IMG/VR virus record: IMGVR_UViG_3300025087_000053
Location: 1-64,000 of that record
Length of the DNA: 64,000 nucleotides
Direction: 5' to 3' (one strand)
Source of the DNA: a virus
Shown: positions 1 to 64,000 of the stretch, in pieces
Layout: each line of letters opens with the position of its first letter
How positions within the stretch are numbered: the stretch's first letter is position 1
The notes under the pieces: model-generated
The model's input: only the letters and a program-made list of their open reading frames with translations
What the model was told of the DNA's origin: nothing
The model's database searches: none
Position numbers and translations under genes: made by a program

Positions 1-143
1 AAGAGGAGGAATTTTATTAAGTATTGTAAAATGTCAAGAAATATATAACTTCTAGCTTTATCGTTGTTTTCTTCTATTGGAATAAATATGTGGCCGAGGC
101 TTTCTTCGTTTTCTTTTTCTGTCTTGGCGATGTTTTCTGTCAT
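1..143 (-). CDS. partial small paralogue, runs off left edge
   Basis: An ATG at 143 opens a frame that is still open at base 1 (begins MTENIAKTEK and continues LGHIFIPIEE). It overlaps the stop of the next gene upstream in an ATGA arrangement, so the two are probably translationally coupled. The hydrophobic LGHIFIPIE segment matches the N-terminal signature seen in the neighbouring genes (LGYLFFEFS, IGHFFIEFS), so this is probably a further member of the tandem family at 140-2687. The C-terminus lies outside the window and the function is unknown. Confidence 0.6.
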   Translation of the reverse strand, partial: MTENIAKTEKENEESLGHIFIPIEENNDKARSYIFLDILQYLIKFLL

Positions 144-670
144 TTGCTTGGTGGCTCCATAACGCTATGCGTTAATAGCTGCTGGTCGGGAACTATTAAA
201 GTTCCAATCGGTTCTCTTAACCTTGAGTCTTTATAAAATACATTGTAAGTCTCTTCTACCAGAGGTATCATTATTCCTGTGCATTCGTTTTCATATAGAA
301 AGACCACAGGATTAACTGTTGTATTCTTTTCTTCGCTAAAAGGAGTTCTTTCGTAAATTGACATATCAAAGTTTCTCATTGCCTCATAAACTTTATTTGT
401 CTCTGACACTCTTTTGGCAATAATCTTTTCGATTTTATTTCTTGTGTCTTGGGAAAAAGAGTTCATCTTCCATTCTGCATCTGTTATAATTGTTACTTTA
501 TCAAAACGCATTTTATCTAAACTTTCGCCTTTTAAAATATAACATGTCTCATTGAGATAATCCCATTGAACCCTGTGATTGTGGTAATAACATTTTCTTT
601 GGAACTTATGTAGCCCAGATTCATGACTACCACCAAAAAACGGACCATAAAAGAAATAATCGGTTTCCAT
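140..670 (-). CDS. unknown protein, tandem paralogue family (IP-x-x-EETY motif)
   Basis: 176 residues, no recognised domain. The N-terminus has an aromatic patch (DYFFYGPFFGG) shared with the next gene (DYFFYGPYFGN). The C-terminus carries the family signature, GIMIPLVEETYNVFYKD followed by a short hydrophobic end (TLIVP). Five consecutive genes share this signature with otherwise divergent middles. This indicates old tandem duplication followed by fast divergence. There is no signal peptide or membrane segment. Function is unknown; such arrays of small fast-evolving phage genes are often early host-takeover proteins, which is inference only. Confidence 0.75.
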   Translation of the reverse strand: METDYFFYGPFFGGSHESGLHKFQRKCYYHNHRVQWDYLNETCYILKGESLDKMRFDKVTIITDAEWKMNSFSQDTRNKIEKIIAKRVSETNKVYEAMRNFDMSIYERTPFSEEKNTTVNPVVFLYENECTGIMIPLVEETYNVFYKDSRLREPIGTLIVPDQQLLTHSVMEPPSK

Positions 671-687
671 TTTATATACCTGTTAGT

Positions 688-1170
688 TTACAGTCTCCAT
701 GGCTTTGGAATAAAAAGAGGAAATACGCTTCTTCTTAAATCCGGCTCTTTATAGAATACATTATAGGTCTCTTCTGTCAATGGAATTATAATACCTACGT
801 GCTCTTGTGCGTTTAACTCTATGTATTCCTTATCGATTCCGTCCTTCTGCACAGACTCTTCAAAAAATCTCTTGAATAGGAACGTTTTGTGCGTTTCGGT
901 TAATTGCTCTACGACTCCTCGACAAATTTTATTTCTTGTGTCTTGGGAAAACCCACCACATGATCTATCAAGAATTGGGTTTTGAGGCACTAAAGCTAGA
1001 ATAGCACGACTCCACTTTAAAAATTCAAACGAGTGATCAAAAAACTCCCAACTGCTAGAGTTACTTAAAGTATAATTTACAACTATTGAATTTTTTGTAT
1101 TGTTCCCAAAATAGGGACCATAAAAGAAATAATCTGTCTGTGTCAAGTCTTCTGTTTTTAGGCTTTGCAT
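688..1170 (-). CDS. unknown protein, tandem paralogue family
   Basis: 160 residues. Closest relative is the gene just downstream: both contain the phrase FSQDTRNKI in the middle, an aromatic DYFFYGP start and the C-terminal motif GIIIPLTEETYNVFYKEPDL ending in LFIPK. The first codon is ATG after a purine-rich leader. It forms part of a continuous minus-strand run with only a few bases between genes. Function unknown. Confidence 0.75.
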   Translation of the reverse strand: MQSLKTEDLTQTDYFFYGPYFGNNTKNSIVVNYTLSNSSSWEFFDHSFEFLKWSRAILALVPQNPILDRSCGGFSQDTRNKICRGVVEQLTETHKTFLFKRFFEESVQKDGIDKEYIELNAQEHVGIIIPLTEETYNVFYKEPDLRRSVFPLFIPKPWRL

Positions 1171-1175
1171 TTTGT

Positions 1176-1676
1176 TTATCTTGGTAAAATCAAAAGACCA
1201 GTATTCAATACGTTGTTATTAAACACAAACACTGGTTCTTTTTCTTTTCTTCTTCCCAACAATACATCGTAAGTCTCTCTTGTGATTGGGATTGACAATC
1301 CAAGAAATTCATCGTGCGCCACATGGAAAAAGCCGTTTGTTTTGGCAAAGTATTTCTTTCGGAACTCGTTAAAACACGGCTTAACAAGATTTTCTCTGTA
1401 CAAATACCGATTAACCCCGATTTTTTTAACTTTGATCAACATCATTCTGCTATAATATTTTCTTGGAATAAGAGGAAAGTCTTTTGGAAACAAAATAACA
1501 TCTCTAACTGTCGACAAACACTCAAGAAAGTCTTTGTTATAGTAATAATATTGGGAATCTTCAGGCTGATACTTGCTGTATTCTCTTTCTGAGAACTCAA
1601 TAAAGAAATGCCCTATTGTTTCGGCTTTCTGCTCTCTCTCCATTTTTTGTCGTCTTTGCCGAGAATTAAGTTGCAT
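1176..1676 (-). CDS. unknown protein, tandem paralogue family
   Basis: 166 residues from the ATG at 1676 (an in-frame TTG lies two codons upstream). The basic N-terminal stretch (RQRRQKMEREQKAE) is followed by IGHFFIEFSERE, and the C-terminus has the family motif LSIPITRETYDVLLG. The start codon overlaps the end of the next upstream gene, suggesting coupling. Function unknown. Confidence 0.7.
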   Translation of the reverse strand: MQLNSRQRRQKMEREQKAETIGHFFIEFSEREYSKYQPEDSQYYYYNKDFLECLSTVRDVILFPKDFPLIPRKYYSRMMLIKVKKIGVNRYLYRENLVKPCFNEFRKKYFAKTNGFFHVAHDEFLGLSIPITRETYDVLLGRRKEKEPVFVFNNNVLNTGLLILPR

Positions 1677-1678
1677 TG

Positions 1679-2074
1679 TCAATCTTTTTCTTCCTCAACA
1701 ATTAGAAAAGGAAGCGGCTTTAGGAAAATCTCTTTATTGTTCACTACACTGTAAGTTTCCTCTGTGATTGGAATTTTAGTTCCCAAAGACCAGTCACGCC
1801 CTTCCTGTGATAGTGGAGCTTTCAACTCGTATTCTCTCCACTCTATAAACCTCACACCTGAGACCTTTCTTGCCCAACCTGTAAGAGCAAAATACTTTAT
1901 GTCTACTGGCCAATTCTTTGGCGATAGAAAGAAAATCACAATTTCATCGGTATATATGGGTAATCTACTTCCATAGGGGTTTGGCCCTTTCGAGAAAAAC
2001 TCTGCTACCTTCTTTTTTGCTTCTTCGGTTAGAACGTGTGGAGCTTCCCTACTTTCCAAGAAATAATACAACAT
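1679..2074 (-). CDS. unknown protein, tandem paralogue family
   Basis: 131 residues, the shortest complete member of the cluster. It keeps the C-terminal signature GTKIPITEETYSVVNNKEIF and the hydrophobic end PFLIVEEEKD, but has lost or diverged from the aromatic N-terminal patch. Two bases separate it from the next upstream gene. Function unknown. Confidence 0.7.
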   Translation of the reverse strand: MLYYFLESREAPHVLTEEAKKKVAEFFSKGPNPYGSRLPIYTDEIVIFFLSPKNWPVDIKYFALTGWARKVSGVRFIEWREYELKAPLSQEGRDWSLGTKIPITEETYSVVNNKEIFLKPLPFLIVEEEKD

Positions 2075-2075
2075 T

Positions 2076-2687
2076 TTATTCTTCTCTCTCGGGGATAATC
2101 AAATGCCCGGAAAGCTTTAGAATATATCCCACATCCCTTGTGGACGAAAAAATACCTCCTCCCGTTCCAATCGAAGATAAAGTTCTTTTCGTTGTTGCTG
2201 CATAGTCTGTGTTTTTATTGACAATGAAATAATCGTAAACCTCTTTATTCATCGGAAGGCAAATGCCAAACCTTTTATCTTCTGCCAAACAGATAACACC
2301 CGGATTTTTAACGTCAAGTTCTCCTAAAGAAGAATGATAAAGATTGTGCTCTAAATCGCTGCACAAATTGGAAACATGCCGATATTCTTTGATTTTGGAA
2401 TAAAGCTTGTTAACGGATAAAACTTGACAAAGAACAATCTTTGCTCGATTTCTTTTATTTCGTCTTTTGTGTTTATCGGAAACCAAATGAAAGTTTTTAT
2501 TGAATTCAGAAGTAAAAAGTTTTGACTCTACAATAGACTTTTCATAATCAAGAACAAAAGAATTAATAGACCGTCTTAGTTTGTTATTCCAGGTGTTTGA
2601 AGCATAATGTCCAGAAAATTCAAAAAAAAGATATCCAAGAATACCACTGGAAGGGTAGAGATCTTCTTTTTTTTGTGTGTTGGACAT
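2076..2687 (-). CDS. unknown protein, tandem paralogue family (longest member)
   Basis: 203 residues. It has the N-terminal LGYLFFEFSGHY patch, a basic middle (KHKRRNKRNRAK) and a divergent copy of the C-terminal motif (GICLPMNKEVYDYF) followed by an insertion and the end HLIIPEREE. It is the promoter-proximal member of the array, since the next gene upstream (2692-3129) follows a clear promoter at 3164-3192. Function unknown. Confidence 0.7.
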   Translation of the reverse strand: MSNTQKKEDLYPSSGILGYLFFEFSGHYASNTWNNKLRRSINSFVLDYEKSIVESKLFTSEFNKNFHLVSDKHKRRNKRNRAKIVLCQVLSVNKLYSKIKEYRHVSNLCSDLEHNLYHSSLGELDVKNPGVICLAEDKRFGICLPMNKEVYDYFIVNKNTDYAATTKRTLSSIGTGGGIFSSTRDVGYILKLSGHLIIPEREE

Positions 2688-2691
2688 AATT

Positions 2692-3129
2692 CTACTTTTC
2701 GAAACTTCGTCTCTCTATGATTTTTCTTGTGTTTGCATCCAAGAAGAAAGTCCGTCCACAATCTACACACTGATAAAATCCCTGGTCATCCGGCTCGTGC
2801 GTCAAATTGTGATTCCCTTCTTTACAATTTCTCCAATAAGGATTGTGTCCCAAACGACCAGCAATCCAATCGGAATCGGAACAATTCACGTTAGTATCCC
2901 TGCCTTCAAGAAACATCTCCTCCGTTGCTGAGGTTGGCCCAGGCTTAATTTCCTCGGTTTTGGGCAGCTCCGGGACAGCCTTTGCCCTCTCCTCCTCTAG
3001 GGCAATCAAGAGAACGTCGTAAAGGCTCTGTGCAAGAACATTAAGTCCTGGATAATCTGCCAGCTCCCTTTTAAGGTAACGAGCACACTCGAAAAGAACC
3101 GGAGATTCACGAAGATTTGTGTTTGACAT
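2692..3129 (-). CDS. small zinc-ribbon protein, unknown function
   Basis: 145 residues from the ATG at 3129, chosen because it follows the purine-rich leader (AAGAGAAAGAAA) used by neighbouring genes; the frame opens 21 codons earlier inside the promoter. The C-terminal 50 residues contain paired Cys/His ligands (NCKEGNH, then YQCVDCGRTFF), a zinc-ribbon-like pattern. The middle is Pro/Glu-rich. It is the first gene after the promoter at 3164-3192 and probably leads the operon containing the tandem paralogues. Confidence 0.7.
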   Translation of the reverse strand: MSNTNLRESPVLFECARYLKRELADYPGLNVLAQSLYDVLLIALEEERAKAVPELPKTEEIKPGPTSATEEMFLEGRDTNVNCSDSDWIAGRLGHNPYWRNCKEGNHNLTHEPDDQGFYQCVDCGRTFFLDANTRKIIERRSFEK

Positions 3130-3163
3130 TGTTTTTCTTTCTCTTGTGGTGTTGAACAAAAGA

Positions 3164-3192
3164 ATAATAACACAACTTTTTGGAAAGGTCAA
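3164..3192 (-). promoter_or_regulatory. sigma70-type promoter
   Basis: On the minus strand: TTGACC, 17-base spacer, TATTAT, then a leader ending in an AG-rich ribosome-binding stretch and the ATG at 3129. Expected to drive 3129 and the paralogue cluster. Confidence 0.75.
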
Positions 3193-3224
3193 TAAGAAAA
3201 AACTTGAGGCTTTTAGGATTTTGT

Positions 3225-3641
3225 CTAGAACGAAGAAGAGGAATCGAGAGGGATCGTAACAGAAACGATCTCCACCTCTCCCTTAAACTCCGAAACCATT
3301 CCGTTGTACACCTCCTCGCCCTCGTGCGAGACGTCCATCGCCCAATAGCGGGACGTCCTTGAGATGTTATAAATGTAATCCGCCTTCGACTTCCAAGAAG
3401 CCTTAACAGTATGAGCCCTGTATTCCTCAGAATTCAAAAGATCTTCGAGAAATCGTGCTCCCGCCTCAATGTTTAGATAATTCGGGAAGCTCGACTCTCC
3501 AATAATGTCCCGAATAAACACCCCCAATCTTTCCGGGTTTCCGTTGTTCTGAACATAAATGGAAAGCTCAGTCTTATTGAACCCCCCGTTGTTGTTGTTG
3601 CAGAAGTTGATGAGAGCGGTGGTGCTGTTCGTCTTCGACAT
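3225..3641 (-). CDS. hypothetical protein
   Basis: 138 residues, starting MSKTNSTTALINFCNNNNGG and ending in a serine-rich tail (PLDSSSSF). No domain recognised. It has its own strong promoter at 3677-3705 and the common leader (AACTTCCGAGCAAGAAAG), so it is one of the individually promoted small genes of this region. Its base composition is a little GC-richer than the paralogue cluster. Function unknown. Confidence 0.65.
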   Translation of the reverse strand: MSKTNSTTALINFCNNNNGGFNKTELSIYVQNNGNPERLGVFIRDIIGESSFPNYLNIEAGARFLEDLLNSEEYRAHTVKASWKSKADYIYNISRTSRYWAMDVSHEGEEVYNGMVSEFKGEVEIVSVTIPLDSSSSF

Positions 3642-3676
3642 TTTCTTTTTTCTTTCTTGCTCGGAAGTTATCTCTC

Positions 3677-3705
3677 TTTATACAAGAGTTTTCCCCAAGA
3701 GTCAA
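3677..3705 (-). promoter_or_regulatory. sigma70-type promoter
   Basis: Minus strand TTGACT, 17 bases, TATAAA, followed by the leader AACTTCCGAGCAAGAAAG and the ATG at 3641. This is one of the clearest promoter matches in the window. Confidence 0.8.
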
Positions 3706-3712
3706 TAAAAAA

Positions 3713-3970
3713 CTACTTCCCCATCTTCTTGTGGTGTGGTTCAGCCCACTTATCAAGATCAACCCACCTCCATCCGTCGCACCCCCATTCCCAAGGTGTG
3801 GAAATTTCATTGGCTTCCGGGAAAATATCCCCTTCGGGATCAAAATCGGCACTCTTAATAATTTGTTTTTCCTTGTGCCGACGGCTCCGGTTGTTATCTG
3901 TCCTATCCTCCTTGCGATTGGAGGTACGGGCATTGTTAAAAACTGGCGTCTTCTTGTAGCTGCGTGACAT
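3713..3970 (-). CDS. small basic protein, MSRSYKKTP family
   Basis: 85 residues beginning MSRSYKKTP, an N-terminus I recognise as recurrent in small proteins of phages and bacteria. It has many Arg/Lys in the first half (RKEDRTDNNRSRRHKEK) and a Trp-rich second half (PWEWGCDGWRWVDLDKW). Such composition would suit nucleic-acid binding, but no function is known. A weaker promoter-like pair (TTGCTC, 17 bases, TAGTTA) lies upstream around 4018. Confidence 0.65.
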   Translation of the reverse strand: MSRSYKKTPVFNNARTSNRKEDRTDNNRSRRHKEKQIIKSADFDPEGDIFPEANEISTPWEWGCDGWRWVDLDKWAEPHHKKMGK

Positions 3971-4039
3971 CGCCTTCCCCTTGCTCTCTAACCCTAACTA
4001 TCAAAACCCGAATAAAAGAGCAAGAAGAAAGTTTTCTTT

Positions 4040-4234
4040 TTAATCTTCGCAACCATGGAGACACACAAAATCAAAAAGGTTCTTCTTTGCGGTCCTCACT
4101 GGCGCAGTAAAGGTCCCGCTGTAGACCCAGCAGCCGCTCTTGGACATAAATGCCCAAAGCTGGAACATCTTTCTGTTCTGTCCGTTGACAATGGCCTTCG
4201 AGACATTTCGAATTTGATACTTCTGCTTGTCCAT
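4040..4234 (-). CDS. hypothetical protein
   Basis: 64 residues with four aromatic residues and three Cys. It starts at an ATG preceded by a good ribosome-binding site (AGGGAGGAACAAATG). Its own promoter lies at 4256-4284. No recognised family. Confidence 0.6.
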   Translation of the reverse strand: MDKQKYQIRNVSKAIVNGQNRKMFQLWAFMSKSGCWVYSGTFTAPVRTAKKNLFDFVCLHGCED

Positions 4235-4255
4235 TTGTTCCTCCCTATAAAACCA

Positions 4256-4284
4256 ATAGTATCAAATTTCTTTCTTTAAAGCAA
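4256..4284 (-). promoter_or_regulatory. sigma70-type promoter
   Basis: Minus strand TTGCTT, 17 bases, TACTAT, upstream of the ATG at 4234. Confidence 0.6.
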
Positions 4285-4291
4285 GCTGTTT

Positions 4292-4783
4292 TTAATCTTT
4301 CTTCTTTGCCTTTCTTTCAAAATCTATATAATACTCGTGGACCAAGGGTAGAAACTCTTTAAAAGCCTTTGTTTTCACGATGTTACTATAAAAAATGTCC
4401 CAAAGTGCAGAATCTGCAGCCTCCCCCGTGATCTCTTCCTTTGCTATACCCGTAATCATCATTGATTGAAACCCAGAAGGAATAAAGAAAAAAAGATTGG
4501 GTTTGCTTCTTTTTATTTTGTGGAAGGAATCGGTGTCATAAATCGTAAAACGAGTAACTTCTCGTTCTTGGTCGGAAATAAGATAAGAACCGTCCTTTTG
4601 TTCCTCTTTGGAAAGAAACTTCTCCAGATACCGGAATTCTAAGTATCCGCCAGACTTCCAAAAACGAGGATTAATTTCCACGACCTTTGCGTAAACTTGA
4701 TTTCCTTGTTTATCTTTGTAAGATTCAAACTCGCGTTCTCCCTTATATTCATGTCGGTAAGAACGTTTGTGTTCAAAAAACAT
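4292..4783 (-). CDS. hypothetical protein
   Basis: 163 residues, basic N-terminus (HKRSYRHEYKGERE) and basic C-terminal tail (ERKAKKKD). It contains a hydrophobic segment NLFFFIPSGFQSMMITGIA, but this is too broken by polar residues to call a membrane helix. The stop abuts the promoter at 4256-4284; the start touches the stop of 4784-5002, so the 5240-to-4292 genes form an operon. No family recognised. Confidence 0.65.
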   Translation of the reverse strand: MFFEHKRSYRHEYKGEREFESYKDKQGNQVYAKVVEINPRFWKSGGYLEFRYLEKFLSKEEQKDGSYLISDQEREVTRFTIYDTDSFHKIKRSKPNLFFFIPSGFQSMMITGIAKEEITGEAADSALWDIFYSNIVKTKAFKEFLPLVHEYYIDFERKAKKKD

Positions 4784-5002
4784 TTACTTCTCCCTCTTCT
4801 CTCCCAAAACCCCAACAATCATCTTGTAAAGCTCTTCGGTTTCTTCCTTACTACACAGACTCATGTACATCTGAATAATGTGAAAAGTTATCTCGTCGGA
4901 GGCTTTTTGATTTGTTATAGAAAGATTGGAAACAATCTGATGCGCTTTCGCAAGCAAACAAATAATTTCCTTTAGCTTTTTGATTTCTTCAATCAGTAAC
5001 AT
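4784..5002 (-). CDS. small helical protein
   Basis: 72 residues, mostly predicted helical from composition (LLIEEIKKLKEIICLLAKAH, then EETEELYKMIVGVLGEKREK). Its start and stop abut those of its neighbours. Function unknown. Confidence 0.6.
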   Translation of the reverse strand: MLLIEEIKKLKEIICLLAKAHQIVSNLSITNQKASDEITFHIIQMYMSLCSKEETEELYKMIVGVLGEKREK

Positions 5003-5003
5003 T

Positions 5004-5240
5004 CTAATCCCTCCCGTTGTCCACAGACAAGTATGTCTCTACGAGGCTCAAACAATCATTGTTACAGTTTCTCAAAACAGAAATGATTCTTTCTGCCGGA
5101 AGTGAACTGTTCTTTCTCGCAAAATCAATTGCATTTGCCGCTTGTCGAAGGGATTCTACAATCGCCTTTGCATAGTTGTTCTTTACGTTTTCAACAATCT
5201 TCTTTTTTTGAGAATCTCTGTCAAAGTTCGTGAAGTCCAT
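5004..5240 (-). CDS. small hypothetical protein
   Basis: 78 residues, charged and probably helical. It starts at the ATG at 5240 with the ribosome-binding site AGGGGTGAG inside the end of the upstream gene. Part of the 5469-4292 operon. Function unknown. Confidence 0.6.
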   Translation of the reverse strand: MDFTNFDRDSQKKKIVENVKNNYAKAIVESLRQAANAIDFARKNSSLPAERIISVLRNCNNDCLSLVETYLSVDNGRD

Positions 5241-5241
5241 C

Positions 5242-5469
5242 TCACCCCTCCTTTGCCGTCAGACGATAGCTCGACGGAAGGCGACGAAAACATCCGTTGA
5301 TTGCGTCAACCAGAACTCCATTGGCAAGCGAGAGAGCCGCACCACTGATCGCCCCACCTCGACGCACAAGCCCGAAAATCTCCGACCCCGGAGGATTGAT
5401 TGTCGAAAGAGTCTTGGCGATCTTCATCGAGGTCTTGTCGACGTGGATCGAAACCGTTGTCGCTAGCAT
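5242..5469 (-). CDS. small hypothetical protein downstream of CRISPR array
   Basis: 75 residues from the ATG at 5469 (MLATTVSIHVDKTSMKIAKT...), after the leader ACAAGAGAGAAAAAAG. The frame stays open further upstream only because it reads through the CRISPR repeats. The leader AACTTCCGAACAAGAGAG is the same one that follows the -10 box of the 3677-3705 promoter, but here the expected promoter position is occupied by the last CRISPR repeat. Expression may therefore depend on read-through from the array (inference). Confidence 0.65.
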   Translation of the reverse strand: MLATTVSIHVDKTSMKIAKTLSTINPPGSEIFGLVRRGGAISGAALSLANGVLVDAINGCFRRLPSSYRLTAKEG

Positions 5470-5500
5470 TTCTTTTTTCTCTCTTGTTCGGAAGTTTCGG

Positions 5501-5772
5501 GGTCCATCCCCACACACGCAGGGGAGACACGTTGACGCTATTAGGCTGCACATTAGAAGAAGGTCCATCCCCGCACACGCGGGGGAGACTTTCAGGATCT
5601 TTTTTCTGTGCTCTTGGCAGAAGGTCCATCCCCGCACACGCGGGGGAGACGTAGGACGGGGGAAAAATGTTGGCACCGGGGCTGGTCCATCCCCGCACAC
5701 GCGGGGGAGACATCTTTTTTTAGCCTTCGACCACGCTTTTGCCAGGTCCATCCCCGCACACGCGGGGGAGAC
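5501..5772 (-). CRISPR. CRISPR array, 5 repeats, type I-E-like
   Basis: Five 28-base repeats at 5501-5528, 5562-5589, 5623-5650, 5684-5711 and 5745-5772 with four spacers of exactly 33 bases. Repeats 2-5 are identical. Repeat 1 has two changes, both in the hairpin stem, marking it as the leader-distal end, so transcription is on the minus strand. Read that way the repeat begins GTCTCCCC, has a GC-rich palindromic core (CCCCGC...GCGGGG) and ends ATGGACC. It matches about 20 of 28 positions of the E. coli type I-E repeat, and 33-base spacers also fit I-E. No cas1, cas3 or Cascade genes occur in the window. The nearest nuclease gene is the TnpB/Cas12-like gene at 6071-7498 on the same strand. 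Confidence 0.93.
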
Positions 5773-6070
5773 TCTATGACATCGAAGTCATACCCAACTG
5801 TGGCTCCCCTGCCACATGCGGGAATAGCATATCCGTCAAAGAATTTATTCTTTGCTATACATGCTTCTGTAGGCGGAAACTCCGCACGGCTTTCCGAGAG
5901 TATTGCCATACCAGTCTTATTTTATTAAGACTTTCTTGGGCCACTTTCTCAGATTAGGGCGTGGGACCACGCCCAGAATACAAAACTGTATTCTATTCCC
6001 AAATTTATTCTTTATTCAGTTTTTCAAAGAACTTTATCTTGTGGCTATTGCCGCCCCAAGAATGACATAA
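5773..6070 (-). ncRNA. hairpin-rich intergenic region between TnpB-like gene and CRISPR array
   Basis: About 300 bases without a gene. On the minus strand it contains a series of perfect hairpins: AGAATACA/TGTATTCT, GGGCGTGG/CCACGCCC, AGTCTTA/TAAGACT, GCGGA/TCCGC, GTGGC/GCCAC and TATGAC/GTCATA, the last ending next to the first CRISPR repeat. TnpB genes are usually followed by their guide (omega) RNA at this position, and a CRISPR leader is also expected here. Which of the two it is cannot be settled by eye. A weak repeat-like palindrome sits near 5800-5830, but its spacing to the array (27-29 bases) does not fit the 33-base spacers. Confidence 0.45.
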
Positions 6071-7498
6071 CTATAGCACATCTTCTATGCTTTTGTCAAC
6101 AGCTTTTTCTTCTTCTCGTCTTGTTGAAGACTCTTCCGTCTCCGACGTACCAGTCTCCTCACATTCATACTCATCATCCTTTAATCCACGGTAAGGAAGT
6201 TTGTTTTTTATGCAATATTCCTTAATCATATTTTCTATGTCTTTTGTAGCAATGTTTTTTGCTGCATTATAATCTGCGTTTGCAGTATATCCACAAGAAA
6301 CACAAACAAATTTTTCTTGTGTCTTGCGATTATCTTCGTGGATCGTTCCACACTCTGAACACCTTTGAGACGTGTATTGAGGATTTATCTTCACAACCTT
6401 AATTCCCACAATCTTTGCCTTATATTCTATCTTTGTTTGAAGATCAAAATATCTCCAATTTTTAAGAAACTTTGGCTTTTTCCCGGCAGTAATGCCAGAA
6501 AGGTTTTCCATTTGAATGGTTTTAGCTCCTTCTTTTATTGCTCGGTTAATCAATGCTTTAGACATTTTGTGGTTCATTGTATCTGCCCAACTACTCTCCC
6601 TGTTTTCGATTGAAAGCGTTGGCTCTAGGGCTTTCTTTCGTCCTCTTCCTTTGCGCTCTTCATAGTTTTTATATCCTCTTTGAATACTTCTTCTTCTTTC
6701 CCGAAATTGGGTTTGATTTTTTCGTATTAAAGAAGCATCCATTGAAAAGTCCCGCTTTTCGGAATTAGAAAAAGCAATAGTCCACGGATGCGCTATCCCC
6801 AAATCAATTCCCATAATAACATTTGAGTCTAGCTCTGTGACAACCGGAGGGTGTTTGCAAGACACAAGAAAGAAAATCTTATTATCTTTTATCTGCAAAT
6901 AGCACTCTCCGGTTCCAAGCCTCCCTTCCCACATACTCTTCATTTCTTTTTTGAGAAAAGCAGGAAGCTTTGAACTTTTTAAAACAAAGCTAATTTTTCT
7001 TTCCTCTTTGGGAACACTCTTTGACCCTGTTGTAAGCCTAACACAAAATTCTTTCTCCTCGGACAAAAAGAGTTCATAACTGCCCTTGGGGAAGGGAACT
7101 GGGCTTGTTCTTTTAAAGAACAAAACAGACTCTTCTTTTTTTACTAAAGTTGCAAACCTGTGTCTCACATAAAAGTCTCCAACTTGTATTTTAAGTCCTT
7201 CCATAATCGGAGTAGAAATCAAGAGATATTTTGGTTTAACCAGAGTATGATAGGTTTTAGACTTAAGACACCCCTCCTTTGAAGATTTATCATACTTGCC
7301 GTTTTTAAATTCAAAAGACGAGAGCAGCTTGTTTTCTATTTCTAAATTCTTTCTATCTGCTAAATAATATTCTACAGCATAAGTGTTTTTTATGTCTGAA
7401 CATTGTTCTGACAGTAAACGAATCTTTTTCCCAAACTCCTGCCAAGAAAGTCCAATCGGCTTATGAATTTGAAATTTCTTAATTGTAACGTTTCCCAT
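6071..7498 (-). CDS. tnpB: TnpB/Cas12-like RuvC nuclease
   Basis: 475 residues. The C-terminal half has the three RuvC motifs: GIDLG (Asp232), QMENLSG (Glu331) and NADYNAAKN (Asp409). A four-Cys zinc finger (CSEC at 380-383, CVSC at 399-402) sits between the second and third, as in TnpB and Cas12. It is longer than typical TnpB (about 400 residues) because of a divergent N-terminal half and an acidic 50-residue C-terminal tail. It is unrelated in detail to the two 412-residue TnpB copies elsewhere in the window. TnpB proteins are RNA-guided DNA nucleases; no TnpA transposase is adjacent. It lies on the same strand as the CRISPR array that begins 300 bases downstream. It could be a standalone transposon nuclease, a homing nuclease, or a Cas12-like effector. 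Confidence 0.85.
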   Translation of the reverse strand: MGNVTIKKFQIHKPIGLSWQEFGKKIRLLSEQCSDIKNTYAVEYYLADRKNLEIENKLLSSFEFKNGKYDKSSKEGCLKSKTYHTLVKPKYLLISTPIMEGLKIQVGDFYVRHRFATLVKKEESVLFFKRTSPVPFPKGSYELFLSEEKEFCVRLTTGSKSVPKEERKISFVLKSSKLPAFLKKEMKSMWEGRLGTGECYLQIKDNKIFFLVSCKHPPVVTELDSNVIMGIDLGIAHPWTIAFSNSEKRDFSMDASLIRKNQTQFRERRRSIQRGYKNYEERKGRGRKKALEPTLSIENRESSWADTMNHKMSKALINRAIKEGAKTIQMENLSGITAGKKPKFLKNWRYFDLQTKIEYKAKIVGIKVVKINPQYTSQRCSECGTIHEDNRKTQEKFVCVSCGYTANADYNAAKNIATKDIENMIKEYCIKNKLPYRGLKDDEYECEETGTSETEESSTRREEEKAVDKSIEDVL

Positions 7499-7540
7499 TT
7501 TTTATATCCTTTCACGATTTCTTCTAGCTTAAAGTTTCAA

Positions 7541-7846
7541 TTAAAAAATCTTCAGAAGAAGCCAAGCAATAGACAGAAAGCTTGCCCCAACAAGAAATGG
7601 ACACCAAAGCGGAGCCGTCTCTGCAAGAAGTTCTTCTTCCTTGTGCTTCTTATATGGCTTTTGCCGAATAATATAAACAATCATCAGAATTCCAGCCGTT
7701 GTATAAAAATTCAAAACAAAGGGAAAGAAAAAAGAAAGATTATACCAATCCCAAATACACATGATCACCCATGAATTCCAAGCCACCTGAAGCACAGACA
7801 CGAAAAGGGCAATAGCCGCAGCCACAATATAATAAATCGCTTTCAT
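7541..7846 (-). CDS. small multi-pass membrane protein
   Basis: 101 residues from the ATG at 7846, which follows GAGGAAAAGTAAA; the 20 codons upstream overlap the previous gene and are probably not used. Three hydrophobic segments (about 5-25, 32-55 and 82-100) separated by a basic loop (RQKPYKKHKEEE) indicate an inner-membrane protein. Function unknown; it shares an operon with 7848-8072. Confidence 0.65.
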   Translation of the reverse strand: MKAIYYIVAAAIALFVSVLQVAWNSWVIMCIWDWYNLSFFFPFVLNFYTTAGILMIVYIIRQKPYKKHKEEELLAETAPLWCPFLVGASFLSIAWLLLKIF

Positions 7847-7847
7847 T

Positions 7848-8072
7848 TTACTTTTCCTCTGCCTTGAGAACAACCCCAGGATAAGATGCTTCCATCGAAC
7901 CATCAAAAAACCCGCTGGAGTACGCTGAATGCAGAATGCTCAACAACAAATTCCTTTCCTCTTCTTTGAAAGAAAGATGCGAAACCATCTTAAAAAAAAC
8001 ATTTGCCTGGTCGTTAATCCTCTCACTAAGCAGCAAAGCCTTCTTTTCGTAGTCTGTGGTTATGGTGTCCAT
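7848..8072 (-). CDS. small hypothetical protein
   Basis: 74 residues, acidic, probably helical. Start at the ATG at 8072 after ACAAGAGGTAAAAAG. Upstream at about 8115 is a TATAAT box with a weak TTGAGT -35 element. Function unknown. Confidence 0.6.
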   Translation of the reverse strand: MDTITTDYEKKALLLSERINDQANVFFKMVSHLSFKEEERNLLLSILHSAYSSGFFDGSMEASYPGVVLKAEEK

Positions 8073-8127
8073 TTTCTTTTTACCTCTTGTCTGAAAGTTT
8101 CCCCATTATAATCGGCGGGAACAAAAC

Positions 8128-8226
8128 TCAAGCGAAAAGAACAACAAGAACAAAACAAAAAACAAGAAAGCCTGTTGCATAATCGAGAGTCTTTTCGGAA
8201 TTATATCCGTTGTGATAATACGACAT
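8128..8226 (-). CDS. 32-residue membrane micropeptide
   Basis: A short frame beginning ATG at 8226 just after the cREC gene, preceded by the purine-rich leader AGAAAGAAAACAAA used throughout this region. The peptide has a polar first half (MSYYHNGYNSEKTLDYATG) and a 12-residue hydrophobic end (FLVFCFVLVVLFA), compatible with a single membrane-embedded helix. It fills most of an otherwise empty gap. Too short for homology calls; coding status is inferred from position, leader and composition. Confidence 0.5.
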   Translation of the reverse strand: MSYYHNGYNSEKTLDYATGFLVFCFVLVVLFA

Positions 8227-8242
8227 TTTGTTTTCTTTCTGA

Positions 8243-8572
8243 TTACGTTGTGGACCAAACTCTACCAAAAATCTTCTTTCCGTATCTCTCTTCCATTCTC
8301 AAGAGAGCGCGCTTCATATTCTCGACGCCCTTTGGGTTTGCACTGTGGATGTTGACAGTCGGAGGATTCCAGTCTCGATGAAAAAACATCCACTCGTCCA
8401 TCCAGTTGATAACATCCATACCCGTCTTAAGTCCATCGCCCAAATCATGATCAAAAGAAACCTCTGAAACGTTTTGGAGGGTTCTAAGAAGATAAATCAT
8501 GTCCTCTGCTGTCTTCACCGGCTCCCAGCCAGAAGGACATTGCCTTTCGTCATCTAAAAAAAGCTTCTTCAT
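8243..8572 (-). CDS. cyclic-phosphate processing receiver (cREC) domain protein
   Basis: 109 residues, a complete single-domain protein. The pattern MKKLFLDDERQCPSGW, then VSFDHDLGDG, then NIHSANPKGVENM matches the cREC family, a receiver-like fold in which the acidic pocket (LDDER, DHDLG) and the HSxNP motif are conserved. The family has been proposed to act on cyclic phosphates, for example at RNA ends or on cyclic-nucleotide signals; the biochemical role is not firmly established. Encoded between a membrane micropeptide and small unknown genes. Good start at ATG 8572 after AGAAAGAAAACAAA. Confidence 0.8.
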   Translation of the reverse strand: MKKLFLDDERQCPSGWEPVKTAEDMIYLLRTLQNVSEVSFDHDLGDGLKTGMDVINWMDEWMFFHRDWNPPTVNIHSANPKGVENMKRALLRMEERYGKKIFGRVWSTT

Positions 8573-8697
8573 TTTGTTTTCTTTCTTTTGTTGGGAAGAT
8601 ACTTAAAACTTAAGAGGCTGTGGGATCTTCGGCGACTACCACAATCACGCTGTTCGTAAACGTAGGCTGTAAAAATACAGCCGCCCCTTAAACTCAA

Positions 8698-8880
8698 TTA
8701 TCGGGCAAGCTGTTCATCCTCGATGCGCTTATCGTATCCGCGATTAAAAGCAAGCTCCACAAGCCGCTTCATCTCGTCAATCGTAACCACCTCGAAGCTC
8801 TCTTGCGGCAGATTGCTATCGTTGCAAGAAGCCGTGTAGGTCTTGTCCATGTCCTTGTTCTTGCTCAAGAAAAAGCGCAT
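8698..8880 (-). CDS. small hypothetical protein
   Basis: 60 residues with a strong ribosome-binding site (AGGAGGATAAAATG). The frame is GC-richer than its neighbours. Downstream at about 8660-8680 is a small hairpin (GGCTGTA/TACAGCC), possibly a weak terminator. Nothing else is recognisable in the 8573-8697 gap. Function unknown. Confidence 0.6.
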   Translation of the reverse strand: MRFFLSKNKDMDKTYTASCNDSNLPQESFEVVTIDEMKRLVELAFNRGYDKRIEDEQLAR

Positions 8881-8907
8881 TTTATCCTCCTATTGGAGCA
8901 AAGCGTT

Positions 8908-9264
8908 TTAGTCAACAAAAACCTTCATTCCGCAATCAATCCCGTTGCGCTCGCACAGACGAACAACATAGTCCTTCGCCTCTCGAAGTCCCTCTCCCGT
9001 CTTCTCGCGACGATATTTAATGGCCTGGATAGCATGGTCATTAGTAGCCATGCCAAGAATAGTCCGGTCATTCTCGGAAAGAAGCGACGATGAAGACGTT
9101 GCCCCGTAAATGTCCTCCACCGTCCGCATGAAGATCTCGGGGTGGCGAACCGCAATCTGCTTCATGAAAGCTGCGGTCTTCTCGTTATTGGTTGCTGCAG
9201 CAATCTTCTCGATGCAATTGAAGTAGCGAAGACGATACTTGAGACTATCGAGATTATGAGACAT
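8908..9264 (-). CDS. protein with ribosomal L7/L12-C-terminal-like segment
   Basis: 118 residues. The C-terminal part (AIKYRREKTGEGLREAKDYV) closely resembles the signature of the L7/L12 C-terminal domain (AIK...R..TGLGLKEAK), a small fold used to recruit translation factors. The N-terminal 70 residues are unrelated to L12. Such segments occur in other phage and bacterial small proteins of unknown role. Own promoter at 9300-9329. Confidence 0.6.
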   Translation of the reverse strand: MSHNLDSLKYRLRYFNCIEKIAAATNNEKTAAFMKQIAVRHPEIFMRTVEDIYGATSSSSLLSENDRTILGMATNDHAIQAIKYRREKTGEGLREAKDYVVRLCERNGIDCGMKVFVD

Positions 9265-9299
9265 TTTCTTTCTCCTTAGTTTCCGAAGTTGATGAGCTG

Positions 9300-9329
9300 A
9301 TTATAACAGAAATTTGTGCAAAGAGTCAA
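9300..9329 (-). promoter_or_regulatory. sigma70-type promoter
   Basis: Minus strand TTGACT, 18 bases, TATAAT, followed by an AAGGAG ribosome-binding site and the ATG at 9264. Confidence 0.8.
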
Positions 9330-9337
9330 CAATTAAA

Positions 9338-9703
9338 TTATCTCTCCTCGCAACGAAAATCTTCTTGGTTGTAGTGCTCAAGACTCAAAAGCTCACAATA
9401 GTCCGGATGCTTGCGGAAAAGAGCCCGAAGCTGAAGACGGGCGACGTCAACAAGAGGAATCTGTCCATGCCAATACCAAGTGCTCCCACGAACCGAAGAA
9501 ATCTGGTCGTAAAGCTGCTGACCAAGCGTGCCCGGACGACGATCTGACACCTCTCGCACGTAGCCACCACCTGGCGGAGCCCACCACTCCTGCGTGGTCT
9601 TATAGTCCTTCCCATCGCAGTCCTCGAAAAAGAAAGTCACCTCCACGAGAGTCTCCTCGGTCTCTCGGATGGTGTAACGACGAGGATTGTTTCGAATGCT
9701 CAT
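9338..9703 (-). CDS. hypothetical protein
   Basis: 121 residues from the ATG at 9703, preceded by ACAAGGAGAAAAAG; the 38 upstream codons lie within the promoter and are rejected. Contains two Trp pairs and a Gly-rich loop (EWWAPPGGGYVREV). No family recognised. Strong promoter at 9735-9763. Confidence 0.65.
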   Translation of the reverse strand: MSIRNNPRRYTIRETEETLVEVTFFFEDCDGKDYKTTQEWWAPPGGGYVREVSDRRPGTLGQQLYDQISSVRGSTWYWHGQIPLVDVARLQLRALFRKHPDYCELLSLEHYNQEDFRCEER

Positions 9704-9734
9704 CTTTTTCTCCTTGTTCTCGATTTCTTCGAGC

Positions 9735-9763
9735 ATTATATGAGAAACTTGCGGAGAAGTCAA
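9735..9763 (-). promoter_or_regulatory. sigma70-type promoter
   Basis: Minus strand TTGACT, 17 bases, TATAAT; drives the ATG at 9703. Confidence 0.8.
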
Positions 9764-9771
9764 TAAAGAAA

Positions 9772-9963
9772 TTACTTCCAAACAAGGATGCTGAACCAAA
9801 TAGCAGTAGACAGACAAAGAAAATAACTAAGGCCATTGAAAATGGCATGCTTTTTATAGAGCACAGCGTCAACAAACTTTACAACAAACCAAAGAAAACT
9901 CCACATCGAAGCAAAGAAAGAAACAAAAAAAATAATCTGCGTCCAGAGGATGCTGTCGAACAT
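9772..9963 (-). CDS. small two-helix membrane protein
   Basis: 63 residues from the ATG at 9963, selected for the ribosome-binding site GGAGGGATTGACATG. Two hydrophobic segments (about 5-27 and 40-62) flank a short KKH loop. Last gene of a run of three very small genes (10281, 10102, 9963) after the promoter at 10311-10339. Function unknown. Confidence 0.55.
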   Translation of the reverse strand: MFDSILWTQIIFFVSFFASMWSFLWFVVKFVDAVLYKKHAIFNGLSYFLCLSTAIWFSILVWK

Positions 9964-9964
9964 G

Positions 9965-10102
9965 TCAATCCCTCCAGTTTCTGCAAGCGTTTTTATTTTC
10001 ATTCTTCTTCTTGTCCACAAAAGAACCCGCCTTGCGAAAGTGAGCAACCACCGCAATTTGATTGCGAATCTTCCCCATCTTCCGATTCTTCTTGGTGCTC
10101 AC
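9965..10102 (-). CDS. small basic protein (GTG start)
   Basis: 45 residues, very basic (VSTKKNRKMGKIRNQ..., with the KKK and KNK tail). Start placed at GTG 10102, 9 bases after a GAGG motif that overlaps the previous stop; an internal ATG eight codons later is the alternative. Its stop is next to the ATG of 9963. Coding status inferred from tight packing. Confidence 0.4.
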   Translation of the reverse strand: MSTKKNRKMGKIRNQIAVVAHFRKAGSFVDKKKNENKNACRNWRD

Positions 10103-10113
10103 TTTCTTAAACC

Positions 10114-10281
10114 TCACTTCCGCTTTCGACGGTTCATCCACTCTGAGATCTTTGCCCAAACAATCACAGCAACGAAAACAAAAACCATCGTTGCCCCAAC
10201 CCAAACGATTCCACCTTCCTCCCAAAGATAAAAATCTTGTGTTGCTTCCTGAGAACTGCGATAAACAATCACCTTTTCCAT
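10114..10281 (-). CDS. small single-pass membrane protein
   Basis: 55 residues from the ATG at 10281 (ribosome-binding site GGAGGAAGAAAAG). One hydrophobic helix (GIVWVGATMVFVFVAVIVW, about residues 24-42) followed by a basic tail (NRRKRK), giving an N-out/C-in prediction. Function unknown. Confidence 0.55.
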   Translation of the reverse strand: MEKVIVYRSSQEATQDFYLWEEGGIVWVGATMVFVFVAVIVWAKISEWMNRRKRK

Positions 10282-10310
10282 CTTTTCTTCCTCCGAAAGA
10301 AGATAAAATA

Positions 10311-10339
10311 ACAATAGCATACTTAAAAAAAGAAGTCAA
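10311..10339 (-). promoter_or_regulatory. sigma70-type promoter
   Basis: Minus strand TTGACT, 17 bases, TATTGT, just downstream of the terminator of the structured RNA; drives the 10281-9772 genes. Confidence 0.65.
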
Positions 10340-10344
10340 TCCCC

Positions 10345-10377
10345 TAAAACGGCAAAAGCCGGGAATTTCACCCGGCT
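10345..10377 (-). terminator. intrinsic terminator of the structured RNA
   Basis: Minus strand AGCCGGG, 7-base loop, CCCGGCT, then TTTTGCCGTTTT. Confidence 0.75.
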
Positions 10378-10560
10378 CTTCAGCTAGCAACTATGGGAAC
10401 CCAATGCCTCATGTCTAGCGTGCGTGCTATGTGATACACCACATGCCTGCTCAGGAACTTACACAGCCTGGTATAGGCAGACTGCCCTGAGACTTCCCGC
10501 GTCTCCCGACAGGGGGGACCGCTTCTTGCCGTTACTCCCGGCTTATCGGTCCTAGTCGCG
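10345..10560 (-). ncRNA. stand-alone structured RNA of about 215 nt, family unknown
   Basis: GC-rich island in AT-rich DNA bounded by its own promoter (10567-10598) and an intrinsic terminator (10345-10377). On the minus strand it contains many short complementary segments such as CCGATAAGCCGGGAGTAACGG, a CAGGC/GCCTG pair and ATGTGGTG/CACAT. A 72-codon frame crosses it but lacks a ribosome-binding site, and its start precedes the likely transcript. One internal segment (GATAAGCCGGGAGTAAC) resembles the GATAAGCCAGGGGGAAC segment I recall from HEARO/omega RNAs of IscB elements. That comparison is from memory and weak. No IscB gene is present in the window. Confidence 0.6.
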
Positions 10561-10566
10561 AACAAG

Positions 10567-10598
10567 ATAATAATAGCAGAGCACAGGAGACTTGTCAA
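10567..10598 (-). promoter_or_regulatory. promoter of the structured RNA
   Basis: Minus strand TTGACA, a spacer of about 20 bases that includes the alternative TCTGC, and TATTAT; with the TATTAT box at 10567-10572 transcription should begin near 10560. The -35 box overlaps the stop codon of 10595-10939. Confidence 0.65.
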
Positions 10599-10939
10599 TC
10601 TTTATTTTCTTCTTCCTTGTCCAAAAGAAACGGCCATGTTTTCTTTACTTCTCCTTTTAGTCCCAAATAATTATAATGTCCTTCGGAGGAAAGTTTGTAT
10701 GTGAGCTTGTTCATTTCTATTGCAAGACCATAGGGGCAACCGTAGAGATCTGCAATTTCCTCCTGCTCTTCGGATACTCCAACAAAGTTAGGATTACATT
10801 CTTTAAAATCGCTGTAACACTTATCAGAAATCTTTTTCGCCGTTCCTGTACCAATAATAAACCCTTTCAACTGTCTCTTGGCACAATACAACCCTTCGTT
10901 TGCTTCATTAAAATAGCTTATTGGCAAGAAGTAATTCAT
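10595..10939 (-). CDS. hypothetical protein, possible distant member of the paralogue family
   Basis: 114 residues from the ATG at 10939. The C-terminal part GLAIEMNKLTYKLS resembles the G-x-x-I-P-x-x-E-E-T-Y motif of the cluster at 140-2687 in position and hydrophobicity, and the end (WPFLLDKEEENKD) also fits. Its own ribosome-binding site is poor, and the start lies within a simple AT/GT repeat at about 10940-10972. Function unknown. Confidence 0.55.
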   Translation of the reverse strand: MNYFLPISYFNEANEGLYCAKRQLKGFIIGTGTAKKISDKCYSDFKECNPNFVGVSEEQEEIADLYGCPYGLAIEMNKLTYKLSSEGHYNYLGLKGEVKKTWPFLLDKEEENKD

Positions 10940-10972
10940 TGCGCACACACACATATATATAATTATATATAT

Positions 10973-11671
10973 TTATTCTTCTTCGACGTCCACAAGCTCT
11001 TGGATATATCCTCGTTCTTGAGAAAAGATTGGGATTTCTTCATCTGATACGCCGCTTTCCACAACACACCAGCCCCTCTTTTTCCACGTTTCAATGTCGT
11101 TCCAGTTAATTCCATAACCAGAAAACAACATCTCTTGCATCTCTCCCGTATTCTTTCCGTGAAGAGCCTTTGAAGAAAACTTTGATTGGGCAAGAGAGGC
11201 AATAGAATTCCTTGTTGCGTCCTGTTGCCTCCAAATAAAATAATTCACAACTTCTTCTCTTGGCAAGACAAAGCACCTTGAATCAAAATGAGCGTCTTTG
11301 TTTTTGTGTGGTGCGTTTTTATTAAAGGCAAGTGTTGCAATAGAAGCCGAAACAGAAGCTATCTTCTGCACATTCTTATCAAACCAAGAACAAGTTTTAT
11401 AAGTTTCGTAATCTGTGCAAAGAACAGAGATTTCATCGCTTTGAAGATAGGCCAAGCTCGCACCTTGAATACTTTTAATTAATGCCTTGGCTGTCTCCGT
11501 CATGGCAAAATGAAGATTCATATCCCAAGGGAACTCAAGACCTCTTGTATAGCTATGGAAAGCTTTTCCATCTATTCGAATAATCATCGGCATTCTGGGG
11601 GTTAGATGAAGTCTCGAGATATTTTCGTATCCCTTCATGCGGATTGCGAGATCGGAATTCTTTCTTGGCAT
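10973..11671 (-). CDS. tRNA-His guanylyltransferase-like protein (Thg1/TLP)
   Basis: 232 residues, typical of the family. The metal-binding motif RIDGKAFHSYTRG (residues 32-44), the second catalytic motif SDEIS and the C-terminal signature YFIWRQQDATRNSI are all present. Family members add nucleotides in the unusual 3'-to-5' direction: Thg1 adds G-1 to tRNA-His, and bacterial or phage TLPs can repair 5'-truncated tRNAs. Here it follows the PurA-like gene by about 50 bases. In a phage, repair of tRNAs damaged by host defence nucleases is a reasonable inference. All visible catalytic Asp and Glu residues are kept. Confidence 0.9.
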   Translation of the reverse strand: MPRKNSDLAIRMKGYENISRLHLTPRMPMIIRIDGKAFHSYTRGLEFPWDMNLHFAMTETAKALIKSIQGASLAYLQSDEISVLCTDYETYKTCSWFDKNVQKIASVSASIATLAFNKNAPHKNKDAHFDSRCFVLPREEVVNYFIWRQQDATRNSIASLAQSKFSSKALHGKNTGEMQEMLFSGYGINWNDIETWKKRGWCVVESGVSDEEIPIFSQERGYIQELVDVEEE

Positions 11672-11721
11672 TATCTAACCTTCTTTCTAAAACTCCATCT
11701 TACCGGGAAAAACGAAAGATG

Positions 11722-12861
11722 TCAATACTTAAAAACCCTTACACAGTCTGCCTGTACAGCGTCTTCTAGGTTGTGTATAAAAGCTTCGTGAGTAAACATT
11801 TTCATTTTCCCATACAAAAGTGCCTGAAGCTCTTGCGGCATCTGGTCAAGACAAGTAATGGCTAGAATCACATTCAGCGGATAAGTAGTTTGTTTATAGT
11901 CGTGAGAAATAGTTGTTCCAACTTTGGTTATATCTAACCACGCATATCTTAATATGTCTTGATGCATATTTGGTTGGTTTGTAATATCAACAATTCCATA
12001 TGGAGCTTCTTTTAATTCGTTTTCTAACGGTCCCGCCCCATGTCTTGTAAGATAAGGTCGCGTAACATAATAAATATCAAGCATCTCTTTAATTCTAGCT
12101 TCTTCTAACATAGCCAAAACGTTTGTCAACCCCGTCCTAGACCTCGTAACGTGGGGAAAGTCTTTACCGTATTCATCTAACAAAAGACCCTGAGCCCCCT
12201 CAAAAATAAAGTGTTCGTAATTTGGTAGTTTTGTAGAAGATTGAGGCCATAAGAAAGATTCACATCGTGCAGTCATAATGGCACAGTCTTCGTAATACTG
12301 TTCCCACATTTGTTTATTGTCAACTTGCTCTAAATCTTCTATAATGTTAAGCTCCCTCATCCTCCTGGGAAGCCAGAAATTAACAATCAATTCGATCTTT
12401 TTCTTCAAAAGGGATCTGTTTGAAAGATCCCTAAAAACAATAGCAAAGCCTGCCTCGCTCCTGGTAACAGTTTCGTTGATACCAAGGCCACAACTCCCGT
12501 GTTTATATTTGCCTCTTAAAGCTTCAATTGTTTGGTTTAAAATCATATCAACTGGTGTGGTTACAAGACATCGTGGATCTGCCAAAACAATTGGGTCTGG
12601 TGGCAGAGATAGAAGCTCTTGAGAAAACAAAACAGGATTTACAATAAAATGCTTGGAGAAGTAAGTAGCAGCCCCATTAAAAGTGCCTGAGCCAAAGTGA
12701 TGAAAGACGTGTCGGCTGCCATCAGATTTAATTACAGTATGAGCAGCTTGAGCCCCGCCGTTGAATCTAATTACAAGGCTTTTATTATCCGACAAGCAAT
12801 CAACAACGTGTCCCTTGCCTTCGTCGCCATAATTAGTTCCAATGACAGCCGACAGTCGCAT
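11722..12861 (-). CDS. adenylosuccinate synthetase homologue (PurA/PurZ superfamily), divergent
   Basis: 379 residues against about 430 for bacterial PurA. The P-loop-like GTNYGDEGKG keeps the catalytic Asp13, and His41 is kept (AAHT), but the GGHNAGH context is changed to GGAQAAH. The FEGAQGLLLD segment, the VTRSRTG segment and the guanine-binding ITCLDQMP are recognisable. The region equivalent to the E. coli Asp-substrate loop (ATTGRRRR) is replaced by NMHQDILR, and the C-terminal third is shortened. PurA joins IMP and aspartate using GTP; phage PurZ does so with dGMP for diaminopurine DNA. Retention of Asp13 is PurA-like, while the altered loop argues for a different substrate. No DatZ or matching polymerase was seen, so a Z-genome is not supported. 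Confidence 0.85.
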   Translation of the reverse strand: MRLSAVIGTNYGDEGKGHVVDCLSDNKSLVIRFNGGAQAAHTVIKSDGSRHVFHHFGSGTFNGAATYFSKHFIVNPVLFSQELLSLPPDPIVLADPRCLVTTPVDMILNQTIEALRGKYKHGSCGLGINETVTRSEAGFAIVFRDLSNRSLLKKKIELIVNFWLPRRMRELNIIEDLEQVDNKQMWEQYYEDCAIMTARCESFLWPQSSTKLPNYEHFIFEGAQGLLLDEYGKDFPHVTRSRTGLTNVLAMLEEARIKEMLDIYYVTRPYLTRHGAGPLENELKEAPYGIVDITNQPNMHQDILRYAWLDITKVGTTISHDYKQTTYPLNVILAITCLDQMPQELQALLYGKMKMFTHEAFIHNLEDAVQADCVRVFKY

Positions 12862-12874
12862 TGCACCCTTCTTT

Positions 12875-13801
12875 CTATAGAGTAATCAGCCCTTGAGAGT
12901 CTGAGGATGCGGAGCTTGTTAGGCCAGAGATTGCTTTATGAACAACCATGGCCGTACTGCCATCCCACGAATCAGCAACGTCGTCTGCTTTAGAACCTTC
13001 CACAACTTGAATTGCCGAAACAATAACTTCAGCCATCTTGGTGTGATCGGTCAAAGTCAAAGAACGCTCTCCTAGCAACGCTCTCCAGCGGTCTACAACC
13101 CAACTATCATATGAGCCACCTTCAGCAACATTCAAATGAAAAACCTCCCAATTTCGTGTGAGCATTGTCAAAAGCTGTTTCCCGGAAATGTCTTCGCCGA
13201 TAGTATCCCCGAAGACTGATTGGGCATGCTCAACAAGAATCTTTGGAGTTGGTCCGTCATCGCCAACAGTAAATAAATAACCCTTTCTGTTTCTCTTTTC
13301 AACGGCATCGCACGAGGTATGCTTCGCAGCAAAATAATGCAAGAGAGAATATCCTTCGGAATCATTTCCTCCGCCGCCGCCCTCAAGATAAAGCTTTTCA
13401 AGCTGTTCTGCGATACGAATATCTGCTTCAAATTGAGAAACTTGAAGCGGAGAATTATCGCAGTATGCATCGCCGATTGCAGCGCAAAGAACATGAGGAT
13501 CGCGCACCGGCTTTCTATTATAAATCTCTTCGAACAGGGTTTTCAGTCCCTTTTTTGCCATTATTTCCAAAATACGAGACATTGAACCCGTAACGTCTAG
13601 TCCAACGATAATTGGAGTAGAGTTGGGATTGTCTGCGGAATCCCTAGATTCTCGCAGCCCATTCTTTATTTTCTTTGGATCTAAATCATCGTTCATTGAA
13701 GAGGACTTGTAGATGTGAGCCGCAGTCGTCGAAGCCTTGTGCAAACCACGCGAGCTAGAATAAGAAGCCCAGTCTGTTGGTGAAAATCTTCCGCTTCCCA
13801 T
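12875..13801 (-). CDS. von Willebrand factor A domain protein
   Basis: 308 residues. A MIDAS metal site is present: VGLDVTGSMS (D69-x-T71-G-S73), with later conserved acidic positions at AIGDAYCDN and VGDDGPTP. The N-terminus is Ser-rich and the C-terminus flexible. A poly-Gly loop (GGGGGND) precedes the middle strand. It is separated by two bases from the J-domain/pseudokinase gene upstream (ribosome-binding site GGGAGAATAATC), so the two are made together. vWA proteins paired with kinase-like proteins occur in bacterial TerY-type and related systems, where the vWA protein organises a complex. The role in this phage is unknown. Confidence 0.8.
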   Translation of the reverse strand: MGSGRFSPTDWASYSSSRGLHKASTTAAHIYKSSSMNDDLDPKKIKNGLRESRDSADNPNSTPIIVGLDVTGSMSRILEIMAKKGLKTLFEEIYNRKPVRDPHVLCAAIGDAYCDNSPLQVSQFEADIRIAEQLEKLYLEGGGGGNDSEGYSLLHYFAAKHTSCDAVEKRNRKGYLFTVGDDGPTPKILVEHAQSVFGDTIGEDISGKQLLTMLTRNWEVFHLNVAEGGSYDSWVVDRWRALLGERSLTLTDHTKMAEVIVSAIQVVEGSKADDVADSWDGSTAMVVHKAISGLTSSASSDSQGLITL

Positions 13802-13803
13802 GA

Positions 13804-14814
13804 TTATTCTCCCTGTTTGTAAGCTTCATCGACGTGAAGCTCCATTTTGACAAATTTGCGTTTTCCAAATGTTTTTTGCAACGCCTCATGCCACAACTTG
13901 TAAGCACGCTGAGCCGTGTCGTCCACCGGAATCTGCACCAGATCGACCATGGGGCTTGACGATAAAGAACGTCCTGTAATATCTCCCAACAACTCTCGAA
14001 CAGTAGCCCTAATTATCTCAAGATCTACTAGAGGTGTAGCAATTTTGTTACATTTCACCTCCCATGGCAGATACTTGTATGTTCTAATTGGCAACGTAGA
14101 AATCTTTTCATCTATTGGAACAGCAAACCACCAACTTCCCAACAAAGACACGCTGTGATCAGAAGGAGAAATAAAAACGGAATCAAGAGAAATATCTCCA
14201 TGAACTATCTTAGCCCACTCCAAATAACACGCTATGTTGTGCAATCCACTCCCAATCCATGCTACATGAACTGGTTCAATCTTTCCCTTGTAATAGCTAA
14301 AAACTTCTCGCAACGGAACAAGGTTTTTTGACTTTGGAATCGTTAAAAGAAGTTTATCATCTTCAAGTTCAAATACTTTTATTGACTCTGGAAGGGTTTT
14401 CGACATCTCTTTCTTCATTTTATCATCTGCATAATGAAGATTTTTTATAGTTCTCTCTGCTCTTTTTGAAAATTGTTCGAACTTCTTATCAATTAAATAT
14501 GAAATGTGGGTATTCGCAATATAAACGTACCCCAATTCGAAGCTTCTGCTAACTAGGTATTTGAACCTAATACTCCCACCACCCTTCTTTTTCAAATCAA
14601 GAAAACTAGAACCTCTCCATTTCCCAGTTTCTAGAAGCCTTACTGCTTCTTTATAAAGCTCCGTAATATGTGACATTACCTTGGCATCACCAGTTGTTTT
14701 ATCAGGATGCCAATAAAGAGCCAATTCGTGAAATTTCTTTTTTGCTTCTGCAAGATCACCTGGAAACAAAGACTCTGGAACAGTGAACTCAAGAATTTGT
14801 TTTTCTGTTTCCAT
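13804..14814 (-). CDS. J-domain fused to kinase-like domain
   Basis: 336 residues. Residues 20-60 form a DnaJ-type J-domain with HPD at 36-38 (FHELALYWHPDKTTGD). From about residue 80 the protein resembles a protein kinase: GYVYIANTHISYLI in the N-lobe, a catalytic-loop equivalent HGDISLDSVF (205-214) keeping Asp but with Ser in place of Asn, and an activation-segment end TYKYLPWEV. The DFG motif is replaced by LGSWW, so it is probably a pseudokinase or an unusual kinase. J-domains recruit Hsp70 (host DnaK). It is cotranscribed with the vWA gene. The combination suggests recruitment of host chaperone to a client through the kinase-like domain (inference). Confidence 0.8.
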   Translation of the reverse strand: METEKQILEFTVPESLFPGDLAEAKKKFHELALYWHPDKTTGDAKVMSHITELYKEAVRLLETGKWRGSSFLDLKKKGGGSIRFKYLVSRSFELGYVYIANTHISYLIDKKFEQFSKRAERTIKNLHYADDKMKKEMSKTLPESIKVFELEDDKLLLTIPKSKNLVPLREVFSYYKGKIEPVHVAWIGSGLHNIACYLEWAKIVHGDISLDSVFISPSDHSVSLLGSWWFAVPIDEKISTLPIRTYKYLPWEVKCNKIATPLVDLEIIRATVRELLGDITGRSLSSSPMVDLVQIPVDDTAQRAYKLWHEALQKTFGKRKFVKMELHVDEAYKQGE

Positions 14815-14840
14815 TTTTAATTCTTTCTGCTCGCACTTCT

Positions 14841-15067
14841 TTTCCTACGCGCCCGACTGCTTCTGTAACATATAATCTACCCAAGCATCCGCCATCTTGG
14901 CAGCCAACATTACAGACCATAAGACAGGAATTTCAATATAGTCTGGAAGAAAACCCTCTGGCCACACTCCTGTCTTTTGCACGATATCATATGCCCGTAT
15001 ATGCTCATAATTGTGAGATCAAACCAATCATAAAGAGACATTTTATCCTCCGTTTCCTACGCGCCCG
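14841..15067. repeat. 15-bp direct repeat flanking a broken gene
   Basis: The same 15 bases (tttcctacgcgcccg) occur at 14841-14855 and 15053-15067. The right copy includes the 3' end of a tRNA-like remnant; the left copy includes the stop codon of the frameshifted gene 14845-15041. A duplicated tRNA 3' end is the usual signature of site-specific insertion, but no integrase is nearby. Confidence 0.6.
14845..15041 (-). pseudogene. frameshifted small gene
   Basis: A strong ribosome-binding site (GGAGGATAAAATG) starts MSLYDWFDLT at 15041. The coding-looking continuation is in another frame near 15015: YEHIRAYDIVQKTGVW... ending VDYMLQKQSGA at the TAG at 14845. A single-base change would give a protein of about 65 residues. 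Without it, the annotated frame stops after 43 codons with unconvincing sequence. Either a recent mutation or a sequencing error. Function unknown. Confidence 0.55.
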
Positions 15068-15130
15068 GAGAGGCTTGAACTCCCGACTTGTATTTTTTAT
15101 ACAAAAGCGAGTTCGACTCCACTATTTATA
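15060..15130 (-). pseudogene. tRNA remnant
   Basis: The minus strand has a perfect T-arm (GGGAG TTCAAGC CTCTC) followed by an acceptor-like CGGGCGC and a discriminator G, with a possible D-arm (GAGTCGAACTC). The 5' acceptor partner (GCGCCCG) is missing, and the anticodon position is an AT-rich hairpin. Probably a degraded tRNA gene. Confidence 0.35.
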
Positions 15131-15134
15131 ATAA

Positions 15135-15210
15135 CGCCCTGGGCAGGGCTCGAACCTGCATTATTCCAATTACGGTACACACGGGTAGAAGCCGTGGCCG
15201 TTACCAGGGC
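15135..15210 (-). tRNA. tRNA-like gene, anticodon uncertain
   Basis: 76 bases with a perfect 7-bp acceptor stem (GCCCTGG/CCAGGGC, discriminator G) and a perfect T-arm (GCAGG TTCGAGC CCTGC). The remainder is odd. One fold gives a 5-bp anticodon stem CACGG/CCGTG with loop CTTCTAC (anticodon TCT, Arg) but leaves no D-arm and a 20-base variable region. The alternative fold gives a D-arm (ACGG/CCGT, with GG in the loop) but a poor anticodon stem. It may be a degenerate or aberrant tRNA. The TnpB element begins about 20 bases upstream of its 5' end. Confidence 0.45.
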
Positions 15211-15230
15211 AATAGGAGAACACCATCCCG

Positions 15231-16614
15231 TTCGAGATTTAAACCACGAAATCATCAGCCGACATGAGTTTAAGCTCTCTCCTCTTATTAAAAATAATGA
15301 ATTTACAAAAAAGTCAACATATTTCACTTCGTGTGCTATATTTATAATGTGTCGAAACGTCTTTCTACAACTTCTGAAAAAAGCCTCCCTATAACTATCC
15401 TCAGTCAACGTATTCGACTCGTTCCAAATAACATCCAAACAACCTTTTTCGAACGTTGTGCTGGTGCATCTCGCTTCGTCTACAACTGGGGATTGGACCG
15501 TTGGAAAACTCAATACGAAGCCGAAGGAAAGCCCTCTTGGATCAGTCTTAACACCGAGCTGAATGCCTGCAAAAACACCGAATTTCCTTGGATGGCAAAA
15601 TTGCCGTGGGCTGTTGCTGCAACGGCGTTGTCCAACCTCGGCAATGCTTTCTCCAACTTCTTTCGCCGTATCAAATCTGGCCAAAAGCCCGGCTATCCCC
15701 GCTTCAAGTCGAAGAAACAAAGCAAAATGTCCTTCGCCGTTGAAGGTCGAGCCCTTCGCTTTGACGGCCGAAGAGTTAAGATTCCCAAGCTTGGTTGGGT
15801 CCGCACTCGACAAGAGATAAGATTTCCTGGTAAAATCCTGTCCGCTCACTTTACGAAACATGCCGGTCATTGGTACGTCTCGGTCCAAATTCAAGTCTCC
15901 GACTCCTGGTCCTATCCCCATCGCTGCGAAACCCAAGAAGCGGTTGGAGTGGATCTCGGGCTCCGAGACCTTGCCGTGCTTTCTACGGGAGAACGGGTCG
16001 AGGCTCCACGCATTCTGCGTGCTCATGAAACCAGACTGCGACGATTCAACAAGGAAATGTCTCGTCGCGTCATAGGAGGAAGAAATTGGCAGAAGACTAA
16101 AACGAAGCTTGGACGGCTGCATGAACGGATTTCCAACATCCGCAAAGACGTAACGCATAAGCTTACCGCTCGGCTGGTCCGAGACTTTCGTCGGATTGGA
16201 ATCGAGGACTTGAACGTCAAGGGGATGATGGCAAATCATCATCTTGCCAAGTCGATTGCGGATGCTGCCTTGTCGGAAATCAGGCGTCAGCTTATGTATA
16301 AAGCTCCGCTTGCCGGCAGTGAAATCATTGTTGCCGACCGCTGGTTCCCTTCTTCCAAGCTGTGTTCCGACTGTGGAACAAGACGAGAAGGACCGTTGCC
16401 TTTGTCCATCCGAGAATGGGTTTGTGAGGTTTGTGGGGTTGTCCACGACCGAGACATCAACGCAGCCATTAATCTTAGAACCGCCGCCCTGGCGGGGATA
16501 GCCTGCTGTCAAGAAAGCTCTGGTTCTGGCCCTACGGCCAGAACGAAACTTCCTCATGGGCAGGAATTGAGCAACTGTGTTAACTAATGGGTTCATGGTT
16601 TAAGTCTCAAATGG
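15231..16614 (+). mobile_element. TnpB element, full-length copy 1
   Basis: About 1.38 kb between related inverted ends: left TTCGAGATTTAAACC, right GGTTTAAGTCTCAA. It carries one plus-strand tnpB and no tnpA. The right end after the RuvC-III motif contains two strong hairpins (CCGCC/GGCGG and TTCTGGCC/GGCCAGAA) shared with four other copies, the expected place of the omega guide RNA. The 500-codon antisense frame across it is a codon-bias shadow. The element is GC-richer than the flanking phage DNA, indicating recent transfer. Confidence 0.8.
15349..16587 (+). CDS. tnpB: TnpB RNA-guided nuclease, copy 1
   Basis: 412 residues. N-terminal OrfB/HTH-like region (FERCAGASRFVYNWGLD), RuvC-I GVDLGLRDLAV, RuvC-II GIEDLNVKGM, zinc finger CSDC...CEVC, and RuvC-III HDRDINAAINL: a complete, apparently active TnpB. 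Start chosen at GTG 15349: the -10 box TATATT lies seven bases upstream, so the transcript would begin at or next to the GTG (leaderless), and the corresponding codon is GTG or ATG in all copies. TnpB uses an RNA made from the element's right end to cut DNA and promote element retention. About 90% similar to copy 2 by eye. Confidence 0.92.
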   Translation: MSKRLSTTSEKSLPITILSQRIRLVPNNIQTTFFERCAGASRFVYNWGLDRWKTQYEAEGKPSWISLNTELNACKNTEFPWMAKLPWAVAATALSNLGNAFSNFFRRIKSGQKPGYPRFKSKKQSKMSFAVEGRALRFDGRRVKIPKLGWVRTRQEIRFPGKILSAHFTKHAGHWYVSVQIQVSDSWSYPHRCETQEAVGVDLGLRDLAVLSTGERVEAPRILRAHETRLRRFNKEMSRRVIGGRNWQKTKTKLGRLHERISNIRKDVTHKLTARLVRDFRRIGIEDLNVKGMMANHHLAKSIADAALSEIRRQLMYKAPLAGSEIIVADRWFPSSKLCSDCGTRREGPLPLSIREWVCEVCGVVHDRDINAAINLRTAALAGIACCQESSGSGPTARTKLPHGQELSNCVN

Positions 16615-16675
16615 GAACTGAGCTACGGGCGCTAATATTAAAAAGCATACCCTCCCGTATCGTCTTTCACTTCTG

Positions 16676-17029
16676 TCACTTGGGAAGAACCCCCAGCTTT
16701 ATAAACCCAACCGGACCAACTCCGTTAGAATGGCTCCTCACTGGTTTCACAATTTCTTTTTCTTCTCTTAGCACTTCAACGTGAATCGAACCAATCACCA
16801 CATACCCACCACCAAACTTCTTTCTTGCCTCTCGGGTGAAAAGAAGCTCATATCGAGAATTGCCAACGTCCTTCGAAAAAACCTTGAAAGCCTTACCCTT
16901 ATTGGCCCTTTCAAAAGCTTTCGCAATGCAAGAACCGATATCCTTGTCTTCCGTCTTCATTGCATAAAGCGGCCGAGACATACTAAAATACTTGTCAACT
17001 CCACACTCGAAATAGATCCTGTTAGACAT
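16676..17029 (-). CDS. hypothetical protein
   Basis: 117 residues from the ATG at 17029 (ribosome-binding site AGGATAATTAAAATG). Contains a Gly-rich KKFGGGYVVIGSIHVEV and a C-terminal GVGPVGFIKLGVLPK. It is the gene following the ankyrin protein 17035-17787 in the same direction. No family recognised. Confidence 0.6.
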   Translation of the reverse strand: MSNRIYFECGVDKYFSMSRPLYAMKTEDKDIGSCIAKAFERANKGKAFKVFSKDVGNSRYELLFTREARKKFGGGYVVIGSIHVEVLREEKEIVKPVRSHSNGVGPVGFIKLGVLPK

Positions 17030-17034
17030 TTTAA

Positions 17035-17787
17035 TTATCCTTTCTTGTCCAAATTCCATTTCTTGACGACTTCTGGCATTTCTTTGTTATAGTGGTCGGG
17101 GTCGTGTTGGTAAAGAATCTTCACGACCTCAACATGGCCTTTTGCCGAAGCCCATCGGATGGCATGGTTGTCATCGGCCGTTGGATCAACCCTCTTGTCG
17201 GAAAGAAGAATCTTCACGACCTCAACATGGCCTCTTTCCGAAGCCCATAGGATGGCATAGTTGTTATCGGCCGTTGGATCAACCCTCTTGTCGGAAAGAA
17301 GAATCTTCACGACCTCAACATGGCCTTTTGCCGAAGCCCATCGGATGGCATGGTTGTCATCGGCCGTTGGATCAACCCTCTTGTCGGAAAGAAGAATCTT
17401 CACGACCTCAACATGGCCGCAACTCGAAGCATCTTGGATGGCAGCGTTGTCATCGGCCGTTAGATCAACCCCGCAATCCAAAAGAGTTCTCCACGTCGAA
17501 GCTTTCTTCAAAGACATCCGAGGACCAAGAAGAATCTTGTTTGCCTTCCACTTGCTCCCACCGGGGTCCTTATAAATCTGCAAATCCTCGTCGTTTGGAA
17601 ACGTCACCTCTCTGATCCACGGGCCGTAATTAAGGAATTCGCAGATATGCTTTTCGTCGGAGAAATATATTCCTCCGGAAGTACAGGTTCCTTGAGGATT
17701 AAAGGGCAAGACATCGACATTAAGCCCCGTCTTGTAATGCATTCTGTTGTGGCGCTCTTTTTCATTAAGAATCTTGAAGAACGGCAT
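17035..17787 (-). CDS. ankyrin-repeat protein with conserved N-terminal domain (copy A)
   Basis: 250 residues. Residues 1-110 form a domain shared with two other genes here (MPFFKIL...GLNVDVLPFNPQGTC, GGIYFSDEKHICEFLNYGPW, IREVTFPND). I recall a similar domain at the N-termini of ankyrin proteins of Mimivirus-type giant viruses. The rest is about four 33-residue ankyrin repeats (A-I-R-W-A-S-A-K-G-H-V-E-V-V-K-I-L-L) and a tail YQHDPDHYNKE shared with the tail-region gene 53986-55554. Repeats are nearly identical at DNA level, implying recent expansion or gene conversion. Own promoter at 17817-17845. Probably a protein-binding adaptor. Confidence 0.85.
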   Translation of the reverse strand: MPFFKILNEKERHNRMHYKTGLNVDVLPFNPQGTCTSGGIYFSDEKHICEFLNYGPWIREVTFPNDEDLQIYKDPGGSKWKANKILLGPRMSLKKASTWRTLLDCGVDLTADDNAAIQDASSCGHVEVVKILLSDKRVDPTADDNHAIRWASAKGHVEVVKILLSDKRVDPTADNNYAILWASERGHVEVVKILLSDKRVDPTADDNHAIRWASAKGHVEVVKILYQHDPDHYNKEMPEVVKKWNLDKKG

Positions 17788-17816
17788 GGTGATGTCCTTT
17801 GTTAGAAGATGGAGCC

Positions 17817-17845
17817 ATCTTATCTTATTTTTGTTGTCTTGTCAA
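17817..17845 (-). promoter_or_regulatory. sigma70-type promoter of ankyrin gene A
   Basis: Minus strand TTGACA, 17 bases, TAAGAT; followed by AAAGGACATCACC and ATG 17787. It overlaps the end of gene 17825-18034. Confidence 0.75.
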
Positions 17846-18034
17846 GCCCTCAACATATTTACATCCATCGGAATACCCATCGTCGTATCCATCGTCGTAT
17901 CCCGCATTCCTCGCTGAAACTTTTGCAGAGTCAATACACATTTTGCAAGGAAGAAGATAATAGCTACCCGACTCCCCGGATTCTTGGACTTCCAAAACAC
18001 TAGCACAAACTCTACAATAAAACTTTCTTTCCAT
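17825..18034 (-). CDS. small zinc-ribbon protein
   Basis: 69 residues from the ATG at 18034 (ribosome-binding site AGGAGGAAGAAG). Two CxxC pairs (CRVC, CKMC) suggest a zinc ribbon; the second half has a GYDDGYDDGYSDG repeat. Its end carries the promoter of the ankyrin gene. Function unknown. Confidence 0.6.
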   Translation of the reverse strand: MERKFYCRVCASVLEVQESGESGSYYLLPCKMCIDSAKVSARNAGYDDGYDDGYSDGCKYVEGLTRQQK

Positions 18035-18398
18035 CTTCTTCCTCCTCCTCAAACAAAACAAATTTAGAATGAAATATCTTGATAGTTTCTTCTGTAAAAG
18101 GAATCTTTAATCCAACCAACTTAGATTCTCCGCTAAGGGGATCTTTCTTAGTTCTTCTAAAATAATGAGCCATAACCCTATGTCCGAAAAGATATTCTTT
18201 TTTGTCTTTTATCGCAATCCTAGACTTAAACTTGTTGTTAAATTTAGGATAAAGTCTGTAATTTGTAAAGTGTCTTTCACCCTCATCTGTTGGTGTCGCC
18301 ATTCCGATCTCACAATAGCACAAAATATCTCCCAACGAGTTTATTTTATCTTGAAATTCTTCATGAAACAACACTCCAAATGGAAAAAAGTAAAACAT
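18012..18398 (-). CDS. unknown protein, dispersed paralogue of the 140-2687 family
   Basis: 128 residues. The C-terminal GLKIPFTEETIKIFHSKFVL matches the family motif G-x-x-I-P-x-T-E-E-T-Y of the left-end cluster, here with Ile in place of Tyr. Start ATG 18398 directly follows the stop of the upstream gene. Overlaps 17825-18034 by 23 bases. Confidence 0.65.
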   Translation of the reverse strand: MFYFFPFGVLFHEEFQDKINSLGDILCYCEIGMATPTDEGERHFTNYRLYPKFNNKFKSRIAIKDKKEYLFGHRVMAHYFRRTKKDPLSGESKLVGLKIPFTEETIKIFHSKFVLFEEEEEDGKKVLL

Positions 18399-18602
18399 TT
18401 AAAGCAAATCCCAAAGGTTCTTATAAAGAACATCAGAAATATTCTTTGGTAACTCTTCTTGTGTTTCAGCCAAGTGCTTTATAAACTTCAAGAACTTTTC
18501 GTCTACTTCCTTGGCGATTTGCTCTGCCTGCCTTTTCGCAAGGTGTTTAAGCCGCCTTTCATATTGCTTTTTTGATATACGGAGATTGCGTTTTCTTCTC
18601 AT
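18399..18602 (-). CDS. small basic coiled-coil-like protein
   Basis: 67 residues, highly charged and helical (MRRKRNLRISKKQYERRLKH...). Adjacent to genes on both sides without gaps. Function unknown. Confidence 0.6.
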   Translation of the reverse strand: MRRKRNLRISKKQYERRLKHLAKRQAEQIAKEVDEKFLKFIKHLAETQEELPKNISDVLYKNLWDLL

Positions 18603-18607
18603 AATAT

Positions 18608-18763
18608 TTAAACCAGCCTATTCATCGCCCCGTTCCTATTGAGAAGCTTATCTCCAATAGCAACAATTAAAGGATTTGGTTCCATTACTTGACCAACACC
18701 AGAACGAAAAACTTTATCCAAAGCCGCACCTTCGTTCCCTGGTCCCATTGCCCAACAAGACAT
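18608..18763 (-). CDS. 51-residue hypothetical protein next to miniature element
   Basis: A frame from ATG 18763 to TAA 18608 encodes MSCWAMGPGNEGAALDKVFR... ending NGAMNRLV, with protein-like composition. The miniature TnpB element begins only about 6-10 bases upstream of the ATG, so the native ribosome-binding site and promoter have been replaced or the gene has been 5'-truncated. Function unknown. Confidence 0.5.
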   Translation of the reverse strand: MSCWAMGPGNEGAALDKVFRSGVGQVMEPNPLIVAIGDKLLNRNGAMNRLV

Positions 18764-18769
18764 AATCTT

Positions 18770-19055
18770 TGAGACTTAACCACGACACGAACCCGTTAGT
18801 TAACATGGGGTTAAGCCTTCTCCTTCTGTTAAAAAGAACGAATTTACAAAAAAGGAGTAAATTCCACTTCGTATGCTCTATTTATAGTATGTCGAAGTTT
18901 TATACTACGACGATAAAAAGAACCGCCGCCCTGGCGGGGATAGCCTGCTGTCAAGAAAGCTCTGGTTCTGGCCTTACGGCCAGAACGAAACTTTTTCATG
19001 GGCAGGAATCGAGCAGCCGTATTAACTAAGGAGTTCATGGTTTAAGTCTCGAAGG
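18770..19055 (+). mobile_element. miniature TnpB-derived element, copy 3
   Basis: About 285 bases with the same ends as the full TnpB elements (left TTTGAGACTTAACC, right GGTTTAAGTCTCGAAGGGGA). It keeps the promoter region, the start codon and the last 35 codons plus right-end hairpins of tnpB, but lacks about 1.1 kb of coding sequence. MITE-like. It lies between 18608-18763 and a bidirectional hairpin terminator. Confidence 0.75.
18889..19029 (+). CDS. 46-codon fusion ORF inside miniature element
   Basis: ATG-initiated frame starting MSKFYTTTIKR and joined directly to the TnpB C-terminal tail (TAALAGIACCQESSGSG...). The same architecture occurs in the other two miniature copies, so either the peptide is made or the frame is a passenger of the guide-RNA region. 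The -10 box lies immediately upstream (leaderless). Confidence 0.4.
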   Translation: MSKFYTTTIKRTAALAGIACCQESSGSGLTARTKLFHGQESSSRIN

Positions 19056-19062
19056 GGAAAAT

Positions 19063-19095
19063 AAAGAACCGGCCTAGATCGTGCGCCGGTTCTTT
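19063..19095. terminator. hairpin terminator, possibly bidirectional
   Basis: 11-bp inverted repeat AAAGAACCGGC/GCCGGTTCTTT with an 11-base loop, flanked by A and T runs, immediately after the miniature element. Confidence 0.6.
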
Positions 19096-19193
19096 CTAAG
19101 TCGCCTACTTTTCAAGGCAGTTTGTTTTTTTACTAGATAAAGTTGTTTTTTTGTGAGCCCAGCGAGAGCATCACCACCTTTCCTTTTAGGATT

Positions 19194-19275
19194 ATTTGTT
19201 CTCTCGGCCGTGATTCAAGAGAGACAACCAGAGGCCCCACCACGGGGGATTTGGTTAGTGGCCGAGAGAACAAAT
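19194..19275. repeat. 16-bp perfect inverted repeat with structured loop
   Basis: Arms ATTTGTTCTCTCGGCC (19194-19209) and its exact complement (19260-19275) enclose 50 bases containing a second hairpin (CCCC/GGGG, AACCA/TGGTT). Just downstream of the stop of 19279-19866. It is far longer than a normal terminator and has no T-run at its end. Confidence 0.7.
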
Positions 19276-19278
19276 CTT

Positions 19279-19866
19279 TTAAGCAGTTGCCTCTGCCGAC
19301 TGCTCGTTTGCCCTCTTTTCCTTGCGAGTCTGCGTCATGTCCTTGGGAAGAAGATCGGAAAACTTCTTAATCTCCTCTGCAGCCGCAGTCTCAAGATTCA
19401 GAAGATCATCAAGGGTGTTAACCTTCTTGAGATTCTTCTTTGTAAGAACCCTCCTCATTTCTCCAAGAACTCCAGAGAAATCCGAATAGAACTTTGAAAA
19501 ACTGCCGTTTGAAAGCGAAAAACAATGCTTGTTGCTACCGATCTTGAAAACCTCACCTCCCACCGTATACTCTCGGAAGTAATCTCCCTTATCCTCGTCG
19601 GGGATGGCAATGCGCACCTCTGCGCCACTAAGGACTGCGGTCTTTCTCACGTAAACCTTCTTCTCCGACTTAAACTCGTCGGGGAGCGTGCGATACCCAG
19701 CGTCCCAATGGCTCAAGGCATCTGTATCCGTCTTGCCATACTTGCGAAAAATCTTGTACCAAACCACAGGCATACCATTCTTGGCCTTGCCTCGCCCAAA
19801 GCCCTTGGGCTTCTCCTCGGTCGTAGTGTTGTCGGTGACGGTCAGGGTGCTGTTATCGCTGTCCAT
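19279..19866 (-). CDS. hypothetical protein
   Basis: 195 residues from ATG 19866 (leader GAAAGAGAGAAGTAAA). N-terminus is Thr/Asn-rich and disordered-looking (MDSDNSTLTVTDNTTTEEK). The middle is mixed and the C-terminus is basic (KDMTQTRKEKRANEQ). GC-richer than neighbours. Strong promoter upstream. No family recognised. Confidence 0.65.
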   Translation of the reverse strand: MDSDNSTLTVTDNTTTEEKPKGFGRGKAKNGMPVVWYKIFRKYGKTDTDALSHWDAGYRTLPDEFKSEKKVYVRKTAVLSGAEVRIAIPDEDKGDYFREYTVGGEVFKIGSNKHCFSLSNGSFSKFYSDFSGVLGEMRRVLTKKNLKKVNTLDDLLNLETAAAEEIKKFSDLLPKDMTQTRKEKRANEQSAEATA

Positions 19867-19907
19867 TTTACTTCTCTCTTTCAAGTTTGTTGTCCAAGAC
19901 AAAAACT

Positions 19908-19936
19908 ATATTATTCGATCTCTCTCTAAAAGTCAA
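19908..19936 (-). promoter_or_regulatory. sigma70-type promoter
   Basis: Minus strand TTGACT, 17 bases, TAATAT upstream of ATG 19866. Confidence 0.75.
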
Positions 19937-19938
19937 GA

Positions 19939-20205
19939 TTAAATCATCGGAGCGCGGCCGAAATAATCGTCCTTCAAAGCTTCCATGATCTTCTTGGACA
20001 TCTTCACAGTCCATTCATTCCTGAGATCACACTGGTCCTCCATCTCAGACCAACGCTTGATGCAAGCCAGAAAAAGACCAAAGACAGACTGTTGCAGCGT
20101 CCTGTGCTGACGAGTGATTGCATCAACAAATGGCTTTTCATCATAGCAGCAGTTGTTAACAAGGCTTGCAATCTGCTCTGCCGTCTTCTCTGCGTCAAGG
20201 TTCAT
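19939..20205 (-). CDS. hypothetical protein
   Basis: 88 residues, helical composition, start ATG 20205 after AACAAGAGAGAAAAAA. The miniature element copy 4 ends about 30 bases upstream, where its promoter would be expected. Function unknown. Confidence 0.6.
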   Translation of the reverse strand: MNLDAEKTAEQIASLVNNCCYDEKPFVDAITRQHRTLQQSVFGLFLACIKRWSEMEDQCDLRNEWTVKMSKKIMEALKDDYFGRAPMI

Positions 20206-20235
20206 TTTTTTCTCTCTTGTTCGCCCTGTTTTAGG

Positions 20236-20510
20236 AATTCCCCTTCGAGACTTAAACCATGAACTCCTTAGTTAACAAGTTAACACGGACGCTCGATTCC
20301 TGCCCATGAGAACGTTTCGTGCTGGCCGTAAGACCAGAACCAGAGCTTTCTTGACAGAAGGCTATCCCCGCCAAGGCGGCGGTTCTTTCATAAGTCGTAG
20401 TACAAAACTTCGACACGCTATAATTATAGCACACGAAGTGAAACATGTTGACTTTTTTTGCAAATTCGTTGTTTTATTCAGCAGTTTATTAACTACAGTT
20501 CAAGTCTCAA
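20236..20510 (-). mobile_element. miniature TnpB-derived element, copy 4 (inverted)
   Basis: About 275 bases, minus-strand orientation. Right end TCGAGACTTAAACCATGAAC at 20240, left end GTTCAAGTCTCAAA at about 20500. It retains the promoter, a short fused ORF and both right-end hairpins. A 9-base duplication (gttaacttgttaac region) lengthens the frame into the terminal repeat. Confidence 0.75.
20252..20416 (-). CDS. 54-codon fusion ORF inside miniature element
   Basis: Starts at GTG 20416 (VSKFCTTTYERTAALAG...) directly after a TATAATTATAG box and continues through the TnpB tail into the terminal repeat (LLTKEFMV). Equivalent to the ORFs at 18889 and 60195. Confidence 0.4.
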   Translation of the reverse strand: MSKFCTTTYERTAALAGIAFCQESSGSGLTASTKRSHGQESSVRVNLLTKEFMV

Positions 20511-20564
20511 ACGCCTTGGAAATCTCAAGCTCTGGTTTTTCCACTGTATTCTCCAAGGGTTTAA

Positions 20565-21170
20565 TTAAAACCGGCAACCTGCCTTCTTCAACAGCTTCAC
20601 GACCTCAACATGGCCGTTTTCCGAAGCCCATAGGATGGCACGGTTGTCACCGGCCGTTGGATCAACCCTTTTGTCGGAAAGAAGAATCTTCACGACCTCA
20701 ACATGGCCGTTTTCCGAAGCCCATAGGATGGCACGGTTGTCACCGGCCGTTGGATCAACCCTCTTGTCGGAAAGAAGAATCTTCAAGACCTCAACATGGC
20801 CTCTTTCCGAAGCCACTCGGATGGCATAGTTGTCATCGGCCGTTGGATCAACTCCGCAATCCAAAAGAGTTCTCCACGTCGAAGCTTTCTTCAAAGACAT
20901 CCGAGGACCAAGAAGAATCTTGTTTGCCTTCCACTTGCTCCCACTTGGGTCCTTATAAATCTGCAAATCCTCGTCGTTTGGAAACGTCACCTCTCTGATC
21001 CACGGGCCGTAATTAAGGAATTCGCAGATATGCTTTTCGTCGGAGAAATATATTCCTCCGGAAGTACAGGTTCCTTGAGGATTAAAGGGCAAGACATCGA
21101 CATTAAGCCCCGTCTTGTAATGCATTCCATGGTGGCACTCGTCGTCATTAAGAATCTTGAAGAACGGCAT
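20565..21170 (-). CDS. ankyrin-repeat protein with conserved N-terminal domain (copy B)
   Basis: 201 residues. The N-terminal 110 residues are almost identical to copy A, including the segment around SSGGIYFSDEKHIC and the GPW-IREVTFPND core; three ankyrin repeats follow, then the end KLLKKAGCRF. Repeat units match copy A closely at DNA level. Own promoter at 21207-21235, nearly identical to that of copy C. It probably arose from the same duplication as copies A and C. Likely a protein-binding adaptor; partner unknown. Confidence 0.85.
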   Translation of the reverse strand: MPFFKILNDDECHHGMHYKTGLNVDVLPFNPQGTCTSGGIYFSDEKHICEFLNYGPWIREVTFPNDEDLQIYKDPSGSKWKANKILLGPRMSLKKASTWRTLLDCGVDPTADDNYAIRVASERGHVEVLKILLSDKRVDPTAGDNRAILWASENGHVEVVKILLSDKRVDPTAGDNRAILWASENGHVEVVKLLKKAGCRF

Positions 21171-21206
21171 GGGGATGTCCTTTGTTAGAAGATTGAGTTC
21201 TTACCG

Positions 21207-21235
21207 AGGATATCAAAAACAAAAGAAGATGTCAA
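21207..21235 (-). promoter_or_regulatory. sigma70-type promoter of ankyrin gene B
   Basis: Minus strand TTGACA, 17 bases, TATCCT; the spacer sequence is almost the same as in the promoter at 24104-24132. Confidence 0.75.
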
Positions 21236-21501
21236 GCGGGTTCTTTACCGCTTTCTTCTATTTTCTTTTTTGCGTCTTTCGGGCAGCAGTCTGGACAATA
21301 AAGAATCGCCTTTGGTTCCGGTTGCGAAAAAACCTCGACGTACCACTCTTTTACAGATTCTTTAGTCTTTACAAATTCTTTGTTACAAACAGAACAATGG
21401 TCGGTTTTCATCATTAAAGAAGAAGAAGCTTTAATTTCTTTTGCAATCTTCTTAACAAACTGATTAACTTTCTTTCTTCTTATCTTTCTTTCGAAGCTCA
21501 T
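21232..21501 (-). CDS. small Cys-rich protein
   Basis: 89 residues. Basic N-terminus (MSFERKIRRKKVNQFVKK), then CSVC and CPDCC pairs consistent with a zinc-binding fold. The last codons overlap the ankyrin promoter. Its start overlaps the stop of 21501-21707. Function unknown. Confidence 0.6.
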   Translation of the reverse strand: MSFERKIRRKKVNQFVKKIAKEIKASSSLMMKTDHCSVCNKEFVKTKESVKEWYVEVFSQPEPKAILYCPDCCPKDAKKKIEESGKEPA

Positions 21502-21707
21502 TAGTCACCATCTTTCTTTCCAATAGAAGAAGAATAAAGATCCTTACCCCAACCGCCTCCCTTTAGAACAAAGGTAGTTTTATAATTTGTTTGCTTCTCT
21601 GTTTCTTCAGAAGAACAATCGGGACATTTAATAGACCCTCGCCCTTTCGTCACAATCTCTTCAAATCTCTTCCCGCATTTCTGACAAACAAACTCGAACA
21701 AGGGCAT
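21501..21707 (-). CDS. FmdB-type zinc-ribbon protein
   Basis: 68 residues from ATG 21707 (ribosome-binding site AGGAGAATGTACA). The N-terminus MPLFEFVCQKCGKRFEE and the later IKCPDCSSEE match the FmdB/CxxC_CxxC zinc-ribbon family, small proteins found widely in bacteria and phages. Role here unknown. Confidence 0.75.
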   Translation of the reverse strand: MPLFEFVCQKCGKRFEEIVTKGRGSIKCPDCSSEETEKQTNYKTTFVLKGGGWGKDLYSSSIGKKDGD

Positions 21708-21742
21708 TGTACATTCTCCTGCGTGTATACGCATATATATAT

Positions 21743-22018
21743 TTATTTAATTATATCTCTCGCTTTTGGGGTAGAGCACCACATGAGGTCTCCTGGATAT
21801 GTCGAACTATGGATATAACTTACCATATCTTTTGCCCAAAGCTTCATTAAAGAGTCTATTACCATAGCGTTTGAATATCCTGACTCTTCTACAATATATT
21901 CCTGAGAAAGATAAGACCTTGCGGCACAGGTTCTTAATATATTTTTGTCTCTCTTGTCTTCTGCTCTCAACAAGGCTTTTAAAATCTTTTCTTCGTACAC
22001 TGTTAGTTTGTTTTCCAC
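21743..22018 (-). CDS. possible winged-helix protein
   Basis: 91 residues from a GTG at 22018. The helical N-terminal part (TVYEEKILKALLRAEDKR) and the segment SQEYIVEESGYSNAMVIDSL, spaced like a helix-turn-helix, suggest a small DNA-binding fold. No signature strong enough to name a family. Confidence 0.5.
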   Translation of the reverse strand: MENKLTVYEEKILKALLRAEDKRDKNILRTCAARSYLSQEYIVEESGYSNAMVIDSLMKLWAKDMVSYIHSSTYPGDLMWCSTPKARDIIK

Positions 22019-22026
22019 TATTTTAA

Positions 22027-22590
22027 TTAGTCTATATAATCTAGTCCTTCACCCCAAAAGTTCGGATTTTTTCTTTCCCATACAACAAAATAACCCGAAA
22101 GAACAGAAATATTATCTCTCTTAAAGACTTTGTATGGATGTCGCGTAGCAGCACTTATAGTTCCATATTTTGGTCTTGGCTTGGATTTTTGAAACTTCTT
22201 TCTCTTAGGAATCTGATTAAGAAAATTCATGCACCCGTCCAAGAACACACTTACGTCATATTCTGCAAGATATTCTTCAAGCATTTTCTCAAGTGGATAC
22301 AAATATCCTACAATTGCATACCACTTGTTTCCTCCTTTATCGTTGGAGCGAAAATTATCAAAGCTCAGCACCGTTGCGCTATATCTTGCTTTCTTCTTTT
22401 CTTCTGAACAGCTTAAAGAAAATCCTCTTTCTGGAATCTCCAAGAAGTCGCAAGGAATCAAAAACTTATTTGTCTCTTCAAAAGAATCCTCTTCTACTTG
22501 CTCTTCTTCCGGAAGGCTTATGGAAGATTCTCCAACGCCCAACTTCTCCATCTTCTGTAAGATATCAAGTGCCGATGTCTTTTGTGTCAT
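22027..22590 (-). CDS. hypothetical protein
   Basis: 187 residues. Acidic N-terminal region (EEEQVEEDSFEETNK), basic patch (KRKKFQKSKPRPKYG) and an aromatic C-terminus. It overlaps the end of 22565-23386 by 26 bases. No family recognised. Confidence 0.65.
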   Translation of the reverse strand: MTQKTSALDILQKMEKLGVGESSISLPEEEQVEEDSFEETNKFLIPCDFLEIPERGFSLSCSEEKKKARYSATVLSFDNFRSNDKGGNKWYAIVGYLYPLEKMLEEYLAEYDVSVFLDGCMNFLNQIPKRKKFQKSKPRPKYGTISAATRHPYKVFKRDNISVLSGYFVVWERKNPNFWGEGLDYID

Positions 22591-23386
22591 ATAGATATTT
22601 CTCTTTCACAACAAATTGCTTCTTTGTCTTGGGAGAAATCACCAGATAAGGTCGACTTCCCTTCGACACAGATTGAATTGTTTGATCTTTATTATCCAAA
22701 ACGATAACATCTTCTGTTGTAATCTTGGTTTTATCCTGCGAAGCGTAATACTTTCTGTTCTTATTAAAATTGTTCGGACGATAAACCCTAACTAACTGTC
22801 CCTCTTCAAACTTCGGAGGTTCAAGATAAACTCTCCACACTCTATTAGACCACTTGTTATGACAAATGTAAAGATAGTCTGAGTAGTTTTGCGGAGGACG
22901 AATAAAATATTTATTACTCGACGCATCCCAAAGTTGTGTTTTAGAGAAAATGCTTCTAGCGTTGGGATATTGAGCGCACAAACTCCAGTTTGCAGACTTG
23001 TTGCCAGCACCCAGCGAGAAATTATAATACCCTAAACAAGCTTCCCACCGTTCCTTACATCTTTCGGTGTTTTCTTCAAACCATTTAGAAAAGCCTTTAC
23101 CGCCAAAGCAATCATATACCTTTTCTCTTGAGAACAAATCGTTTGCCATTACACTAATAAACGAAAGTTGCCCAACGGAAAGAGTTGTGATTCTCGCTTT
23201 GCTAAGCAGATCAAGATAATAGCTTTGATATTTATTTTTCCAAATCTCCCAATGAGGAGACTTGTTTCCTTTTAGGTTTTCATTTAGAGTCTTCAAATAC
23301 TTAAGGTTTTGTTTTGTTACCTCATCCAAACTAGACGGATATTCCGGCTCAATTGGCATGTTCTTAAAAAGAATCGGATTAAACAT
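22565..23386 (-). CDS. hypothetical protein
   Basis: 273 residues with many Trp and Tyr (SPHWEIWKNKYQSYYLD, NKWSNRVWRVYLEPP). The C-terminal 80 residues look beta-rich (GQLVRVYRP, EDVIVLDNK, PYLVISPKTK), possibly an SH3-like barrel. Function unknown. Its start overlaps the stop of ankyrin gene C. Confidence 0.65.
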   Translation of the reverse strand: MFNPILFKNMPIEPEYPSSLDEVTKQNLKYLKTLNENLKGNKSPHWEIWKNKYQSYYLDLLSKARITTLSVGQLSFISVMANDLFSREKVYDCFGGKGFSKWFEENTERCKERWEACLGYYNFSLGAGNKSANWSLCAQYPNARSIFSKTQLWDASSNKYFIRPPQNYSDYLYICHNKWSNRVWRVYLEPPKFEEGQLVRVYRPNNFNKNRKYYASQDKTKITTEDVIVLDNKDQTIQSVSKGSRPYLVISPKTKKQFVVKEKYLYDTKDIGT

Positions 23387-24068
23387 GGCAACCCGCTTTC
23401 GACAACAGCTTCACAACTTCGTAGTGGCCTGCTTGCGAAGCCACTAGGAGGGCATAGTTGTTGTCGACCGTTGGATCAACCCTCTCGTCGGCAAGAAGAA
23501 TCCTCACGACCTCTGCATGTCCTTTTAACGAAGCCCATCGGATGGCACAATTGTATGAATCCGCTGGATCGACTCTCTTATCGGCAAGGAGAGCCTTCAC
23601 AACTTTACTGTGACCTTGCTTCGAAGCCCATCGGATGGCAGCGTTGCTATCGTCCGCTGGATTAGCCCTTTTGTCGGAAAGAAAAAGCTTCACAGCTTCA
23701 ACATAACCACTATACGAAACCTTTTGGAGTGCGCTGTTCGTTGGAACAACCCCGCAATCCAAAAGAGTTCTCCACGTCGACGCCTTCTTCAAAGACATCC
23801 GAGGACCAAGAAGAATCTTGTTTGCCTTCCACTTGCTCCCACCGGGGTCCTTATAAATCTGCAAATCCTTGTCGTTTGGGAACGTCACCTCTCGGATCCA
23901 CGGGCCATATCTAAGGAAATCGCAGATGTGCTTTTCGTCGGAGAAATACAAACCTCCGGGGTCACAACTTCCGCTAGGATTAAACGGCAAAATGTCGACG
24001 TTAAGACCCGTTTTATACTTCATTCCATAGTGGCGCTCGTTGTCGTGAAGAATCTTAAAGAACGGCAT
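23379..24068 (-). CDS. ankyrin-repeat protein with conserved N-terminal domain (copy C)
   Basis: 229 residues. Same N-terminal domain as copies A and B (MPFFKILHDNERHYG, GGLYFSDEKHIC, YGPWIREVTFPND) followed by four ankyrin repeats that are clearly more diverged (ASKQGHSKVVKALL, ASLKGHAEVVRILL). It is probably the oldest copy, with A and B derived later or homogenised. Own promoter at 24104-24132. Confidence 0.85.
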   Translation of the reverse strand: MPFFKILHDNERHYGMKYKTGLNVDILPFNPSGSCDPGGLYFSDEKHICDFLRYGPWIREVTFPNDKDLQIYKDPGGSKWKANKILLGPRMSLKKASTWRTLLDCGVVPTNSALQKVSYSGYVEAVKLFLSDKRANPADDSNAAIRWASKQGHSKVVKALLADKRVDPADSYNCAIRWASLKGHAEVVRILLADERVDPTVDNNYALLVASQAGHYEVVKLLSKAGCHV

Positions 24069-24103
24069 GGCGATATCCTTTGGTAAAAGCTAAATTCTTG
24101 CCG

Positions 24104-24132
24104 AGGATAACAAAAACAAAAGAGGATGTCAA
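24104..24132 (-). promoter_or_regulatory. sigma70-type promoter of ankyrin gene C
   Basis: Minus strand TTGACA, 17 bases, TATCCT, upstream of ATG 24068. Confidence 0.75.
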
Positions 24133-24135
24133 TAG

Positions 24136-25737
24136 CTATTTTTTAACGAGAACACAACTTAGCGTAATTAACATGGAGGCGGCGCTAAGAGCGTTGAGAA
24201 GCGCAAACACTTCTACTTTCGTAGGATCAAGAATCCCGGCCCCAATCATATCAGGTACAAAACCTCTTGTCAAGAAATTATACCCTTTCCATAAACTTTT
24301 GTTTTTATTTCTTTTATTTCTCTTTAGCACCTCTGAAGAAAGAGAATCAAAGCTAACGCCAGAATTGCCACAAAGCTTTCTGAATGGAGAAGATAGGGCA
24401 TTTTTAATGATTTGAGCACCATGTTTTTGTTCCTCTGTTTTAAAATCGCACATCTTTAAAGATTCGGATTGAAGCAGCAAGGGGATGCCTCCACCAGGAA
24501 GATACCCATGTTCTAGAGAAGACTTAACCGCCTCTAAAGAGTCCTGAACTCTGTGCGTTTTTTCTATTGCTTCTGCTTCTGTATACCCTCCAACACGTAT
24601 AACCGCAGCTCCAGAAGAAAGTCTAGAAATTCTTCCTTCAAGAATCTTTTGTTTTATTTCGCTCTCTTCTCGGCGAAGCTCTTCTTTTAATTCTTCTGTC
24701 TTGGCAAGTATCTTTGCTTGCTCTCCTCCTCCACCAACGAAAGTAGAAACATTTTTATAAATCTCTACTGATTTGACTCGACCAAGATGTACCATTCTGG
24801 TTTTTTCTAAAGTCAGCATCGCACTATCATAAGGAGAAATAAACTCTGCTCCAGTGACAAGAGCCAAATCTTTAAGTATCTCTTTTCTTTCTTCACCAAA
24901 AGCGGGAGGACTTACCACCGCAATTTTCATTGTGTTGTTGATTGCGTTTAATATAACAGCCGATAAAGCCTGACCCTCCACCTCTTCCGCGATAATTACC
25001 AAAGGCTTTCCTTCTTTTGCTGCCATGGTCAGAATACCCATTATTTGCTCAACAAAAGAAACTCTCTGATCTGTTACCAACACCAATGCGTCGTTATATC
25101 TTACGGAATTTGTTCTATGGTCGTTTACAAGCGCCGAAGAAACATAGCCTGAGTTAAATCGAAATCCGTCGATATATTCAACAACGGTATCAAAAGACTT
25201 CGACATTTCAACCACAATTGAGCCATCTTTCCCTATGTTTGAAACAACATCCTCTATTAGATTCCCAATAACTTCGTCGCCATTTGCAGAAATTGTCGCA
25301 ATACTTTTAATTTGTTCTGTTGAGTCAACCTTGAGAGAACTCTTTTTCAATTCTTCTACAACTTTTTCTACAGCTTTTTCCATTCCCACTTTAAGTTCGT
25401 TGGGATTGTCGCCAAGATCAAGATATTTCAAAGAAGAGAAAAAGATATTCGCGGCCAACACAATACTTGTCGTAGTTCCATCACCTGCGTTGATGTTTGT
25501 GGAAATTGCAGCTTGCTTTAATATTTGTACTATGGCATTTATAATCGGGTCATCTGATTCAACAAACTTCGCAACAGTTACACCGTCTTTCGTTTGGACG
25601 GGCGAACCATCTCCGCTCTTTAAAAGAACCGTTTTACCAGCAGGACCCATTGTTGACGATACAGGAAAATAAATAAGTTCTATCGCCTTTAGAACTTTTT
25701 CTCTAAGCTCACGAGAATCCATTTCATGAAAATTCAT
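24136..25737 (-). CDS. GroEL-like chaperonin
   Basis: 533 residues from ATG 25737 (ribosome-binding site AGAGGTTTGAGA; an in-frame TTG lies two codons upstream). Chaperonin hallmarks: TMGPAGKTVLL, TKDGVTVAK, the ATP-binding NAGDGTTTS, and the ATPase Asp in VQDSLEAVKSSLEHGYLPGGG. The GGM tail of bacterial GroEL is missing. Phage-encoded chaperonins fold capsid or other virion proteins and may act without or with their own co-chaperonin; a GroES-like gene is present at 36280-36552. Follows the amidase gene directly. Confidence 0.93.
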   Translation of the reverse strand: MNFHEMDSRELREKVLKAIELIYFPVSSTMGPAGKTVLLKSGDGSPVQTKDGVTVAKFVESDDPIINAIVQILKQAAISTNINAGDGTTTSIVLAANIFFSSLKYLDLGDNPNELKVGMEKAVEKVVEELKKSSLKVDSTEQIKSIATISANGDEVIGNLIEDVVSNIGKDGSIVVEMSKSFDTVVEYIDGFRFNSGYVSSALVNDHRTNSVRYNDALVLVTDQRVSFVEQIMGILTMAAKEGKPLVIIAEEVEGQALSAVILNAINNTMKIAVVSPPAFGEERKEILKDLALVTGAEFISPYDSAMLTLEKTRMVHLGRVKSVEIYKNVSTFVGGGGEQAKILAKTEELKEELRREESEIKQKILEGRISRLSSGAAVIRVGGYTEAEAIEKTHRVQDSLEAVKSSLEHGYLPGGGIPLLLQSESLKMCDFKTEEQKHGAQIIKNALSSPFRKLCGNSGVSFDSLSSEVLKRNKRNKNKSLWKGYNFLTRGFVPDMIGAGILDPTKVEVFALLNALSAASMLITLSCVLVKK

Positions 25738-25739
25738 TC

Positions 25740-26501
25740 TCAAACCTCTTTCAACAGTTGTTCAATATCTAAAGCTCCATAACAATCCTGTTTTTCTCTA
25801 TTGATATGATAATGATGAATAAACCCCTTACAAGAGTTATGGATAAATGTTGCTTTATTCCCATTCAAAGTCTGCAAAGGAAGATGAAAGAAAAGATGAA
25901 AAGCCTTCCAAAGCTCTTTTAAAGCCTCTAGTTGTATTGGATAAAATCCTAATATCTTCCCAAGTTTAACACCATTCACTCTATCCTGGGTTTCTATAAT
26001 CGGTCGTGCTCCAAATCCATTCTTCTCATACCAATCTTGGTATTTTAGTTCTACAGCGTTTGTTATTTCAACTCCAACGCTTTTTGCATTATAGGGCTTT
26101 GCGTGCTGAGCAATGTCCGCAATGTCACACATTTGATATATCGTTCCATCGTTGTCAATAGAAAAATGAACACTCAATCCTCTATGTTCCAATACAGAAT
26201 AGCAATCTCGCGAGGACAAACAAGCATCCCAATGGTTAACAAATAAATTAATCTCTCTGGTCCCCTTAACACTTACTACATTCTTATTCCTCATTCCTCC
26301 TGGCTCTGTGAAGTCGACAACAGGCCAGGCAATGGGGACTGAAGCTGTTCTCCGATAGATAAGAAAATTTTCCTCTTTTAAACTAGGCTTCTGGGGCACA
26401 TAGGTTATGCCTTTCTCCAGATTATAGTTGGAAATATTCTCTCTCGCGAGAGCTGAGAGGTCTTCTTTGGTTTTTGTCATCGCATTCGAGATTTGAACCA
26501 T
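25740..26501 (-). CDS. N-acetylmuramoyl-L-alanine amidase (endolysin-type)
   Basis: Amidase_2 (T7 lysozyme/PGRP) fold: NLFVNHWDACLSS, VHFSIDNDGTIYQM, DIAQHAKPYNAKSVGVEITN and a C-terminal HHYHINREKQDCYG provide zinc-ligand His/Cys positions. Cleaves peptidoglycan cross-bridges for lysis. The original start is probably ATG 26480 (246 residues), but a TnpB element ends 5 bases upstream. The element's terminal repeat supplies AAGGAG and an in-frame ATG at 26501. In this copy the repeat reads GTT CAA instead of GTT TAA, which keeps the frame open (MVQISNAMTK...). No other signal for export was seen. Confidence 0.88.
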   Translation of the reverse strand: MVQISNAMTKTKEDLSALARENISNYNLEKGITYVPQKPSLKEENFLIYRRTASVPIAWPVVDFTEPGGMRNKNVVSVKGTREINLFVNHWDACLSSRDCYSVLEHRGLSVHFSIDNDGTIYQMCDIADIAQHAKPYNAKSVGVEITNAVELKYQDWYEKNGFGARPIIETQDRVNGVKLGKILGFYPIQLEALKELWKAFHLFFHLPLQTLNGNKATFIHNSCKGFIHHYHINREKQDCYGALDIEQLLKEV

Positions 26502-27870
26502 GAACTCCTTAGTTAACATGGGTTTAAATCTTCTCCTCCTGTTAAAAAGAATGAATTTGAAAAAAAGTCAACATATTTCACTTCGTGTGCTATAATTATA
26601 GTGTGCCGAAACATCATTCTACAACTTCCGAAAATAACCTCCCCACAACTATCCTCGGCCAACGCATTCGGCTGGATCTTAATAACGTCCAAACATCTTT
26701 TTTTGAACGATGCGCCGGTGCTTCCCGTTTCGTCTACAACTGGGGATTGGACCGCTGGAAAGCTCAGTACGAGGCTGGTGGAAAACCGTCGTGGGTTAGT
26801 CTTAGCTCTGAACTGAATGCCTGTAAAACTACCGAATTTCCCTGGATGATCAAGCTGCCGTGGGCTGTTCCCTCTACGGCGCTGTCCAACCTCGGCAATG
26901 CTTTCTCCAACTTCTTTCGTCGTGTTAAATCTGGCCAAAAGCCCGGTTATCCCCGTTTCAAGTCGAAGAAACGGAACAAAGCAGCCTTTGCCATCGAGGG
27001 CCGAGCCCTTCGTTTTGACGGCCGAAGAGTTAAAATTCCCAAACTCGGCTGGGTCCGCACCCGACAAGAGATAAGATTCCCCGGCAAAATCTTGTCCGCT
27101 CACTTTACGAAACATGCCGGTCATTGGTACGTCTCGATTCAAGTTCAAGTCTCCGACTCCTGGTCTTATCCTCACCGCTGCGAAACCCAAGAAACGGTTG
27201 GAGTGGACCTCGGACTTCGAGACCTTGCCGTGTTTTCCACTGGAGAACGGGTCGAGGCTCCACGCATTCTGCGTGCTCATGAAACCCGACTGCGACGACT
27301 CAACAAGGAAATGTCTCGTCGCGTCATAGGAGGAAGAAATTGGCAGAAGACTAAAACGAAGCTTAGTCGGCTGCATGAACGGATTTCCAACATCCGCAAA
27401 GACGTAACGCATAAGCTTACCGCTCGGCTGGTCCGAGACTTCCGTCGGATTGGAATCGAGGACTTGAACGTCAAGGGAATGATGGCAAATCACCATCTTA
27501 CCAAGTCGATTGCGGATGCTTCCCTGTCGGAAATTAGGCGTCAGCTCACGTATAAGGCTCCGCTTGCCGGCAGCGAAATCGTTGTTGCAGACCGCTGGTT
27601 CCCCTCTTCCAAGCTGTGTTCCGACTGCAGAACAAGACGAGAAGAGCCGTTGCCTTTGTCTGTCCGAGAATGGGTTTGCGAAGCCTGCGGGGTTGTCCAC
27701 GACCGAGACATCAACGCAGCCATTAATCTTAGAACCGCCGCCCTGGCGGGGATAGCCTGCTGTCAAGAAAGCTCTGGTTCTGGCCTTACGGCCAGAACGA
27801 AACTCTCTCATGGGCAGGAATCGAGCAGCCGTGTTAACTAAGAAGTTCATAGTTTAAGTCTCGAAGGGGA
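26485..27870 (+). mobile_element. TnpB element, full-length copy 2
   Basis: About 1.39 kb, ends TTCGAGATTTGAACC (left) and GTTTAAGTCTCGAAGGGGA (right), with about 25-30 bp of inverted similarity between the two ends. Inserted between the ClpP-like gene stop (27882) and the amidase start. Contains one intact tnpB. Very similar to copy 1. Confidence 0.85.
26603..27841 (+). CDS. tnpB: TnpB RNA-guided nuclease, copy 2
   Basis: 412 residues from GTG 26603, seven bases after a TATAAT box (leaderless, as in copy 1). RuvC-I GVDLGLRDLAV, RuvC-II GIEDLNVKGM, zinc finger CSDC...CEAC and RuvC-III HDRDINAAINL are intact. The last 35 codons overlap the two right-end hairpins expected to form the guide RNA scaffold. 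The long antisense frame 26513-27850 is not a gene. Confidence 0.92.
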   Translation: MPKHHSTTSENNLPTTILGQRIRLDLNNVQTSFFERCAGASRFVYNWGLDRWKAQYEAGGKPSWVSLSSELNACKTTEFPWMIKLPWAVPSTALSNLGNAFSNFFRRVKSGQKPGYPRFKSKKRNKAAFAIEGRALRFDGRRVKIPKLGWVRTRQEIRFPGKILSAHFTKHAGHWYVSIQVQVSDSWSYPHRCETQETVGVDLGLRDLAVFSTGERVEAPRILRAHETRLRRLNKEMSRRVIGGRNWQKTKTKLSRLHERISNIRKDVTHKLTARLVRDFRRIGIEDLNVKGMMANHHLTKSIADASLSEIRRQLTYKAPLAGSEIVVADRWFPSSKLCSDCRTRREEPLPLSVREWVCEACGVVHDRDINAAINLRTAALAGIACCQESSGSGLTARTKLSHGQESSSRVN

Positions 27871-27881
27871 TGTCTAGCCCC

Positions 27882-28559
27882 TTAAATAATCTCGTCGATT
27901 ATCCCATACTCAAGAGCTTTTTGTGCAGAGAAGTAGTGGTTTCTCACCTTAAGAAACTTTTTTAAGTCTCTCTCGGTAAGCTTTGAATTTTCCAGAAGAA
28001 TTCTGCAATAGGTATCTTGCAAAACAGTAATTTCTGCAGAATGTTCTTTCATTGCCGGGTATGAACCTTCAAAAGAGGCGATTACATTATGAATCATAAA
28101 TCTACAGTTTTCAGTAGCTCTTCTCTTTGTACCGCCAATTAAAAGTATTGTAGCAGCAGATTGACATGTGCCAATAGCAGTAGTGATTATTTCAAATCCC
28201 TGTCTCTTTATGATCTGCATCATGTCATAAACACCCAAAGTTCCCTCCACTATCCCACCCGTAGAAGAAACTAAAATCTCAAAAGGCTCTTTTACTACTT
28301 CTTCTTCTCCGGTTTCTTCGTTTTTGTAAAGATATAGACCTTTTGCTGCGAGGGAAAGCATTTGAAACGTTGCGCTAGCACAAACGTCTTCTGTTATCTG
28401 TCCGTATACACCAACAACTCTTAAAGGATTAGAGTCTTCCGGAGAAACAAAAAGTCCCTTATCCTCATCATCCTCGCCCTGCTCACAATGGTCGCATAGC
28501 TTAGTATAAACCTTTTTATTTACTTCGCATACACTACGAAGTTTATTTGAATTTTTCAT
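27882..28559 (-). CDS. ClpP-like serine protease
   Basis: 225 residues from ATG 28559 (ribosome-binding site CGGAGAATTC). ClpP fold: ILVSSTGGIVEGTLGVYDMM, catalytic Ser134 in GTCQSAAT, His157 in CRFMIHN. At the position of the third triad residue (ERD in ClpP) it reads VRN, so Asp is replaced by Asn, as known in some ClpP paralogues. It has an N-terminal extension with a CDHC pair. Just upstream is an acidic, Pro-rich protein that resembles scaffold or prohead-core proteins, so the protease may process the prohead rather than act with a Clp ATPase (inference). A 7-bp hairpin (TTCGGTC/GACCGAA) precedes its ribosome-binding site. Confidence 0.88.
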   Translation of the reverse strand: MKNSNKLRSVCEVNKKVYTKLCDHCEQGEDDEDKGLFVSPEDSNPLRVVGVYGQITEDVCASATFQMLSLAAKGLYLYKNEETGEEEVVKEPFEILVSSTGGIVEGTLGVYDMMQIIKRQGFEIITTAIGTCQSAATILLIGGTKRRATENCRFMIHNVIASFEGSYPAMKEHSAEITVLQDTYCRILLENSKLTERDLKKFLKVRNHYFSAQKALEYGIIDEII

Positions 28560-28606
28560 GAATTCTCCGGGTTCGGTCATACAGACCGAAGGGGTTATTT
28601 TTTATT

Positions 28607-29305
28607 TCACTTAGTCTTGGAAGATTTGCGAGACTTCGCTTCTTTGACGGCAGAACGAAGCTTTGAAACCACTCTGCGATAAACCTCGTTAATAACCTCT
28701 TCGGAAACCTCTCCTTCAGTAACAGGAGCGTCTTCTTCGGTCACAACTTCGGCGCCAGCAGCAGCAGGAGGTGCTTCGGCTTCTTTAATCTTGCCCTTTT
28801 GAACCATTTTGCCTTTGCCAAGCTTTTCTTGCATCACAGGAGGCTCTTCCTCTTCTTCCGCTTCGGGAGCCGGGGGCAGGCCACCTTCGCCACCTTCGGG
28901 AGCCGGGGGAGGCATCTCGCCGCCTTCGCCACCTTCCATTTCGCCACCTGCGCCACCGTCTACTTGGACATTAACATTCGCTCCAGACTTAGCAGAAATA
29001 ACGTCTGCGATGTCTTGGATTAGTTCTGCTACGGCCTCTTCGGGCAGACCAGCAAGAGCGCTGTCTTCTACAGGAGCGCCTTCCTCGGGCGGCATATCGG
29101 AGGGCATGTCACCTGCGGGAGCGGGCGGAGGAGGCTCGGCACCGGCATCAACTGGGGGCATATCGCCACCTTCGGGCGCGCCTTCCTCGTCCTCTTCGTC
29201 CTCTTCTTTCAGACGAGCCAGAAAGCCTTCAGTCAGTTTCTCTTGACCAGCCAGACGCATGAATCTAATAGTTTCATCTCTTTCCAAAAGTAGCTTTTTA
29301 GCCAT
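28607..29305 (-). CDS. acidic low-complexity protein, scaffold-like
   Basis: 232 residues. The N-terminal 32 residues are ordered (ERDETIRFMRLAGQEKLTEGF). A long Glu/Pro/Gly/Ala stretch follows, repeated as GGEGG-MPPP-APE units. The C-terminus is helical and basic (EEVINEVYRRVVSKLRSAVK). Composition and position next to a protease suggest a prohead core or scaffold protein, but no family signature is visible. GC-rich relative to the phage average because of the Pro/Gly/Ala codons. Confidence 0.6.
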   Translation of the reverse strand: MAKKLLLERDETIRFMRLAGQEKLTEGFLARLKEEDEEDEEGAPEGGDMPPVDAGAEPPPPAPAGDMPSDMPPEEGAPVEDSALAGLPEEAVAELIQDIADVISAKSGANVNVQVDGGAGGEMEGGEGGEMPPPAPEGGEGGLPPAPEAEEEEEPPVMQEKLGKGKMVQKGKIKEAEAPPAAAGAEVVTEEDAPVTEGEVSEEVINEVYRRVVSKLRSAVKEAKSRKSSKTK

Positions 29306-29364
29306 TTTTCAATCTCCTTGATAACAATTCTTACGCCACTCGGCGGTTTCATTATTAAATAGTA

Positions 29365-29661
29365 TCAAAATTGACGAAACTCTTTGAAATCTCGTTTTTT
29401 TCTTAATTTTAAGTACGACCTATCCAAAATCCTAGATATTGCAGTATAATGAATTCCTAATCTTTTTGATATCTGTTGCAAAGTCATAGGCCCGTTTTCA
29501 TTTATCGAAAAATAAGTACAGTTATATTCTTCTGGAAATTCTATCCACATCCTACAACTTTCAGAAGAACACGGACACTCTTCGGAATGACACTTTTGTA
29601 CACATTCTGGTAAATCCCTTAAATTATTGATCTTTTTCCTCGTCTGCATCATCATTTTCAT
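29365..29661 (-). CDS. sigma70 region-4-like helix-turn-helix protein
   Basis: 98 residues. The C-terminal half PMTLQQISKRLGIHYTAISR-ILDRSYLKLRKK matches the region 4.2 pattern of sigma70 factors (TLeEIa.rLGit...VrqIl..aL.kLR). The N-terminal half has six Cys (CVQKC, CPCSS, CRMW) likely binding zinc. Proteins of this type occur in other large phages and may be small sigma or anti-sigma-like regulators of late transcription; function here is not shown. Overlaps 29624-30316 at its start. Confidence 0.7.
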   Translation of the reverse strand: MKMMMQTRKKINNLRDLPECVQKCHSEECPCSSESCRMWIEFPEEYNCTYFSINENGPMTLQQISKRLGIHYTAISRILDRSYLKLRKKRDFKEFRQF

Positions 29662-30316
29662 CCGCCTTTTCTAAGTCTTCTAAAGTCAAAGAAGCAACCT
29701 CTTCGTCCTCTTCGAAGTCTTTTAGTAATTCATCAAAATTTAAATAATCTTCTACTTTATCTTCATAAACAGTAGGAAAAGAATCGTCCACTTCGTCTTC
29801 TTGCTGTATGTTTCCAACCAAATAATTGACTACCTCTTTTCTTTTTTCCAGTTGTTCTTCTATTTCCTTTAATTTTCTTTCGTTTGGATAAAACACGTCT
29901 GGGTGTCTGTAATTATAAATCTTACGAAAAGGGTTTTTATTTTTAGTAAGAACACCCTTTCTAATAGAAGGCAAATCAAAGAAGTTCCCTCTTCTCGTAT
30001 AGCTCTGACTATATTTCTTTGTAGCGTAATCTCTTAGAAACTTAATAAACTCAATGTCTTCTTCTATAATTAAGTCCATCACCGTAAGCCAAACCCAATT
30101 ATGAGACAAGTCTAATCTGTCAAGAGAAAGAAAAAACCTTACAAACTTCTGAAAGGAAACGGCTATTCCCGGAACTCTTGTATCCATATACATGAAATCG
30201 TCATGTATAAAGTTGTTAGGGTCTCTTTCTTTTTCTCTTCGAGAATAATAAGCGTTGGAACTTTCTTTTCTGCGTCTTATTACCTCATCGACAAATAATT
30301 GATATCTTTTGGGCAT
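29624..30316 (-). CDS. hypothetical protein with acidic tail
   Basis: 230 residues. Basic, aromatic first half (SSNAYYSRREKERD, KKYSQSYTRRGNFF), coiled-coil-like middle (RKLKEIEEQLEKRKEVVN), and a very acidic last 60 residues. Located between the polymerase and the sigma-like gene, three bases from the DnaE C-fragment. Function unknown. Confidence 0.65.
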   Translation of the reverse strand: MPKRYQLFVDEVIRRRKESSNAYYSRREKERDPNNFIHDDFMYMDTRVPGIAVSFQKFVRFFLSLDRLDLSHNWVWLTVMDLIIEEDIEFIKFLRDYATKKYSQSYTRRGNFFDLPSIRKGVLTKNKNPFRKIYNYRHPDVFYPNERKLKEIEEQLEKRKEVVNYLVGNIQQEDEVDDSFPTVYEDKVEDYLNFDELLKDFEEDEEVASLTLEDLEKADENDDADEEKDQ

Positions 30317-30318
30317 AG

Positions 30319-32400
30319 TTATAGCTTTCTAAATGCTTCATTTATCTTCTTGTTCGTAGAAAAACCCCACTTCTCATCTTTGGTAACGACGCCAACATAA
30401 GCTGAGTTTTCAACAAGAGGATAATAGTCTTTCACATTCCAGCACTTAATTTTGTTCTCTTCACCCGTATTATCAACCACCGTAAGAACAGCATAATCTT
30501 TCTTGTTTGCTAAGGTTTGCTTAAACTCTACGCTCTTTAATACAAACCAAACATATTTGCCCACTTCCCATTCGCTCACCGGAACGGCGCCAAGAGACTT
30601 TAAAGCTTTTACGTCTTTAGGTGAAACAATTTGGTCAACAGGATAAACTCCTGTTAACTGAGAGCGATAAATAAGTCTTTCTTTTTCCGCGAAGGAGCCT
30701 TCTGGAGAATACAATTTAATATTTTCTTCAAAGTCTTCTTGGTCTTTAGGACGAATAACCGCCACACATGACCAGAAATGCTTGTCGCCAGTAAACCTTT
30801 CGTCCATAAGACTATCTAATGCGCCGCTTCTTGTCAAGACATCTAGATACTTTTTATTTAGCTTCTTGCCCCAAATGTCTTCTTTAAAAAGCACATCTTC
30901 AATCTTATTGTAGGGACGACAATAGGAGATTTGTTCTACAGCGGTCTTGCCCATCCCCAGCAAAGAGAACAGAGGTTGAATAAGTTCTTTTTTGTTGTCT
31001 GGAGACACATCCCAATCATATAAAGAGGACTTATTTATGTCCACAGAAGCCATAGTGAACCCAATAGATTTAGCATCAGATATCGCTTTTGCTTTTGTTT
31101 TTTCTGGCTCGCTGTTGAGGAAGGCGGCAACCCATTCGCTTTGATAATAAGTAAAAAGCCAAGCACACTGATAAGAAAGGATGGAATATCCGCAACTGTG
31201 GGACAAATTAAATCCATAATTGTTGAATAATTCCAAGGACTTCCATAATTCTTCTAAAGCATTACCTTCAATCCCCTTTTCAAGACCACCCTCGACAAAC
31301 TTCTTATAAATCTTCTCTTTCTTTTCTGCGTTGTTCCCTATGAGACCCTTTTTTGTCAAGAGTTTTCTAAGAGAGTTTCCTTCCATTAGAGAAACGTCTT
31401 TCCCTATTGCAACAGCCAACTTAGCAATTTGCTCTTGATAAATAACAAAGCCATAGGTACTTTTTAAAACAGGCTCCACACAAGGATGAAGGTAGGTAAC
31501 GGTTTCTGGATGCCTTTTCGCTTTTAAATACTTCTTGTCTATGTTCGAACCCAGAGGTCCCGGCCGATATATCGAAGTTACAGCAGACAAATCCTCAATA
31601 GATGTGGGTTTAACTTTCACGCAAAAGGATTGCGCGCCGTCGTTAGAAAATTGGAAAATACCTAAATTTAAATTCTTCTTCTTGTGGAAAACAGTTTCCC
31701 ATACTTTCTGATCGTCGAAGTTGATTACGTCGGGGTGCAAGTTTCTATTATAAAACTCTATAATTTCTTTTATCCCACAAGAGAGTTTTCTTTTGTGAAG
31801 AATATGTTTGATAGTATCTTCTATAATTGTTAAAGTTTGCAATCCTAAAATATCAAATTTAATAAACCCCAAAGGTTCTAGATGCCGTACCGCTTGCCCT
31901 TCAGACCAAGGACTTTGGAAAGAACCCTTGGCGCTAATAAGAGGCATTTTTTCATGTAAGTTATCAGACCAAACAAGTCCCGCCGCATGTTGTCCAATAG
32001 ACTTCACCATGCCTTGTAAATTTTCTATGTGAGATGCTACAGAGGGATATTTTCTTAAAAAGGCTTGGAAAGAAGGACTATATGCCTTAACTTCTTCATA
32101 AGTAGGTTCGTAAACTCCGGCAACTTGCTCATGATCCTGTTTGGCTTTTGGTAAAGCCTCGTCGACCATTTTTGTTGTTACTTCATTAACTTCTTGAAAA
32201 GATACATTATAAAATTTTGATATGTCCTTAACAAGAGACTTCAAGTGAAATGTGCCATAGTTTGAAATAAGAGTTGCGCTCTTTTCTCCCCACTCTTCAA
32301 TAAGAAAAGTCTTAAACTCTGCTGCACGAGAAAAATCGCAGTTGTGAACAATAACAGTCTTATAACTCTCTTTAAAAGAGTGATGTTTAATGATTTCCAT
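30319..32400 (-). CDS. dnaE: DNA polymerase III alpha subunit, C-terminal fragment with C-intein
   Basis: 693 residues. The first 20 (MEIIKHHSFKESYKTVIVHN) are a C-intein ending in the canonical His-Asn followed by Cys+1. The extein starts CDFSRAAEF, the second half of the PDxDxDF catalytic motif. Fingers and OB regions are recognisable: HAAGLVWS, GFIKFDILGLQTL, SIYRPGPLGS, FVIYQEQ, GFNLSHSCGYSILSYQ. Its ATG has a ribosome-binding site (AAGAGGAAAC) and a TAG blocks read-through in its frame, so it is translated separately, with a 14-base overlap with the N-fragment gene. Active polymerase requires protein splicing with that fragment. Main replicative polymerase of the phage. Confidence 0.93.
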   Translation of the reverse strand: MEIIKHHSFKESYKTVIVHNCDFSRAAEFKTFLIEEWGEKSATLISNYGTFHLKSLVKDISKFYNVSFQEVNEVTTKMVDEALPKAKQDHEQVAGVYEPTYEEVKAYSPSFQAFLRKYPSVASHIENLQGMVKSIGQHAAGLVWSDNLHEKMPLISAKGSFQSPWSEGQAVRHLEPLGFIKFDILGLQTLTIIEDTIKHILHKRKLSCGIKEIIEFYNRNLHPDVINFDDQKVWETVFHKKKNLNLGIFQFSNDGAQSFCVKVKPTSIEDLSAVTSIYRPGPLGSNIDKKYLKAKRHPETVTYLHPCVEPVLKSTYGFVIYQEQIAKLAVAIGKDVSLMEGNSLRKLLTKKGLIGNNAEKKEKIYKKFVEGGLEKGIEGNALEELWKSLELFNNYGFNLSHSCGYSILSYQCAWLFTYYQSEWVAAFLNSEPEKTKAKAISDAKSIGFTMASVDINKSSLYDWDVSPDNKKELIQPLFSLLGMGKTAVEQISYCRPYNKIEDVLFKEDIWGKKLNKKYLDVLTRSGALDSLMDERFTGDKHFWSCVAVIRPKDQEDFEENIKLYSPEGSFAEKERLIYRSQLTGVYPVDQIVSPKDVKALKSLGAVPVSEWEVGKYVWFVLKSVEFKQTLANKKDYAVLTVVDNTGEENKIKCWNVKDYYPLVENSAYVGVVTKDEKWGFSTNKKINEAFRKL

Positions 32401-34267
32401 GTTTCCTCTTGTTGTCTATCTCAAGTACAAATCTCTTTCTTTCTTCGGTAATAGTATTAAAAACTTCTATTACATCCAATGGAACTATTTGAAAACTTTT
32501 TGTTTCTCCCAATAAAGAAATGTCGGTTAAAGCTATTCTTTCTTTTTTTTGTTTTGACATCTTTTCTATTTCCAGCACCACTACTTCCCCGCCAATAGAT
32601 TTCAAAGAATCACCAATTTTTAATTCTTTTGTCTTAGTAACCCTGTCACTTGAAAGAATAAACTTGTGCGTTTCGCCCGCAATAATAATACCCAAAATAT
32701 CTTCTTCTACTTGTTGTACTACTATTGAAAATACTTTTTCTTTCGGCCGCACATTTCTACTAAAAACAGCAGAAACCACGGAGTTCTCTCCAAACTCGTT
32801 TATAACAACATCTCCTATTAGAACATCTCGAAGTTTTTTATATCCCCCAGAAACTCGTACTTCGTGCCCGCTCCAAAGACAATCTATGTCGGGACTCGAA
32901 CCTTCGGATAAAAATCTTTCAAACAAAAGACCATATTTAATAGGGTCGACATGTGTTATGTTCAACACATACGCAATTAAAGAACCTCCAGCAGAGCCCC
33001 GCCCTGGTCCAGTCAGACAAAAATTCCTGCTTTTGTCTATTATCTTTTTCATTGCCAGAAAATATTTACAATATCCTCGGTCTTTTACAACCCTAAGCTC
33101 ATGTTTCAGTCTGTCTACATATTCTTTCTTTTCATACAGCCCCTTGGCCTTTAGACCAGCCACTGCCCTCCTTGCTAAAGCCCCTTCTTCAGTTTGGCCA
33201 GTGGGGACAACAGAGGAAGGTAGTTTATAGCTTCTGTCCATATCGACATTCTCTATCCTGTTCATAGCAATGTCATATGTGTTATCGAGACTCTTTTCTA
33301 TCGTGTCATCTTCATAAAAAGAATTATGTTTAAGAGAATATTTTTTATAATCTCTCCACATTTCTTCTGCAGATTTTGGATACAACTCATAACCGATTTC
33401 TTCTACGGTTTCTGGTAGCTTTGCCTGCTCGCTGTCTTTAGAGTTTAACCAACCCAACTTCTTGTAAAGAAATCTATCTTTCCACAACTCGGGCCTTGGG
33501 TAGTGTGCGTCAGCAGTAGAAACCAGCTTAAACCCCATCTCAACTGAAAGCTGTATTATTAGTTGGTTTAAATCATGCTGTTCAACAAAGTCATTCCACT
33601 GTAATTCTCCGTACCATCTATCTTCAAAGATATCCAACATAGCTTGCGTTGTCTTGCGCATCTCTAAAAGAATATAGTCTGTTCCCTTTTCGTAATTATC
33701 AAAAAAGTTAGAAGAATAAACTCCGCCCACACAAGCACTTGTTGCAATAATGCCTTTGTTATATGAACGAAGCATATCGTAATCTATTCTGGGGTATCTA
33801 TAGAAGTTTTCTCTCTTGTAGGAGTTGTAGACGAGTTGAAATAGATTTTTAAGCCCGTCTTGATTTTGAGCCAAAAGAAGTATATGGCTTCTTTTATTAA
33901 TTTCTGTCTTCTTTGTCCTTGAAAACCTCTTTAGATCGTCTTCAATAACCGTTGCGTTTATCTCTTCTTCTTTCTTCTTTTTTAATTCTTTGTTCTCTTT
34001 GGCCGTTTCGTATGCCGTTCTCCACTTCTTAAAAGAAGGAATAATATACGCCTCAATTCCATATATTGGTTTTACTATCTTCCCCTCTTTTTTCATTTCT
34101 TCTGCGGCAAATAGTTGGTAGGCCATGGAGTTCATGTTACCATGGTTCGTGATGGCGAGGGCTTCACCCCCCGTCTCGTGGACTCTTTCCATAAATTGTT
34201 TGGGATAACCGAATCCGTCAAACACCGAGAACGTATCGTGGCAATGAAGATTTACAAATTTTACCAT
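32387..34267 (-). CDS. dnaE: DNA polymerase III alpha subunit, N-terminal fragment with N-intein
   Basis: 626 residues. PHP domain at the N-terminus (NLHCHDTFSVFDG, ITNHGNM, PIYGIEAY), then the palm with GPGRGSAGGS and LLFERFLSEGSSPDID, which breaks at residue 462 within the PDxDxDF catalytic motif. Residues 463-626 are a 164-residue N-intein: block A CLWSGHEVRVSGGYKKLRD...GDVV, block B GETHKFILSS...LKIGD, block F-like RFVLEIDNKRKH. No homing endonuclease domain is inserted. The first catalytic Asp lies on this fragment and the second on the other, so neither half can polymerise alone. Confidence 0.93.
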   Translation of the reverse strand: MVKFVNLHCHDTFSVFDGFGYPKQFMERVHETGGEALAITNHGNMNSMAYQLFAAEEMKKEGKIVKPIYGIEAYIIPSFKKWRTAYETAKENKELKKKKEEEINATVIEDDLKRFSRTKKTEINKRSHILLLAQNQDGLKNLFQLVYNSYKRENFYRYPRIDYDMLRSYNKGIIATSACVGGVYSSNFFDNYEKGTDYILLEMRKTTQAMLDIFEDRWYGELQWNDFVEQHDLNQLIIQLSVEMGFKLVSTADAHYPRPELWKDRFLYKKLGWLNSKDSEQAKLPETVEEIGYELYPKSAEEMWRDYKKYSLKHNSFYEDDTIEKSLDNTYDIAMNRIENVDMDRSYKLPSSVVPTGQTEEGALARRAVAGLKAKGLYEKKEYVDRLKHELRVVKDRGYCKYFLAMKKIIDKSRNFCLTGPGRGSAGGSLIAYVLNITHVDPIKYGLLFERFLSEGSSPDIDCLWSGHEVRVSGGYKKLRDVLIGDVVINEFGENSVVSAVFSRNVRPKEKVFSIVVQQVEEDILGIIIAGETHKFILSSDRVTKTKELKIGDSLKSIGGEVVVLEIEKMSKQKKERIALTDISLLGETKSFQIVPLDVIEVFNTITEERKRFVLEIDNKRKHGNH

Positions 34268-34269
34268 GT

Positions 34270-35184
34270 TTATTTTTTACCTAAAAACTCCATCGCCTGA
34301 AGGGTTTGACGAGGAATGAATTCTTTTTTAGAAAGGAACTCTTCTCGCTCGGGGAACTCTTTTGTTTCTAGCAAGAAGCTTCTATATCCTTCCCACAGAG
34401 TAATATCATAGGACCAAGTGGGAGTCAAGAAAATATCATCTTCCTGTCGCGCAATATTCTCAAATACCTCTTTAAACTGTATCTTCTTATAGAAGTTTTC
34501 TTTAAGGGCTTTTTCAAGAGACTCGTACTCTTTTTTTTTCTTATTGACAGAAGAGTAATATGCCTTAACAAACTCAACAAACCTGTTGTATCTTATTATA
34601 AAAGGGCACAACTCTCCGTCTAAAATTGTTTTCCCATCTCTCTCAAAGAAGATATTACCACCTTCCCAGCTCATAGCTGTTTTTCTTACTTCGTTCAAAA
34701 AGTCTAAATCGGTTGCAGAATAAGGAAACATTACAAGATATTTATCCGGCAAAGCATATGCTGATATTGTTTCAAACATCTTTGTTGTCAATATCATCGC
34801 TTTTAAAGTAGACCACAACAGAGTATTAACTCCTTCCTCTTCGAAGTCGGAGATAATATAAAAAATAGGGATTCTCTTCCTTAAAGAATTTAAGTTTGGG
34901 AACGCATGTCCTTTGCCTTCTTCTAAAAGGTTCTTGTGATAAAGATACTTGCGAGCAAAAGCAGGAGAGTACATCCAATTCCCAAGTCTATTTCGTATGG
35001 GAATATATTGTTTATTGTTTACTACAACATAAATTGAAGTTGCACCCAAAAGAGCCGCCTCATATGCTGTCCTCTCAAAAGCTAAAAGACCTTTACCGAC
35101 GGGGATATACAAATCATTCCAATAAAAAGAAGTATTTCGAAAGTCACCGCTAATCGGAATTATCGCGGTCGACGTAAAGCCCAC
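34270..35184 (-). CDS. nucleotidyltransferase-like protein (NTP-transferase fold)
   Basis: Start set at GTG 35184: it follows GAGGCCG, reduces the overlap with the upstream gene from 146 to 35 bases, and places the first strand (GFTSTAIIPISGDFR) at the N-terminus. The frame is open to 35295. Features IIPISG, then LYIPVGKGLLAFERTAYEAALLGATSIYVVV, resemble sugar-nucleotide or small-molecule nucleotidyltransferases. The rest is unrecognised. Could make an activated sugar for DNA or host-surface modification (inference). Confidence 0.55.
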   Translation of the reverse strand: MGFTSTAIIPISGDFRNTSFYWNDLYIPVGKGLLAFERTAYEAALLGATSIYVVVNNKQYIPIRNRLGNWMYSPAFARKYLYHKNLLEEGKGHAFPNLNSLRKRIPIFYIISDFEEEGVNTLLWSTLKAMILTTKMFETISAYALPDKYLVMFPYSATDLDFLNEVRKTAMSWEGGNIFFERDGKTILDGELCPFIIRYNRFVEFVKAYYSSVNKKKKEYESLEKALKENFYKKIQFKEVFENIARQEDDIFLTPTWSYDITLWEGYRSFLLETKEFPEREEFLSKKEFIPRQTLQAMEFLGKK

Positions 35185-36271
35185 CGGCCTCGTCACATCC
35201 CGATCCTTCTCCCTCAGATCCCGAATGGTCAGAATCTTTTTTATCTTTCCAGACATCATCTCTTTCGTATTCTTCGAAGTAAAGGTCGTTTCCACTTTCT
35301 GCCTTTCCTTTCCACATCTTCATCGCATCCCACAAATAAGAAGAAGCTGCATTTGTAATTGGAGTATTTTGTAAATATTTAAGCCAAGGAGGATAATAAT
35401 CTTCCTCTTTCAAAAAGAATTGTATTCTCTTCTCTGGATCGTAATAAACGTTGGGGTCTTCTATGTATTCTTCTCTTCTAACCATATCCAAATAAATCGG
35501 ATAATAAGAGACTTCGGGCTGTTTCTCTTTTGATCTCCACATCCGCTTTCTCCCAACTAACCCAAGAGTGTTTTTAATAAAAAAGCTAAGATATTCCAAC
35601 ACTTCTCCTTGGGAATATCTTCGCAATTCTTCTCCCTGTATGTCTTTAAGCTTAAGACGAGACACAGAAATAATATTTGTGTAAGGCTTGCTAAACGCCT
35701 GAGAAAGCTTCTTAAGAACAGGAGTCTTGCCAAGACCAACTAAAGGAAAATGTATAATTGAACAAAGTTTCTCTTCTCTTTTAAAAAATCTCTGCTGTCC
35801 AAAATGGCACTTCCAGTCTCCCTGTATGTCTATCATATTAGCCCAGTCAAAATAATAAACATTAACGTCTTCTGGATTTCTTTCTCCTGTTTTGTATTTC
35901 GATAATCCTTCCACGTTATGTGTGTCATAAACAAGCAACTTCTTGTATTGATAAGAATATTCTCGCCCGCCATATATTATATGGACAAGCCGTTTCTCTC
36001 CATCCACAACGATTTTATCTGCTGCGCTATCGTTCAGCATAGCTCCGTTAAACAGAGAAGTATAAAAAACATTCTCTCTAAACCACTTAAGTCTACTGAC
36101 TTCCCACGGAAGAGGATCTATTTTTCTTGTATACGCAATCCCAGGTCTTTTCAACGCAAGGGAAGCACACAGCATAGAAGGAAAATTGCAGCCTATTACA
36201 ATAGTTGCAAACGTTCTGTAGGCTTTAGCGCGAGGAAGTCTTCTGGGCCTTGAGTAGAAAAAGAACTTCAT
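35150..36271 (-). CDS. conserved-looking phage protein, Rossmann-like N-terminus
   Basis: 373 residues. Early segment FATIVIGCNFPSMLCASLA looks like a dinucleotide-binding strand-turn-helix; FDWANMIDIQGDW and SVSRLKLKDIQGEEL are other conserved-looking patches. The last 35 residues are a charged low-complexity tail (KDKKDSDHSGSEGEGSG) overlapping the next gene. I recall similar proteins of unknown function in other large phages, so no activity is assigned. Confidence 0.6.
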   Translation of the reverse strand: MKFFFYSRPRRLPRAKAYRTFATIVIGCNFPSMLCASLALKRPGIAYTRKIDPLPWEVSRLKWFRENVFYTSLFNGAMLNDSAADKIVVDGEKRLVHIIYGGREYSYQYKKLLVYDTHNVEGLSKYKTGERNPEDVNVYYFDWANMIDIQGDWKCHFGQQRFFKREEKLCSIIHFPLVGLGKTPVLKKLSQAFSKPYTNIISVSRLKLKDIQGEELRRYSQGEVLEYLSFFIKNTLGLVGRKRMWRSKEKQPEVSYYPIYLDMVRREEYIEDPNVYYDPEKRIQFFLKEEDYYPPWLKYLQNTPITNAASSYLWDAMKMWKGKAESGNDLYFEEYERDDVWKDKKDSDHSGSEGEGSGCDEAGGLYVDRDNSD

Positions 36272-36279
36272 CGATCATT

Positions 36280-36552
36280 TCAAAGCTCGATGTAAGCAAC
36301 GACGTTGTGTTCTCGAATAAGAAAGAACTCTCTATCTAGGATCTTTACAGACTGAAGGAGGTTCTCAACCACAAGATAGGTGGCTTTTGGTCCCGTGTCT
36401 GCTCTAACCACAACGAAGTCTTGAGCCTTGTCTTTAGCTTTATCCACAGGCAAGAGAAGATTAATTTCTTTGTCTTTGGACAAACCCTCTGATAGTTCTT
36501 CAAGGTCGACCTTTTCTACGACCATCCACTTATTTGTTGGCTTCAGGTGCAT
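36280..36552 (-). CDS. GroES-like co-chaperonin
   Basis: 90 residues from ATG 36552 (ribosome-binding site GGGAG). The N-terminus LKPTNKWMVVEKV and C-terminus LQSVKILDREFFLIREHNVVAYIEL match the first and last strands of GroES (IRPLHDRVIVKR and [23 protein letters not shown]). The central mobile-loop region is present but divergent. With the GroEL-like gene at 24136-25737 this suggests that the phage makes a complete chaperonin, although the two genes lie about 10.5 kb apart. Confidence 0.7.
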   Translation of the reverse strand: MHLKPTNKWMVVEKVDLEELSEGLSKDKEINLLLPVDKAKDKAQDFVVVRADTGPKATYLVVENLLQSVKILDREFFLIREHNVVAYIEL

Positions 36553-36553
36553 C

Positions 36554-36817
36554 TCAGTCTCCCAACATCTTGACAATCTTCTTCTGCATCTCGCTTAGAT
36601 CTTGAAAATTAGTCCCGTTCTTACGGAGACGATAGACAATCATAATGTCTTTAATTTGTTCCTTTGTAAGCCAGTTGTTATCTACGTAGCCTTTCCGAAG
36701 TTCCTTTCGTTGCTCCTTGTACGGCTCAATAGTAGCATCAATCGTAGCAATAGACTTTAGATAATCTGCAATTCTTTCCTCTGTGCTCTTGGGTTTCTCG
36801 TCAACGTTTTCTGTCAT
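36554..36817 (-). CDS. hypothetical protein
   Basis: 87 residues, charged and helical (TEERIADYLKSIATIDATIEPYKEQRKELRKGY). Ribosome-binding site AAGGAGAAAG. Its stop is two bases from the GroES-like start. The 36822-36997 gap upstream holds a possible promoter and a doubtful 25-codon frame (36897-36974). Confidence 0.6.
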   Translation of the reverse strand: MTENVDEKPKSTEERIADYLKSIATIDATIEPYKEQRKELRKGYVDNNWLTKEQIKDIMIVYRLRKNGTNFQDLSEMQKKIVKMLGD

Positions 36818-36997
36818 TTCTTTCTCCTTAGGTGATATCTTCTATTCTAGATCACCGTTTGTTAAGACAATGCAACTACAACAAAATATCTATTTCCTAG
36901 TCTTTAACCTTCCGGACAATTAAACCTAGGTCTAAAACAACTCCATTTTTAGAAACTATGATATCAAATATCATTTTTCACAGAGTACCACAAAAGT

Positions 36998-37711
36998 TTA
37001 TACTTCATCTTTCTCGTACTTTCTGTCTAACTCTTTTATAAAAGAGCTTAGCCCAGGTATTATTTCTTTTACAAAAGAAACAAATTCTTCTATGCTTAAA
37101 CTTCCTTTTAAAGAATTAATTGCGAAACAACACAAAACAATGTTTTCTTTTGTATATCCTTTTGTTGGGTCTATTCTGTCTATGCTTACACTATCGTGTT
37201 GAAATATACCAGAATTACGACTAATGCTTTTACCTGTGTAAAAGCATTTTCCTTTTTGTTTTAGGAATAAATCGTAAATATCATCTTTTTCTAAAGTACA
37301 AATAATGTTTTTCCTCCTGCACGAGAAAGATATTGAAGATATCCTTTGTCTAAAGTAAGCTTTTAAATCGCTTTTCATCTTAAAAGACTTCTTTTTATAC
37401 CCTGCTTGAACACAACTGTAATTTGCAAAGCACTCTTTACAAACCTTCTGGTACCCTGTTAAGGTATGTCTGTTTTTCGAGAAATCTAATAATGGTAGAA
37501 ATTTCTTACACTTATAACACCATTTTTCCCCATTTTGTATAGAAGGGCAAAGGTGCCTTCTTTGCGAAAATTTATATTCCTTTATCGCTTCAATCCCACA
37601 TCTTCGACACTTTAACCAAACAGGTTTGTGAGAGCCTTTTTTTAAGTCACCAGTAGAATAGCCGAATTCTTCTTTGGTCTTTTCTTCTAAAATTTCATAC
37701 TCTCCATACAT
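36998..37711 (-). CDS. free-standing HNH endonuclease
   Basis: 237 residues. N-terminal zinc modules (LKCRRCGIEA; WCYKCKKFL...VCKECF), then an HNH-type core (GKCFYTGKSISRNSG..., SIDRIDPTKGYTKENIVLCC) with the conserved D-R-I-D and N. The zinc-finger plus HNH layout is common in phage homing endonucleases. It lies about 2.7 kb upstream of the split-intein polymerase locus. Whether it homes to that locus or to the 36.9 kb gap cannot be told from sequence. Confidence 0.85.
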   Translation of the reverse strand: MYGEYEILEEKTKEEFGYSTGDLKKGSHKPVWLKCRRCGIEAIKEYKFSQRRHLCPSIQNGEKWCYKCKKFLPLLDFSKNRHTLTGYQKVCKECFANYSCVQAGYKKKSFKMKSDLKAYFRQRISSISFSCRRKNIICTLEKDDIYDLFLKQKGKCFYTGKSISRNSGIFQHDSVSIDRIDPTKGYTKENIVLCCFAINSLKGSLSIEEFVSFVKEIIPGLSSFIKELDRKYEKDEV

Positions 37712-37754
37712 CTTGTTTCCCTCCTATATAAATAGGAGGAAATTTTGGTTTTAT

Positions 37755-38198
37755 CTAGTCTGACGACCCGAATCCGCCCGTGCCTCTGCTGGTGTTTGTA
37801 TTAACCTCTCCAACAGTAAGATCACAATATACCACAGAACCAAACACCATTTGCGCAATTCTTGAGTAGGGAAACACAGTGTAAGGCTCTTTACTATAAT
37901 TATAAAGGATTACGGCAATTGGGCCACGGTACTCGTTATCAATACTGCCGGGAGAGTTTGCAACAGTAACTCCATTTTTAAGAGCCAACCCCGACCTTGG
38001 ACGAATTTGCGCATCAACGCCTATAGGCATTTGCATTTTAAATCCACAAGGAACCAACGCCCACTGTCCCGGCTCAAGCACCAAAGGCTCTTTAAGAAAA
38101 GCCTTAAGGTCATAACCCGAATCTGTAGGATTTGCTTTCGTCGGCATACACTCCGGGTCGTCAAGCTGGATAATAAACTTCGAAAAAGTGTGTGTCAT
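37755..38198 (-). CDS. dut: dUTPase
   Basis: 147 residues, full-length trimeric dUTPase. All five motifs are visible: DSGYDLKA, PRSGLA, GSIDNEYRGPI (catalytic Asp), FPYSRIAQMVF and the C-terminal RGTGGFGSSD. Hydrolyses dUTP to dUMP, keeping uracil out of DNA and feeding dTMP synthesis; fits with the ThyX-like, dCMP-deaminase-like and NrdJ genes nearby. Confidence 0.96.
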   Translation of the reverse strand: MTHTFSKFIIQLDDPECMPTKANPTDSGYDLKAFLKEPLVLEPGQWALVPCGFKMQMPIGVDAQIRPRSGLALKNGVTVANSPGSIDNEYRGPIAVILYNYSKEPYTVFPYSRIAQMVFGSVVYCDLTVGEVNTNTSRGTGGFGSSD

Positions 38199-38222
38199 TT
38201 CTTTTTACCTTTCTGCTTTCTA

Positions 38223-38308
38223 CGGAAGGTAGAGGACTCGAACCTCTGCAACCTTTCGGTTGGCCGCCGCTTTCCAAGCGGGCACGATAGCCGCTCCGTC
38301 AACCTTCC
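38223..38308 (-). tRNA. tRNA-Ser(GGA)
   Basis: 86 bases. Acceptor GGAAGGT/ACCTTCC, anticodon arm CCCGC TTGGAAA GCGGG (anticodon GGA), long class II variable arm (CAACC GAAA GGTTG), T-arm GAGG TTCGAGT CCTC. No encoded CCA. Confidence 0.93.
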
Positions 38309-38314
38309 ACAAGC

Positions 38315-38626
38315 TTATATTTCTTTTATTCTCTCTGCGGATTTCTTTAGGGCATCAATAAAAGACTCAATATTTTCTTCGTCGAACAAAAAGACTTCGC
38401 TTTTGTCCGTTGTCCTACCCCTAAAAAGAATTGAAAAAGCTTCTTTAATCCTTTCCCAAAAGCTATCAGCAAACATTTGCGTTCTGAGATCAACCCAATT
38501 ATAAATCTCCCCCTCTTCGTCCTTTATTATAGTAAGCTCTATGTCGTGTTCTCTTATACCACACTGACACGGAATTCTCCAATGCACCATCTGCTCGTCT
38601 TCAAAAATCAACATTTGTTTTTTCAT
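38315..38626 (-). CDS. hypothetical protein
   Basis: 103 residues from ATG 38626 (ribosome-binding site GAGGGAAATA, TAATG overlap with the upstream stop). Contains HWRIPCQCGIREHDIE and a C-terminal helical part FIDALKKSAERIKEI. No family named. Lies between the tRNA-Ser and the ThyX-like gene. Confidence 0.6.
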   Translation of the reverse strand: MKKQMLIFEDEQMVHWRIPCQCGIREHDIELTIIKDEEGEIYNWVDLRTQMFADSFWERIKEAFSILFRGRTTDKSEVFLFDEENIESFIDALKKSAERIKEI

Positions 38627-39198
38627 TATTTCCCTCTGTTTTCTATAAAACCACACGACTTAAACTCTGGGCAAAAGCCGTTTCTATAGATGCATTCTCT
38701 AACCATATACTTAGCTAGGTCCGGGTCAACTTTGGCTACATTTTTCTTTATCTCTCGGAACACTCGTTGAGTCACGGCGTGCGACTTCGCACAAAGCCTC
38801 TTCCTCGACATGTTTATTAGCGATTGAGCATTTACCAGCATCGCCATATCAGAGGGAGTCCATCTGTCTTGTTCTCCCTTTTGGCCTCTGTCTTCTCTTC
38901 CTGTTCTCACATAAAAAGAATTGCCAACAGAGTGCCTTGGGAAATGAGTAGAAACAAAATGCGGAATGCCATACATTTCAATCCAAAACATCTGTGTTCT
39001 AATGGGTGAGTGTTCAGATTTATACGCAGCACTTAGAGATATCTTTTTAATTTCCTTATGTGATGTCATTTTAAACGCTTCAATCATTAGGTCGAAATCT
39101 GTTAGTTTTCTCACCAAGACAGAAAAATTAATCTCTATTTCTTTTTCTAATCCATCCGGATTCGTATAGTTGTAGACATATTTAACAGGAGTCGACAT
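38626..39198 (-). CDS. ThyX-like phage protein
   Basis: 190 residues from ATG 39198, which overlaps the upstream stop (TAATG). The centre HFPRHSVGNSFYVRTGRED resembles the ThyX signature region (RHR...S...R) in a degenerate form. The C-terminal INMSRKRLCAKSHAVTQ and CIYRNGFCPEFKSCGF match what I recall of phage proteins related to FAD-dependent thymidylate synthase. Position in a dNTP-synthesis cluster without another thymidylate synthase in view supports this, but the canonical motif is not intact. Confidence 0.5.
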   Translation of the reverse strand: MSTPVKYVYNYTNPDGLEKEIEINFSVLVRKLTDFDLMIEAFKMTSHKEIKKISLSAAYKSEHSPIRTQMFWIEMYGIPHFVSTHFPRHSVGNSFYVRTGREDRGQKGEQDRWTPSDMAMLVNAQSLINMSRKRLCAKSHAVTQRVFREIKKNVAKVDPDLAKYMVRECIYRNGFCPEFKSCGFIENRGK

Positions 39199-39425
39199 TA
39201 CCAATATCTCCTCACGCATGGGCAGTCTTGTTCTACAGGCGCAATTTCTGAACTTCGAATCCCCACCTTCCAATGTTGGACATTATCTTTTGTCCTAGTT
39301 CTATTGCCTCTCCGTATAGTTTTTATAAACAACTTTGCCTTCTCGGGCTCAAGAGCATCAAATGGCTGAACGCTCTTTATCCTCTTACAGCCTATGCAAT
39401 ATGCGATTAGCCATTGTTTTTTCAT
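39198..39425 (-). CDS. small Cys-containing hypothetical protein
   Basis: 75 residues. Start overlaps the end of 39425-39718. Contains YCIGCKRIK and CPCVRRYW, a possible metal site. No function assigned. Confidence 0.55.
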   Translation of the reverse strand: MKKQWLIAYCIGCKRIKSVQPFDALEPEKAKLFIKTIRRGNRTRTKDNVQHWKVGIRSSEIAPVEQDCPCVRRYW

Positions 39426-39718
39426 TAATTAATCTCCAGCTTTTTTTCCTCTTTTGCAAGGAATTCTTCAATAGAAGCAACCCGCTGGTCAAGCTGCTTG
39501 ACGCTTTTATTAAGTGTTGAAATAGATTCCGAAAGAAGAATAAAATCTGCTACCAACTGAGAAGCCACAAAGAGAGCATCTTTTACGGCAGATTGCAGTT
39601 CTTTGAATTCTTTTTCTTCTGGTGTAAGTTCTTTTACCTTGGGCACGACGTCCTCTTTATCGGAGAGTATTAAAACACACTCCTTGGCAACAGTCAAGAT
39701 CTTTTTTGCTATCCGCAT
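39425..39718 (-). CDS. coiled-coil hypothetical protein
   Basis: 97 residues from ATG 39718, which overlaps the nrdJ stop. The second half is a coiled coil (SESISTLNKSVKQLDQRVASIEEFLAKEEKK). Could form an oligomer; function unknown. Confidence 0.55.
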   Translation of the reverse strand: MRIAKKILTVAKECVLILSDKEDVVPKVKELTPEEKEFKELQSAVKDALFVASQLVADFILLSESISTLNKSVKQLDQRVASIEEFLAKEEKKLEIN

Positions 39719-42120
39719 TTTGAATACCCGCAAGTTTTGCAAACGGCACAACCACCTTCATATACCAGCTTTTGCCCACATTCTTGACAAATACTGTCGC
39801 CTCCACAAACACAAACACCGTCATTTATGTATCTTTTCAAAATTCTTGCAATAACCTTGGCAAAAGAAGAAAAATCTCCATCTTCGCTTCTATTAAGCTG
39901 CTCCACGATAAAAGAAGGAGAACTTCCATGTCTCAAGGATAAAGAAATTAATCTCGTCATAACCCCTTCTGTAGGATTATTAAAGACTTTTGCAATATCT
40001 TTTATCTTTGTTGCGTCTTCTCCGTAAACGAGATCATATCTACTTCTAGATTTAAATTTTGTCTTCTCGATAATTCCTGTTGTATGTTTTGTAGGTATTT
40101 CCACCAAATCCGATAGACCAGCAAAAATCTCATATGGCTTAGAGTCTAACAAACCAACAAAAATAGTCCACTCTTCTCCTTTTATCTTCGCTCTGTGGAT
40201 GTCACATTTTAATGATAGAGGACGCTTGGGAGCCTTTGTAATATTAAAGGGGTTAGATGTCTTCCCGTTCTCTTGCTTTGCTTTTTCCTTAGAGGTAAAC
40301 AAAACAGCATCTCTGGAGCCTTCTCTATAAACAGTTATTCCCTTAAGCCCCTTTTCCCAAGCATAAGTATAAATTTCTTCTACTTGTTCTGCGGTTGTGC
40401 TTTCTGGTAAATTAATCGTAGAAGATATGGAGTGGTCTATATGTTTTTGTATCACACTTTGCATTTCCACTCGGCGCTTCCAATCAATTTCATTCGCCGA
40501 AACAAAGTATTCTGGGATATCTGTAGTGTTGAACTTTTTTTGGTATTCTGTAAGGTTAGAGTGCTTTACTTCATATTCTACCCACTTATCGCCTACAAGG
40601 TCTTCTTTACCAATCGTCTTTTCTTCTGAATTAGTTTTTCTCTTTCTGGTATAAGAGTTCTGGAATACTGGTTCTATCCCGCTGCTGGTTTGTGTTAGAA
40701 GAGAAATAGAACCAGCGGGAGAACAAGTTAAAATAGAAATGTTTCTTCTGCCAAAACTCCTTATTTCCTTTTGCAGCTCTTTCGAAAGAGAAAGAATAAA
40801 CTCGTTATCTTTTTCCAGTTCCCATTTAAAAGCAGGAAAGACACCTCTCTCTTTTGCAAGAGTCACACTGCTTTCATAGGCAGAAGTTTTTATTGTATTA
40901 AAGACCTCATCCGCTACTGCTATAGCTTCAGAAGAATCATAACACAACTTTAATTCCGCAAACATATCTGCAAGGCCAGTAATACTAAGACCTGTTCTTC
41001 TTCCGTCTCTTGCAGATTCAAACATTTCTTGCCAAATTTGTTTTTCATCTTGAGTATCGCAGACTTTAATGATTTTTTCTATTTTCTCCATTTCCAAATC
41101 AACCAAATCGTCCAAAAGTCTTTGCGCAACGTGTGTCATAGAACGCAATTTTTTAAAATTGACTTGTGGAGCCTCAAAGGCGCTGTCAACAAAAGATTTT
41201 AAATTAAGCAGAAGAAGGCGACATCCATCGTTAACACACAAAGGAAGTTCAGAACAAGCATTTGTAGAAACAGCTTTAAACCTTGGATAAGACGAAGCGG
41301 GACAATAAGAGATTATTCTAGACCAAAAAAGAATGCCAGGTTCTGCTGTATCTCTAGCTAACTTAGTGATATGCTTCCAAAGTTCTTTTGCTTTTATTTT
41401 TCTTGTTACTTTTGCCGGTCCCTCTACTGGCCACCGAAGTTCGTATTCTTCATCATTTAAAGCTGCCTTCATAAAATCGTCATAAATCTTTATTGAAACA
41501 TTTGCTCCAACAACCTTTTTAAGGTCTTTCTTCATAGATGCAAACTTCTCTACATCAGGATGTCTACCATCCAAAGAGATTAAAAGAGCCGCCCTTCGAT
41601 TACCTTGTCCTATCATTCTTGCAACATTTGAATAATAATCAGCAAAACTCCAAGCACCCGAAGTGGTTTTAGCACTGTTATTTACTCCAGTACCCTCCGG
41701 GCGTAAAAGAGATAAGTCCGTACCAACTCCGCACCTTCTTTTGGTAAGATTGGCTAAGTCTCTTCCGCTTTCAAAAATAGAAGAAATGTTGTCCTCTGGC
41801 GGTCTTGCTACAACGCAGTTTGCCAAAGAAGATAAACTATAATTGTTTCCTATTCCATAAAGCGGGCTTCCTTGAGGAACGATGTATTTAAACCCGCGTA
41901 AGGCTTCGTATATTTCCTTTTCGCTAAGAGGGTTGGGATATTTTTTTTCTATTCTTGCAAACTCTTTTGTCACCCTCCGGATTGTTTCGTCCGGATAGCT
42001 CTCTAAAAACAAATCTTCCTTATCTCTGAGGGCATACTTCTTCATCCAGACGTCTGTTGCTAGCTCGTCCCCCTCAAAATATTCAAGCGTTGCTTTACGT
42101 ACTTCTTCTTCTGTAAACAT
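39709..42120 (-). CDS. nrdJ: class II (adenosylcobalamin-dependent) ribonucleotide reductase
   Basis: 803 residues, start ATG 42120 overlapping the helicase stop (TGATG). N-terminal GSPLYGIGNNYSLSSLANCVV, active-site NACSELPL, GLSITGLADM and GITVYREGSRDAVL are NrdJ features; the C-terminus has the redox Cys cluster (CVCGGDSICQECG, CAVCKTCGYSKCG). Reduces ribonucleotides using vitamin B12 and needs no NrdB subunit. Implies a host that makes or imports cobalamin. Confidence 0.93.
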   Translation of the reverse strand: MFTEEEVRKATLEYFEGDELATDVWMKKYALRDKEDLFLESYPDETIRRVTKEFARIEKKYPNPLSEKEIYEALRGFKYIVPQGSPLYGIGNNYSLSSLANCVVARPPEDNISSIFESGRDLANLTKRRCGVGTDLSLLRPEGTGVNNSAKTTSGAWSFADYYSNVARMIGQGNRRAALLISLDGRHPDVEKFASMKKDLKKVVGANVSIKIYDDFMKAALNDEEYELRWPVEGPAKVTRKIKAKELWKHITKLARDTAEPGILFWSRIISYCPASSYPRFKAVSTNACSELPLCVNDGCRLLLLNLKSFVDSAFEAPQVNFKKLRSMTHVAQRLLDDLVDLEMEKIEKIIKVCDTQDEKQIWQEMFESARDGRRTGLSITGLADMFAELKLCYDSSEAIAVADEVFNTIKTSAYESSVTLAKERGVFPAFKWELEKDNEFILSLSKELQKEIRSFGRRNISILTCSPAGSISLLTQTSSGIEPVFQNSYTRKRKTNSEEKTIGKEDLVGDKWVEYEVKHSNLTEYQKKFNTTDIPEYFVSANEIDWKRRVEMQSVIQKHIDHSISSTINLPESTTAEQVEEIYTYAWEKGLKGITVYREGSRDAVLFTSKEKAKQENGKTSNPFNITKAPKRPLSLKCDIHRAKIKGEEWTIFVGLLDSKPYEIFAGLSDLVEIPTKHTTGIIEKTKFKSRSRYDLVYGEDATKIKDIAKVFNNPTEGVMTRLISLSLRHGSSPSFIVEQLNRSEDGDFSSFAKVIARILKRYINDGVCVCGGDSICQECGQKLVYEGGCAVCKTCGYSKCG

Positions 42121-43514
42121 CAATTTATGTCCTTCTTTGTCTTTACCTTATTATATGCTGCCTGCAAGGCACTTGCTTGTAGCTCCGAGGCTTTCTTTGG
42201 CCCTGTCGCTTCTATGGCTTCCTCGGGCGCCGAAACATTAATATCAATTACCCTTGTGTCCATATAGACAGGGCATACCATTTGATCGTCTCCAAATCTG
42301 TTCTTGGAGATAAACATACGTCCAGCTTTATTTTGTCTCTCTTCCGGACTTCTTGACACAACCATAACAAAATCACATGGAAAATTCTTTCCATAACCAC
42401 CAGAACTATGCTCCATCGTTGCAACTTCCGCCTGAGCACCCGTCCTGTTTAGCTGGTCCATTGTCCAAACTGGGAAACCAAAATCTTCTCCCATAGAACG
42501 AAGGTCGTCTGCAATATCTTCCGTTTCCGACCATCCGTCTTTCTTCACAACAACGGGCTTAATTTTGCTAAGGTAATCTATAAGAACCAAGTCAGGTTTA
42601 AAATCTCTTTTTATTGTCTTCTCAACATAGTTTCTAAGTGTTTGTACTGATGCTGCTTTCGCTCTAAATTTCTTTACAACAAGTCTTCCTTTTACCAAAG
42701 ACTGCAAGTCCCCAAACACTGCTTCTTGTGAGCCAAACAAAAGCTCTGGGGGGACCTTGGTTAAACACACATCAAATCTTCTTCCTATTACGCTTTCCGA
42801 AAGCTCTAGCGTGATGTACAATACGTTTTTACCAAGCTTTAGTGCATGCGCTCCTAGATGCACAAGCATCATGGTTTTCCCGCCCCCCGTAGGAGCCATC
42901 CCCAAACCGATTTCCCCTATTCCCAAGCCTCCCTGCATTAAGTTGTCAATGTAGTTCCAACCTGTAGAAATCGGAGTTCTGGTTTCTTGAGTTTTATATC
43001 TCGCATAAAAGTCTCTTACAAGATCGTGTCCAATATCGTTGTCCAACCCAAGTCGAAGAGACTCTACAATTATTTTTTCTATCTCTTCGAAAGAAGAGGA
43101 AGCCATAAGCTTAATCGACTGAAGCATTGCCTTCTTTAGGTTCTGCTTCTTACAAAACTTTATTGAAGAATCTTTGATATATTCTATGTCTACACTAAGG
43201 CCAGGCTCTGTTTTAAATTTCGACAATAGTTCTTTTGCTTGCCCATACGAAGTTTCATCCGTTTCATTTTCAGAAGTTCCCAAGATAGCAGAAATAATAT
43301 TTAGCGAAGGATGAACTTTATATTGTTTCTTATAGGCCAATAGTTTTTGTACATAAAATCTAAGATATTCAAATTCAAAGAATACCGTTTCAAGAACTTC
43401 CGTGATTTGATCGCAATAAAGATGATCAAAAGTCATCGCCTTTACGACTTCTTCTTGAAACGACAGACCAAAAGAAGAAAAGTCTTCTACCTCTCGTACT
43501 TCCTTTTTTGTCAT
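42120..43514 (-). CDS. DnaB-like replicative helicase
   Basis: 464 residues. Walker A MAPTGGGKTMMLV, Walker B-like PDLVLIDYLSKI, and GWNYIDNLMQGGLG at the start of the RecA-like domain are typical of DnaB. It would unwind DNA ahead of the phage polymerase. Stop overlaps the nrdJ start. Confidence 0.92.
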   Translation of the reverse strand: MTKKEVREVEDFSSFGLSFQEEVVKAMTFDHLYCDQITEVLETVFFEFEYLRFYVQKLLAYKKQYKVHPSLNIISAILGTSENETDETSYGQAKELLSKFKTEPGLSVDIEYIKDSSIKFCKKQNLKKAMLQSIKLMASSSFEEIEKIIVESLRLGLDNDIGHDLVRDFYARYKTQETRTPISTGWNYIDNLMQGGLGIGEIGLGMAPTGGGKTMMLVHLGAHALKLGKNVLYITLELSESVIGRRFDVCLTKVPPELLFGSQEAVFGDLQSLVKGRLVVKKFRAKAASVQTLRNYVEKTIKRDFKPDLVLIDYLSKIKPVVVKKDGWSETEDIADDLRSMGEDFGFPVWTMDQLNRTGAQAEVATMEHSSGGYGKNFPCDFVMVVSRSPEERQNKAGRMFISKNRFGDDQMVCPVYMDTRVIDINVSAPEEAIEATGPKKASELQASALQAAYNKVKTKKDIN

Positions 43515-43517
43515 AGA

Positions 43518-44477
43518 TTATTTTATCTCCGACATAACTCGATTGCTCCACTGGAAAAGTGGAGTCCAATTCAATTCAGCAAACCCATCTTTAATTGCAG
43601 ATTGTGTAAACATTGACTTACGAAAAACTAAATCCCTCTTCTCTATTTCTTCTCGAATTTCTCCCTGAGCCTGAAGAGAAATGAGAGGGCTATCTAACTG
43701 TATCATTCGCATATTCTGTATTACTTGATCTCGGCCAGAAAGAATGTTTTTATGTATAACTAGTGGTTTCTCGACGTTTTGACAGAACTTTACAACGTCG
43801 TCTATACTATATTCTTTTTCTTCCTTAAGAAAATCAAATCTTTTTGCAACAGACTTCAACTTAACTCCGCCAACTCCTTGAACATTATCACTCTTGTCGT
43901 CTCCTGATATTGCACGGGCTAAAGCAAAGTTTCTCGGATGAATCCCATACTTTTCAAGGATCTTTTTTATCGACAACACCTCGTCCTGAATCGGTCTGTA
44001 TACTATCGTATTTTTGTCGATCAGTTGAAAGAAATCCTTGTCAGAAGACACAATAATTTTCTGTGCTTCTTTATATTTCTCGCGATGAACTAGAAACGCA
44101 ATAACATCATCAGCCTCTACCGATTCATAAATCAATTGCTTTACCGGCAAAAAAGAAAGATATTCGATAAGCTTGGCGTGCTGCCAAAACTTATTTCTTT
44201 CTTCGTCTTGCGGATCTATTTGCAAAGAACGATTGAGATTAATTGGCTTTCTTCCAGCCTTATAGTTTTTATCAATTGCTCGACGACGCCTTGAGCCTCC
44301 TAGACCATCCCAGACGACAACCACCTCGTCGGGCTTTATATAATTTATCATTGACTGTAGAGACTTAAGTCCTCCAACAACCCCTCCAATCGGAGCGCCG
44401 TTTAAAGAAAGAGTTGGGTTTACAACATAATTCCGGATAAATAAAGAATTTAAACTGTCAATAAATACTACTCTCAT
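43518..44477 (-). CDS. 5'-3' exonuclease (Pol I N-terminal/FEN family)
   Basis: 319 residues. VVFIDSLNSLFIR, VVVWDGLGGSRRR, ESVEADDVIAFL, VSSDKDFFQL and the helix-hairpin-helix GDDKSDNVQGVGG supply the acidic metal ligands of FEN-type nucleases. Probably removes RNA primers, as T5 or T7 exonucleases do; complements the family A polymerase at 49148-50341, which lacks this domain. Confidence 0.92.
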   Translation of the reverse strand: MRVVFIDSLNSLFIRNYVVNPTLSLNGAPIGGVVGGLKSLQSMINYIKPDEVVVVWDGLGGSRRRRAIDKNYKAGRKPINLNRSLQIDPQDEERNKFWQHAKLIEYLSFLPVKQLIYESVEADDVIAFLVHREKYKEAQKIIVSSDKDFFQLIDKNTIVYRPIQDEVLSIKKILEKYGIHPRNFALARAISGDDKSDNVQGVGGVKLKSVAKRFDFLKEEKEYSIDDVVKFCQNVEKPLVIHKNILSGRDQVIQNMRMIQLDSPLISLQAQGEIREEIEKRDLVFRKSMFTQSAIKDGFAELNWTPLFQWSNRVMSEIK

Positions 44478-44483
44478 TTTTGT

Positions 44484-44906
44484 TTATGCCCTGATCATAG
44501 ACAAGCTGCCGTCATCATTAGAATAATAAATCTTCTTGATGCCGCAGAAGTCCATCACTGCTTGACACATCTCGCAAGGGCGAGAATTTCGAAGCTCTCC
44601 GTTCTTGCCAATACGAACCACAACAATGGTTCCACCAACAGTAAGAGCTGCTGGAATATTCAGACAGGCCCGGCTTTCAGCATGACGAGATGCCTTAAGA
44701 TTTCCGTTAGTTACACGAAAGTCGAACCTGTTACAGAAAGAAGAATAATTCCTCTTGTTCGAGGCCGCGTTGATATAAGCCCCACCGTTATTGATCAGTA
44801 CAGCTCCATGACGAAACCCGCAAGCAGAAGCATCTGCGACTTTACGAGCCAGTTCCACAGCCTTCGCAATACGATTCGTAATGTCGATGTTGTGGATTTC
44901 TCGCAT
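44484..44906 (-). CDS. dCMP/cytidine deaminase-like protein
   Basis: 140 residues from ATG 44906, preceded by GAGGAAAATC; an upstream ATG at 44918 overlaps the neighbour's stop and is the alternative. Zinc deaminase motifs HAE (ASRHAESRACL) and PCEMC are present. Probably converts dCMP to dUMP for thymidylate synthesis; the substrate is inferred from context. Confidence 0.85.
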   Translation of the reverse strand: MREIHNIDITNRIAKAVELARKVADASACGFRHGAVLINNGGAYINAASNKRNYSSFCNRFDFRVTNGNLKASRHAESRACLNIPAALTVGGTIVVVRIGKNGELRNSRPCEMCQAVMDFCGIKKIYYSNDDGSLSMIRA

Positions 44907-44914
44907 GATTTTCC

Positions 44915-45910
44915 TCATGGAACATAAGAATAATAATAAGGTGCCTTAAAAACTCCGTCGACTTTCTCTCTTAATTTAAACAATTGTGTACACGATAATA
45001 TGCTCGCCAACATAGATACTGTATCATTATTTAGCAAAGAAAGCAATATGCTTTCTGTCGTCAAAAGCGTAGTAAGTCTTTCTCGAACAGTGCTCTTATC
45101 CTCTTCGGCGTGTAGATTATTGTATATTGATTCAACAAGATTTTCTTGATTTTCTATACTCCGAATATCATATTTGGCAATATACTTTGTAAGTCGATAA
45201 AGATTCAAATGCTGCATCTTGTTAATTTTTAAAACCTTATTTGATACACAAGAAGAAAAGTCTTCATGATAAAATACCCGCTTATCATTAAATCCTACCA
45301 TGGAATTAAAGAAATCAAAATTAGAAACAATATTTTCTGGGGTGTCCATAAAGCTAGAAACAAGCTGCACCGTGTGGGGTTTGGGAGAAGGCTTTATGAA
45401 ACTCTTTACAAGTTTCCTTATCAAAGGAGTTTTTTCTAGCTTTCTAGTAAGATAACTTCTTGTATCAACCATTTTATATGTTTCTGCAAATGTCTTTTTT
45501 CCATAGTTTGTGTTTGGTACATTTTTCCAATATTCAACTGTAAGATTATCTGAAAAAGCGATTAGGTGTTTGTTGTATTTGCCTTGCTTTATAAACTTTT
45601 TATGAAACAAATCACTTTCTTCTTTTGAAGAAAACCAAACGTCCAAATCCCCTGCAAGACCAATAAGACTTGAGTATAACCCACGATGTTCCTCAAAAAC
45701 TTTATTATTCTCTGGGGTAATTTCTATCCTCCTATTTGTTGTTAAAATCTCCCACAAGTCCATATTTGAATAATAATACATCAGAGGAAGGCCGCCAGCG
45801 ACAAACCCTCCGCAGTCAAAAACATTTTTGAACTGTTCCAAGAAATTAGGAAGGTCTGGCTTGTCAGAGAAAAAAGATTGTTGAATTGGTACGGAATGTA
45901 TTACTGACAT
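44915..45910 (-). CDS. nucleotidyltransferase-fold protein
   Basis: 331 residues. GGFVAGGLPLMYYY and, 60 residues later, AGDLDVWF give the G-[GS]...DxD arrangement of the polymerase-beta-type nucleotidyltransferase fold. VQLVSS...NFDFFNSMVGF is the following conserved strand. I recall similar proteins as widespread but uncharacterised in large phages. Leads an operon after the promoter at 45938-45966. Confidence 0.65.
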   Translation of the reverse strand: MSVIHSVPIQQSFFSDKPDLPNFLEQFKNVFDCGGFVAGGLPLMYYYSNMDLWEILTTNRRIEITPENNKVFEEHRGLYSSLIGLAGDLDVWFSSKEESDLFHKKFIKQGKYNKHLIAFSDNLTVEYWKNVPNTNYGKKTFAETYKMVDTRSYLTRKLEKTPLIRKLVKSFIKPSPKPHTVQLVSSFMDTPENIVSNFDFFNSMVGFNDKRVFYHEDFSSCVSNKVLKINKMQHLNLYRLTKYIAKYDIRSIENQENLVESIYNNLHAEEDKSTVRERLTTLLTTESILLSLLNNDTVSMLASILSCTQLFKLREKVDGVFKAPYYYSYVP

Positions 45911-45937
45911 TTCTCCCTCTCCGTTTGCAAGAGCGAC

Positions 45938-45966
45938 AGATTAGCACAGCGAGAGGGAAAAGTCAA
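45938..45966 (-). promoter_or_regulatory. sigma70-type promoter
   Basis: Minus strand TTGACT, 17 bases, TAATCT, overlapping the end of recA and driving the 45910 operon. Confidence 0.75.
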
Positions 45967-45967
45967 A

Positions 45968-47182
45968 CTATTCTTCGTCCTTCTCTCCAAACGACACTAC
46001 AGAAGAGCCCTTCTTTTCATTGAGTTTTTCCGTTGGTTGGTCGGGAAAGTTAGGAATTTCTTTGTGTCCCTCGTCTGTTTCTTTATCGAAATAGAAATCC
46101 GCTGCATTCTTTTTTTCGTTAAAGTTCACAACCATCTCTTCTTCAACAACCTTCATCACAAGAGCAAAAAAGTTTGCATCGTTCTTGAGAAGATCGCTCC
46201 AATCTTTCTCTTGGAACTTTACTTCTTGCTTGTCATCTCCCATAAGAAACTTCCAAGGTCCGCCTGTACGATATCTAGGAGAGATTTTAACTACCTCAAA
46301 CAAACTTTCATCATCACAAACTCCGACTCTGTTGGGGTCTCCCCACAAAATCTTAAACTCACACTTTCTTTTCTCGGTCCCATATCGTGATTTAATAAGC
46401 TTCGCTTTTACTGTTGAGCCAATAATAAACCCCTTCTCGTCCTCAACGAAAGAGGCTTTTGCATGAGGCTTAACAAGCCAAATACGAAGATGGCAAGCAT
46501 AAGCAACAGAAAGCCCACCAGGAGTAAAATACTTAACTTCATCTGTTGCGTATTTGCTAGAAGCCTCTGGAGAAATGTTTGTCTTAAGATGATTTAAGAT
46601 TACCCAAGTGGCCCCAGCCCTGTTAAGAGGTCCAAGCAGCTTCGAAATACCCTTTGAAATAGTTCTTGCCTTAACAGAAACCGAAGAACTTGGATTAAAA
46701 TCTCCTTCAACATCAGTTAAGTCGGGGAGCATGGCAAGGCTGTCGAGAATAAAGACAACTCTACCCATCTCTTCTTCTGAAAGAACAGCTTCCATGATTT
46801 CAAACATTTGTCGTATATCGTCTGGAAGAATATAGGTAAGATGATCTAAGTCGCATCCGGCGTTGATAAGAAACTCTGAGTCTATTGCTCTCTCGCTATC
46901 AAAATATACAACGTGATAGCCCTTCTTTTGGGCATTTACCGCAATTTGCGCTGCCAAATAACTTTTCCCAACTCCAGACAAAGAGGCTATTTCTGTAATT
47001 CTTCCTACGGGAATTCCCGCTTTAATTCCCCTTGCGATTGTACAATCCAGAAGAAAAGAACCTGTAGAAATCCAGTCTTTAACTGTTGCAGGAGACTCAT
47101 CTTTTGTAAGATTGTAAGCAACGTCATGTCCGACTTTTTTGTTTATGATAGATTTAATTTTTTCTAAGCTTGTCTTTGTCAT
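45968..47182 (-). CDS. RecA-family recombinase
   Basis: 404 residues. Walker A SLSGVGKSYLA, EIASLSGVG entry strand, FDSERAIDSEF, Walker B VVFILDSLAM and a LNHLKTN segment correspond to the RecA core; the C-terminus is acidic. Catalyses strand exchange for recombination-dependent replication and repair; phages of T4 type use the equivalent UvsX. Flanked upstream by a terminator after ssb. Confidence 0.93.
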   Translation of the reverse strand: MTKTSLEKIKSIINKKVGHDVAYNLTKDESPATVKDWISTGSFLLDCTIARGIKAGIPVGRITEIASLSGVGKSYLAAQIAVNAQKKGYHVVYFDSERAIDSEFLINAGCDLDHLTYILPDDIRQMFEIMEAVLSEEEMGRVVFILDSLAMLPDLTDVEGDFNPSSSVSVKARTISKGISKLLGPLNRAGATWVILNHLKTNISPEASSKYATDEVKYFTPGGLSVAYACHLRIWLVKPHAKASFVEDEKGFIIGSTVKAKLIKSRYGTEKRKCEFKILWGDPNRVGVCDDESLFEVVKISPRYRTGGPWKFLMGDDKQEVKFQEKDWSDLLKNDANFFALVMKVVEEEMVVNFNEKKNAADFYFDKETDEGHKEIPNFPDQPTEKLNEKKGSSVVSFGEKDEE

Positions 47183-47203
47183 TATTGTTCCTCAGTTAAA
47201 AGA

Positions 47204-47252
47204 TGTAGAACAACTCCGGCCGAGATAAACCCAGCCGGAGTATTGTTCTACA
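47204..47252 (-). terminator. long hairpin terminator between ssb and recA
   Basis: Arms TGTAGAACAACTCCGGC and its near-complement, followed on the minus strand by ATCTTTT; separates the ssb and recA transcripts or attenuates read-through. Confidence 0.75.
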
Positions 47253-47265
47253 TTTTCATCTCAAT

Positions 47266-48054
47266 CTATTTTTCTTCAAACGCAGCGTCAATAGCGTCGT
47301 CACCAGAAACCGGGGGCTCTGCTGCTTGTGTTAGAATAGTTTCCGATTCCTTGGCAGCACCATATTTTTCTGTGCCTCCCTCGGAATTGCCAACATCTTG
47401 GTTCATATGCTCGCTAAGAATCATTTCCACATCTTGTGGAGTCTTGCGAGGATAAAGAAGATTAAAGGTCGGCATATCTGCAACAAGCTTACGGGCTACT
47501 TCGTAGTCTTCCATAATCGGAGTGGGGCGACGAGCAATCTTTACGCTGCTCTTGGAGAAGCGAGGATTAGCTTCGTTGTACTCATATGAAAGTAGCACAT
47601 CAAATCCTTTTTCTTCGTCGGCGATGTTGCCAACGTCGGGATTAAGAACTTCCTCTAGCATTGACTTGTACACGCCTTTGCCATAGCTCCACCAACGCAC
47701 GCCTTGGTCCTCTTCGCCGCGAACAAGAATGGGCGAGAAATATCTCTCACGAGGAAAGTAATTATCTTTCGCTAGTTGGATCTTCTCAGCATCTTTTGTA
47801 TTGTAAAGCTCAAAAGCCATTTCACAAATAGCACACTTCTCATTGAAATTCTTTCGAGGACAAAGGAAACTCTTTCCGCCAATAAAGTGGATAGAAGCCT
47901 CAACAAAGGGTTCTGATACGTTCACAATACGTAATGCAAAAGTTTTTGTTTCCTTGGGCGACCAACGATACGATTTCCCTTCTCCGGTTTTTGCCTTCTT
48001 GGGGTTGTTAATGCTGTCTAATTTCTTTCTGATTTCTTCTAGGTTTAGTGACAT
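47266..48054 (-). CDS. single-stranded DNA-binding protein, gp32-like
   Basis: 262 residues from ATG 48054 (AAGGAGAAACAAA). Basic N-terminus (LNLEEIRKKLDSINN), OB-fold core with the zinc cluster CPRKNFNEKCAIC, and a Glu/Asp-rich, flexible C-terminal tail that in gp32 recruits partners. Coats ssDNA at the fork. The neighbouring RecA, DnaB and polymerases are its likely partners. Confidence 0.85.
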   Translation of the reverse strand: MSLNLEEIRKKLDSINNPKKAKTGEGKSYRWSPKETKTFALRIVNVSEPFVEASIHFIGGKSFLCPRKNFNEKCAICEMAFELYNTKDAEKIQLAKDNYFPRERYFSPILVRGEEDQGVRWWSYGKGVYKSMLEEVLNPDVGNIADEEKGFDVLLSYEYNEANPRFSKSSVKIARRPTPIMEDYEVARKLVADMPTFNLLYPRKTPQDVEMILSEHMNQDVGNSEGGTEKYGAAKESETILTQAAEPPVSGDDAIDAAFEEK

Positions 48055-48076
48055 TTTGTTTCTCCTTGTTATGTTA

Positions 48077-48310
48077 CTATGCTGTAACTTTTTCTGGTCC
48101 CTCAACTACTTGATCCCAATTGATAATTCTAAAGTCCTGTTTGTCTACATCCCAGACCACCTCCTGATTTTGTTTTGCTGGTTGTCTTCCCGTGCCCTTT
48201 ATTCTTTCGTTTAAAAGGGATTTGGGAAGGTCTCTCAAATATTGAAAAGTCATTGTTCTCGCTTCGCCATTTTTCTTCATAAACAGAATTTTCCAAGTTG
48301 GTGTTGTCAT
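48077..48310 (-). CDS. hypothetical protein
   Basis: 77 residues (TWKILFMKKNGEARTMTF..., ending INWDQVVEG). Overlaps the 48307-49164 start. Similar short proteins with a terminal W-containing strand are common in phage replication modules; no function assigned. Confidence 0.6.
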   Translation of the reverse strand: MTTPTWKILFMKKNGEARTMTFQYLRDLPKSLLNERIKGTGRQPAKQNQEVVWDVDKQDFRIINWDQVVEGPEKVTA

Positions 48311-49164
48311 GATGTTATAATCTCCTGTATTTGATCAGAATACGGAATAACAAACAAATATTTACTATCGTATGGGGAAATAAATATGTCGTATACGTAG
48401 TCTACTGCTTGTTTCCGATTAAGTTTTTCTCTTGCTTCCTGCAATAACCCTGATTGTTTTTCGTAGTCTCCTTTGCTTACTAAATAGTAGTAAGCTTTGA
48501 GAATAGGCGAAAATATTTCATAAAAAAGATTCTCTTTCCCCGTTTCCAAATCGACACTTCCAAGAGTATAAATTCTTGCGCAATTAGGAGGAGTTAAGTC
48601 TTGTTTCAAAACGCCCTCTTGTTCTCTATAGGCCAACAACATTTTATACGTCCCAAGAAGAAGCTCTGTTTTTTTAGTTTCTATCTCGGACAATGTTGTT
48701 GCAGGAATCATTTTCTCCAGACAATAATCATCAACTATGCAGATTTCCTTAAAAACTCCCGATCTGGCGTATTCTTGGAGCACACCATACACCACCTTTC
48801 GATTTAGTTTGACGTCATTTTTATAAGTTGGCGTAGGTCTTAGCAAAAAAATTATTCTGATGTCTGCGTCCTTGACTTTTTGAAGCAGACGAAGACTACA
48901 TGCAGAAACGATGTCTGAGCCATCAACAAATGCTATACAAGAATTGCCAAGTTTATTAAATTTATGAAGATTACACTTTGAAGAGGAATAAAGCTTATCA
49001 AAAGATTCTTCTATCTTCTCGGGACTTGTCTCTTTAATTACTACATCAGAGTCATCACGAGAAGACACAAGAAAAACTTTCTTGAGTTCTGGCCAAGACT
49101 TTAATTGTTCTACTAATACGGGCTGATTTCCTATTACTACAGCACAACTAGACTTTTTTACCAT
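48307..49164 (-). CDS. hypothetical protein
   Basis: 285 residues. Alternating strand/helix composition (CAVVIGNQPVLVEQL, KKVFLVSSRDD, IRIIFLLRPTP, EICIVDDYCLEKMIP) suggests a Rossmann-like alpha/beta fold. No nucleotide-binding glycine loop is visible, so an FtsZ/tubulin assignment was considered and not adopted. Situated between polA-like and ssb genes. Confidence 0.6.
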   Translation of the reverse strand: MVKKSSCAVVIGNQPVLVEQLKSWPELKKVFLVSSRDDSDVVIKETSPEKIEESFDKLYSSSKCNLHKFNKLGNSCIAFVDGSDIVSACSLRLLQKVKDADIRIIFLLRPTPTYKNDVKLNRKVVYGVLQEYARSGVFKEICIVDDYCLEKMIPATTLSEIETKKTELLLGTYKMLLAYREQEGVLKQDLTPPNCARIYTLGSVDLETGKENLFYEIFSPILKAYYYLVSKGDYEKQSGLLQEAREKLNRKQAVDYVYDIFISPYDSKYLFVIPYSDQIQEIITS

Positions 49165-50341
49165 GTTCTAAAATCCTACTCATCTCTCCAAAATTCTTCC
49201 CTATAGAGAGGTTTATAACATACTTTCCAAAATCTGTAGAAGAGAAAATTTCTTCTATCTCTCTTATTTTATGTTTTTCATTCTTGTCAAAATCTAATAC
49301 AAGACAGTCGTGAATAAGGAAAGCGATATAGCTTCTCATCTTATTCTTTTTCAGACATTCCCAAACTTTTAGTGCCTGCGCAAGAAACAAATCACTCGTT
49401 GTGCTTTGGATAAGATAATTAAAAACAAAATGAAAATCCTCTATTTCTATAGTTCGCCCCAAAGGTGTTTCAATCTTTTTCCCGTCCCAATACTTCTTTA
49501 TTAGTTCTTCTCTGTCAAATATCTTTAAGGAAGCATCTTCTGGGTTATACAGCCAAGAGAAAACTTTCTTTTTTGCTTCTTCTCTGGAAAGTTTACCGCA
49601 AAAGAGGTTTTCTGCATTCCATTGGTGGATATCGTGTTGAGGTTGTTCTTTCCCAAACAAATGTAAAATAGTTCTTATTTCAGCTCCATTTATGTCCAAT
49701 TCGACATAAACATCATTGTTGGGACAAAGAATGTGTCTTTCTTTTTTGGGCAATCTAAGTATCGGAAAAGAACCCGGCCGCTCGCTCAGACGCCCTGTAA
49801 CAGTACCAAAAAGATTATAGTCTATTCTCTGTAGGCTTTTATTTAAAGCGTTCTTTATGTCTTCGTCCGCTTCTGCACAGACGTTAAGTTTTTTAAAGGC
49901 TATGTCCTCTAATAGAAACGACGCCTGTTTAAGCAAATTATAATTCTTTGGCCTTTCGGTCGAATCAATAATCTTTTTTGTTATTTCAGTTCTTTTGGCG
50001 GCAAACTCAAGCAAGAAGTCAAAAGAAAATAAATCAACAAAATTCCTAGAAGTTACTTTTACTTTAGCTGTTTTAATTGCACACTGATATGCGGCCCATG
50101 TTTCATAAAGCTTTTCCCAGTCTCTCCTTTCCTTTTGCGAACATACGTCGACAACCTTTTTATTGGAACAGTACAAAGCGGCGGAGTCAACACAAGGGAA
50201 GGCTCTCGATAGATACCAAGAAAAACTCGGGACTGGAAGATTTCCGGACTCTGAAAGAGATAATACATTAATACTACCATCACAGTAAATAACGTCAGAT
50301 TCACCGTTTTTAGAAGAAAAAAGAACGTCTATGAAATTCAT
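49148..50341 (-). CDS. compact family A DNA polymerase domain
   Basis: 397 residues, containing only a polymerase core. YNLFGTVTGRLSERPG precedes motif A VELDINGAEIR (catalytic Asp and Glu present). A shortened motif B region follows, and motif C reads LIHDCLVLDF, with Cys where most family members have Glu after the catalytic Asp. No 3'-5' or 5'-3' exonuclease domain; the latter is a separate gene at 43518-44477. Since the phage also has DnaE, this enzyme may fill gaps or process Okazaki fragments. Overlaps 48307-49164 by 17 bases. Confidence 0.85.
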   Translation of the reverse strand: MNFIDVLFSSKNGESDVIYCDGSINVLSLSESGNLPVPSFSWYLSRAFPCVDSAALYCSNKKVVDVCSQKERRDWEKLYETWAAYQCAIKTAKVKVTSRNFVDLFSFDFLLEFAAKRTEITKKIIDSTERPKNYNLLKQASFLLEDIAFKKLNVCAEADEDIKNALNKSLQRIDYNLFGTVTGRLSERPGSFPILRLPKKERHILCPNNDVYVELDINGAEIRTILHLFGKEQPQHDIHQWNAENLFCGKLSREEAKKKVFSWLYNPEDASLKIFDREELIKKYWDGKKIETPLGRTIEIEDFHFVFNYLIQSTTSDLFLAQALKVWECLKKNKMRSYIAFLIHDCLVLDFDKNEKHKIREIEEIFSSTDFGKYVINLSIGKNFGEMSRILEHGKKV

Positions 50342-50347
50342 GCTGCC

Positions 50348-51343
50348 TTATCTTGTTTCGGCCTCAAGATATCGCATCGCACGGTCAAAGTCAAGTTCTT
50401 TTAAAAGAGCACAAGATTTCTCAATAATCTTCTTTTTCTTGGCCAAAGACAGCCCCTTATCCGAATACTCCAGCTTTAACCCAAGATAAAGATTAAACCA
50501 AAAACCAACGTCTTTGTCAACATCCTTTTTATTAACGTATTTGCGATAAGAAGCAATAATAACTTCTTTTAGCAAATCCAAGTCTTTATATTTCGCGTCT
50601 TCGAAATATTCTTCAAGTACCGAGTTTTGCTCTGTTTTTTCTATAAAAGGCTTTGCCGCATCAGAATAAAGATTAAACATCAATCTCCATGGAGCGTTTT
50701 TATCTACAGCAAACCCAAATCGGACAGCACAGCTCTGATAAAGGGGATAATTGTCGTCCGACATTAAAACAGTTTTTGGGTAATCGTCTGAATGAGACTT
50801 TTTCATTACCTCTATTCCAAGTCCACTGCAAAGAGGATCACAATACTTGGAATTAATAAAGTCTGTAAACGTAAATGGTAGTTTTGTATTTTCTGAGAGT
50901 GCTATTATCTGTCTTGAGAAGTTAAGAAAATCCTTCTTTTTAAAGAACCCATTCTTAAAAGAGTTGTCTACCAAGTTTGCAAAATAATTTTTGTATTCTT
51001 GCTCGGGGTTTTTATAACCAGAGACAACTTTTATATCTTTGAATTCGCTTTTATCCAAGCATCCGGCCATTTTAACAAACTCTTTCTTAAAGGATTCGTA
51101 AGCCGATACAACAAAACTTACTCCTCTTTCTTTCTTCTTCCCAGAGTCTAAATAAACATCAAACTTATCTTTCTTAGGGATTATAGAAACTCCATTAAAA
51201 CTCTTTCCATAAACTTGATGCCGATAAAGGAAGTCGATATAATATCCGTTTAATTCAAGTCTCTCGTCAAAAAGAGAAAGATATTCTATTCTCTTGTTAA
51301 AAAGAATTCTCGTGGACATGGAGTTTTTTCCATCTGCAACCAT
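50348..51343 (-). CDS. hypothetical protein at the tail/replication boundary
   Basis: 331 residues from ATG 51343 (an in-frame TTG lies four codons upstream). Lys- and aromatic-rich, no membrane segment or named domain. Its overlap with the end of 51345-53642 suggests co-translation with the tail genes. Function unknown. Confidence 0.6.
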   Translation of the reverse strand: MVADGKNSMSTRILFNKRIEYLSLFDERLELNGYYIDFLYRHQVYGKSFNGVSIIPKKDKFDVYLDSGKKKERGVSFVVSAYESFKKEFVKMAGCLDKSEFKDIKVVSGYKNPEQEYKNYFANLVDNSFKNGFFKKKDFLNFSRQIIALSENTKLPFTFTDFINSKYCDPLCSGLGIEVMKKSHSDDYPKTVLMSDDNYPLYQSCAVRFGFAVDKNAPWRLMFNLYSDAAKPFIEKTEQNSVLEEYFEDAKYKDLDLLKEVIIASYRKYVNKKDVDKDVGFWFNLYLGLKLEYSDKGLSLAKKKKIIEKSCALLKELDFDRAMRYLEAETR

Positions 51344-51344
51344 A

Positions 51345-53642
51345 TTATTTTTCAACTCCGTCTACAGAGCTATAACTTTGAGTAGAAGAAACATTACCGT
51401 CGTCTAGGCTTCTAGGAGTTACAGCTCCCTCTTCTTCCCCGACATTGAACCCAATTACCATTTCCGTCATACATGTCAAATTTGTTTTAAAGCTACTAGG
51501 AGTAATCTCACACTCCGTTTTAATTACAGTATAATACCCCAACAATCCAAATCTTCTCGCGTTTGTTTCATTTGCAAGCATTGGAGACGGATGAAGAAAT
51601 ATCTTACTTCCGTTGGTAAAAATGTTATTCCCCATCAACGCCACGTTAGCATCAAAAACGTCCAACAACATCAAACCATCAGAGCTTTCAATGCCTTTTT
51701 TAATCTTTGCCATACGAACGCTTCTTAACGCCTCGTCGCTTCTTTGCGCATATTTTATTTCTTCTGTTATGCCCCGATTTCTCCCCTCATAAAGATGATA
51801 TACTCCATTTTTCTGATCTTTTTCAACATCAATCTTTTTAAAGTGTGCTCCCTCGTAATCAATAGCAAACACAATAAACCACGATTCCTGCTCCGGAGAT
51901 ATTTGTTGATTAGATTCAGATATGACTTTTTTATCTCTCTTCTTGGGAAAAGTTAAAACAGTCGAAGAAAACAAAACTCTTTTGCTTTGAGGATATCTTC
52001 CCAAAAGCCCTTTTGGATGATGTAGGCTGGGTCTAATCAGGCTCTGCAAAAGACCAAAGATAAAGTTCTTCAGGAACACAGAGGGAACTCCGGTCTTAAT
52101 AACGTTTGCTTTAAACCAAGTCAAATAGTTGTTAAGAGATATCGGCAAATCGGCAATAGAAATACTTTTTAACTCTCCTCCGTCGCCTTTTATCGTTATA
52201 TTCCCAAATAAAATCTTCAAATCTTGAAGAATCTTGGGATTGTTGCCCTCTACGATCCTCATCGCAGCATCAACAAGATCTCCAAAAAAGAAATACTTAA
52301 TATCAAATCTTCCATTAATGTAAGACAACTCTGGAGATTGGGAGCTTCCTTGCAATATCTTTTTTGCCTGTTCATCATGGTCGTTTGCATCGGAATTTTG
52401 ATTTTTTGGTATTTTCTCCAAATATGCTTGTTTTTCTTCCGGTGTTAAATCAACCTCAAGATGATACAATACATCCAAAGGCTCCGCTTCAAGAGAATAT
52501 ATTTGATCGTTGCATTTTAACATTTCCAACAAAATCTTGTATGCAGCATATATCTCCTGTTGCCTTAGCTCTTTTATTTCTTCTTGTCGCTTTTTCTCAA
52601 GATCCCTTTCTATAGTTCTAATATCAACGCCCTTTTTTTCTGCTTCGTCGTCCAACTCATATGCTTCAAACTTCAATAACGAATTTTGAAACTTCTTATC
52701 TGCCTCCTTGATGGAATAGAAAATATCTGCATCGGCAGAATTCATCAAGCCTTCCAAAGAAGAAATAAAATCAAAAGTCATTCTCACATAACCAGCTTGA
52801 GCAATCTCCGTTTGATAATTCACAGGAAAAAGCTGCAAGACGATATTGTGAGAATTCAAAGCATCTTTTAATTTCTTTGACAAAAGGGGATTGTTTTGGT
52901 CAAAAGACCAGCCAACATGAGCCTTAACTATAAATGGAGGATTGTTCTTAGCACTTATTCCATAATTCCCCAACCAACCCATTGAGGATCTTTGCTTAAA
53001 CCAAGTAAAATCAGAAAAACCAATTTTATATTCTCCGTCTATTGTCCTCTCTTCGAAAAACTCGTCAAGAGAAGAAAATAATATTGTTAATGACGCCAAG
53101 ATGTTTCTATCCGACGTCGCAAGGTCGGTTCCCTCATAACTCCATTTAAAAGATTCTACACCCGCTCCTCCTCCTCTTGCTTTCTTGTCTTTAAATATCT
53201 TCTCTATGTCCTTTGTATCAATAAAGTTCTTGAAAGTATACTCAACTTCTTTCTTTTTCCCACCTTCCAAAAGAAATACTTTATATAGTCGTATTTTTGG
53301 AACCAAACAGCTTTGTTGAGCAGGAGTCATGTTTAATATTTCTTCTGCTCCTTCTCTTCTTAAAAGCTTGGATATAAAGCTTTCTGAGCTTTCATTTGTG
53401 GTGAGATATAAATGAGATTTTGATTTATTCCTTGTCTCTTGCTGTTGAATTATCTTGTCGAAGTTGGCTGCAATATATTCCTGCTCTCTAAATCCACGAT
53501 AAAAAGCTTCTTGAATCTTTTTAACAGCAGAATCAAAAGACTCTTCCTGCTTTTTTCTTTGTTCTATTGTCGCTTCTGCCGCTCTAATGTCCGAATGCTT
53601 TATGACATTGGGGTCATAAAGATCACCTACTCTTCTTTCCAT
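51345..53642 (-). CDS. large virion (baseplate region) protein, unknown
   Basis: 765 residues. Helical N-terminus (AAEATIEQRKKQEESFDSAVKK), mixed middle with a charged coiled coil (TIERDLEKKRQEEIKELRQQ), and a C-terminal part with Gly/Ser. The position directly downstream of the gp53-like gene and the composition suggest a baseplate or tail structural protein. No family recognised. Confidence 0.6.
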   Translation of the reverse strand: MERRVGDLYDPNVIKHSDIRAAEATIEQRKKQEESFDSAVKKIQEAFYRGFREQEYIAANFDKIIQQQETRNKSKSHLYLTTNESSESFISKLLRREGAEEILNMTPAQQSCLVPKIRLYKVFLLEGGKKKEVEYTFKNFIDTKDIEKIFKDKKARGGGAGVESFKWSYEGTDLATSDRNILASLTILFSSLDEFFEERTIDGEYKIGFSDFTWFKQRSSMGWLGNYGISAKNNPPFIVKAHVGWSFDQNNPLLSKKLKDALNSHNIVLQLFPVNYQTEIAQAGYVRMTFDFISSLEGLMNSADADIFYSIKEADKKFQNSLLKFEAYELDDEAEKKGVDIRTIERDLEKKRQEEIKELRQQEIYAAYKILLEMLKCNDQIYSLEAEPLDVLYHLEVDLTPEEKQAYLEKIPKNQNSDANDHDEQAKKILQGSSQSPELSYINGRFDIKYFFFGDLVDAAMRIVEGNNPKILQDLKILFGNITIKGDGGELKSISIADLPISLNNYLTWFKANVIKTGVPSVFLKNFIFGLLQSLIRPSLHHPKGLLGRYPQSKRVLFSSTVLTFPKKRDKKVISESNQQISPEQESWFIVFAIDYEGAHFKKIDVEKDQKNGVYHLYEGRNRGITEEIKYAQRSDEALRSVRMAKIKKGIESSDGLMLLDVFDANVALMGNNIFTNGSKIFLHPSPMLANETNARRFGLLGYYTVIKTECEITPSSFKTNLTCMTEMVIGFNVGEEEGAVTPRSLDDGNVSSTQSYSSVDGVEK

Positions 53643-53644
53643 CT

Positions 53645-53986
53645 TTATCCCTCAAACATCATCATAACTTTTTCCAACGGCAAAGGAATATAAACTATTT
53701 GTCCAATTGTTAATTGGCAGTCTACTGGAACTTGGTTAAACCAAGCAATCAACCACCATAAAGTAACATCTCCATAGTGTTTATATGCAAGTTTATAATA
53801 CTTGTCCCCGGCTCTCCATGTATGATTAACAACATCAAGTTCTTTTATTTGTTCTTTTGTCGGATATTTCAGTTGAAGAGTTTTGTATTGTAAAATATGC
53901 TTAAGCCCCTTTTTCTTAAGCTCCGAAGCATACATTTCATTTTTGTTGATAACAGGATTTAACCTGCGATAACGAGAGATGGGCAT
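53645..53986 (-). CDS. baseplate protein, gp53/LysM-like
   Basis: 113 residues. HTWRAGDKYYKLAYKHYGDV-TLWWLIAWFN and GQIVYIPLPLE match the LysM-related segment found in T4 gp53-like baseplate wedge proteins and phage tail X-type proteins. A short central motif NQVPVDCQLTIG links the two halves. Start overlaps the stop of 53986-55554. Confidence 0.75.
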   Translation of the reverse strand: MPISRYRRLNPVINKNEMYASELKKKGLKHILQYKTLQLKYPTKEQIKELDVVNHTWRAGDKYYKLAYKHYGDVTLWWLIAWFNQVPVDCQLTIGQIVYIPLPLEKVMMMFEG

Positions 53987-55554
53987 TATTTAACAACCTC
54001 TTTATACGATTCTTTGATTAATCTTCTTAGAAAGGATTCTTTTATTTCTTCTTTCTTGTCCAAATCCCATTTCCTGACGATTCCTGGTGTTTCTTTATTA
54101 TAGTGGTCGGGGTTATGTTGATAAAGAATCTTCACGACCTCAACATGGCCGTTTGCCGAAGCCCATCGGATGGCAGCGTTGTCATCGGCCGAGGGAACAA
54201 CCCTCTTGTCGGAAAGAAGAATCTTCACGACCTCAACATGGCCGTTTGCCGAAGCCACTCGGATGGCAAGGTTGTTACCGGCCGTTGGATCAACCCTCTT
54301 GTCGGAAAGAAGAATCTTCACGACCTCAACCTGGCCGTATTCCGAAGCCCATTGGAAGGCATAGTTGTCATCGGCCGTTGGATCAACCCTTTTGTCGGAA
54401 AGAAGAATCTTCACGACCTCAACATGGCCTTTTGCCGAAGCCCATCGGATGGCAAGGTTGTTACTTGTTCTTACGTTCGCACCCTTCCGAATTAAATCTT
54501 TTACATATTCGAGGTTGGGAGTTTCTTCTTGTTTTACCGCATCTTTTAGCTTGTTGTTTAGCAAACCTTGCCGTTGAATCTGTTTTTCATATTTTAAAAA
54601 CTCTTCGGGGATACCACCCTCCGACATCTCCGCCATCATTTCGATGGAAGGATTATACCCGGCTCGAACAATCTTCATTAGCTTTCGGAGTTCGTCGACA
54701 TTATACGCTTCCGCTTCATCTCTATTGAAAGCCGCAGCAACAAACTTTAGCCAATCGTCATATGTTACTTCCTTCATGTTCTTCTGCATCAAGGAAACAT
54801 ATTTGTTAAATCGGTCTTGACCTCCGATCTCTTCTATTACTTCTCTCGGGGTTTGAAGAAGATTTCCCGTAAATATGCCGCCAGGATATTCGTTCTCTAC
54901 TGTCGTTACGGTTGTTTCGATACCGTCCCCTTGGTCGACAACAGCAAAGTTAATTCTTGAAAACCTGTTACTTATGACGTCTTCCAAAGGAACTGTCTTG
55001 TTTATGACGTTAAAAAAGACGACCCCATCGTTAATCGTATATTGATAGAAATAGTTCTGTCCTTGGGCTGCAATACACCATGGGGTTCCTCGACCCCAAT
55101 AACAAGAGCCCTCCCTCGACAGCAGACGAATCATGATGTATTCATCGTCCTCATAAAGAGTTTGGAAATGTTCCCCTTCGCCACTTTCGGCTGCTTTATA
55201 GGCGGTTTTCTTCTTCTCTTTCCCCTTCGATCTCTCGCTCCGTTGCACGGTTTCGTAATAGTTGATTGCGTCGAAGACTCTTTCAGCCGTTTCGTATTGA
55301 TTAATGTCTTTCTTTTCCAGCCGAGGACCAATCTGATCGAACTTAAGAAATGCGTCCGCAACAAGCTCTTTGCTCTCGTTGCCTTGAAGAGTTCTTTTTA
55401 AAGCCCATTCCAAATACTTCTGTTTGCCCGTCGGATCTTTCGAGGCAAAGAAGTCGATTAGCTCTGTTTGCTCGGGAAGCTTTTCTTTCAGAGAGGAAAT
55501 TTTATCTTCAAGCAAAAGAACATCTTTAACTTCTTCCAAAATTACATATCTCAT
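53986..55554 (-). CDS. virion-region protein with C-terminal ankyrin repeats
   Basis: 522 residues. N-terminal 350 residues contain YWGRGTPWCIAAQGQNYFYQ-YTINDGVVFFN, a pattern I recall from large-phage structural or unknown proteins. From about residue 360 there are four ankyrin repeats nearly identical to those of the genes at 17.0 and 20.6 kb, then the tail YQHNPDHYNKE shared with copy A and a basic C-terminus. The ankyrin block has therefore been copied between accessory genes and a tail-module gene. Probably tail or baseplate-associated or packaged; role unknown. Confidence 0.75.
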   Translation of the reverse strand: MRYVILEEVKDVLLLEDKISSLKEKLPEQTELIDFFASKDPTGKQKYLEWALKRTLQGNESKELVADAFLKFDQIGPRLEKKDINQYETAERVFDAINYYETVQRSERSKGKEKKKTAYKAAESGEGEHFQTLYEDDEYIMIRLLSREGSCYWGRGTPWCIAAQGQNYFYQYTINDGVVFFNVINKTVPLEDVISNRFSRINFAVVDQGDGIETTVTTVENEYPGGIFTGNLLQTPREVIEEIGGQDRFNKYVSLMQKNMKEVTYDDWLKFVAAAFNRDEAEAYNVDELRKLMKIVRAGYNPSIEMMAEMSEGGIPEEFLKYEKQIQRQGLLNNKLKDAVKQEETPNLEYVKDLIRKGANVRTSNNLAIRWASAKGHVEVVKILLSDKRVDPTADDNYAFQWASEYGQVEVVKILLSDKRVDPTAGNNLAIRVASANGHVEVVKILLSDKRVVPSADDNAAIRWASANGHVEVVKILYQHNPDHYNKETPGIVRKWDLDKKEEIKESFLRRLIKESYKEVVK

Positions 55555-56381
55555 TATTTCTTCCCCAACACAACATCTTCTTGAGATTCTTTCACACTAT
55601 CCCCAACAGAAGAATCTGTTGAAAACTTTTCATTATCTGTTCTTTCCTCTGGAAGAACAATGTATCCAAACGGATACCGATTCCCAACCTTATCATCCGA
55701 AAACACAAGAGCCCCATCTTTCGAAGATTTCTTTGTCCATCCTGGAAGATGTGTATGAAGAATATAAAGCATTACAGAAACAGAAATCGTCTTTGGGAAC
55801 GCCTCTGAGTCAAGAGTGCCAAAGAAAAACCCATCGTCTACAACGGGAGCATAATCTATTGCTCCGTCAATATAACATACAACACCACTTGGGATAAGAG
55901 TTGTATTTTTTTCTTCCCCGGTGTCCCCTTCGTTGTTTGTCAAAAAGTTAATAAACTTCGCCTTCATCAGAGGAGGTGCCGAAATCTGTCCGTCTTCATA
56001 AACGGGATAAACCATTCTTTTCAAAACACCAATTTTATACAAATTTAATTTTGCTTCTTCTTCGCTTTCTGCAGGAACATTCCAAGAAATTGTAACTGCT
56101 CGTTCTGTTCCTTTATATATGCTCATCGCATCCATACGACCATATACCTTATTTTTTTCCCATTCAGCAGTATGTGTATCGCGATAATCAGTCAGAAACG
56201 CTTTAAAATCTACTCTTTCTCCCGAAGGAATATGCTGAAATTGGATAATTAACCCTTTCCTCTTTTCAAGGAAATCCGTTCCTTTTACTTCGGGAAGTGA
56301 TATCTGGTCATTCCCCGTAAGCTTAAGACTTCTTCCATCAGAAGATACGCCGTATTGTTCGTCTTTTTTTATCTCTGTCAA
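55554..56381 (-). CDS. baseplate/tail structural protein (TTG start)
   Basis: 275 residues. Start TTG 56381 after a strong GAGGG ribosome-binding site; no ATG occurs for 80 codons. VYGRMDAMSIYKGTERAVTI-SWNVPAESEEEAKLNL and PPLMKAKFINFL match a conserved block I recall from baseplate-hub-associated proteins of large myoviruses. Probably connects tape measure and baseplate. Confidence 0.7.
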   Translation of the reverse strand: MTEIKKDEQYGVSSDGRSLKLTGNDQISLPEVKGTDFLEKRKGLIIQFQHIPSGERVDFKAFLTDYRDTHTAEWEKNKVYGRMDAMSIYKGTERAVTISWNVPAESEEEAKLNLYKIGVLKRMVYPVYEDGQISAPPLMKAKFINFLTNNEGDTGEEKNTTLIPSGVVCYIDGAIDYAPVVDDGFFFGTLDSEAFPKTISVSVMLYILHTHLPGWTKKSSKDGALVFSDDKVGNRYPFGYIVLPEERTDNEKFSTDSSVGDSVKESQEDVVLGKK

Positions 56382-56394
56382 CGATTAGCCCTCG

Positions 56395-58641
56395 TTAGTA
56401 AGCAACCGACCTAGAGTCTATTCTAATTTCTTCATTTATTGTGTCGACAATAATCTTCTTAAATACCTTGCCGTCTAAATTGAGAGAAATATGTACCTCT
56501 TTCCCACTTCCGCCTCTCTTCGCACCATCAAAATTATTTGAAGTAGAACGAAGGCCAGAAATAGATTTGCCAAAAACCCCCAACAAAGCTGCACCCGGAG
56601 CACCTATCATGGCAAACCCGGCCAACGACAAGGCCAAAGCAGACACACCAGAAGCCGTTGAAAGAAGTCCCGCTCCAATATTAAACCAATTCATATTTGA
56701 AAAAGAATCAAAAAACTTTAACATCTTGTCACCGGCCATATCGGCAAAGCCGGTTAAAGAATTAACCATCATGCCGATCCCTTCCGCCGCTTCTCCAATA
56801 CCTTTTGCTGCAACACCAAAAGAAACAAATGTTACAGAAAGAGCCAACAATGTGCCAATAGCCGCTAGTCCAACAGGCCCCATTGCGCCAAGAGTAAACA
56901 ATAAAATTCCTGTACCTACCGTAAACGCTCCCAATGCTCCTACAACTCCCCAAATTTGAGCAGGGTCTAATTCTTTAAACGAAGCTGCAATATTCGAAAT
57001 GCCTTTTGAAGCAATCCACACAGACGCACCAATTGCCAAAATAACCCCCGCCATACTCCACAGACTAGGACCAGCCGCTTTAGCTGCAGCCCCGGTGCTA
57101 GCCATCCCTCCAGCAACCGTACTGCCGCCAGTAGCAGCGCCGCCCCCCCCAAGAACAGAAGCAATACTTTTTAAATTAATAAATAAACTTCCAAAAAAGC
57201 CGACTCCCTTTATGGCAGTTGCAACACCAAAAATGGCCAACAACCCTCCTGGATGTTCAGAAACAAGTGTTTGTATCGTTGTAACTATCTTCTCTAAAGT
57301 GGGATAAATTTTTTCTACTAGGGGAAGAATAGTGTTCCCCAAAGAAACCAAAGTGCTTTTAAGTCTATCCGATAGTGTTCTAGCATCTTGAATCAATTTA
57401 TTCATGTCTGCCTGTTGTTCATTATATTCTTCAAGACCAGCAGAACCGGCATTAAATAGCTTTGCTGTTGTCGCCGTATCTAGTTCCAAAATACCAGCAA
57501 TGGCTTCTTGTTCTTGACGAGTTAATTGCGAAAACTCCAACCCTGTTGCTTCAAATTGCGACATTAGATATGGAAGTTTTTCATCTAAATCTAATGTTAG
57601 CAAATCAACACTATTAACAAGGTTTTGCCCCAACATCGCATTTAATCTACCCGCTGCCGTTGCTGCCCCTTCAAACGTATCAAATTTCTTTGCAGCACTC
57701 ATCAGATCTTCAACAGAAGTTCCCGCATTCCTCGCCTGAATTGCCATGTTTTTAAACACAGACGTCATTCTGTTCCCGTAACTGGCAACCATTGGAGCTG
57801 CGCGAGAGAAAGAAGAAATCATTTCTTTCGGAGGAAGGCCCATGGAAACAGCGGCTTTTACCATGCTCTCTTGCATTTCGAGAGCGCCTTCGGAAGTTTG
57901 ATTTAATGCCTTTGTCGCAAGATTAAGAAATTCTGCACTTTCTTCGGCAGAAATACCCAAATATTCCAACTTCCCCGTGGACATAATAAGTTGTTGCTGA
58001 ATTTGAGCCCCTTCTTTTCTAAAGTCCACCATAGAAGAATAAAGAGCGTTAATAGAAGATTCCGCTTGATCAAAGCCAACACCCCAAGCTTGACCTTTTA
58101 GAACAACGTCATTCATAACAGGCATAAATTTTCTTCCTGTGCCTGTCAGTTTCGCAATAGAAGCGGCAGCATCATCGGACGCCATAACTGCTTCTTGAAA
58201 CCCTCTTACAAATTTATTGCTTATGCCCTTGGAGATTTCGTTGATTCCCGAAATTATAGCTTTTCTTTTTCCTGGCTGAGTAAACAAAGAAAACGTTTTA
58301 ACAATAACTTTATCTAAAAGGGTCATCTCTCGGTTTGTATCCAAGAAGAGATCAAATAATTGTCCATAAGACTCTTTCGATTGCTCTATTAGCTTTATTT
58401 TCTTCTCTAAGAGAGGGATAGATTCCTGCAGGGTTTTTAAATCTTTCTTGTTCTTCTCTATTTCCTGCTCTGTAAGCTTATTAAGCTCCTCTTTCGAGGT
58501 AAGAATTTCAACAAGCGCTTTTCCCCTGTTCCGAGCTAGTTCTAGTAAATCTTTTTCGTGTTTGATAGAGTTTAGATATTCCGAATTTAATTCTTCTTGA
58601 AGTTTAACAGCATTTTGAGATATGGTAGATTTAGTTGCCAT
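56395..58641 (-). CDS. tail tape measure protein
   Basis: 748 residues. Long helical N-terminal half with Lys/Glu coiled coil (KNKKDLKTLQESIPLLEKKI), Ala/Gly-rich hydrophobic segments in the second half (AGVILAIGASVWIAS, AIGTLLALSVTFVSFGVA) that fit membrane insertion during DNA entry, and position between tube/assembly genes and baseplate genes. Determines tail length. The central helical domain is about 400 residues. Confidence 0.88.
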   Translation of the reverse strand: MATKSTISQNAVKLQEELNSEYLNSIKHEKDLLELARNRGKALVEILTSKEELNKLTEQEIEKNKKDLKTLQESIPLLEKKIKLIEQSKESYGQLFDLFLDTNREMTLLDKVIVKTFSLFTQPGKRKAIISGINEISKGISNKFVRGFQEAVMASDDAAASIAKLTGTGRKFMPVMNDVVLKGQAWGVGFDQAESSINALYSSMVDFRKEGAQIQQQLIMSTGKLEYLGISAEESAEFLNLATKALNQTSEGALEMQESMVKAAVSMGLPPKEMISSFSRAAPMVASYGNRMTSVFKNMAIQARNAGTSVEDLMSAAKKFDTFEGAATAAGRLNAMLGQNLVNSVDLLTLDLDEKLPYLMSQFEATGLEFSQLTRQEQEAIAGILELDTATTAKLFNAGSAGLEEYNEQQADMNKLIQDARTLSDRLKSTLVSLGNTILPLVEKIYPTLEKIVTTIQTLVSEHPGGLLAIFGVATAIKGVGFFGSLFINLKSIASVLGGGGAATGGSTVAGGMASTGAAAKAAGPSLWSMAGVILAIGASVWIASKGISNIAASFKELDPAQIWGVVGALGAFTVGTGILLFTLGAMGPVGLAAIGTLLALSVTFVSFGVAAKGIGEAAEGIGMMVNSLTGFADMAGDKMLKFFDSFSNMNWFNIGAGLLSTASGVSALALSLAGFAMIGAPGAALLGVFGKSISGLRSTSNNFDGAKRGGSGKEVHISLNLDGKVFKKIIVDTINEEIRIDSRSVAY

Positions 58642-58644
58642 TTT

Positions 58645-58980
58645 TTATTTCCCAAAAGGCCACTTAATACCTGTTGTCTTCTGAAAAGAATCAACAGCCT
58701 TTGAAAGCCAAGATTTGCTTGCATATGTCTTGGGATTGTCTAGCCCATATTTTGTTATGGAGTCGACATAGCCCTTTTCTCCAGCAATAGCCTTAGAAAA
58801 TAAGTCTACTTGCTCTTTGGTCCCTACAATTTTAACAGGAATGGCAAAATCCGACCCAAATAGTCTTTTAAGAATATTCTGTATTGCCACACCAAGAGAC
58901 CTTGTAAATCTATCCTCGTTTATTTTATCTTTTTCATTTAAATTAATGCGAATTTCTTGTAGTTCTTGGTCTTTTGACAT
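58645..58980 (-). CDS. hypothetical tail-assembly-region protein
   Basis: 111 residues from ATG 58980 (ribosome-binding site GGGAGAACTGTCC). Charged N-terminus, C-terminus SKAVDSFQKTTGIKWPFGK. Placed where tape-measure chaperones usually lie, but no homology was recognised. Confidence 0.6.
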   Translation of the reverse strand: MSKDQELQEIRINLNEKDKINEDRFTRSLGVAIQNILKRLFGSDFAIPVKIVGTKEQVDLFSKAIAGEKGYVDSITKYGLDNPKTYASKSWLSKAVDSFQKTTGIKWPFGK

Positions 58981-59039
58981 GGACAGTTCTCCCAAAAAGA
59001 AAAGATTTCTTTCTCAAATAATTAGTGATTTCTTATTGT

Positions 59040-59216
59040 TTATGGATGATTAAAGCTGGGAGGGCCACTATTTTTCTTTGGCTTCTCTTCTTCCAGCTTT
59101 GCAGATAGTTTCTCGATCAAAAATCTTCTTAATCCAACAGACATATTATAAGACGTTAATATCGAAATATTCCCGTAATATGCCAATAAAAACATCGCCT
59201 CCCAAGCCTTTTCCAC
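59040..59216 (-). CDS. small tail-module protein (GTG start)
   Basis: 58 residues from GTG 59216, starting inside the stop region of 59224-60081 (the longer open frame would overlap it by 70 bases). VEKAWEAMFLLAYYGNISIL-TSYNMSVGLRRFLIEKL is helical and suggestive of a tape-measure chaperone. Start codon uncertain (ATG seven codons in is the alternative). Confidence 0.5.
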   Translation of the reverse strand: MEKAWEAMFLLAYYGNISILTSYNMSVGLRRFLIEKLSAKLEEEKPKKNSGPPSFNHP

Positions 59217-59223
59217 ATATTCA

Positions 59224-60081
59224 TCATTTATTCCAAAAAAAGCTGTGGTCAAGCGGAACCTCCGAGTCCGCTTCGAACCCACAAGAACAAGCAAAATGAT
59301 ACTTTCTCTTAATATCAGGAGCCACTTTAGAATAACAAAAAGTTAAATGGGCCGAGTCTACCATCGGAAGCTTTTCTAATGCTGTACGAAGGAATACGGC
59401 AGTCCTGGGGTCATTCTTTGCTATCTTCTCCCCCTTTTCGTTCTCAATGGAAACAACGGCAGTTTCTAGCACAGAAAGATTTGTCAATTCCTTAATCTTT
59501 TTTTGTTCGTCTCGGGTTAAAAGCTGAAATTGTGCTTTCCATTTGGTTTTGGGAAGTTCTATTTCATATGTCTTTGGGCCGGTTTTTACAATTACTTCGT
59601 CCCCTTCTGGCATACCTGGGGCTAGCTCAAAACTGTCCAAATCTACGGAACTATTAACTCTTTGCCCACAAGATGGACAGCCCAAAGAAAACTCATATTT
59701 CGGAGATATGGATTTTGACCGAGAAGCAATAACAATTGCGTTAATATCGGCAGCCAACAGCTCTCTCGGGTTTATGTGTTTATCCACCAAGATATGAGCA
59801 AGAAATTTATCTATTGCAAGGTCTTTTTTCCATAAATCTTTGTTGGAAAGAATATCCTCGTCTTTTGCTGTCATATGATAAATTTCAACGAATTCAGCAT
59901 CTTTCAGAGGGTGCCCCTCTGGATAAAATCTTCCTTTACTTGGGATTTCTATTGTTTCCGTCTCAACAGGAAGATCAAACCATCTTGTTTTTTCTTGTGT
60001 TGGCGGAGGGTTGAAAGCTACATCTTCTTCTGTTGTTTTTTGATGCGCTCCCAAAAGTCGTTCGTCGTTTCTTGTTGCCAT
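59224..60081 (-). CDS. T4 gp26-like baseplate hub assembly protein
   Basis: 285 residues. ETIEIPSKGRFYPEGHPLKD, EFVEIYHMTAKDEDILSNKD and NPRELLAADINAIVIASRSK are the signature of the T4-type base plate (gp26) family. A zinc ribbon follows (GCPSCGQ) with another pair near the end (FACSCGF). Directs baseplate hub assembly. First gene after miniature element copy 5. Confidence 0.8.
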   Translation of the reverse strand: MATRNDERLLGAHQKTTEEDVAFNPPPTQEKTRWFDLPVETETIEIPSKGRFYPEGHPLKDAEFVEIYHMTAKDEDILSNKDLWKKDLAIDKFLAHILVDKHINPRELLAADINAIVIASRSKSISPKYEFSLGCPSCGQRVNSSVDLDSFELAPGMPEGDEVIVKTGPKTYEIELPKTKWKAQFQLLTRDEQKKIKELTNLSVLETAVVSIENEKGEKIAKNDPRTAVFLRTALEKLPMVDSAHLTFCYSKVAPDIKRKYHFACSCGFEADSEVPLDHSFFWNK

Positions 60082-60149
60082 GTTTTATTACCTTCTGGCG
60101 AACTTTCGCCAATGCTCATGCTGCGCTGTCTACAGCCCTTCAAACACAT

Positions 60150-60365
60150 AAAATATATCTCACATAAGTCGGTTTCGTGTGCTATATTTACAATGTGTCG
60201 AAGATTTATACTACGACTTATGAAAGAACCGCCGCCTTGGCGGGGATAGCCTGCTGTCAAGAAAGCTCTGGTTCTGGCCTTACGGCCAGAATGAAACTCT
60301 CTCATGGGCAGGAATTGAGTAGCCGTGTTAGCTAAGGAGTTCATGGTTTAAGTCTCAAAGGGGAC
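60150..60365 (+). mobile_element. miniature TnpB-derived element, copy 5
   Basis: About 215 bases between the gp26-like gene and the tail tube gene. The right end (GGTTTAAGTCTCAAAGGGGA) and the two hairpins are well conserved; the left inverted end is not recognisable and is probably lost. Promoter and fused 46-codon ORF retained. Confidence 0.7.
60195..60335 (+). CDS. 46-codon fusion ORF inside miniature element
   Basis: GTG 60195 to TAA 60335: MSKIYTTTYERTAALAGIAC... ending with the TnpB tail. Same organisation and length as copy 3, preceded directly by a TATATT box. Coding status uncertain. Confidence 0.4.
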   Translation: MSKIYTTTYERTAALAGIACCQESSGSGLTARMKLSHGQELSSRVS

Positions 60366-60426
60366 CTAGATTAGCACATTAAATAGGCTAATGTGAGGAT
60401 TTTAGCAAGAAGAGAAGAAATAAACA

Positions 60427-60963
60427 TTACGGGAAAACGCGCTGACGAGTGGGAGGAGTGTTTAATTCTGCCCAATCGTAAACAATGGTAACTTCCACTT
60501 CTGAAAGCTCATCGCTGGAATAATCCAATGTTGAAGGGCTAACTGCCGATATCCAAGCATTGTGGAGCATCCAAGTTTCTGTTTCACCACCTTCCTCATC
60601 TAACTGCGCAATCTTTATTAAACCAAGACTTGCCACAGAACGACTTTTAGACATAGAATTGGATAAATCGGATTCGTTAATCGGAGGATGATATCCCGCC
60701 TTTGAAATATATTTCAAAAGAGACATTACCGTATCATCACCAAACCCAAAGTCTACAAAAGTAGCACTAATGTCCTGCCAAGACATAATACCAGGGAATT
60801 TAAATTTGTGCCCCATGTAGTGGTGTTCTACTGTATTGACTTCAAATTTAGGCTTATCGATCTTTTTTGCGGCAATTCTGGGAACTTCGCTGATGCCCAA
60901 ATAAACAACCCACCGAAAAGCTCTCTTAGTGTCCGCGCCTATTGCATCACGCCAAAAAGCCAT
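60427..60963 (-). CDS. tail tube protein, gp19-like
   Basis: 178 residues. AFRWVVYLGI, EVNTVEHHYMGHKFKFPGIM-SWQDISATFVDFG and the C-terminal DELSEVEVTIVYDWAELN match the T4 gp19-type tube fold. Follows the sheath gene as in T4-like genomes; the tube is surrounded by the sheath and delivers the DNA. Confidence 0.85.
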   Translation of the reverse strand: MAFWRDAIGADTKRAFRWVVYLGISEVPRIAAKKIDKPKFEVNTVEHHYMGHKFKFPGIMSWQDISATFVDFGFGDDTVMSLLKYISKAGYHPPINESDLSNSMSKSRSVASLGLIKIAQLDEEGGETETWMLHNAWISAVSPSTLDYSSDELSEVEVTIVYDWAELNTPPTRQRVFP

Positions 60964-60992
60964 ATTATTTCCTCTCCTCTAAGTAATTACAA

Positions 60993-63827
60993 TTAATCAT
61001 CAAACGATGCACCACTAGAAGTAATGTTAAACTCAACAGCCAGATATTCAATTGCCTTAGCAGGCTTCAAAAGAATCTTTGCATACATGATGTTCCTGTC
61101 ACGTAAATCAGGAGTCGTAGTGGTTTCGTCAAGAATGATTCTAAAGTCTTCTAGACCGTAGTTAGACTTCACGCTAGCCAGAAGCGGTTCTACTTTAGAG
61201 TAAAACTTTTGCCACGTCGCCTGGACGTTATTCTCAAATAAGATTCCTTTGCTTCTTGTCGAAATCTCTTTCTTCAGATAGATCATCAGACGACGGACAT
61301 TAATTCTGTCCAAAGCAGATTGAGTAGTCTGAAGTGTTTTCTGCCCAAAGATAACAATCCCCTCTTGTGGGAAAGAAGCGATAGGGTTGATATTCACTTC
61401 ATATAATTTATCTCTGTCTTTCTTGGTCAGTTTCGCACGAACGTTAACAACAGGAATCCCACCCGCACCATCAGTTAGACCACCTCGATTAAATCCAGCA
61501 GGAGCAAACCACAGCTTGGAATTCTTTTGTCCATAGGCGAAAGCCCCAATTGCCACAACCGAAGGAGGAACCCACAGAAGAGCGTCGTTAATTGTATCTC
61601 TGACTTGCACCCAAGAATAATAGGTGCAACCATAAGAACTATTAATTCCTCTTCCCTGCAGATTAGAAACAACCGTAGAAACAGTCCCAACTCTAGAACT
61701 TTCCGAGTCGGTGCTTTCTGCACTAGGTTTGTAATCCCCATTCAGATCGATTACAGCTAGAGAATCTCGTCTTTCTTCGCAGGCATCAATAATATATCCA
61801 GTTAGACCTTCGTTAGAAAGACCCGGCATCGACATAATATTGCACTCAACAACTTCGGGATCTCTTACGGAATCAACCGCTCTACGGATTGTGTTGTAAG
61901 CGTAGTTTGTTAATTCTGTGCCACCAGTTAGATAAGTATTTCTAAAAGGTTCCTTCTCGGTAACATCTAGACCATCAAATCCACCAAACAGAGGAGCTGT
62001 AAATTGATCAAACCCAGAATCAAGAACCGTCTTCCAACCAGCAGAACCAGAGGCAGTATAAGAAGTACCTGCCGTTCTATAAGTCGAAGCATACAGAGCG
62101 TTGGTAGAAGATGCCGGATCAACCTTCAAGTTATCCAGAGAGAACTTAAAAGAATGCTCTGTTAGAGTACCATCGGAAAACGAATCTAGATCTGATGGCA
62201 GAGGATAAACCAAATCTTTAAAACTCTTCTCAAACTTCGCAGAAGAACCGCTTTGACAAGTGTCAATGCCCCAGTAAGCATCTCTAGGAGAACTAAAATT
62301 TCCTGTTAGCCCCGTAGTTCTAAGAGCAACCGAGGGGAAGGCCAAAGAACAAGTAAATGCCGAAATCCCAGAATGTATTGCTTGTGTACCTACTGTTGCA
62401 TAAGTTGAATGAGGCACGCTACCCATACCTTTAACAAAGGCGGTTGCTCCCGGTGCACTACCGCTAGTCAAAGAAACAGTATTGCAGCGCAGTGGGCCAT
62501 AGAACCCAAAGGGCAGAAGAGACGCATCTGTTAGACCAGAGTCTACGTCGTCATTCATTACAACATAAACAAATTTGCTTCTATTGGTATAATCACCATA
62601 GGTCACATATAGTCTGTTGGTCTCATCCCAAGTTTGATATTTTGTACCAATTTTCTTGGCAACGTAGTTGGGAGAAGAGGGATCAAGATTACAACCCGTG
62701 AAGGTCTCTAGAACAACTCTCTTCCCATCGTTATCCGAGCTTTGACGAATGGTTACTGTAAATGAACCATATTGATAATCTAAGTTCTCGCTATATTTGA
62801 CATCTTCAACAGAGACTTTAATGTTCTTGCTTAGCCATTCGCCACCGTCCAAGCTAACAAATTTAAACAACTTTTGCATATCATCCGGATCGTAAGAGGC
62901 ATAATCAGTTGATAAATCTTGTGCAAAGAACCACCCGGTTTCAGCTTTTTTAGAACCCATGCGATAGTCTGCACCATCATATGAGCCGCTGCCAAGAGCC
63001 ATAATAAATCCATAACAATCACCTGCAACAGAACCAGCACCAACTGTATCTTTTAGATGCCTGTCGAAGGTTTGACCAAGCCAATAAGTTTTAAGTCCCG
63101 CTGTTGCAATAATGTCGTTATTCACCAAAGTCGGATTTGTATTAAATACTCTTCGAATATATTTCGCAGAATTATCAGAGAAATTAAAAGCCGTGGTCAG
63201 AACATCTGTACCAGACGAATTCGCGATTGTAGCCTTAAATTCATAATTTCCACCTTGAGATTTCACAAGAGCAGCAGCACCAGAGCCGGAAGCACCTACA
63301 ACGGTGTCATTCGGCATCGTACCGCTTAGGCGAATAGAGCCCTCATCAAGATAAAAAATCGCAGCTAATGATGCACTTCCGTGATTTGCCACAGAACTAG
63401 AAGCAACAACAAATAAACCATAGGCTCCGCCATTGGTCGCTTGGTCTACTGTAGGCTCTACCAGAGCCGTTGCCCAACCCGCCTCTCCGTCCGCAGTAGC
63501 GTTGGTATGCTGTTCGCCTAGCAAACGAACATAAGTAATGGGAGATTCGTTTTTCAACCACGCCCAAGCAGCATAAGCGCCGTAAGTAGGAGCTGTATAA
63601 TTACCATCTCTCCATACGTCACCACCCTTACCACCGGCAATAGGATTTCCAAAAATCTCCACAAACTCCGAAAAAGAATTAACTTTTACCGGACGCATAC
63701 CAGGACCGCGTTCTGCACGACCGATGATTGCTGGACCAATAGGAACCCCGGTTTTGGAAACCTGAGAATTATCGGTCTCTTCAATCATAATCGCCGGGGA
63801 AATAAAGCGGAATTTATCAATCGCCAT
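60993..63827 (-). CDS. contractile tail sheath protein
   Basis: 944 residues, large for a sheath (T4 gp18 is about 660). N-terminal PAIMIEETDNSQVSKTGVPIGPAIIGRAERGPG and the C-terminal domain (NPIASFPQEGIVIFGQKTLQ, DRINVRRLMIYLKKEISTRS, ILLKPAKAIEYLAVEFNIT) are classical sheath blocks. The extra length is in the middle (about residues 120-600), which should form surface domains. A hairpin (CCAATC/GATTGG) lies in its mRNA leader near 63860. Confidence 0.93.
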   Translation of the reverse strand: MAIDKFRFISPAIMIEETDNSQVSKTGVPIGPAIIGRAERGPGMRPVKVNSFSEFVEIFGNPIAGGKGGDVWRDGNYTAPTYGAYAAWAWLKNESPITYVRLLGEQHTNATADGEAGWATALVEPTVDQATNGGAYGLFVVASSSVANHGSASLAAIFYLDEGSIRLSGTMPNDTVVGASGSGAAALVKSQGGNYEFKATIANSSGTDVLTTAFNFSDNSAKYIRRVFNTNPTLVNNDIIATAGLKTYWLGQTFDRHLKDTVGAGSVAGDCYGFIMALGSGSYDGADYRMGSKKAETGWFFAQDLSTDYASYDPDDMQKLFKFVSLDGGEWLSKNIKVSVEDVKYSENLDYQYGSFTVTIRQSSDNDGKRVVLETFTGCNLDPSSPNYVAKKIGTKYQTWDETNRLYVTYGDYTNRSKFVYVVMNDDVDSGLTDASLLPFGFYGPLRCNTVSLTSGSAPGATAFVKGMGSVPHSTYATVGTQAIHSGISAFTCSLAFPSVALRTTGLTGNFSSPRDAYWGIDTCQSGSSAKFEKSFKDLVYPLPSDLDSFSDGTLTEHSFKFSLDNLKVDPASSTNALYASTYRTAGTSYTASGSAGWKTVLDSGFDQFTAPLFGGFDGLDVTEKEPFRNTYLTGGTELTNYAYNTIRRAVDSVRDPEVVECNIMSMPGLSNEGLTGYIIDACEERRDSLAVIDLNGDYKPSAESTDSESSRVGTVSTVVSNLQGRGINSSYGCTYYSWVQVRDTINDALLWVPPSVVAIGAFAYGQKNSKLWFAPAGFNRGGLTDGAGGIPVVNVRAKLTKKDRDKLYEVNINPIASFPQEGIVIFGQKTLQTTQSALDRINVRRLMIYLKKEISTRSKGILFENNVQATWQKFYSKVEPLLASVKSNYGLEDFRIILDETTTTPDLRDRNIMYAKILLKPAKAIEYLAVEFNITSSGASFDD

Positions 63828-63928
63828 AAGTTTTTCTCTCCTCTGCGCTCAAAGCTCCAATCCTTTTTAAGATTGGTCATAGTAAATAGTTGATTTCTTG
63901 GCCAAAACGCGGAAGAAATAAGAGAAGT

Positions 63929-64000
63929 TTAATTTTCTTCGTCCTCATCCCAATCTAACATTACATATTCTCTAGGAATCTTGACTTCTACGATACTTTC
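63929..64000 (-). CDS. partial gene, C-terminus only
   Basis: The frame enters from the right edge and ends EVKIPREYVMLDWDEDEEN at TAA 63929. Acidic C-terminus; upstream neighbour of the sheath gene, so probably another virion protein. Confidence 0.55.
   Translation of the reverse strand, partial: ESIVEVKIPREYVMLDWDEDEEN

What the first reader, a model, noticed from the sequence alone, without database searches (positions are those of the whole stretch)
32338..32881. Split intein inside the catalytic PDxDxDF motif of DNA polymerase III alpha, with a 20-residue C-intein
Seen: the N-fragment gene ends with a 164-residue N-intein (blocks A, B and F-like) starting at Cys463, right after SSPDID. 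The C-fragment gene begins with MEIIKHHSFKESYKTVIVHN then CDFSRA. Joined, the exteins read PDID-CDF, restoring the catalytic motif. Known: cyanobacterial split DnaE inteins interrupt a different position and have C-inteins of about 36 residues; phage fractured genes with split inteins exist. Inference: the split lies between block F and block G, an unusual place, and makes polymerase activity depend on trans-splicing. The second gene has its own ribosome-binding site, arguing against a sequencing frameshift.
Basis: partly seen in the sequence, partly recalled or inferred. Interest (0 to 1): 0.9.

Follow-up and report, generated by a model that had tools for sequence, protein, structure and literature searches.

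The report
Phage polymerase intein with tiny C-half
A phage's replicative DNA polymerase is encoded as two proteins that must be stitched together by a self-splicing intein cut in a place so far seen only in laboratory-engineered inteins, leaving one intein half only about 20 residues long; a distant phage shows the same arrangement, so it is not a sequencing error.

Summary
In an uncultivated tailed phage (75.5-kb IMG/VR record), DNA polymerase III alpha is encoded by two overlapping genes. The N gene runs ...SSPDID then a 164-aa N-intein from Cys463. The C gene begins with a 20-aa C-intein (MEIIKHHSFKESYKTVIVHN), then CDF. The exteins tile DnaE exactly, and the junction falls directly after the E. 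coli D403 equivalent.

I found two other phage dnaE genes with a related intein at the same PDID|C site. In contig 3300037086_000360 the N-intein (31% identical, E=3e-13) and C gene are separated by a 360-aa putative endonuclease gene, and the C-intein is only 16 aa (at most 24). This repeats the unusual split where a frameshift is impossible. In 3300031521_000025 the same-site intein is split canonically (95+43 aa). Profiles match the gp41-1 split intein, and the match shows that block F lies on the N-fragment. The split therefore falls between blocks F and G, the engineered 'S11' type. Papers I could read describe natural splits only at the endonuclease position or with a short N-intein.

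Trans-splicing itself is inferred, not shown. Structure prediction was uninformative. Verdict: a real, probably active, naturally split intein of a new split type; a new variant of a known kind.

The parts
32387..34267 (-). Gene for the N-fragment of DNA polymerase III alpha plus N-intein (626 aa)
   Evidence: ORF; PHP domain and DNA_pol3_alpha positions 19-106
32882..34267 (-). N-extein (462 aa), ends ...FERFLSEGSSPDID; Asp460 and Asp462 correspond to E. coli D401 and D403
   Evidence: Pfam/NCBIfam matches end at 462-463; alignments to Taq and E. coli alpha
32390..32881 (-). N-intein, 164 aa, Cys1, blocks A, B and F
   Evidence: PT-HINT E=7e-4; 31% identity to the L014 N-intein, E=3e-13; profile match to gp41-1 intein
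32486..32530 (-). Block F on the N-fragment (LTDISLLGETKSFQI)
   Evidence: Aligned with L014 LCDIQVENSETFQI, L013 LVDITLNKTNLF and gp41-1 LIDIEVSGNHLF
32390..32485 (-). N-intein tail after block F (32 aa), absent from contiguous inteins; possible association segment (inference)
   Evidence: Alignment
32405..32409 (-). Shine-Dalgarno-like AGAGG of the C gene
   Evidence: Sequence
32387..32400 (-). 14-bp overlap of the two genes
30319..32400 (-). Gene for C-intein plus C-fragment of DNA polymerase III alpha (693 aa)
   Evidence: ORF; DNA_pol3_alpha 112-260, finger and HHH_6 domains
32341..32400 (-). C-intein, 20 aa (at most 25), block G ending VHN
   Evidence: counterpart of the 16-aa C-intein of L019/L021
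30319..32340 (-). C-extein (673 aa plus stop), begins with Cys+1 (CDFSRA); Asp183 of the protein corresponds to E. coli D555

Best explanation
This is a naturally split class-1 intein in phage DNA polymerase III alpha, split between blocks F and G (the engineered 'S11' position). The two genes are translated from overlapping reading frames. The 164-aa N-intein makes up nearly the whole Hint fold, including block F, and lacks only the last strand. The 20-aa C-intein inserts as that strand, bringing His-Asn|Cys to the active site. Cys463 forms the thioester, Cys+1 takes over the N-extein, Asn cyclises, and the ligated product reads PDID-CDF. Until then the catalytic carboxylates are divided over two chains, so polymerase activity should depend on trans-splicing. 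Shown: the sequence anatomy, homology to inteins, the same-site relatives, and repetition of the split type in a second phage. Inferred: fragment association, splicing, and dependence of polymerase activity on it.
For: The exteins tile DnaE exactly across PDID|CDF. An uninterrupted relative (L005, 48% identity) reads PDIDYDV, an empty site. Cys1, block B His, block F Asp, penultimate His, Asn and Cys+1 are present. L014/L021 has the same insertion residue, an N-intein 31% identical (E=3e-13) with block F on it, and a separate C gene with a 16-aa C-intein, at most 24 by an upstream stop. L013 has a related same-site intein with a canonical 95+43 split; window vs L013 joined matches with E=7e-5 over 133 residues, and the matched region runs past L013's fragment junction towards block F. 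A profile of the three inteins matches gp41-1 (6qaz) E=8e-9 through block F; a profile of the two N-fragments alone gives E=2e-5. Engineered inteins with C-inteins of 15 aa (PMC2664965) and 6-7 aa (PMC3620165) splice in trans.
Against: No splicing assay exists. The window intein alone matches intein models only weakly (PT-HINT 7e-4, below the curated cut-off). Block B Thr/Ser and block F His are replaced. AlphaFold2 on the fused intein failed (pLDDT 32, two-sequence alignment). The C-intein head 'KHHSF' also resembles the second half of block F, so the break could be placed within block F for the window intein alone; the L014 alignment argues against that.
Confidence: 0.87

Rival explanations
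1. The intein is contiguous (cis) and the two frames come from a one-base sequencing or assembly error.
For: The frames differ by one base and overlap; a single indel within 29 nt would fuse them into an intein of about 180 aa.
Against: Three IMG/VR records are identical over this region. The C gene has an ATG with a Shine-Dalgarno-like site exactly there. The error stretch has no homopolymer longer than 3. The L014 homologue has the same split with 1.1 kb and an endonuclease gene between the halves.
Confidence: 0.04
2. A programmed +1 frameshift in the overlap makes a continuous polypeptide that splices in cis.
For: The overlap geometry would allow it.
Against: No recognised slippery motif was seen; the C gene has its own start; the relative with separated genes cannot do this.
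Confidence: 0.03
3. The intein is dead: the two proteins assemble non-covalently as a two-subunit polymerase, or the polymerase is a decaying gene.
For: Block B Thr/Ser and block F His are missing, and the intein match is weak.
Against: All residues that act directly in class-1 splicing are kept. The exteins are intact and keep the three catalytic Asp. The unspliced palm would carry 164 and 20 extra residues inside the motif. Two other phages keep related inteins at the same residue.
Confidence: 0.05
4. A naturally split intein, but split within block F (as in the engineered Npu N123/C15 intein, PMC2664965) rather than after it.
For: The C-intein KHHSFKESYKTVIVHN can be laid over RDHNFALKNGFIASN of Npu.
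Against: Window and L014 N-inteins align through DI..F-FQI-P--V, the block F of gp41-1 and L013; in L014 only 6 residues separate 'TSF' from the terminal Asn, too few for block F.
Confidence: 0.1

Closest known systems
Engineered S11 split inteins (Ssp GyrB, Ssp DnaX, Ter DnaE-3, Ter ThyX; PMC3620165) and Npu DnaE N123/C15 (PMC2664965)
   Same: Long N-intein and a very short C-intein; the split lies near the last strands of the Hint fold.
   Different: Those were made in the laboratory; here the arrangement is natural and occurs in at least two phages. The natural C-inteins are 16-20 aa, with extra N-tail and C-head residues.
gp41-1 and other 'fractured gene' split inteins of phages (Dassa et al. 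2009, paper not held)
   Same: Phage replication gene in two pieces, a free-standing endonuclease gene between the pieces in L014, class-1 residues, and best structural match of the profile.
   Different: gp41-1 is split before block F (88+37 aa); here block F is on the N-fragment, and in the window no endonuclease gene remains.
Cyanobacterial split DnaE inteins (Npu, Ssp)
   Same: Split intein in DNA polymerase III alpha.
   Different: Different insertion site (prior knowledge), split 102-111 + 35-36 aa (PMC2664965), and no significant sequence similarity to Npu.
Natural atypical S1 split inteins (AceL-TerL, PolB16 OarG; PMC11766414, PMC10189870)
   Same: Natural split away from the endonuclease position, giving one very short piece.
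   Different: The short piece there is the N-intein (15-37 aa); here it is the C-intein.

Membership tests
Class-1 intein | Cys/Ser at position 1, C-terminal Asn, Cys/Ser/Thr at +1 | tested here: met
   Cys463, Asn20 of the C protein, Cys21; same in L013 and L014
Class-1 intein | Block B TxxH | tested here: inconclusive
   His72 present, Thr/Ser replaced by Gly (AGETH)
Class-1 intein | Block F Asp and His; penultimate His in block G | tested here: inconclusive
   Asp120 and penultimate His present; block F His absent in all three same-site inteins
Class-1 intein | Hint fold | tested here: inconclusive
   Profile match to the gp41-1 crystal chain E=8e-9 and PT-HINT 7e-4 below cut-off; AlphaFold2 failed
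Class-1 intein | Excises itself and ligates the exteins | not testable with these tools
   Needs co-expression
Naturally split intein | Halves on separate genes, each with its own start | tested here: met
   Window; L014 with 1.1 kb between the halves
Canonical (S0) split intein | Split before block F; C-intein about 35-50 aa carrying blocks F and G | tested here: not met
   C-intein 20 aa (at most 25); block F on the N-fragment
Atypical S1 split intein | N-intein of about 15-37 aa | tested here: not met
   N-intein 164 aa
S11-type split (engineered) | Split between the strands of blocks F and G; very short C-intein | tested here: met
   Sequence alignment only; no structure
DNA polymerase III alpha (DnaE) | PHP, palm, finger domains and three catalytic Asp | tested here: met

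The most novel reading that the evidence does not exclude
This is a natural lineage of S11-type split inteins, the first known in nature, sitting at one residue of phage DNA polymerase III alpha. At that same site the break point has moved from the usual position (L013) to beyond block F (window, L014). Residues added on both sides of the break (the 32-aa N-tail and the C-intein head) act as a new association device, and in one phage (L014) the polymerase is assembled from three chains by two different split inteins.
Probability: 0.65. Interest if true: 0.82.

Novelty: new variant of a known kind. Interest (0 to 1): 0.75.

Why it matters
Papers read here describe natural split inteins as split at the endonuclease position or near the N-terminus (PMC11923092, PMC12707363); the short-C-intein split is described only as engineered (PMC3620165, PMC2664965). 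A natural version would show that this break is evolvable. Three relatives at one residue, two split types and one intervening endonuclease gene let one ask how break points move. A 16-20 aa natural C-intein is short enough for chemical synthesis, which that field has sought for C-terminal labelling. It also puts a trans-splicing step inside the active-site motif of a replicative polymerase.

Tried and rejected
Sequencing frameshift: rejected on L014 and on the identical records. AlphaFold2 on the fused window intein (read with AGGA=R across the overlap): pLDDT 32 with two sequences, uninformative. Larger alignments with cis-inteins misplaced block B or block F, so the second job was not used. 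Nucleotide search in phage records: nothing. The N-intein in phages hit only weakly at block A. Pattern scans for HNCDF junctions found terminase and clamp-loader inteins, no further DnaE. The genome-contig scan gave one false positive. The A2 and A8 intein searches gave no further same-site member. Split dnaE genes of Rossellomorea phage phiT1 and Bacillus phage KLEB27-3 were looked at; the phiT1 break is elsewhere and without intein. The L013 spacer as an endonuclease remnant is only suggestive (E=0.46).

Full report
WHAT IS THERE. The window is part of a 75,562-base IMG/VR virus record. On the minus strand lie two overlapping genes: 32387-34267 (626 aa, P0001) and 30319-32400 (693 aa, P0002). 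P0001 carries the PHP domain and the first part of the DNA polymerase III alpha palm (Pfam DNA_pol3_alpha positions 19-106). P0002 carries the rest (112-260), the finger domain and HHH_6. The match ends in P0001 at Asp462 and resumes in P0002 right after Cys21. Between the exteins lie 164 residues at the end of P0001 (CLWSGHEV...KRKHGNH) and 20 at the start of P0002 (MEIIKHHSFKESYKTVIVHN). Joined, the exteins read PDID-CDF. A 48%-identical uninterrupted dnaE (L005) reads PDIDYDV, so the site is empty there and Cys takes the variable position.

POSITION IN THE ENZYME. In the Taq alpha structure the motif is P462-D463-I-D465-T-D467-F and the later palm Asp is 618. In the E. coli alignment the motif is P400-D401-F-D403-V-D405-F (counted). 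E. coli D401, D403 and D555 are the conserved metal-binding residues (PMC3919608). The intein therefore sits directly after the D403 equivalent. Both motif carboxylates are on the N protein (Asp460, Asp462) and the third is on the C protein (Asp183). That unspliced halves lack activity is inference, but a strong one.

NOT A SEQUENCING SLIP. The C frame is the N frame plus one base, so a slip had to be considered. The C frame has a stop 15 nt before the ATG; a single indel would fuse the frames only within a 29-nt stretch without runs longer than three. An AGAGG lies 4 nt before the ATG. Two further records are identical over about 10 kb, though they may not be independent samples. The strongest argument comes from a relative. 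A scan for DnaE with PDID-Cys followed by a non-Asp residue found, besides this virus, just two contigs. In L014 (IMGVR 3300037086_000360, read further as L019 and L021) the N-intein at the same residue is 153 aa. It is followed by a separate 360-aa gene with weak Vsr-endonuclease similarity (DUF7487 E=8e-8, Vsr E=3e-3), and then by the C gene. That gene starts MDLSIYNTSFTLCSHN-CDFEPR: a 16-aa C-intein, at most 24 aa by the upstream stop. No frameshift can join these halves.

WHERE THE BREAK LIES. Window and L014 N-inteins are 31% identical over 140 residues (E=3e-13 in a two-sequence comparison). In L013 (3300031521_000025) the same residue carries a related intein split in the usual way, 95+43 aa. 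The window intein aligns with the joined L013 intein over 133 residues (E=7e-5), running past L013's own junction towards block F. Block F is LTDISLLGETKSF in the window N-intein, LCDIQVENSETF in the L014 N-intein and LVDITLNKTNLF in the L013 C-intein. A profile of the three finds the gp41-1 split intein (6qaz, E=8e-9), aligned through gp41-1's LIDIEVSGNHLF. A profile of the two N-fragments alone gives E=2e-5, and L014's N-fragment alone gives 1e-3 through the same Phe. In gp41-1 only nine residues remain after that Phe. So the N-fragments here hold what in gp41-1 is the N-intein plus most of the C-intein, and the C polypeptide supplies little more than block G. A caveat is that 'KHHSF' in the window C-intein resembles part of block F; in L014 the corresponding stretch is too short for that.

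WORKING RESIDUES. Cys1, block B His, block F Asp, penultimate His, Asn and Cys+1 are present. The block B Thr/Ser (replaced by Gly) and the block F His are not. All three same-site inteins lack the block F His. None of this excludes splicing, but rates cannot be predicted.

MECHANISM. Most likely class-1 trans-splicing: the 20-mer completes the Hint fold as its last strand, then thioester at Cys463, transfer to Cys+1, Asn cyclisation and ligation. The 32-aa tail of the N-intein and the head of the C-intein have no counterpart in contiguous inteins and may serve association (inference). A folded model could not be obtained: AlphaFold2 with two sequences gave pLDDT 32.

COMPARISON. Natural split inteins are described as typical (endonuclease position, C-intein about 35-40 aa) or atypical with a short N-intein of 15-25 aa (PMC10189870, PMC11923092, PMC12707363). 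The opposite type has been engineered: Npu DnaE N123/C15 splices robustly (PMC2664965), and S11 inteins with 6-7 aa C-inteins work in 4 of 14 cases (PMC3620165). In the open-access papers searched I found no natural example of a short C-intein. Subscription papers, and Dassa 2009 in particular, could not be read, so priority is not proven.

VERDICT. It is a new variant of a known kind: a naturally split intein with a short C-intein, in two unrelated phage contigs at one residue of the replicative polymerase. Activity is inferred.

Noticed in passing
L021 (IMGVR_UViG_3300037086_000360, 20000-38000): 1172-3475, 9876-10571, 11685-13709: In this phage the polymerase is in three pieces and needs two different split inteins. 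The first (GPGRG|C...SVHN|SAAGS, canonical 100+38 aa, intein_Nterm over the cut-off) and the second (PDID|C) flank a middle extein of only 40 residues; 6.4 kb with a large ATPase-like and other genes separates pieces 1 and 2.
   Followed up: partly
L013 (IMGVR_UViG_3300031521_000025) 3846-8100: A canonical split intein (95+43 aa) at the same PDID|C residue, with a short spacer that could be the remains of an endonuclease gene (weak, E=0.46).
   Followed up: partly
window 15331-16587(+), 26585-27841(+), and about 140-bp copies at 18919-19058 and 60225-60364: Two copies (about 90% identical DNA) of an ORF that looks like a TnpB/OrfB transposon protein (by eye), plus two isolated copies of its 3'-end sequence of about 140 bp; possibly non-autonomous or guide-RNA-bearing ends.
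   Followed up: no
window 24136-25743(-): A phage-encoded GroEL-like chaperonin (phrog_5725, E=8e-121).
   Followed up: no
L065 3242-3964(-), L068 7161-7883(+), L030 704-1441(-): C-halves of apparent canonical split inteins (40-41 aa) before CDFxxxxAQxxLRxxME in what looks like a phage clamp-loader subunit.
   Followed up: no
L028, L032, L075: Cis-inteins in terminase-like genes ending LYDLTDV..SLY(L/I)(T/A)DG(I/V)(V/I)SHN|CDF; block F His also missing.
   Followed up: no
L009 (Rossellomorea phage phiT1, PV767480) 1792-5074: A dnaE gene broken into two ORFs after ...INQGVAV with a 49-aa ORF between and no intein; a two-gene polymerase without visible splicing element.
   Followed up: no
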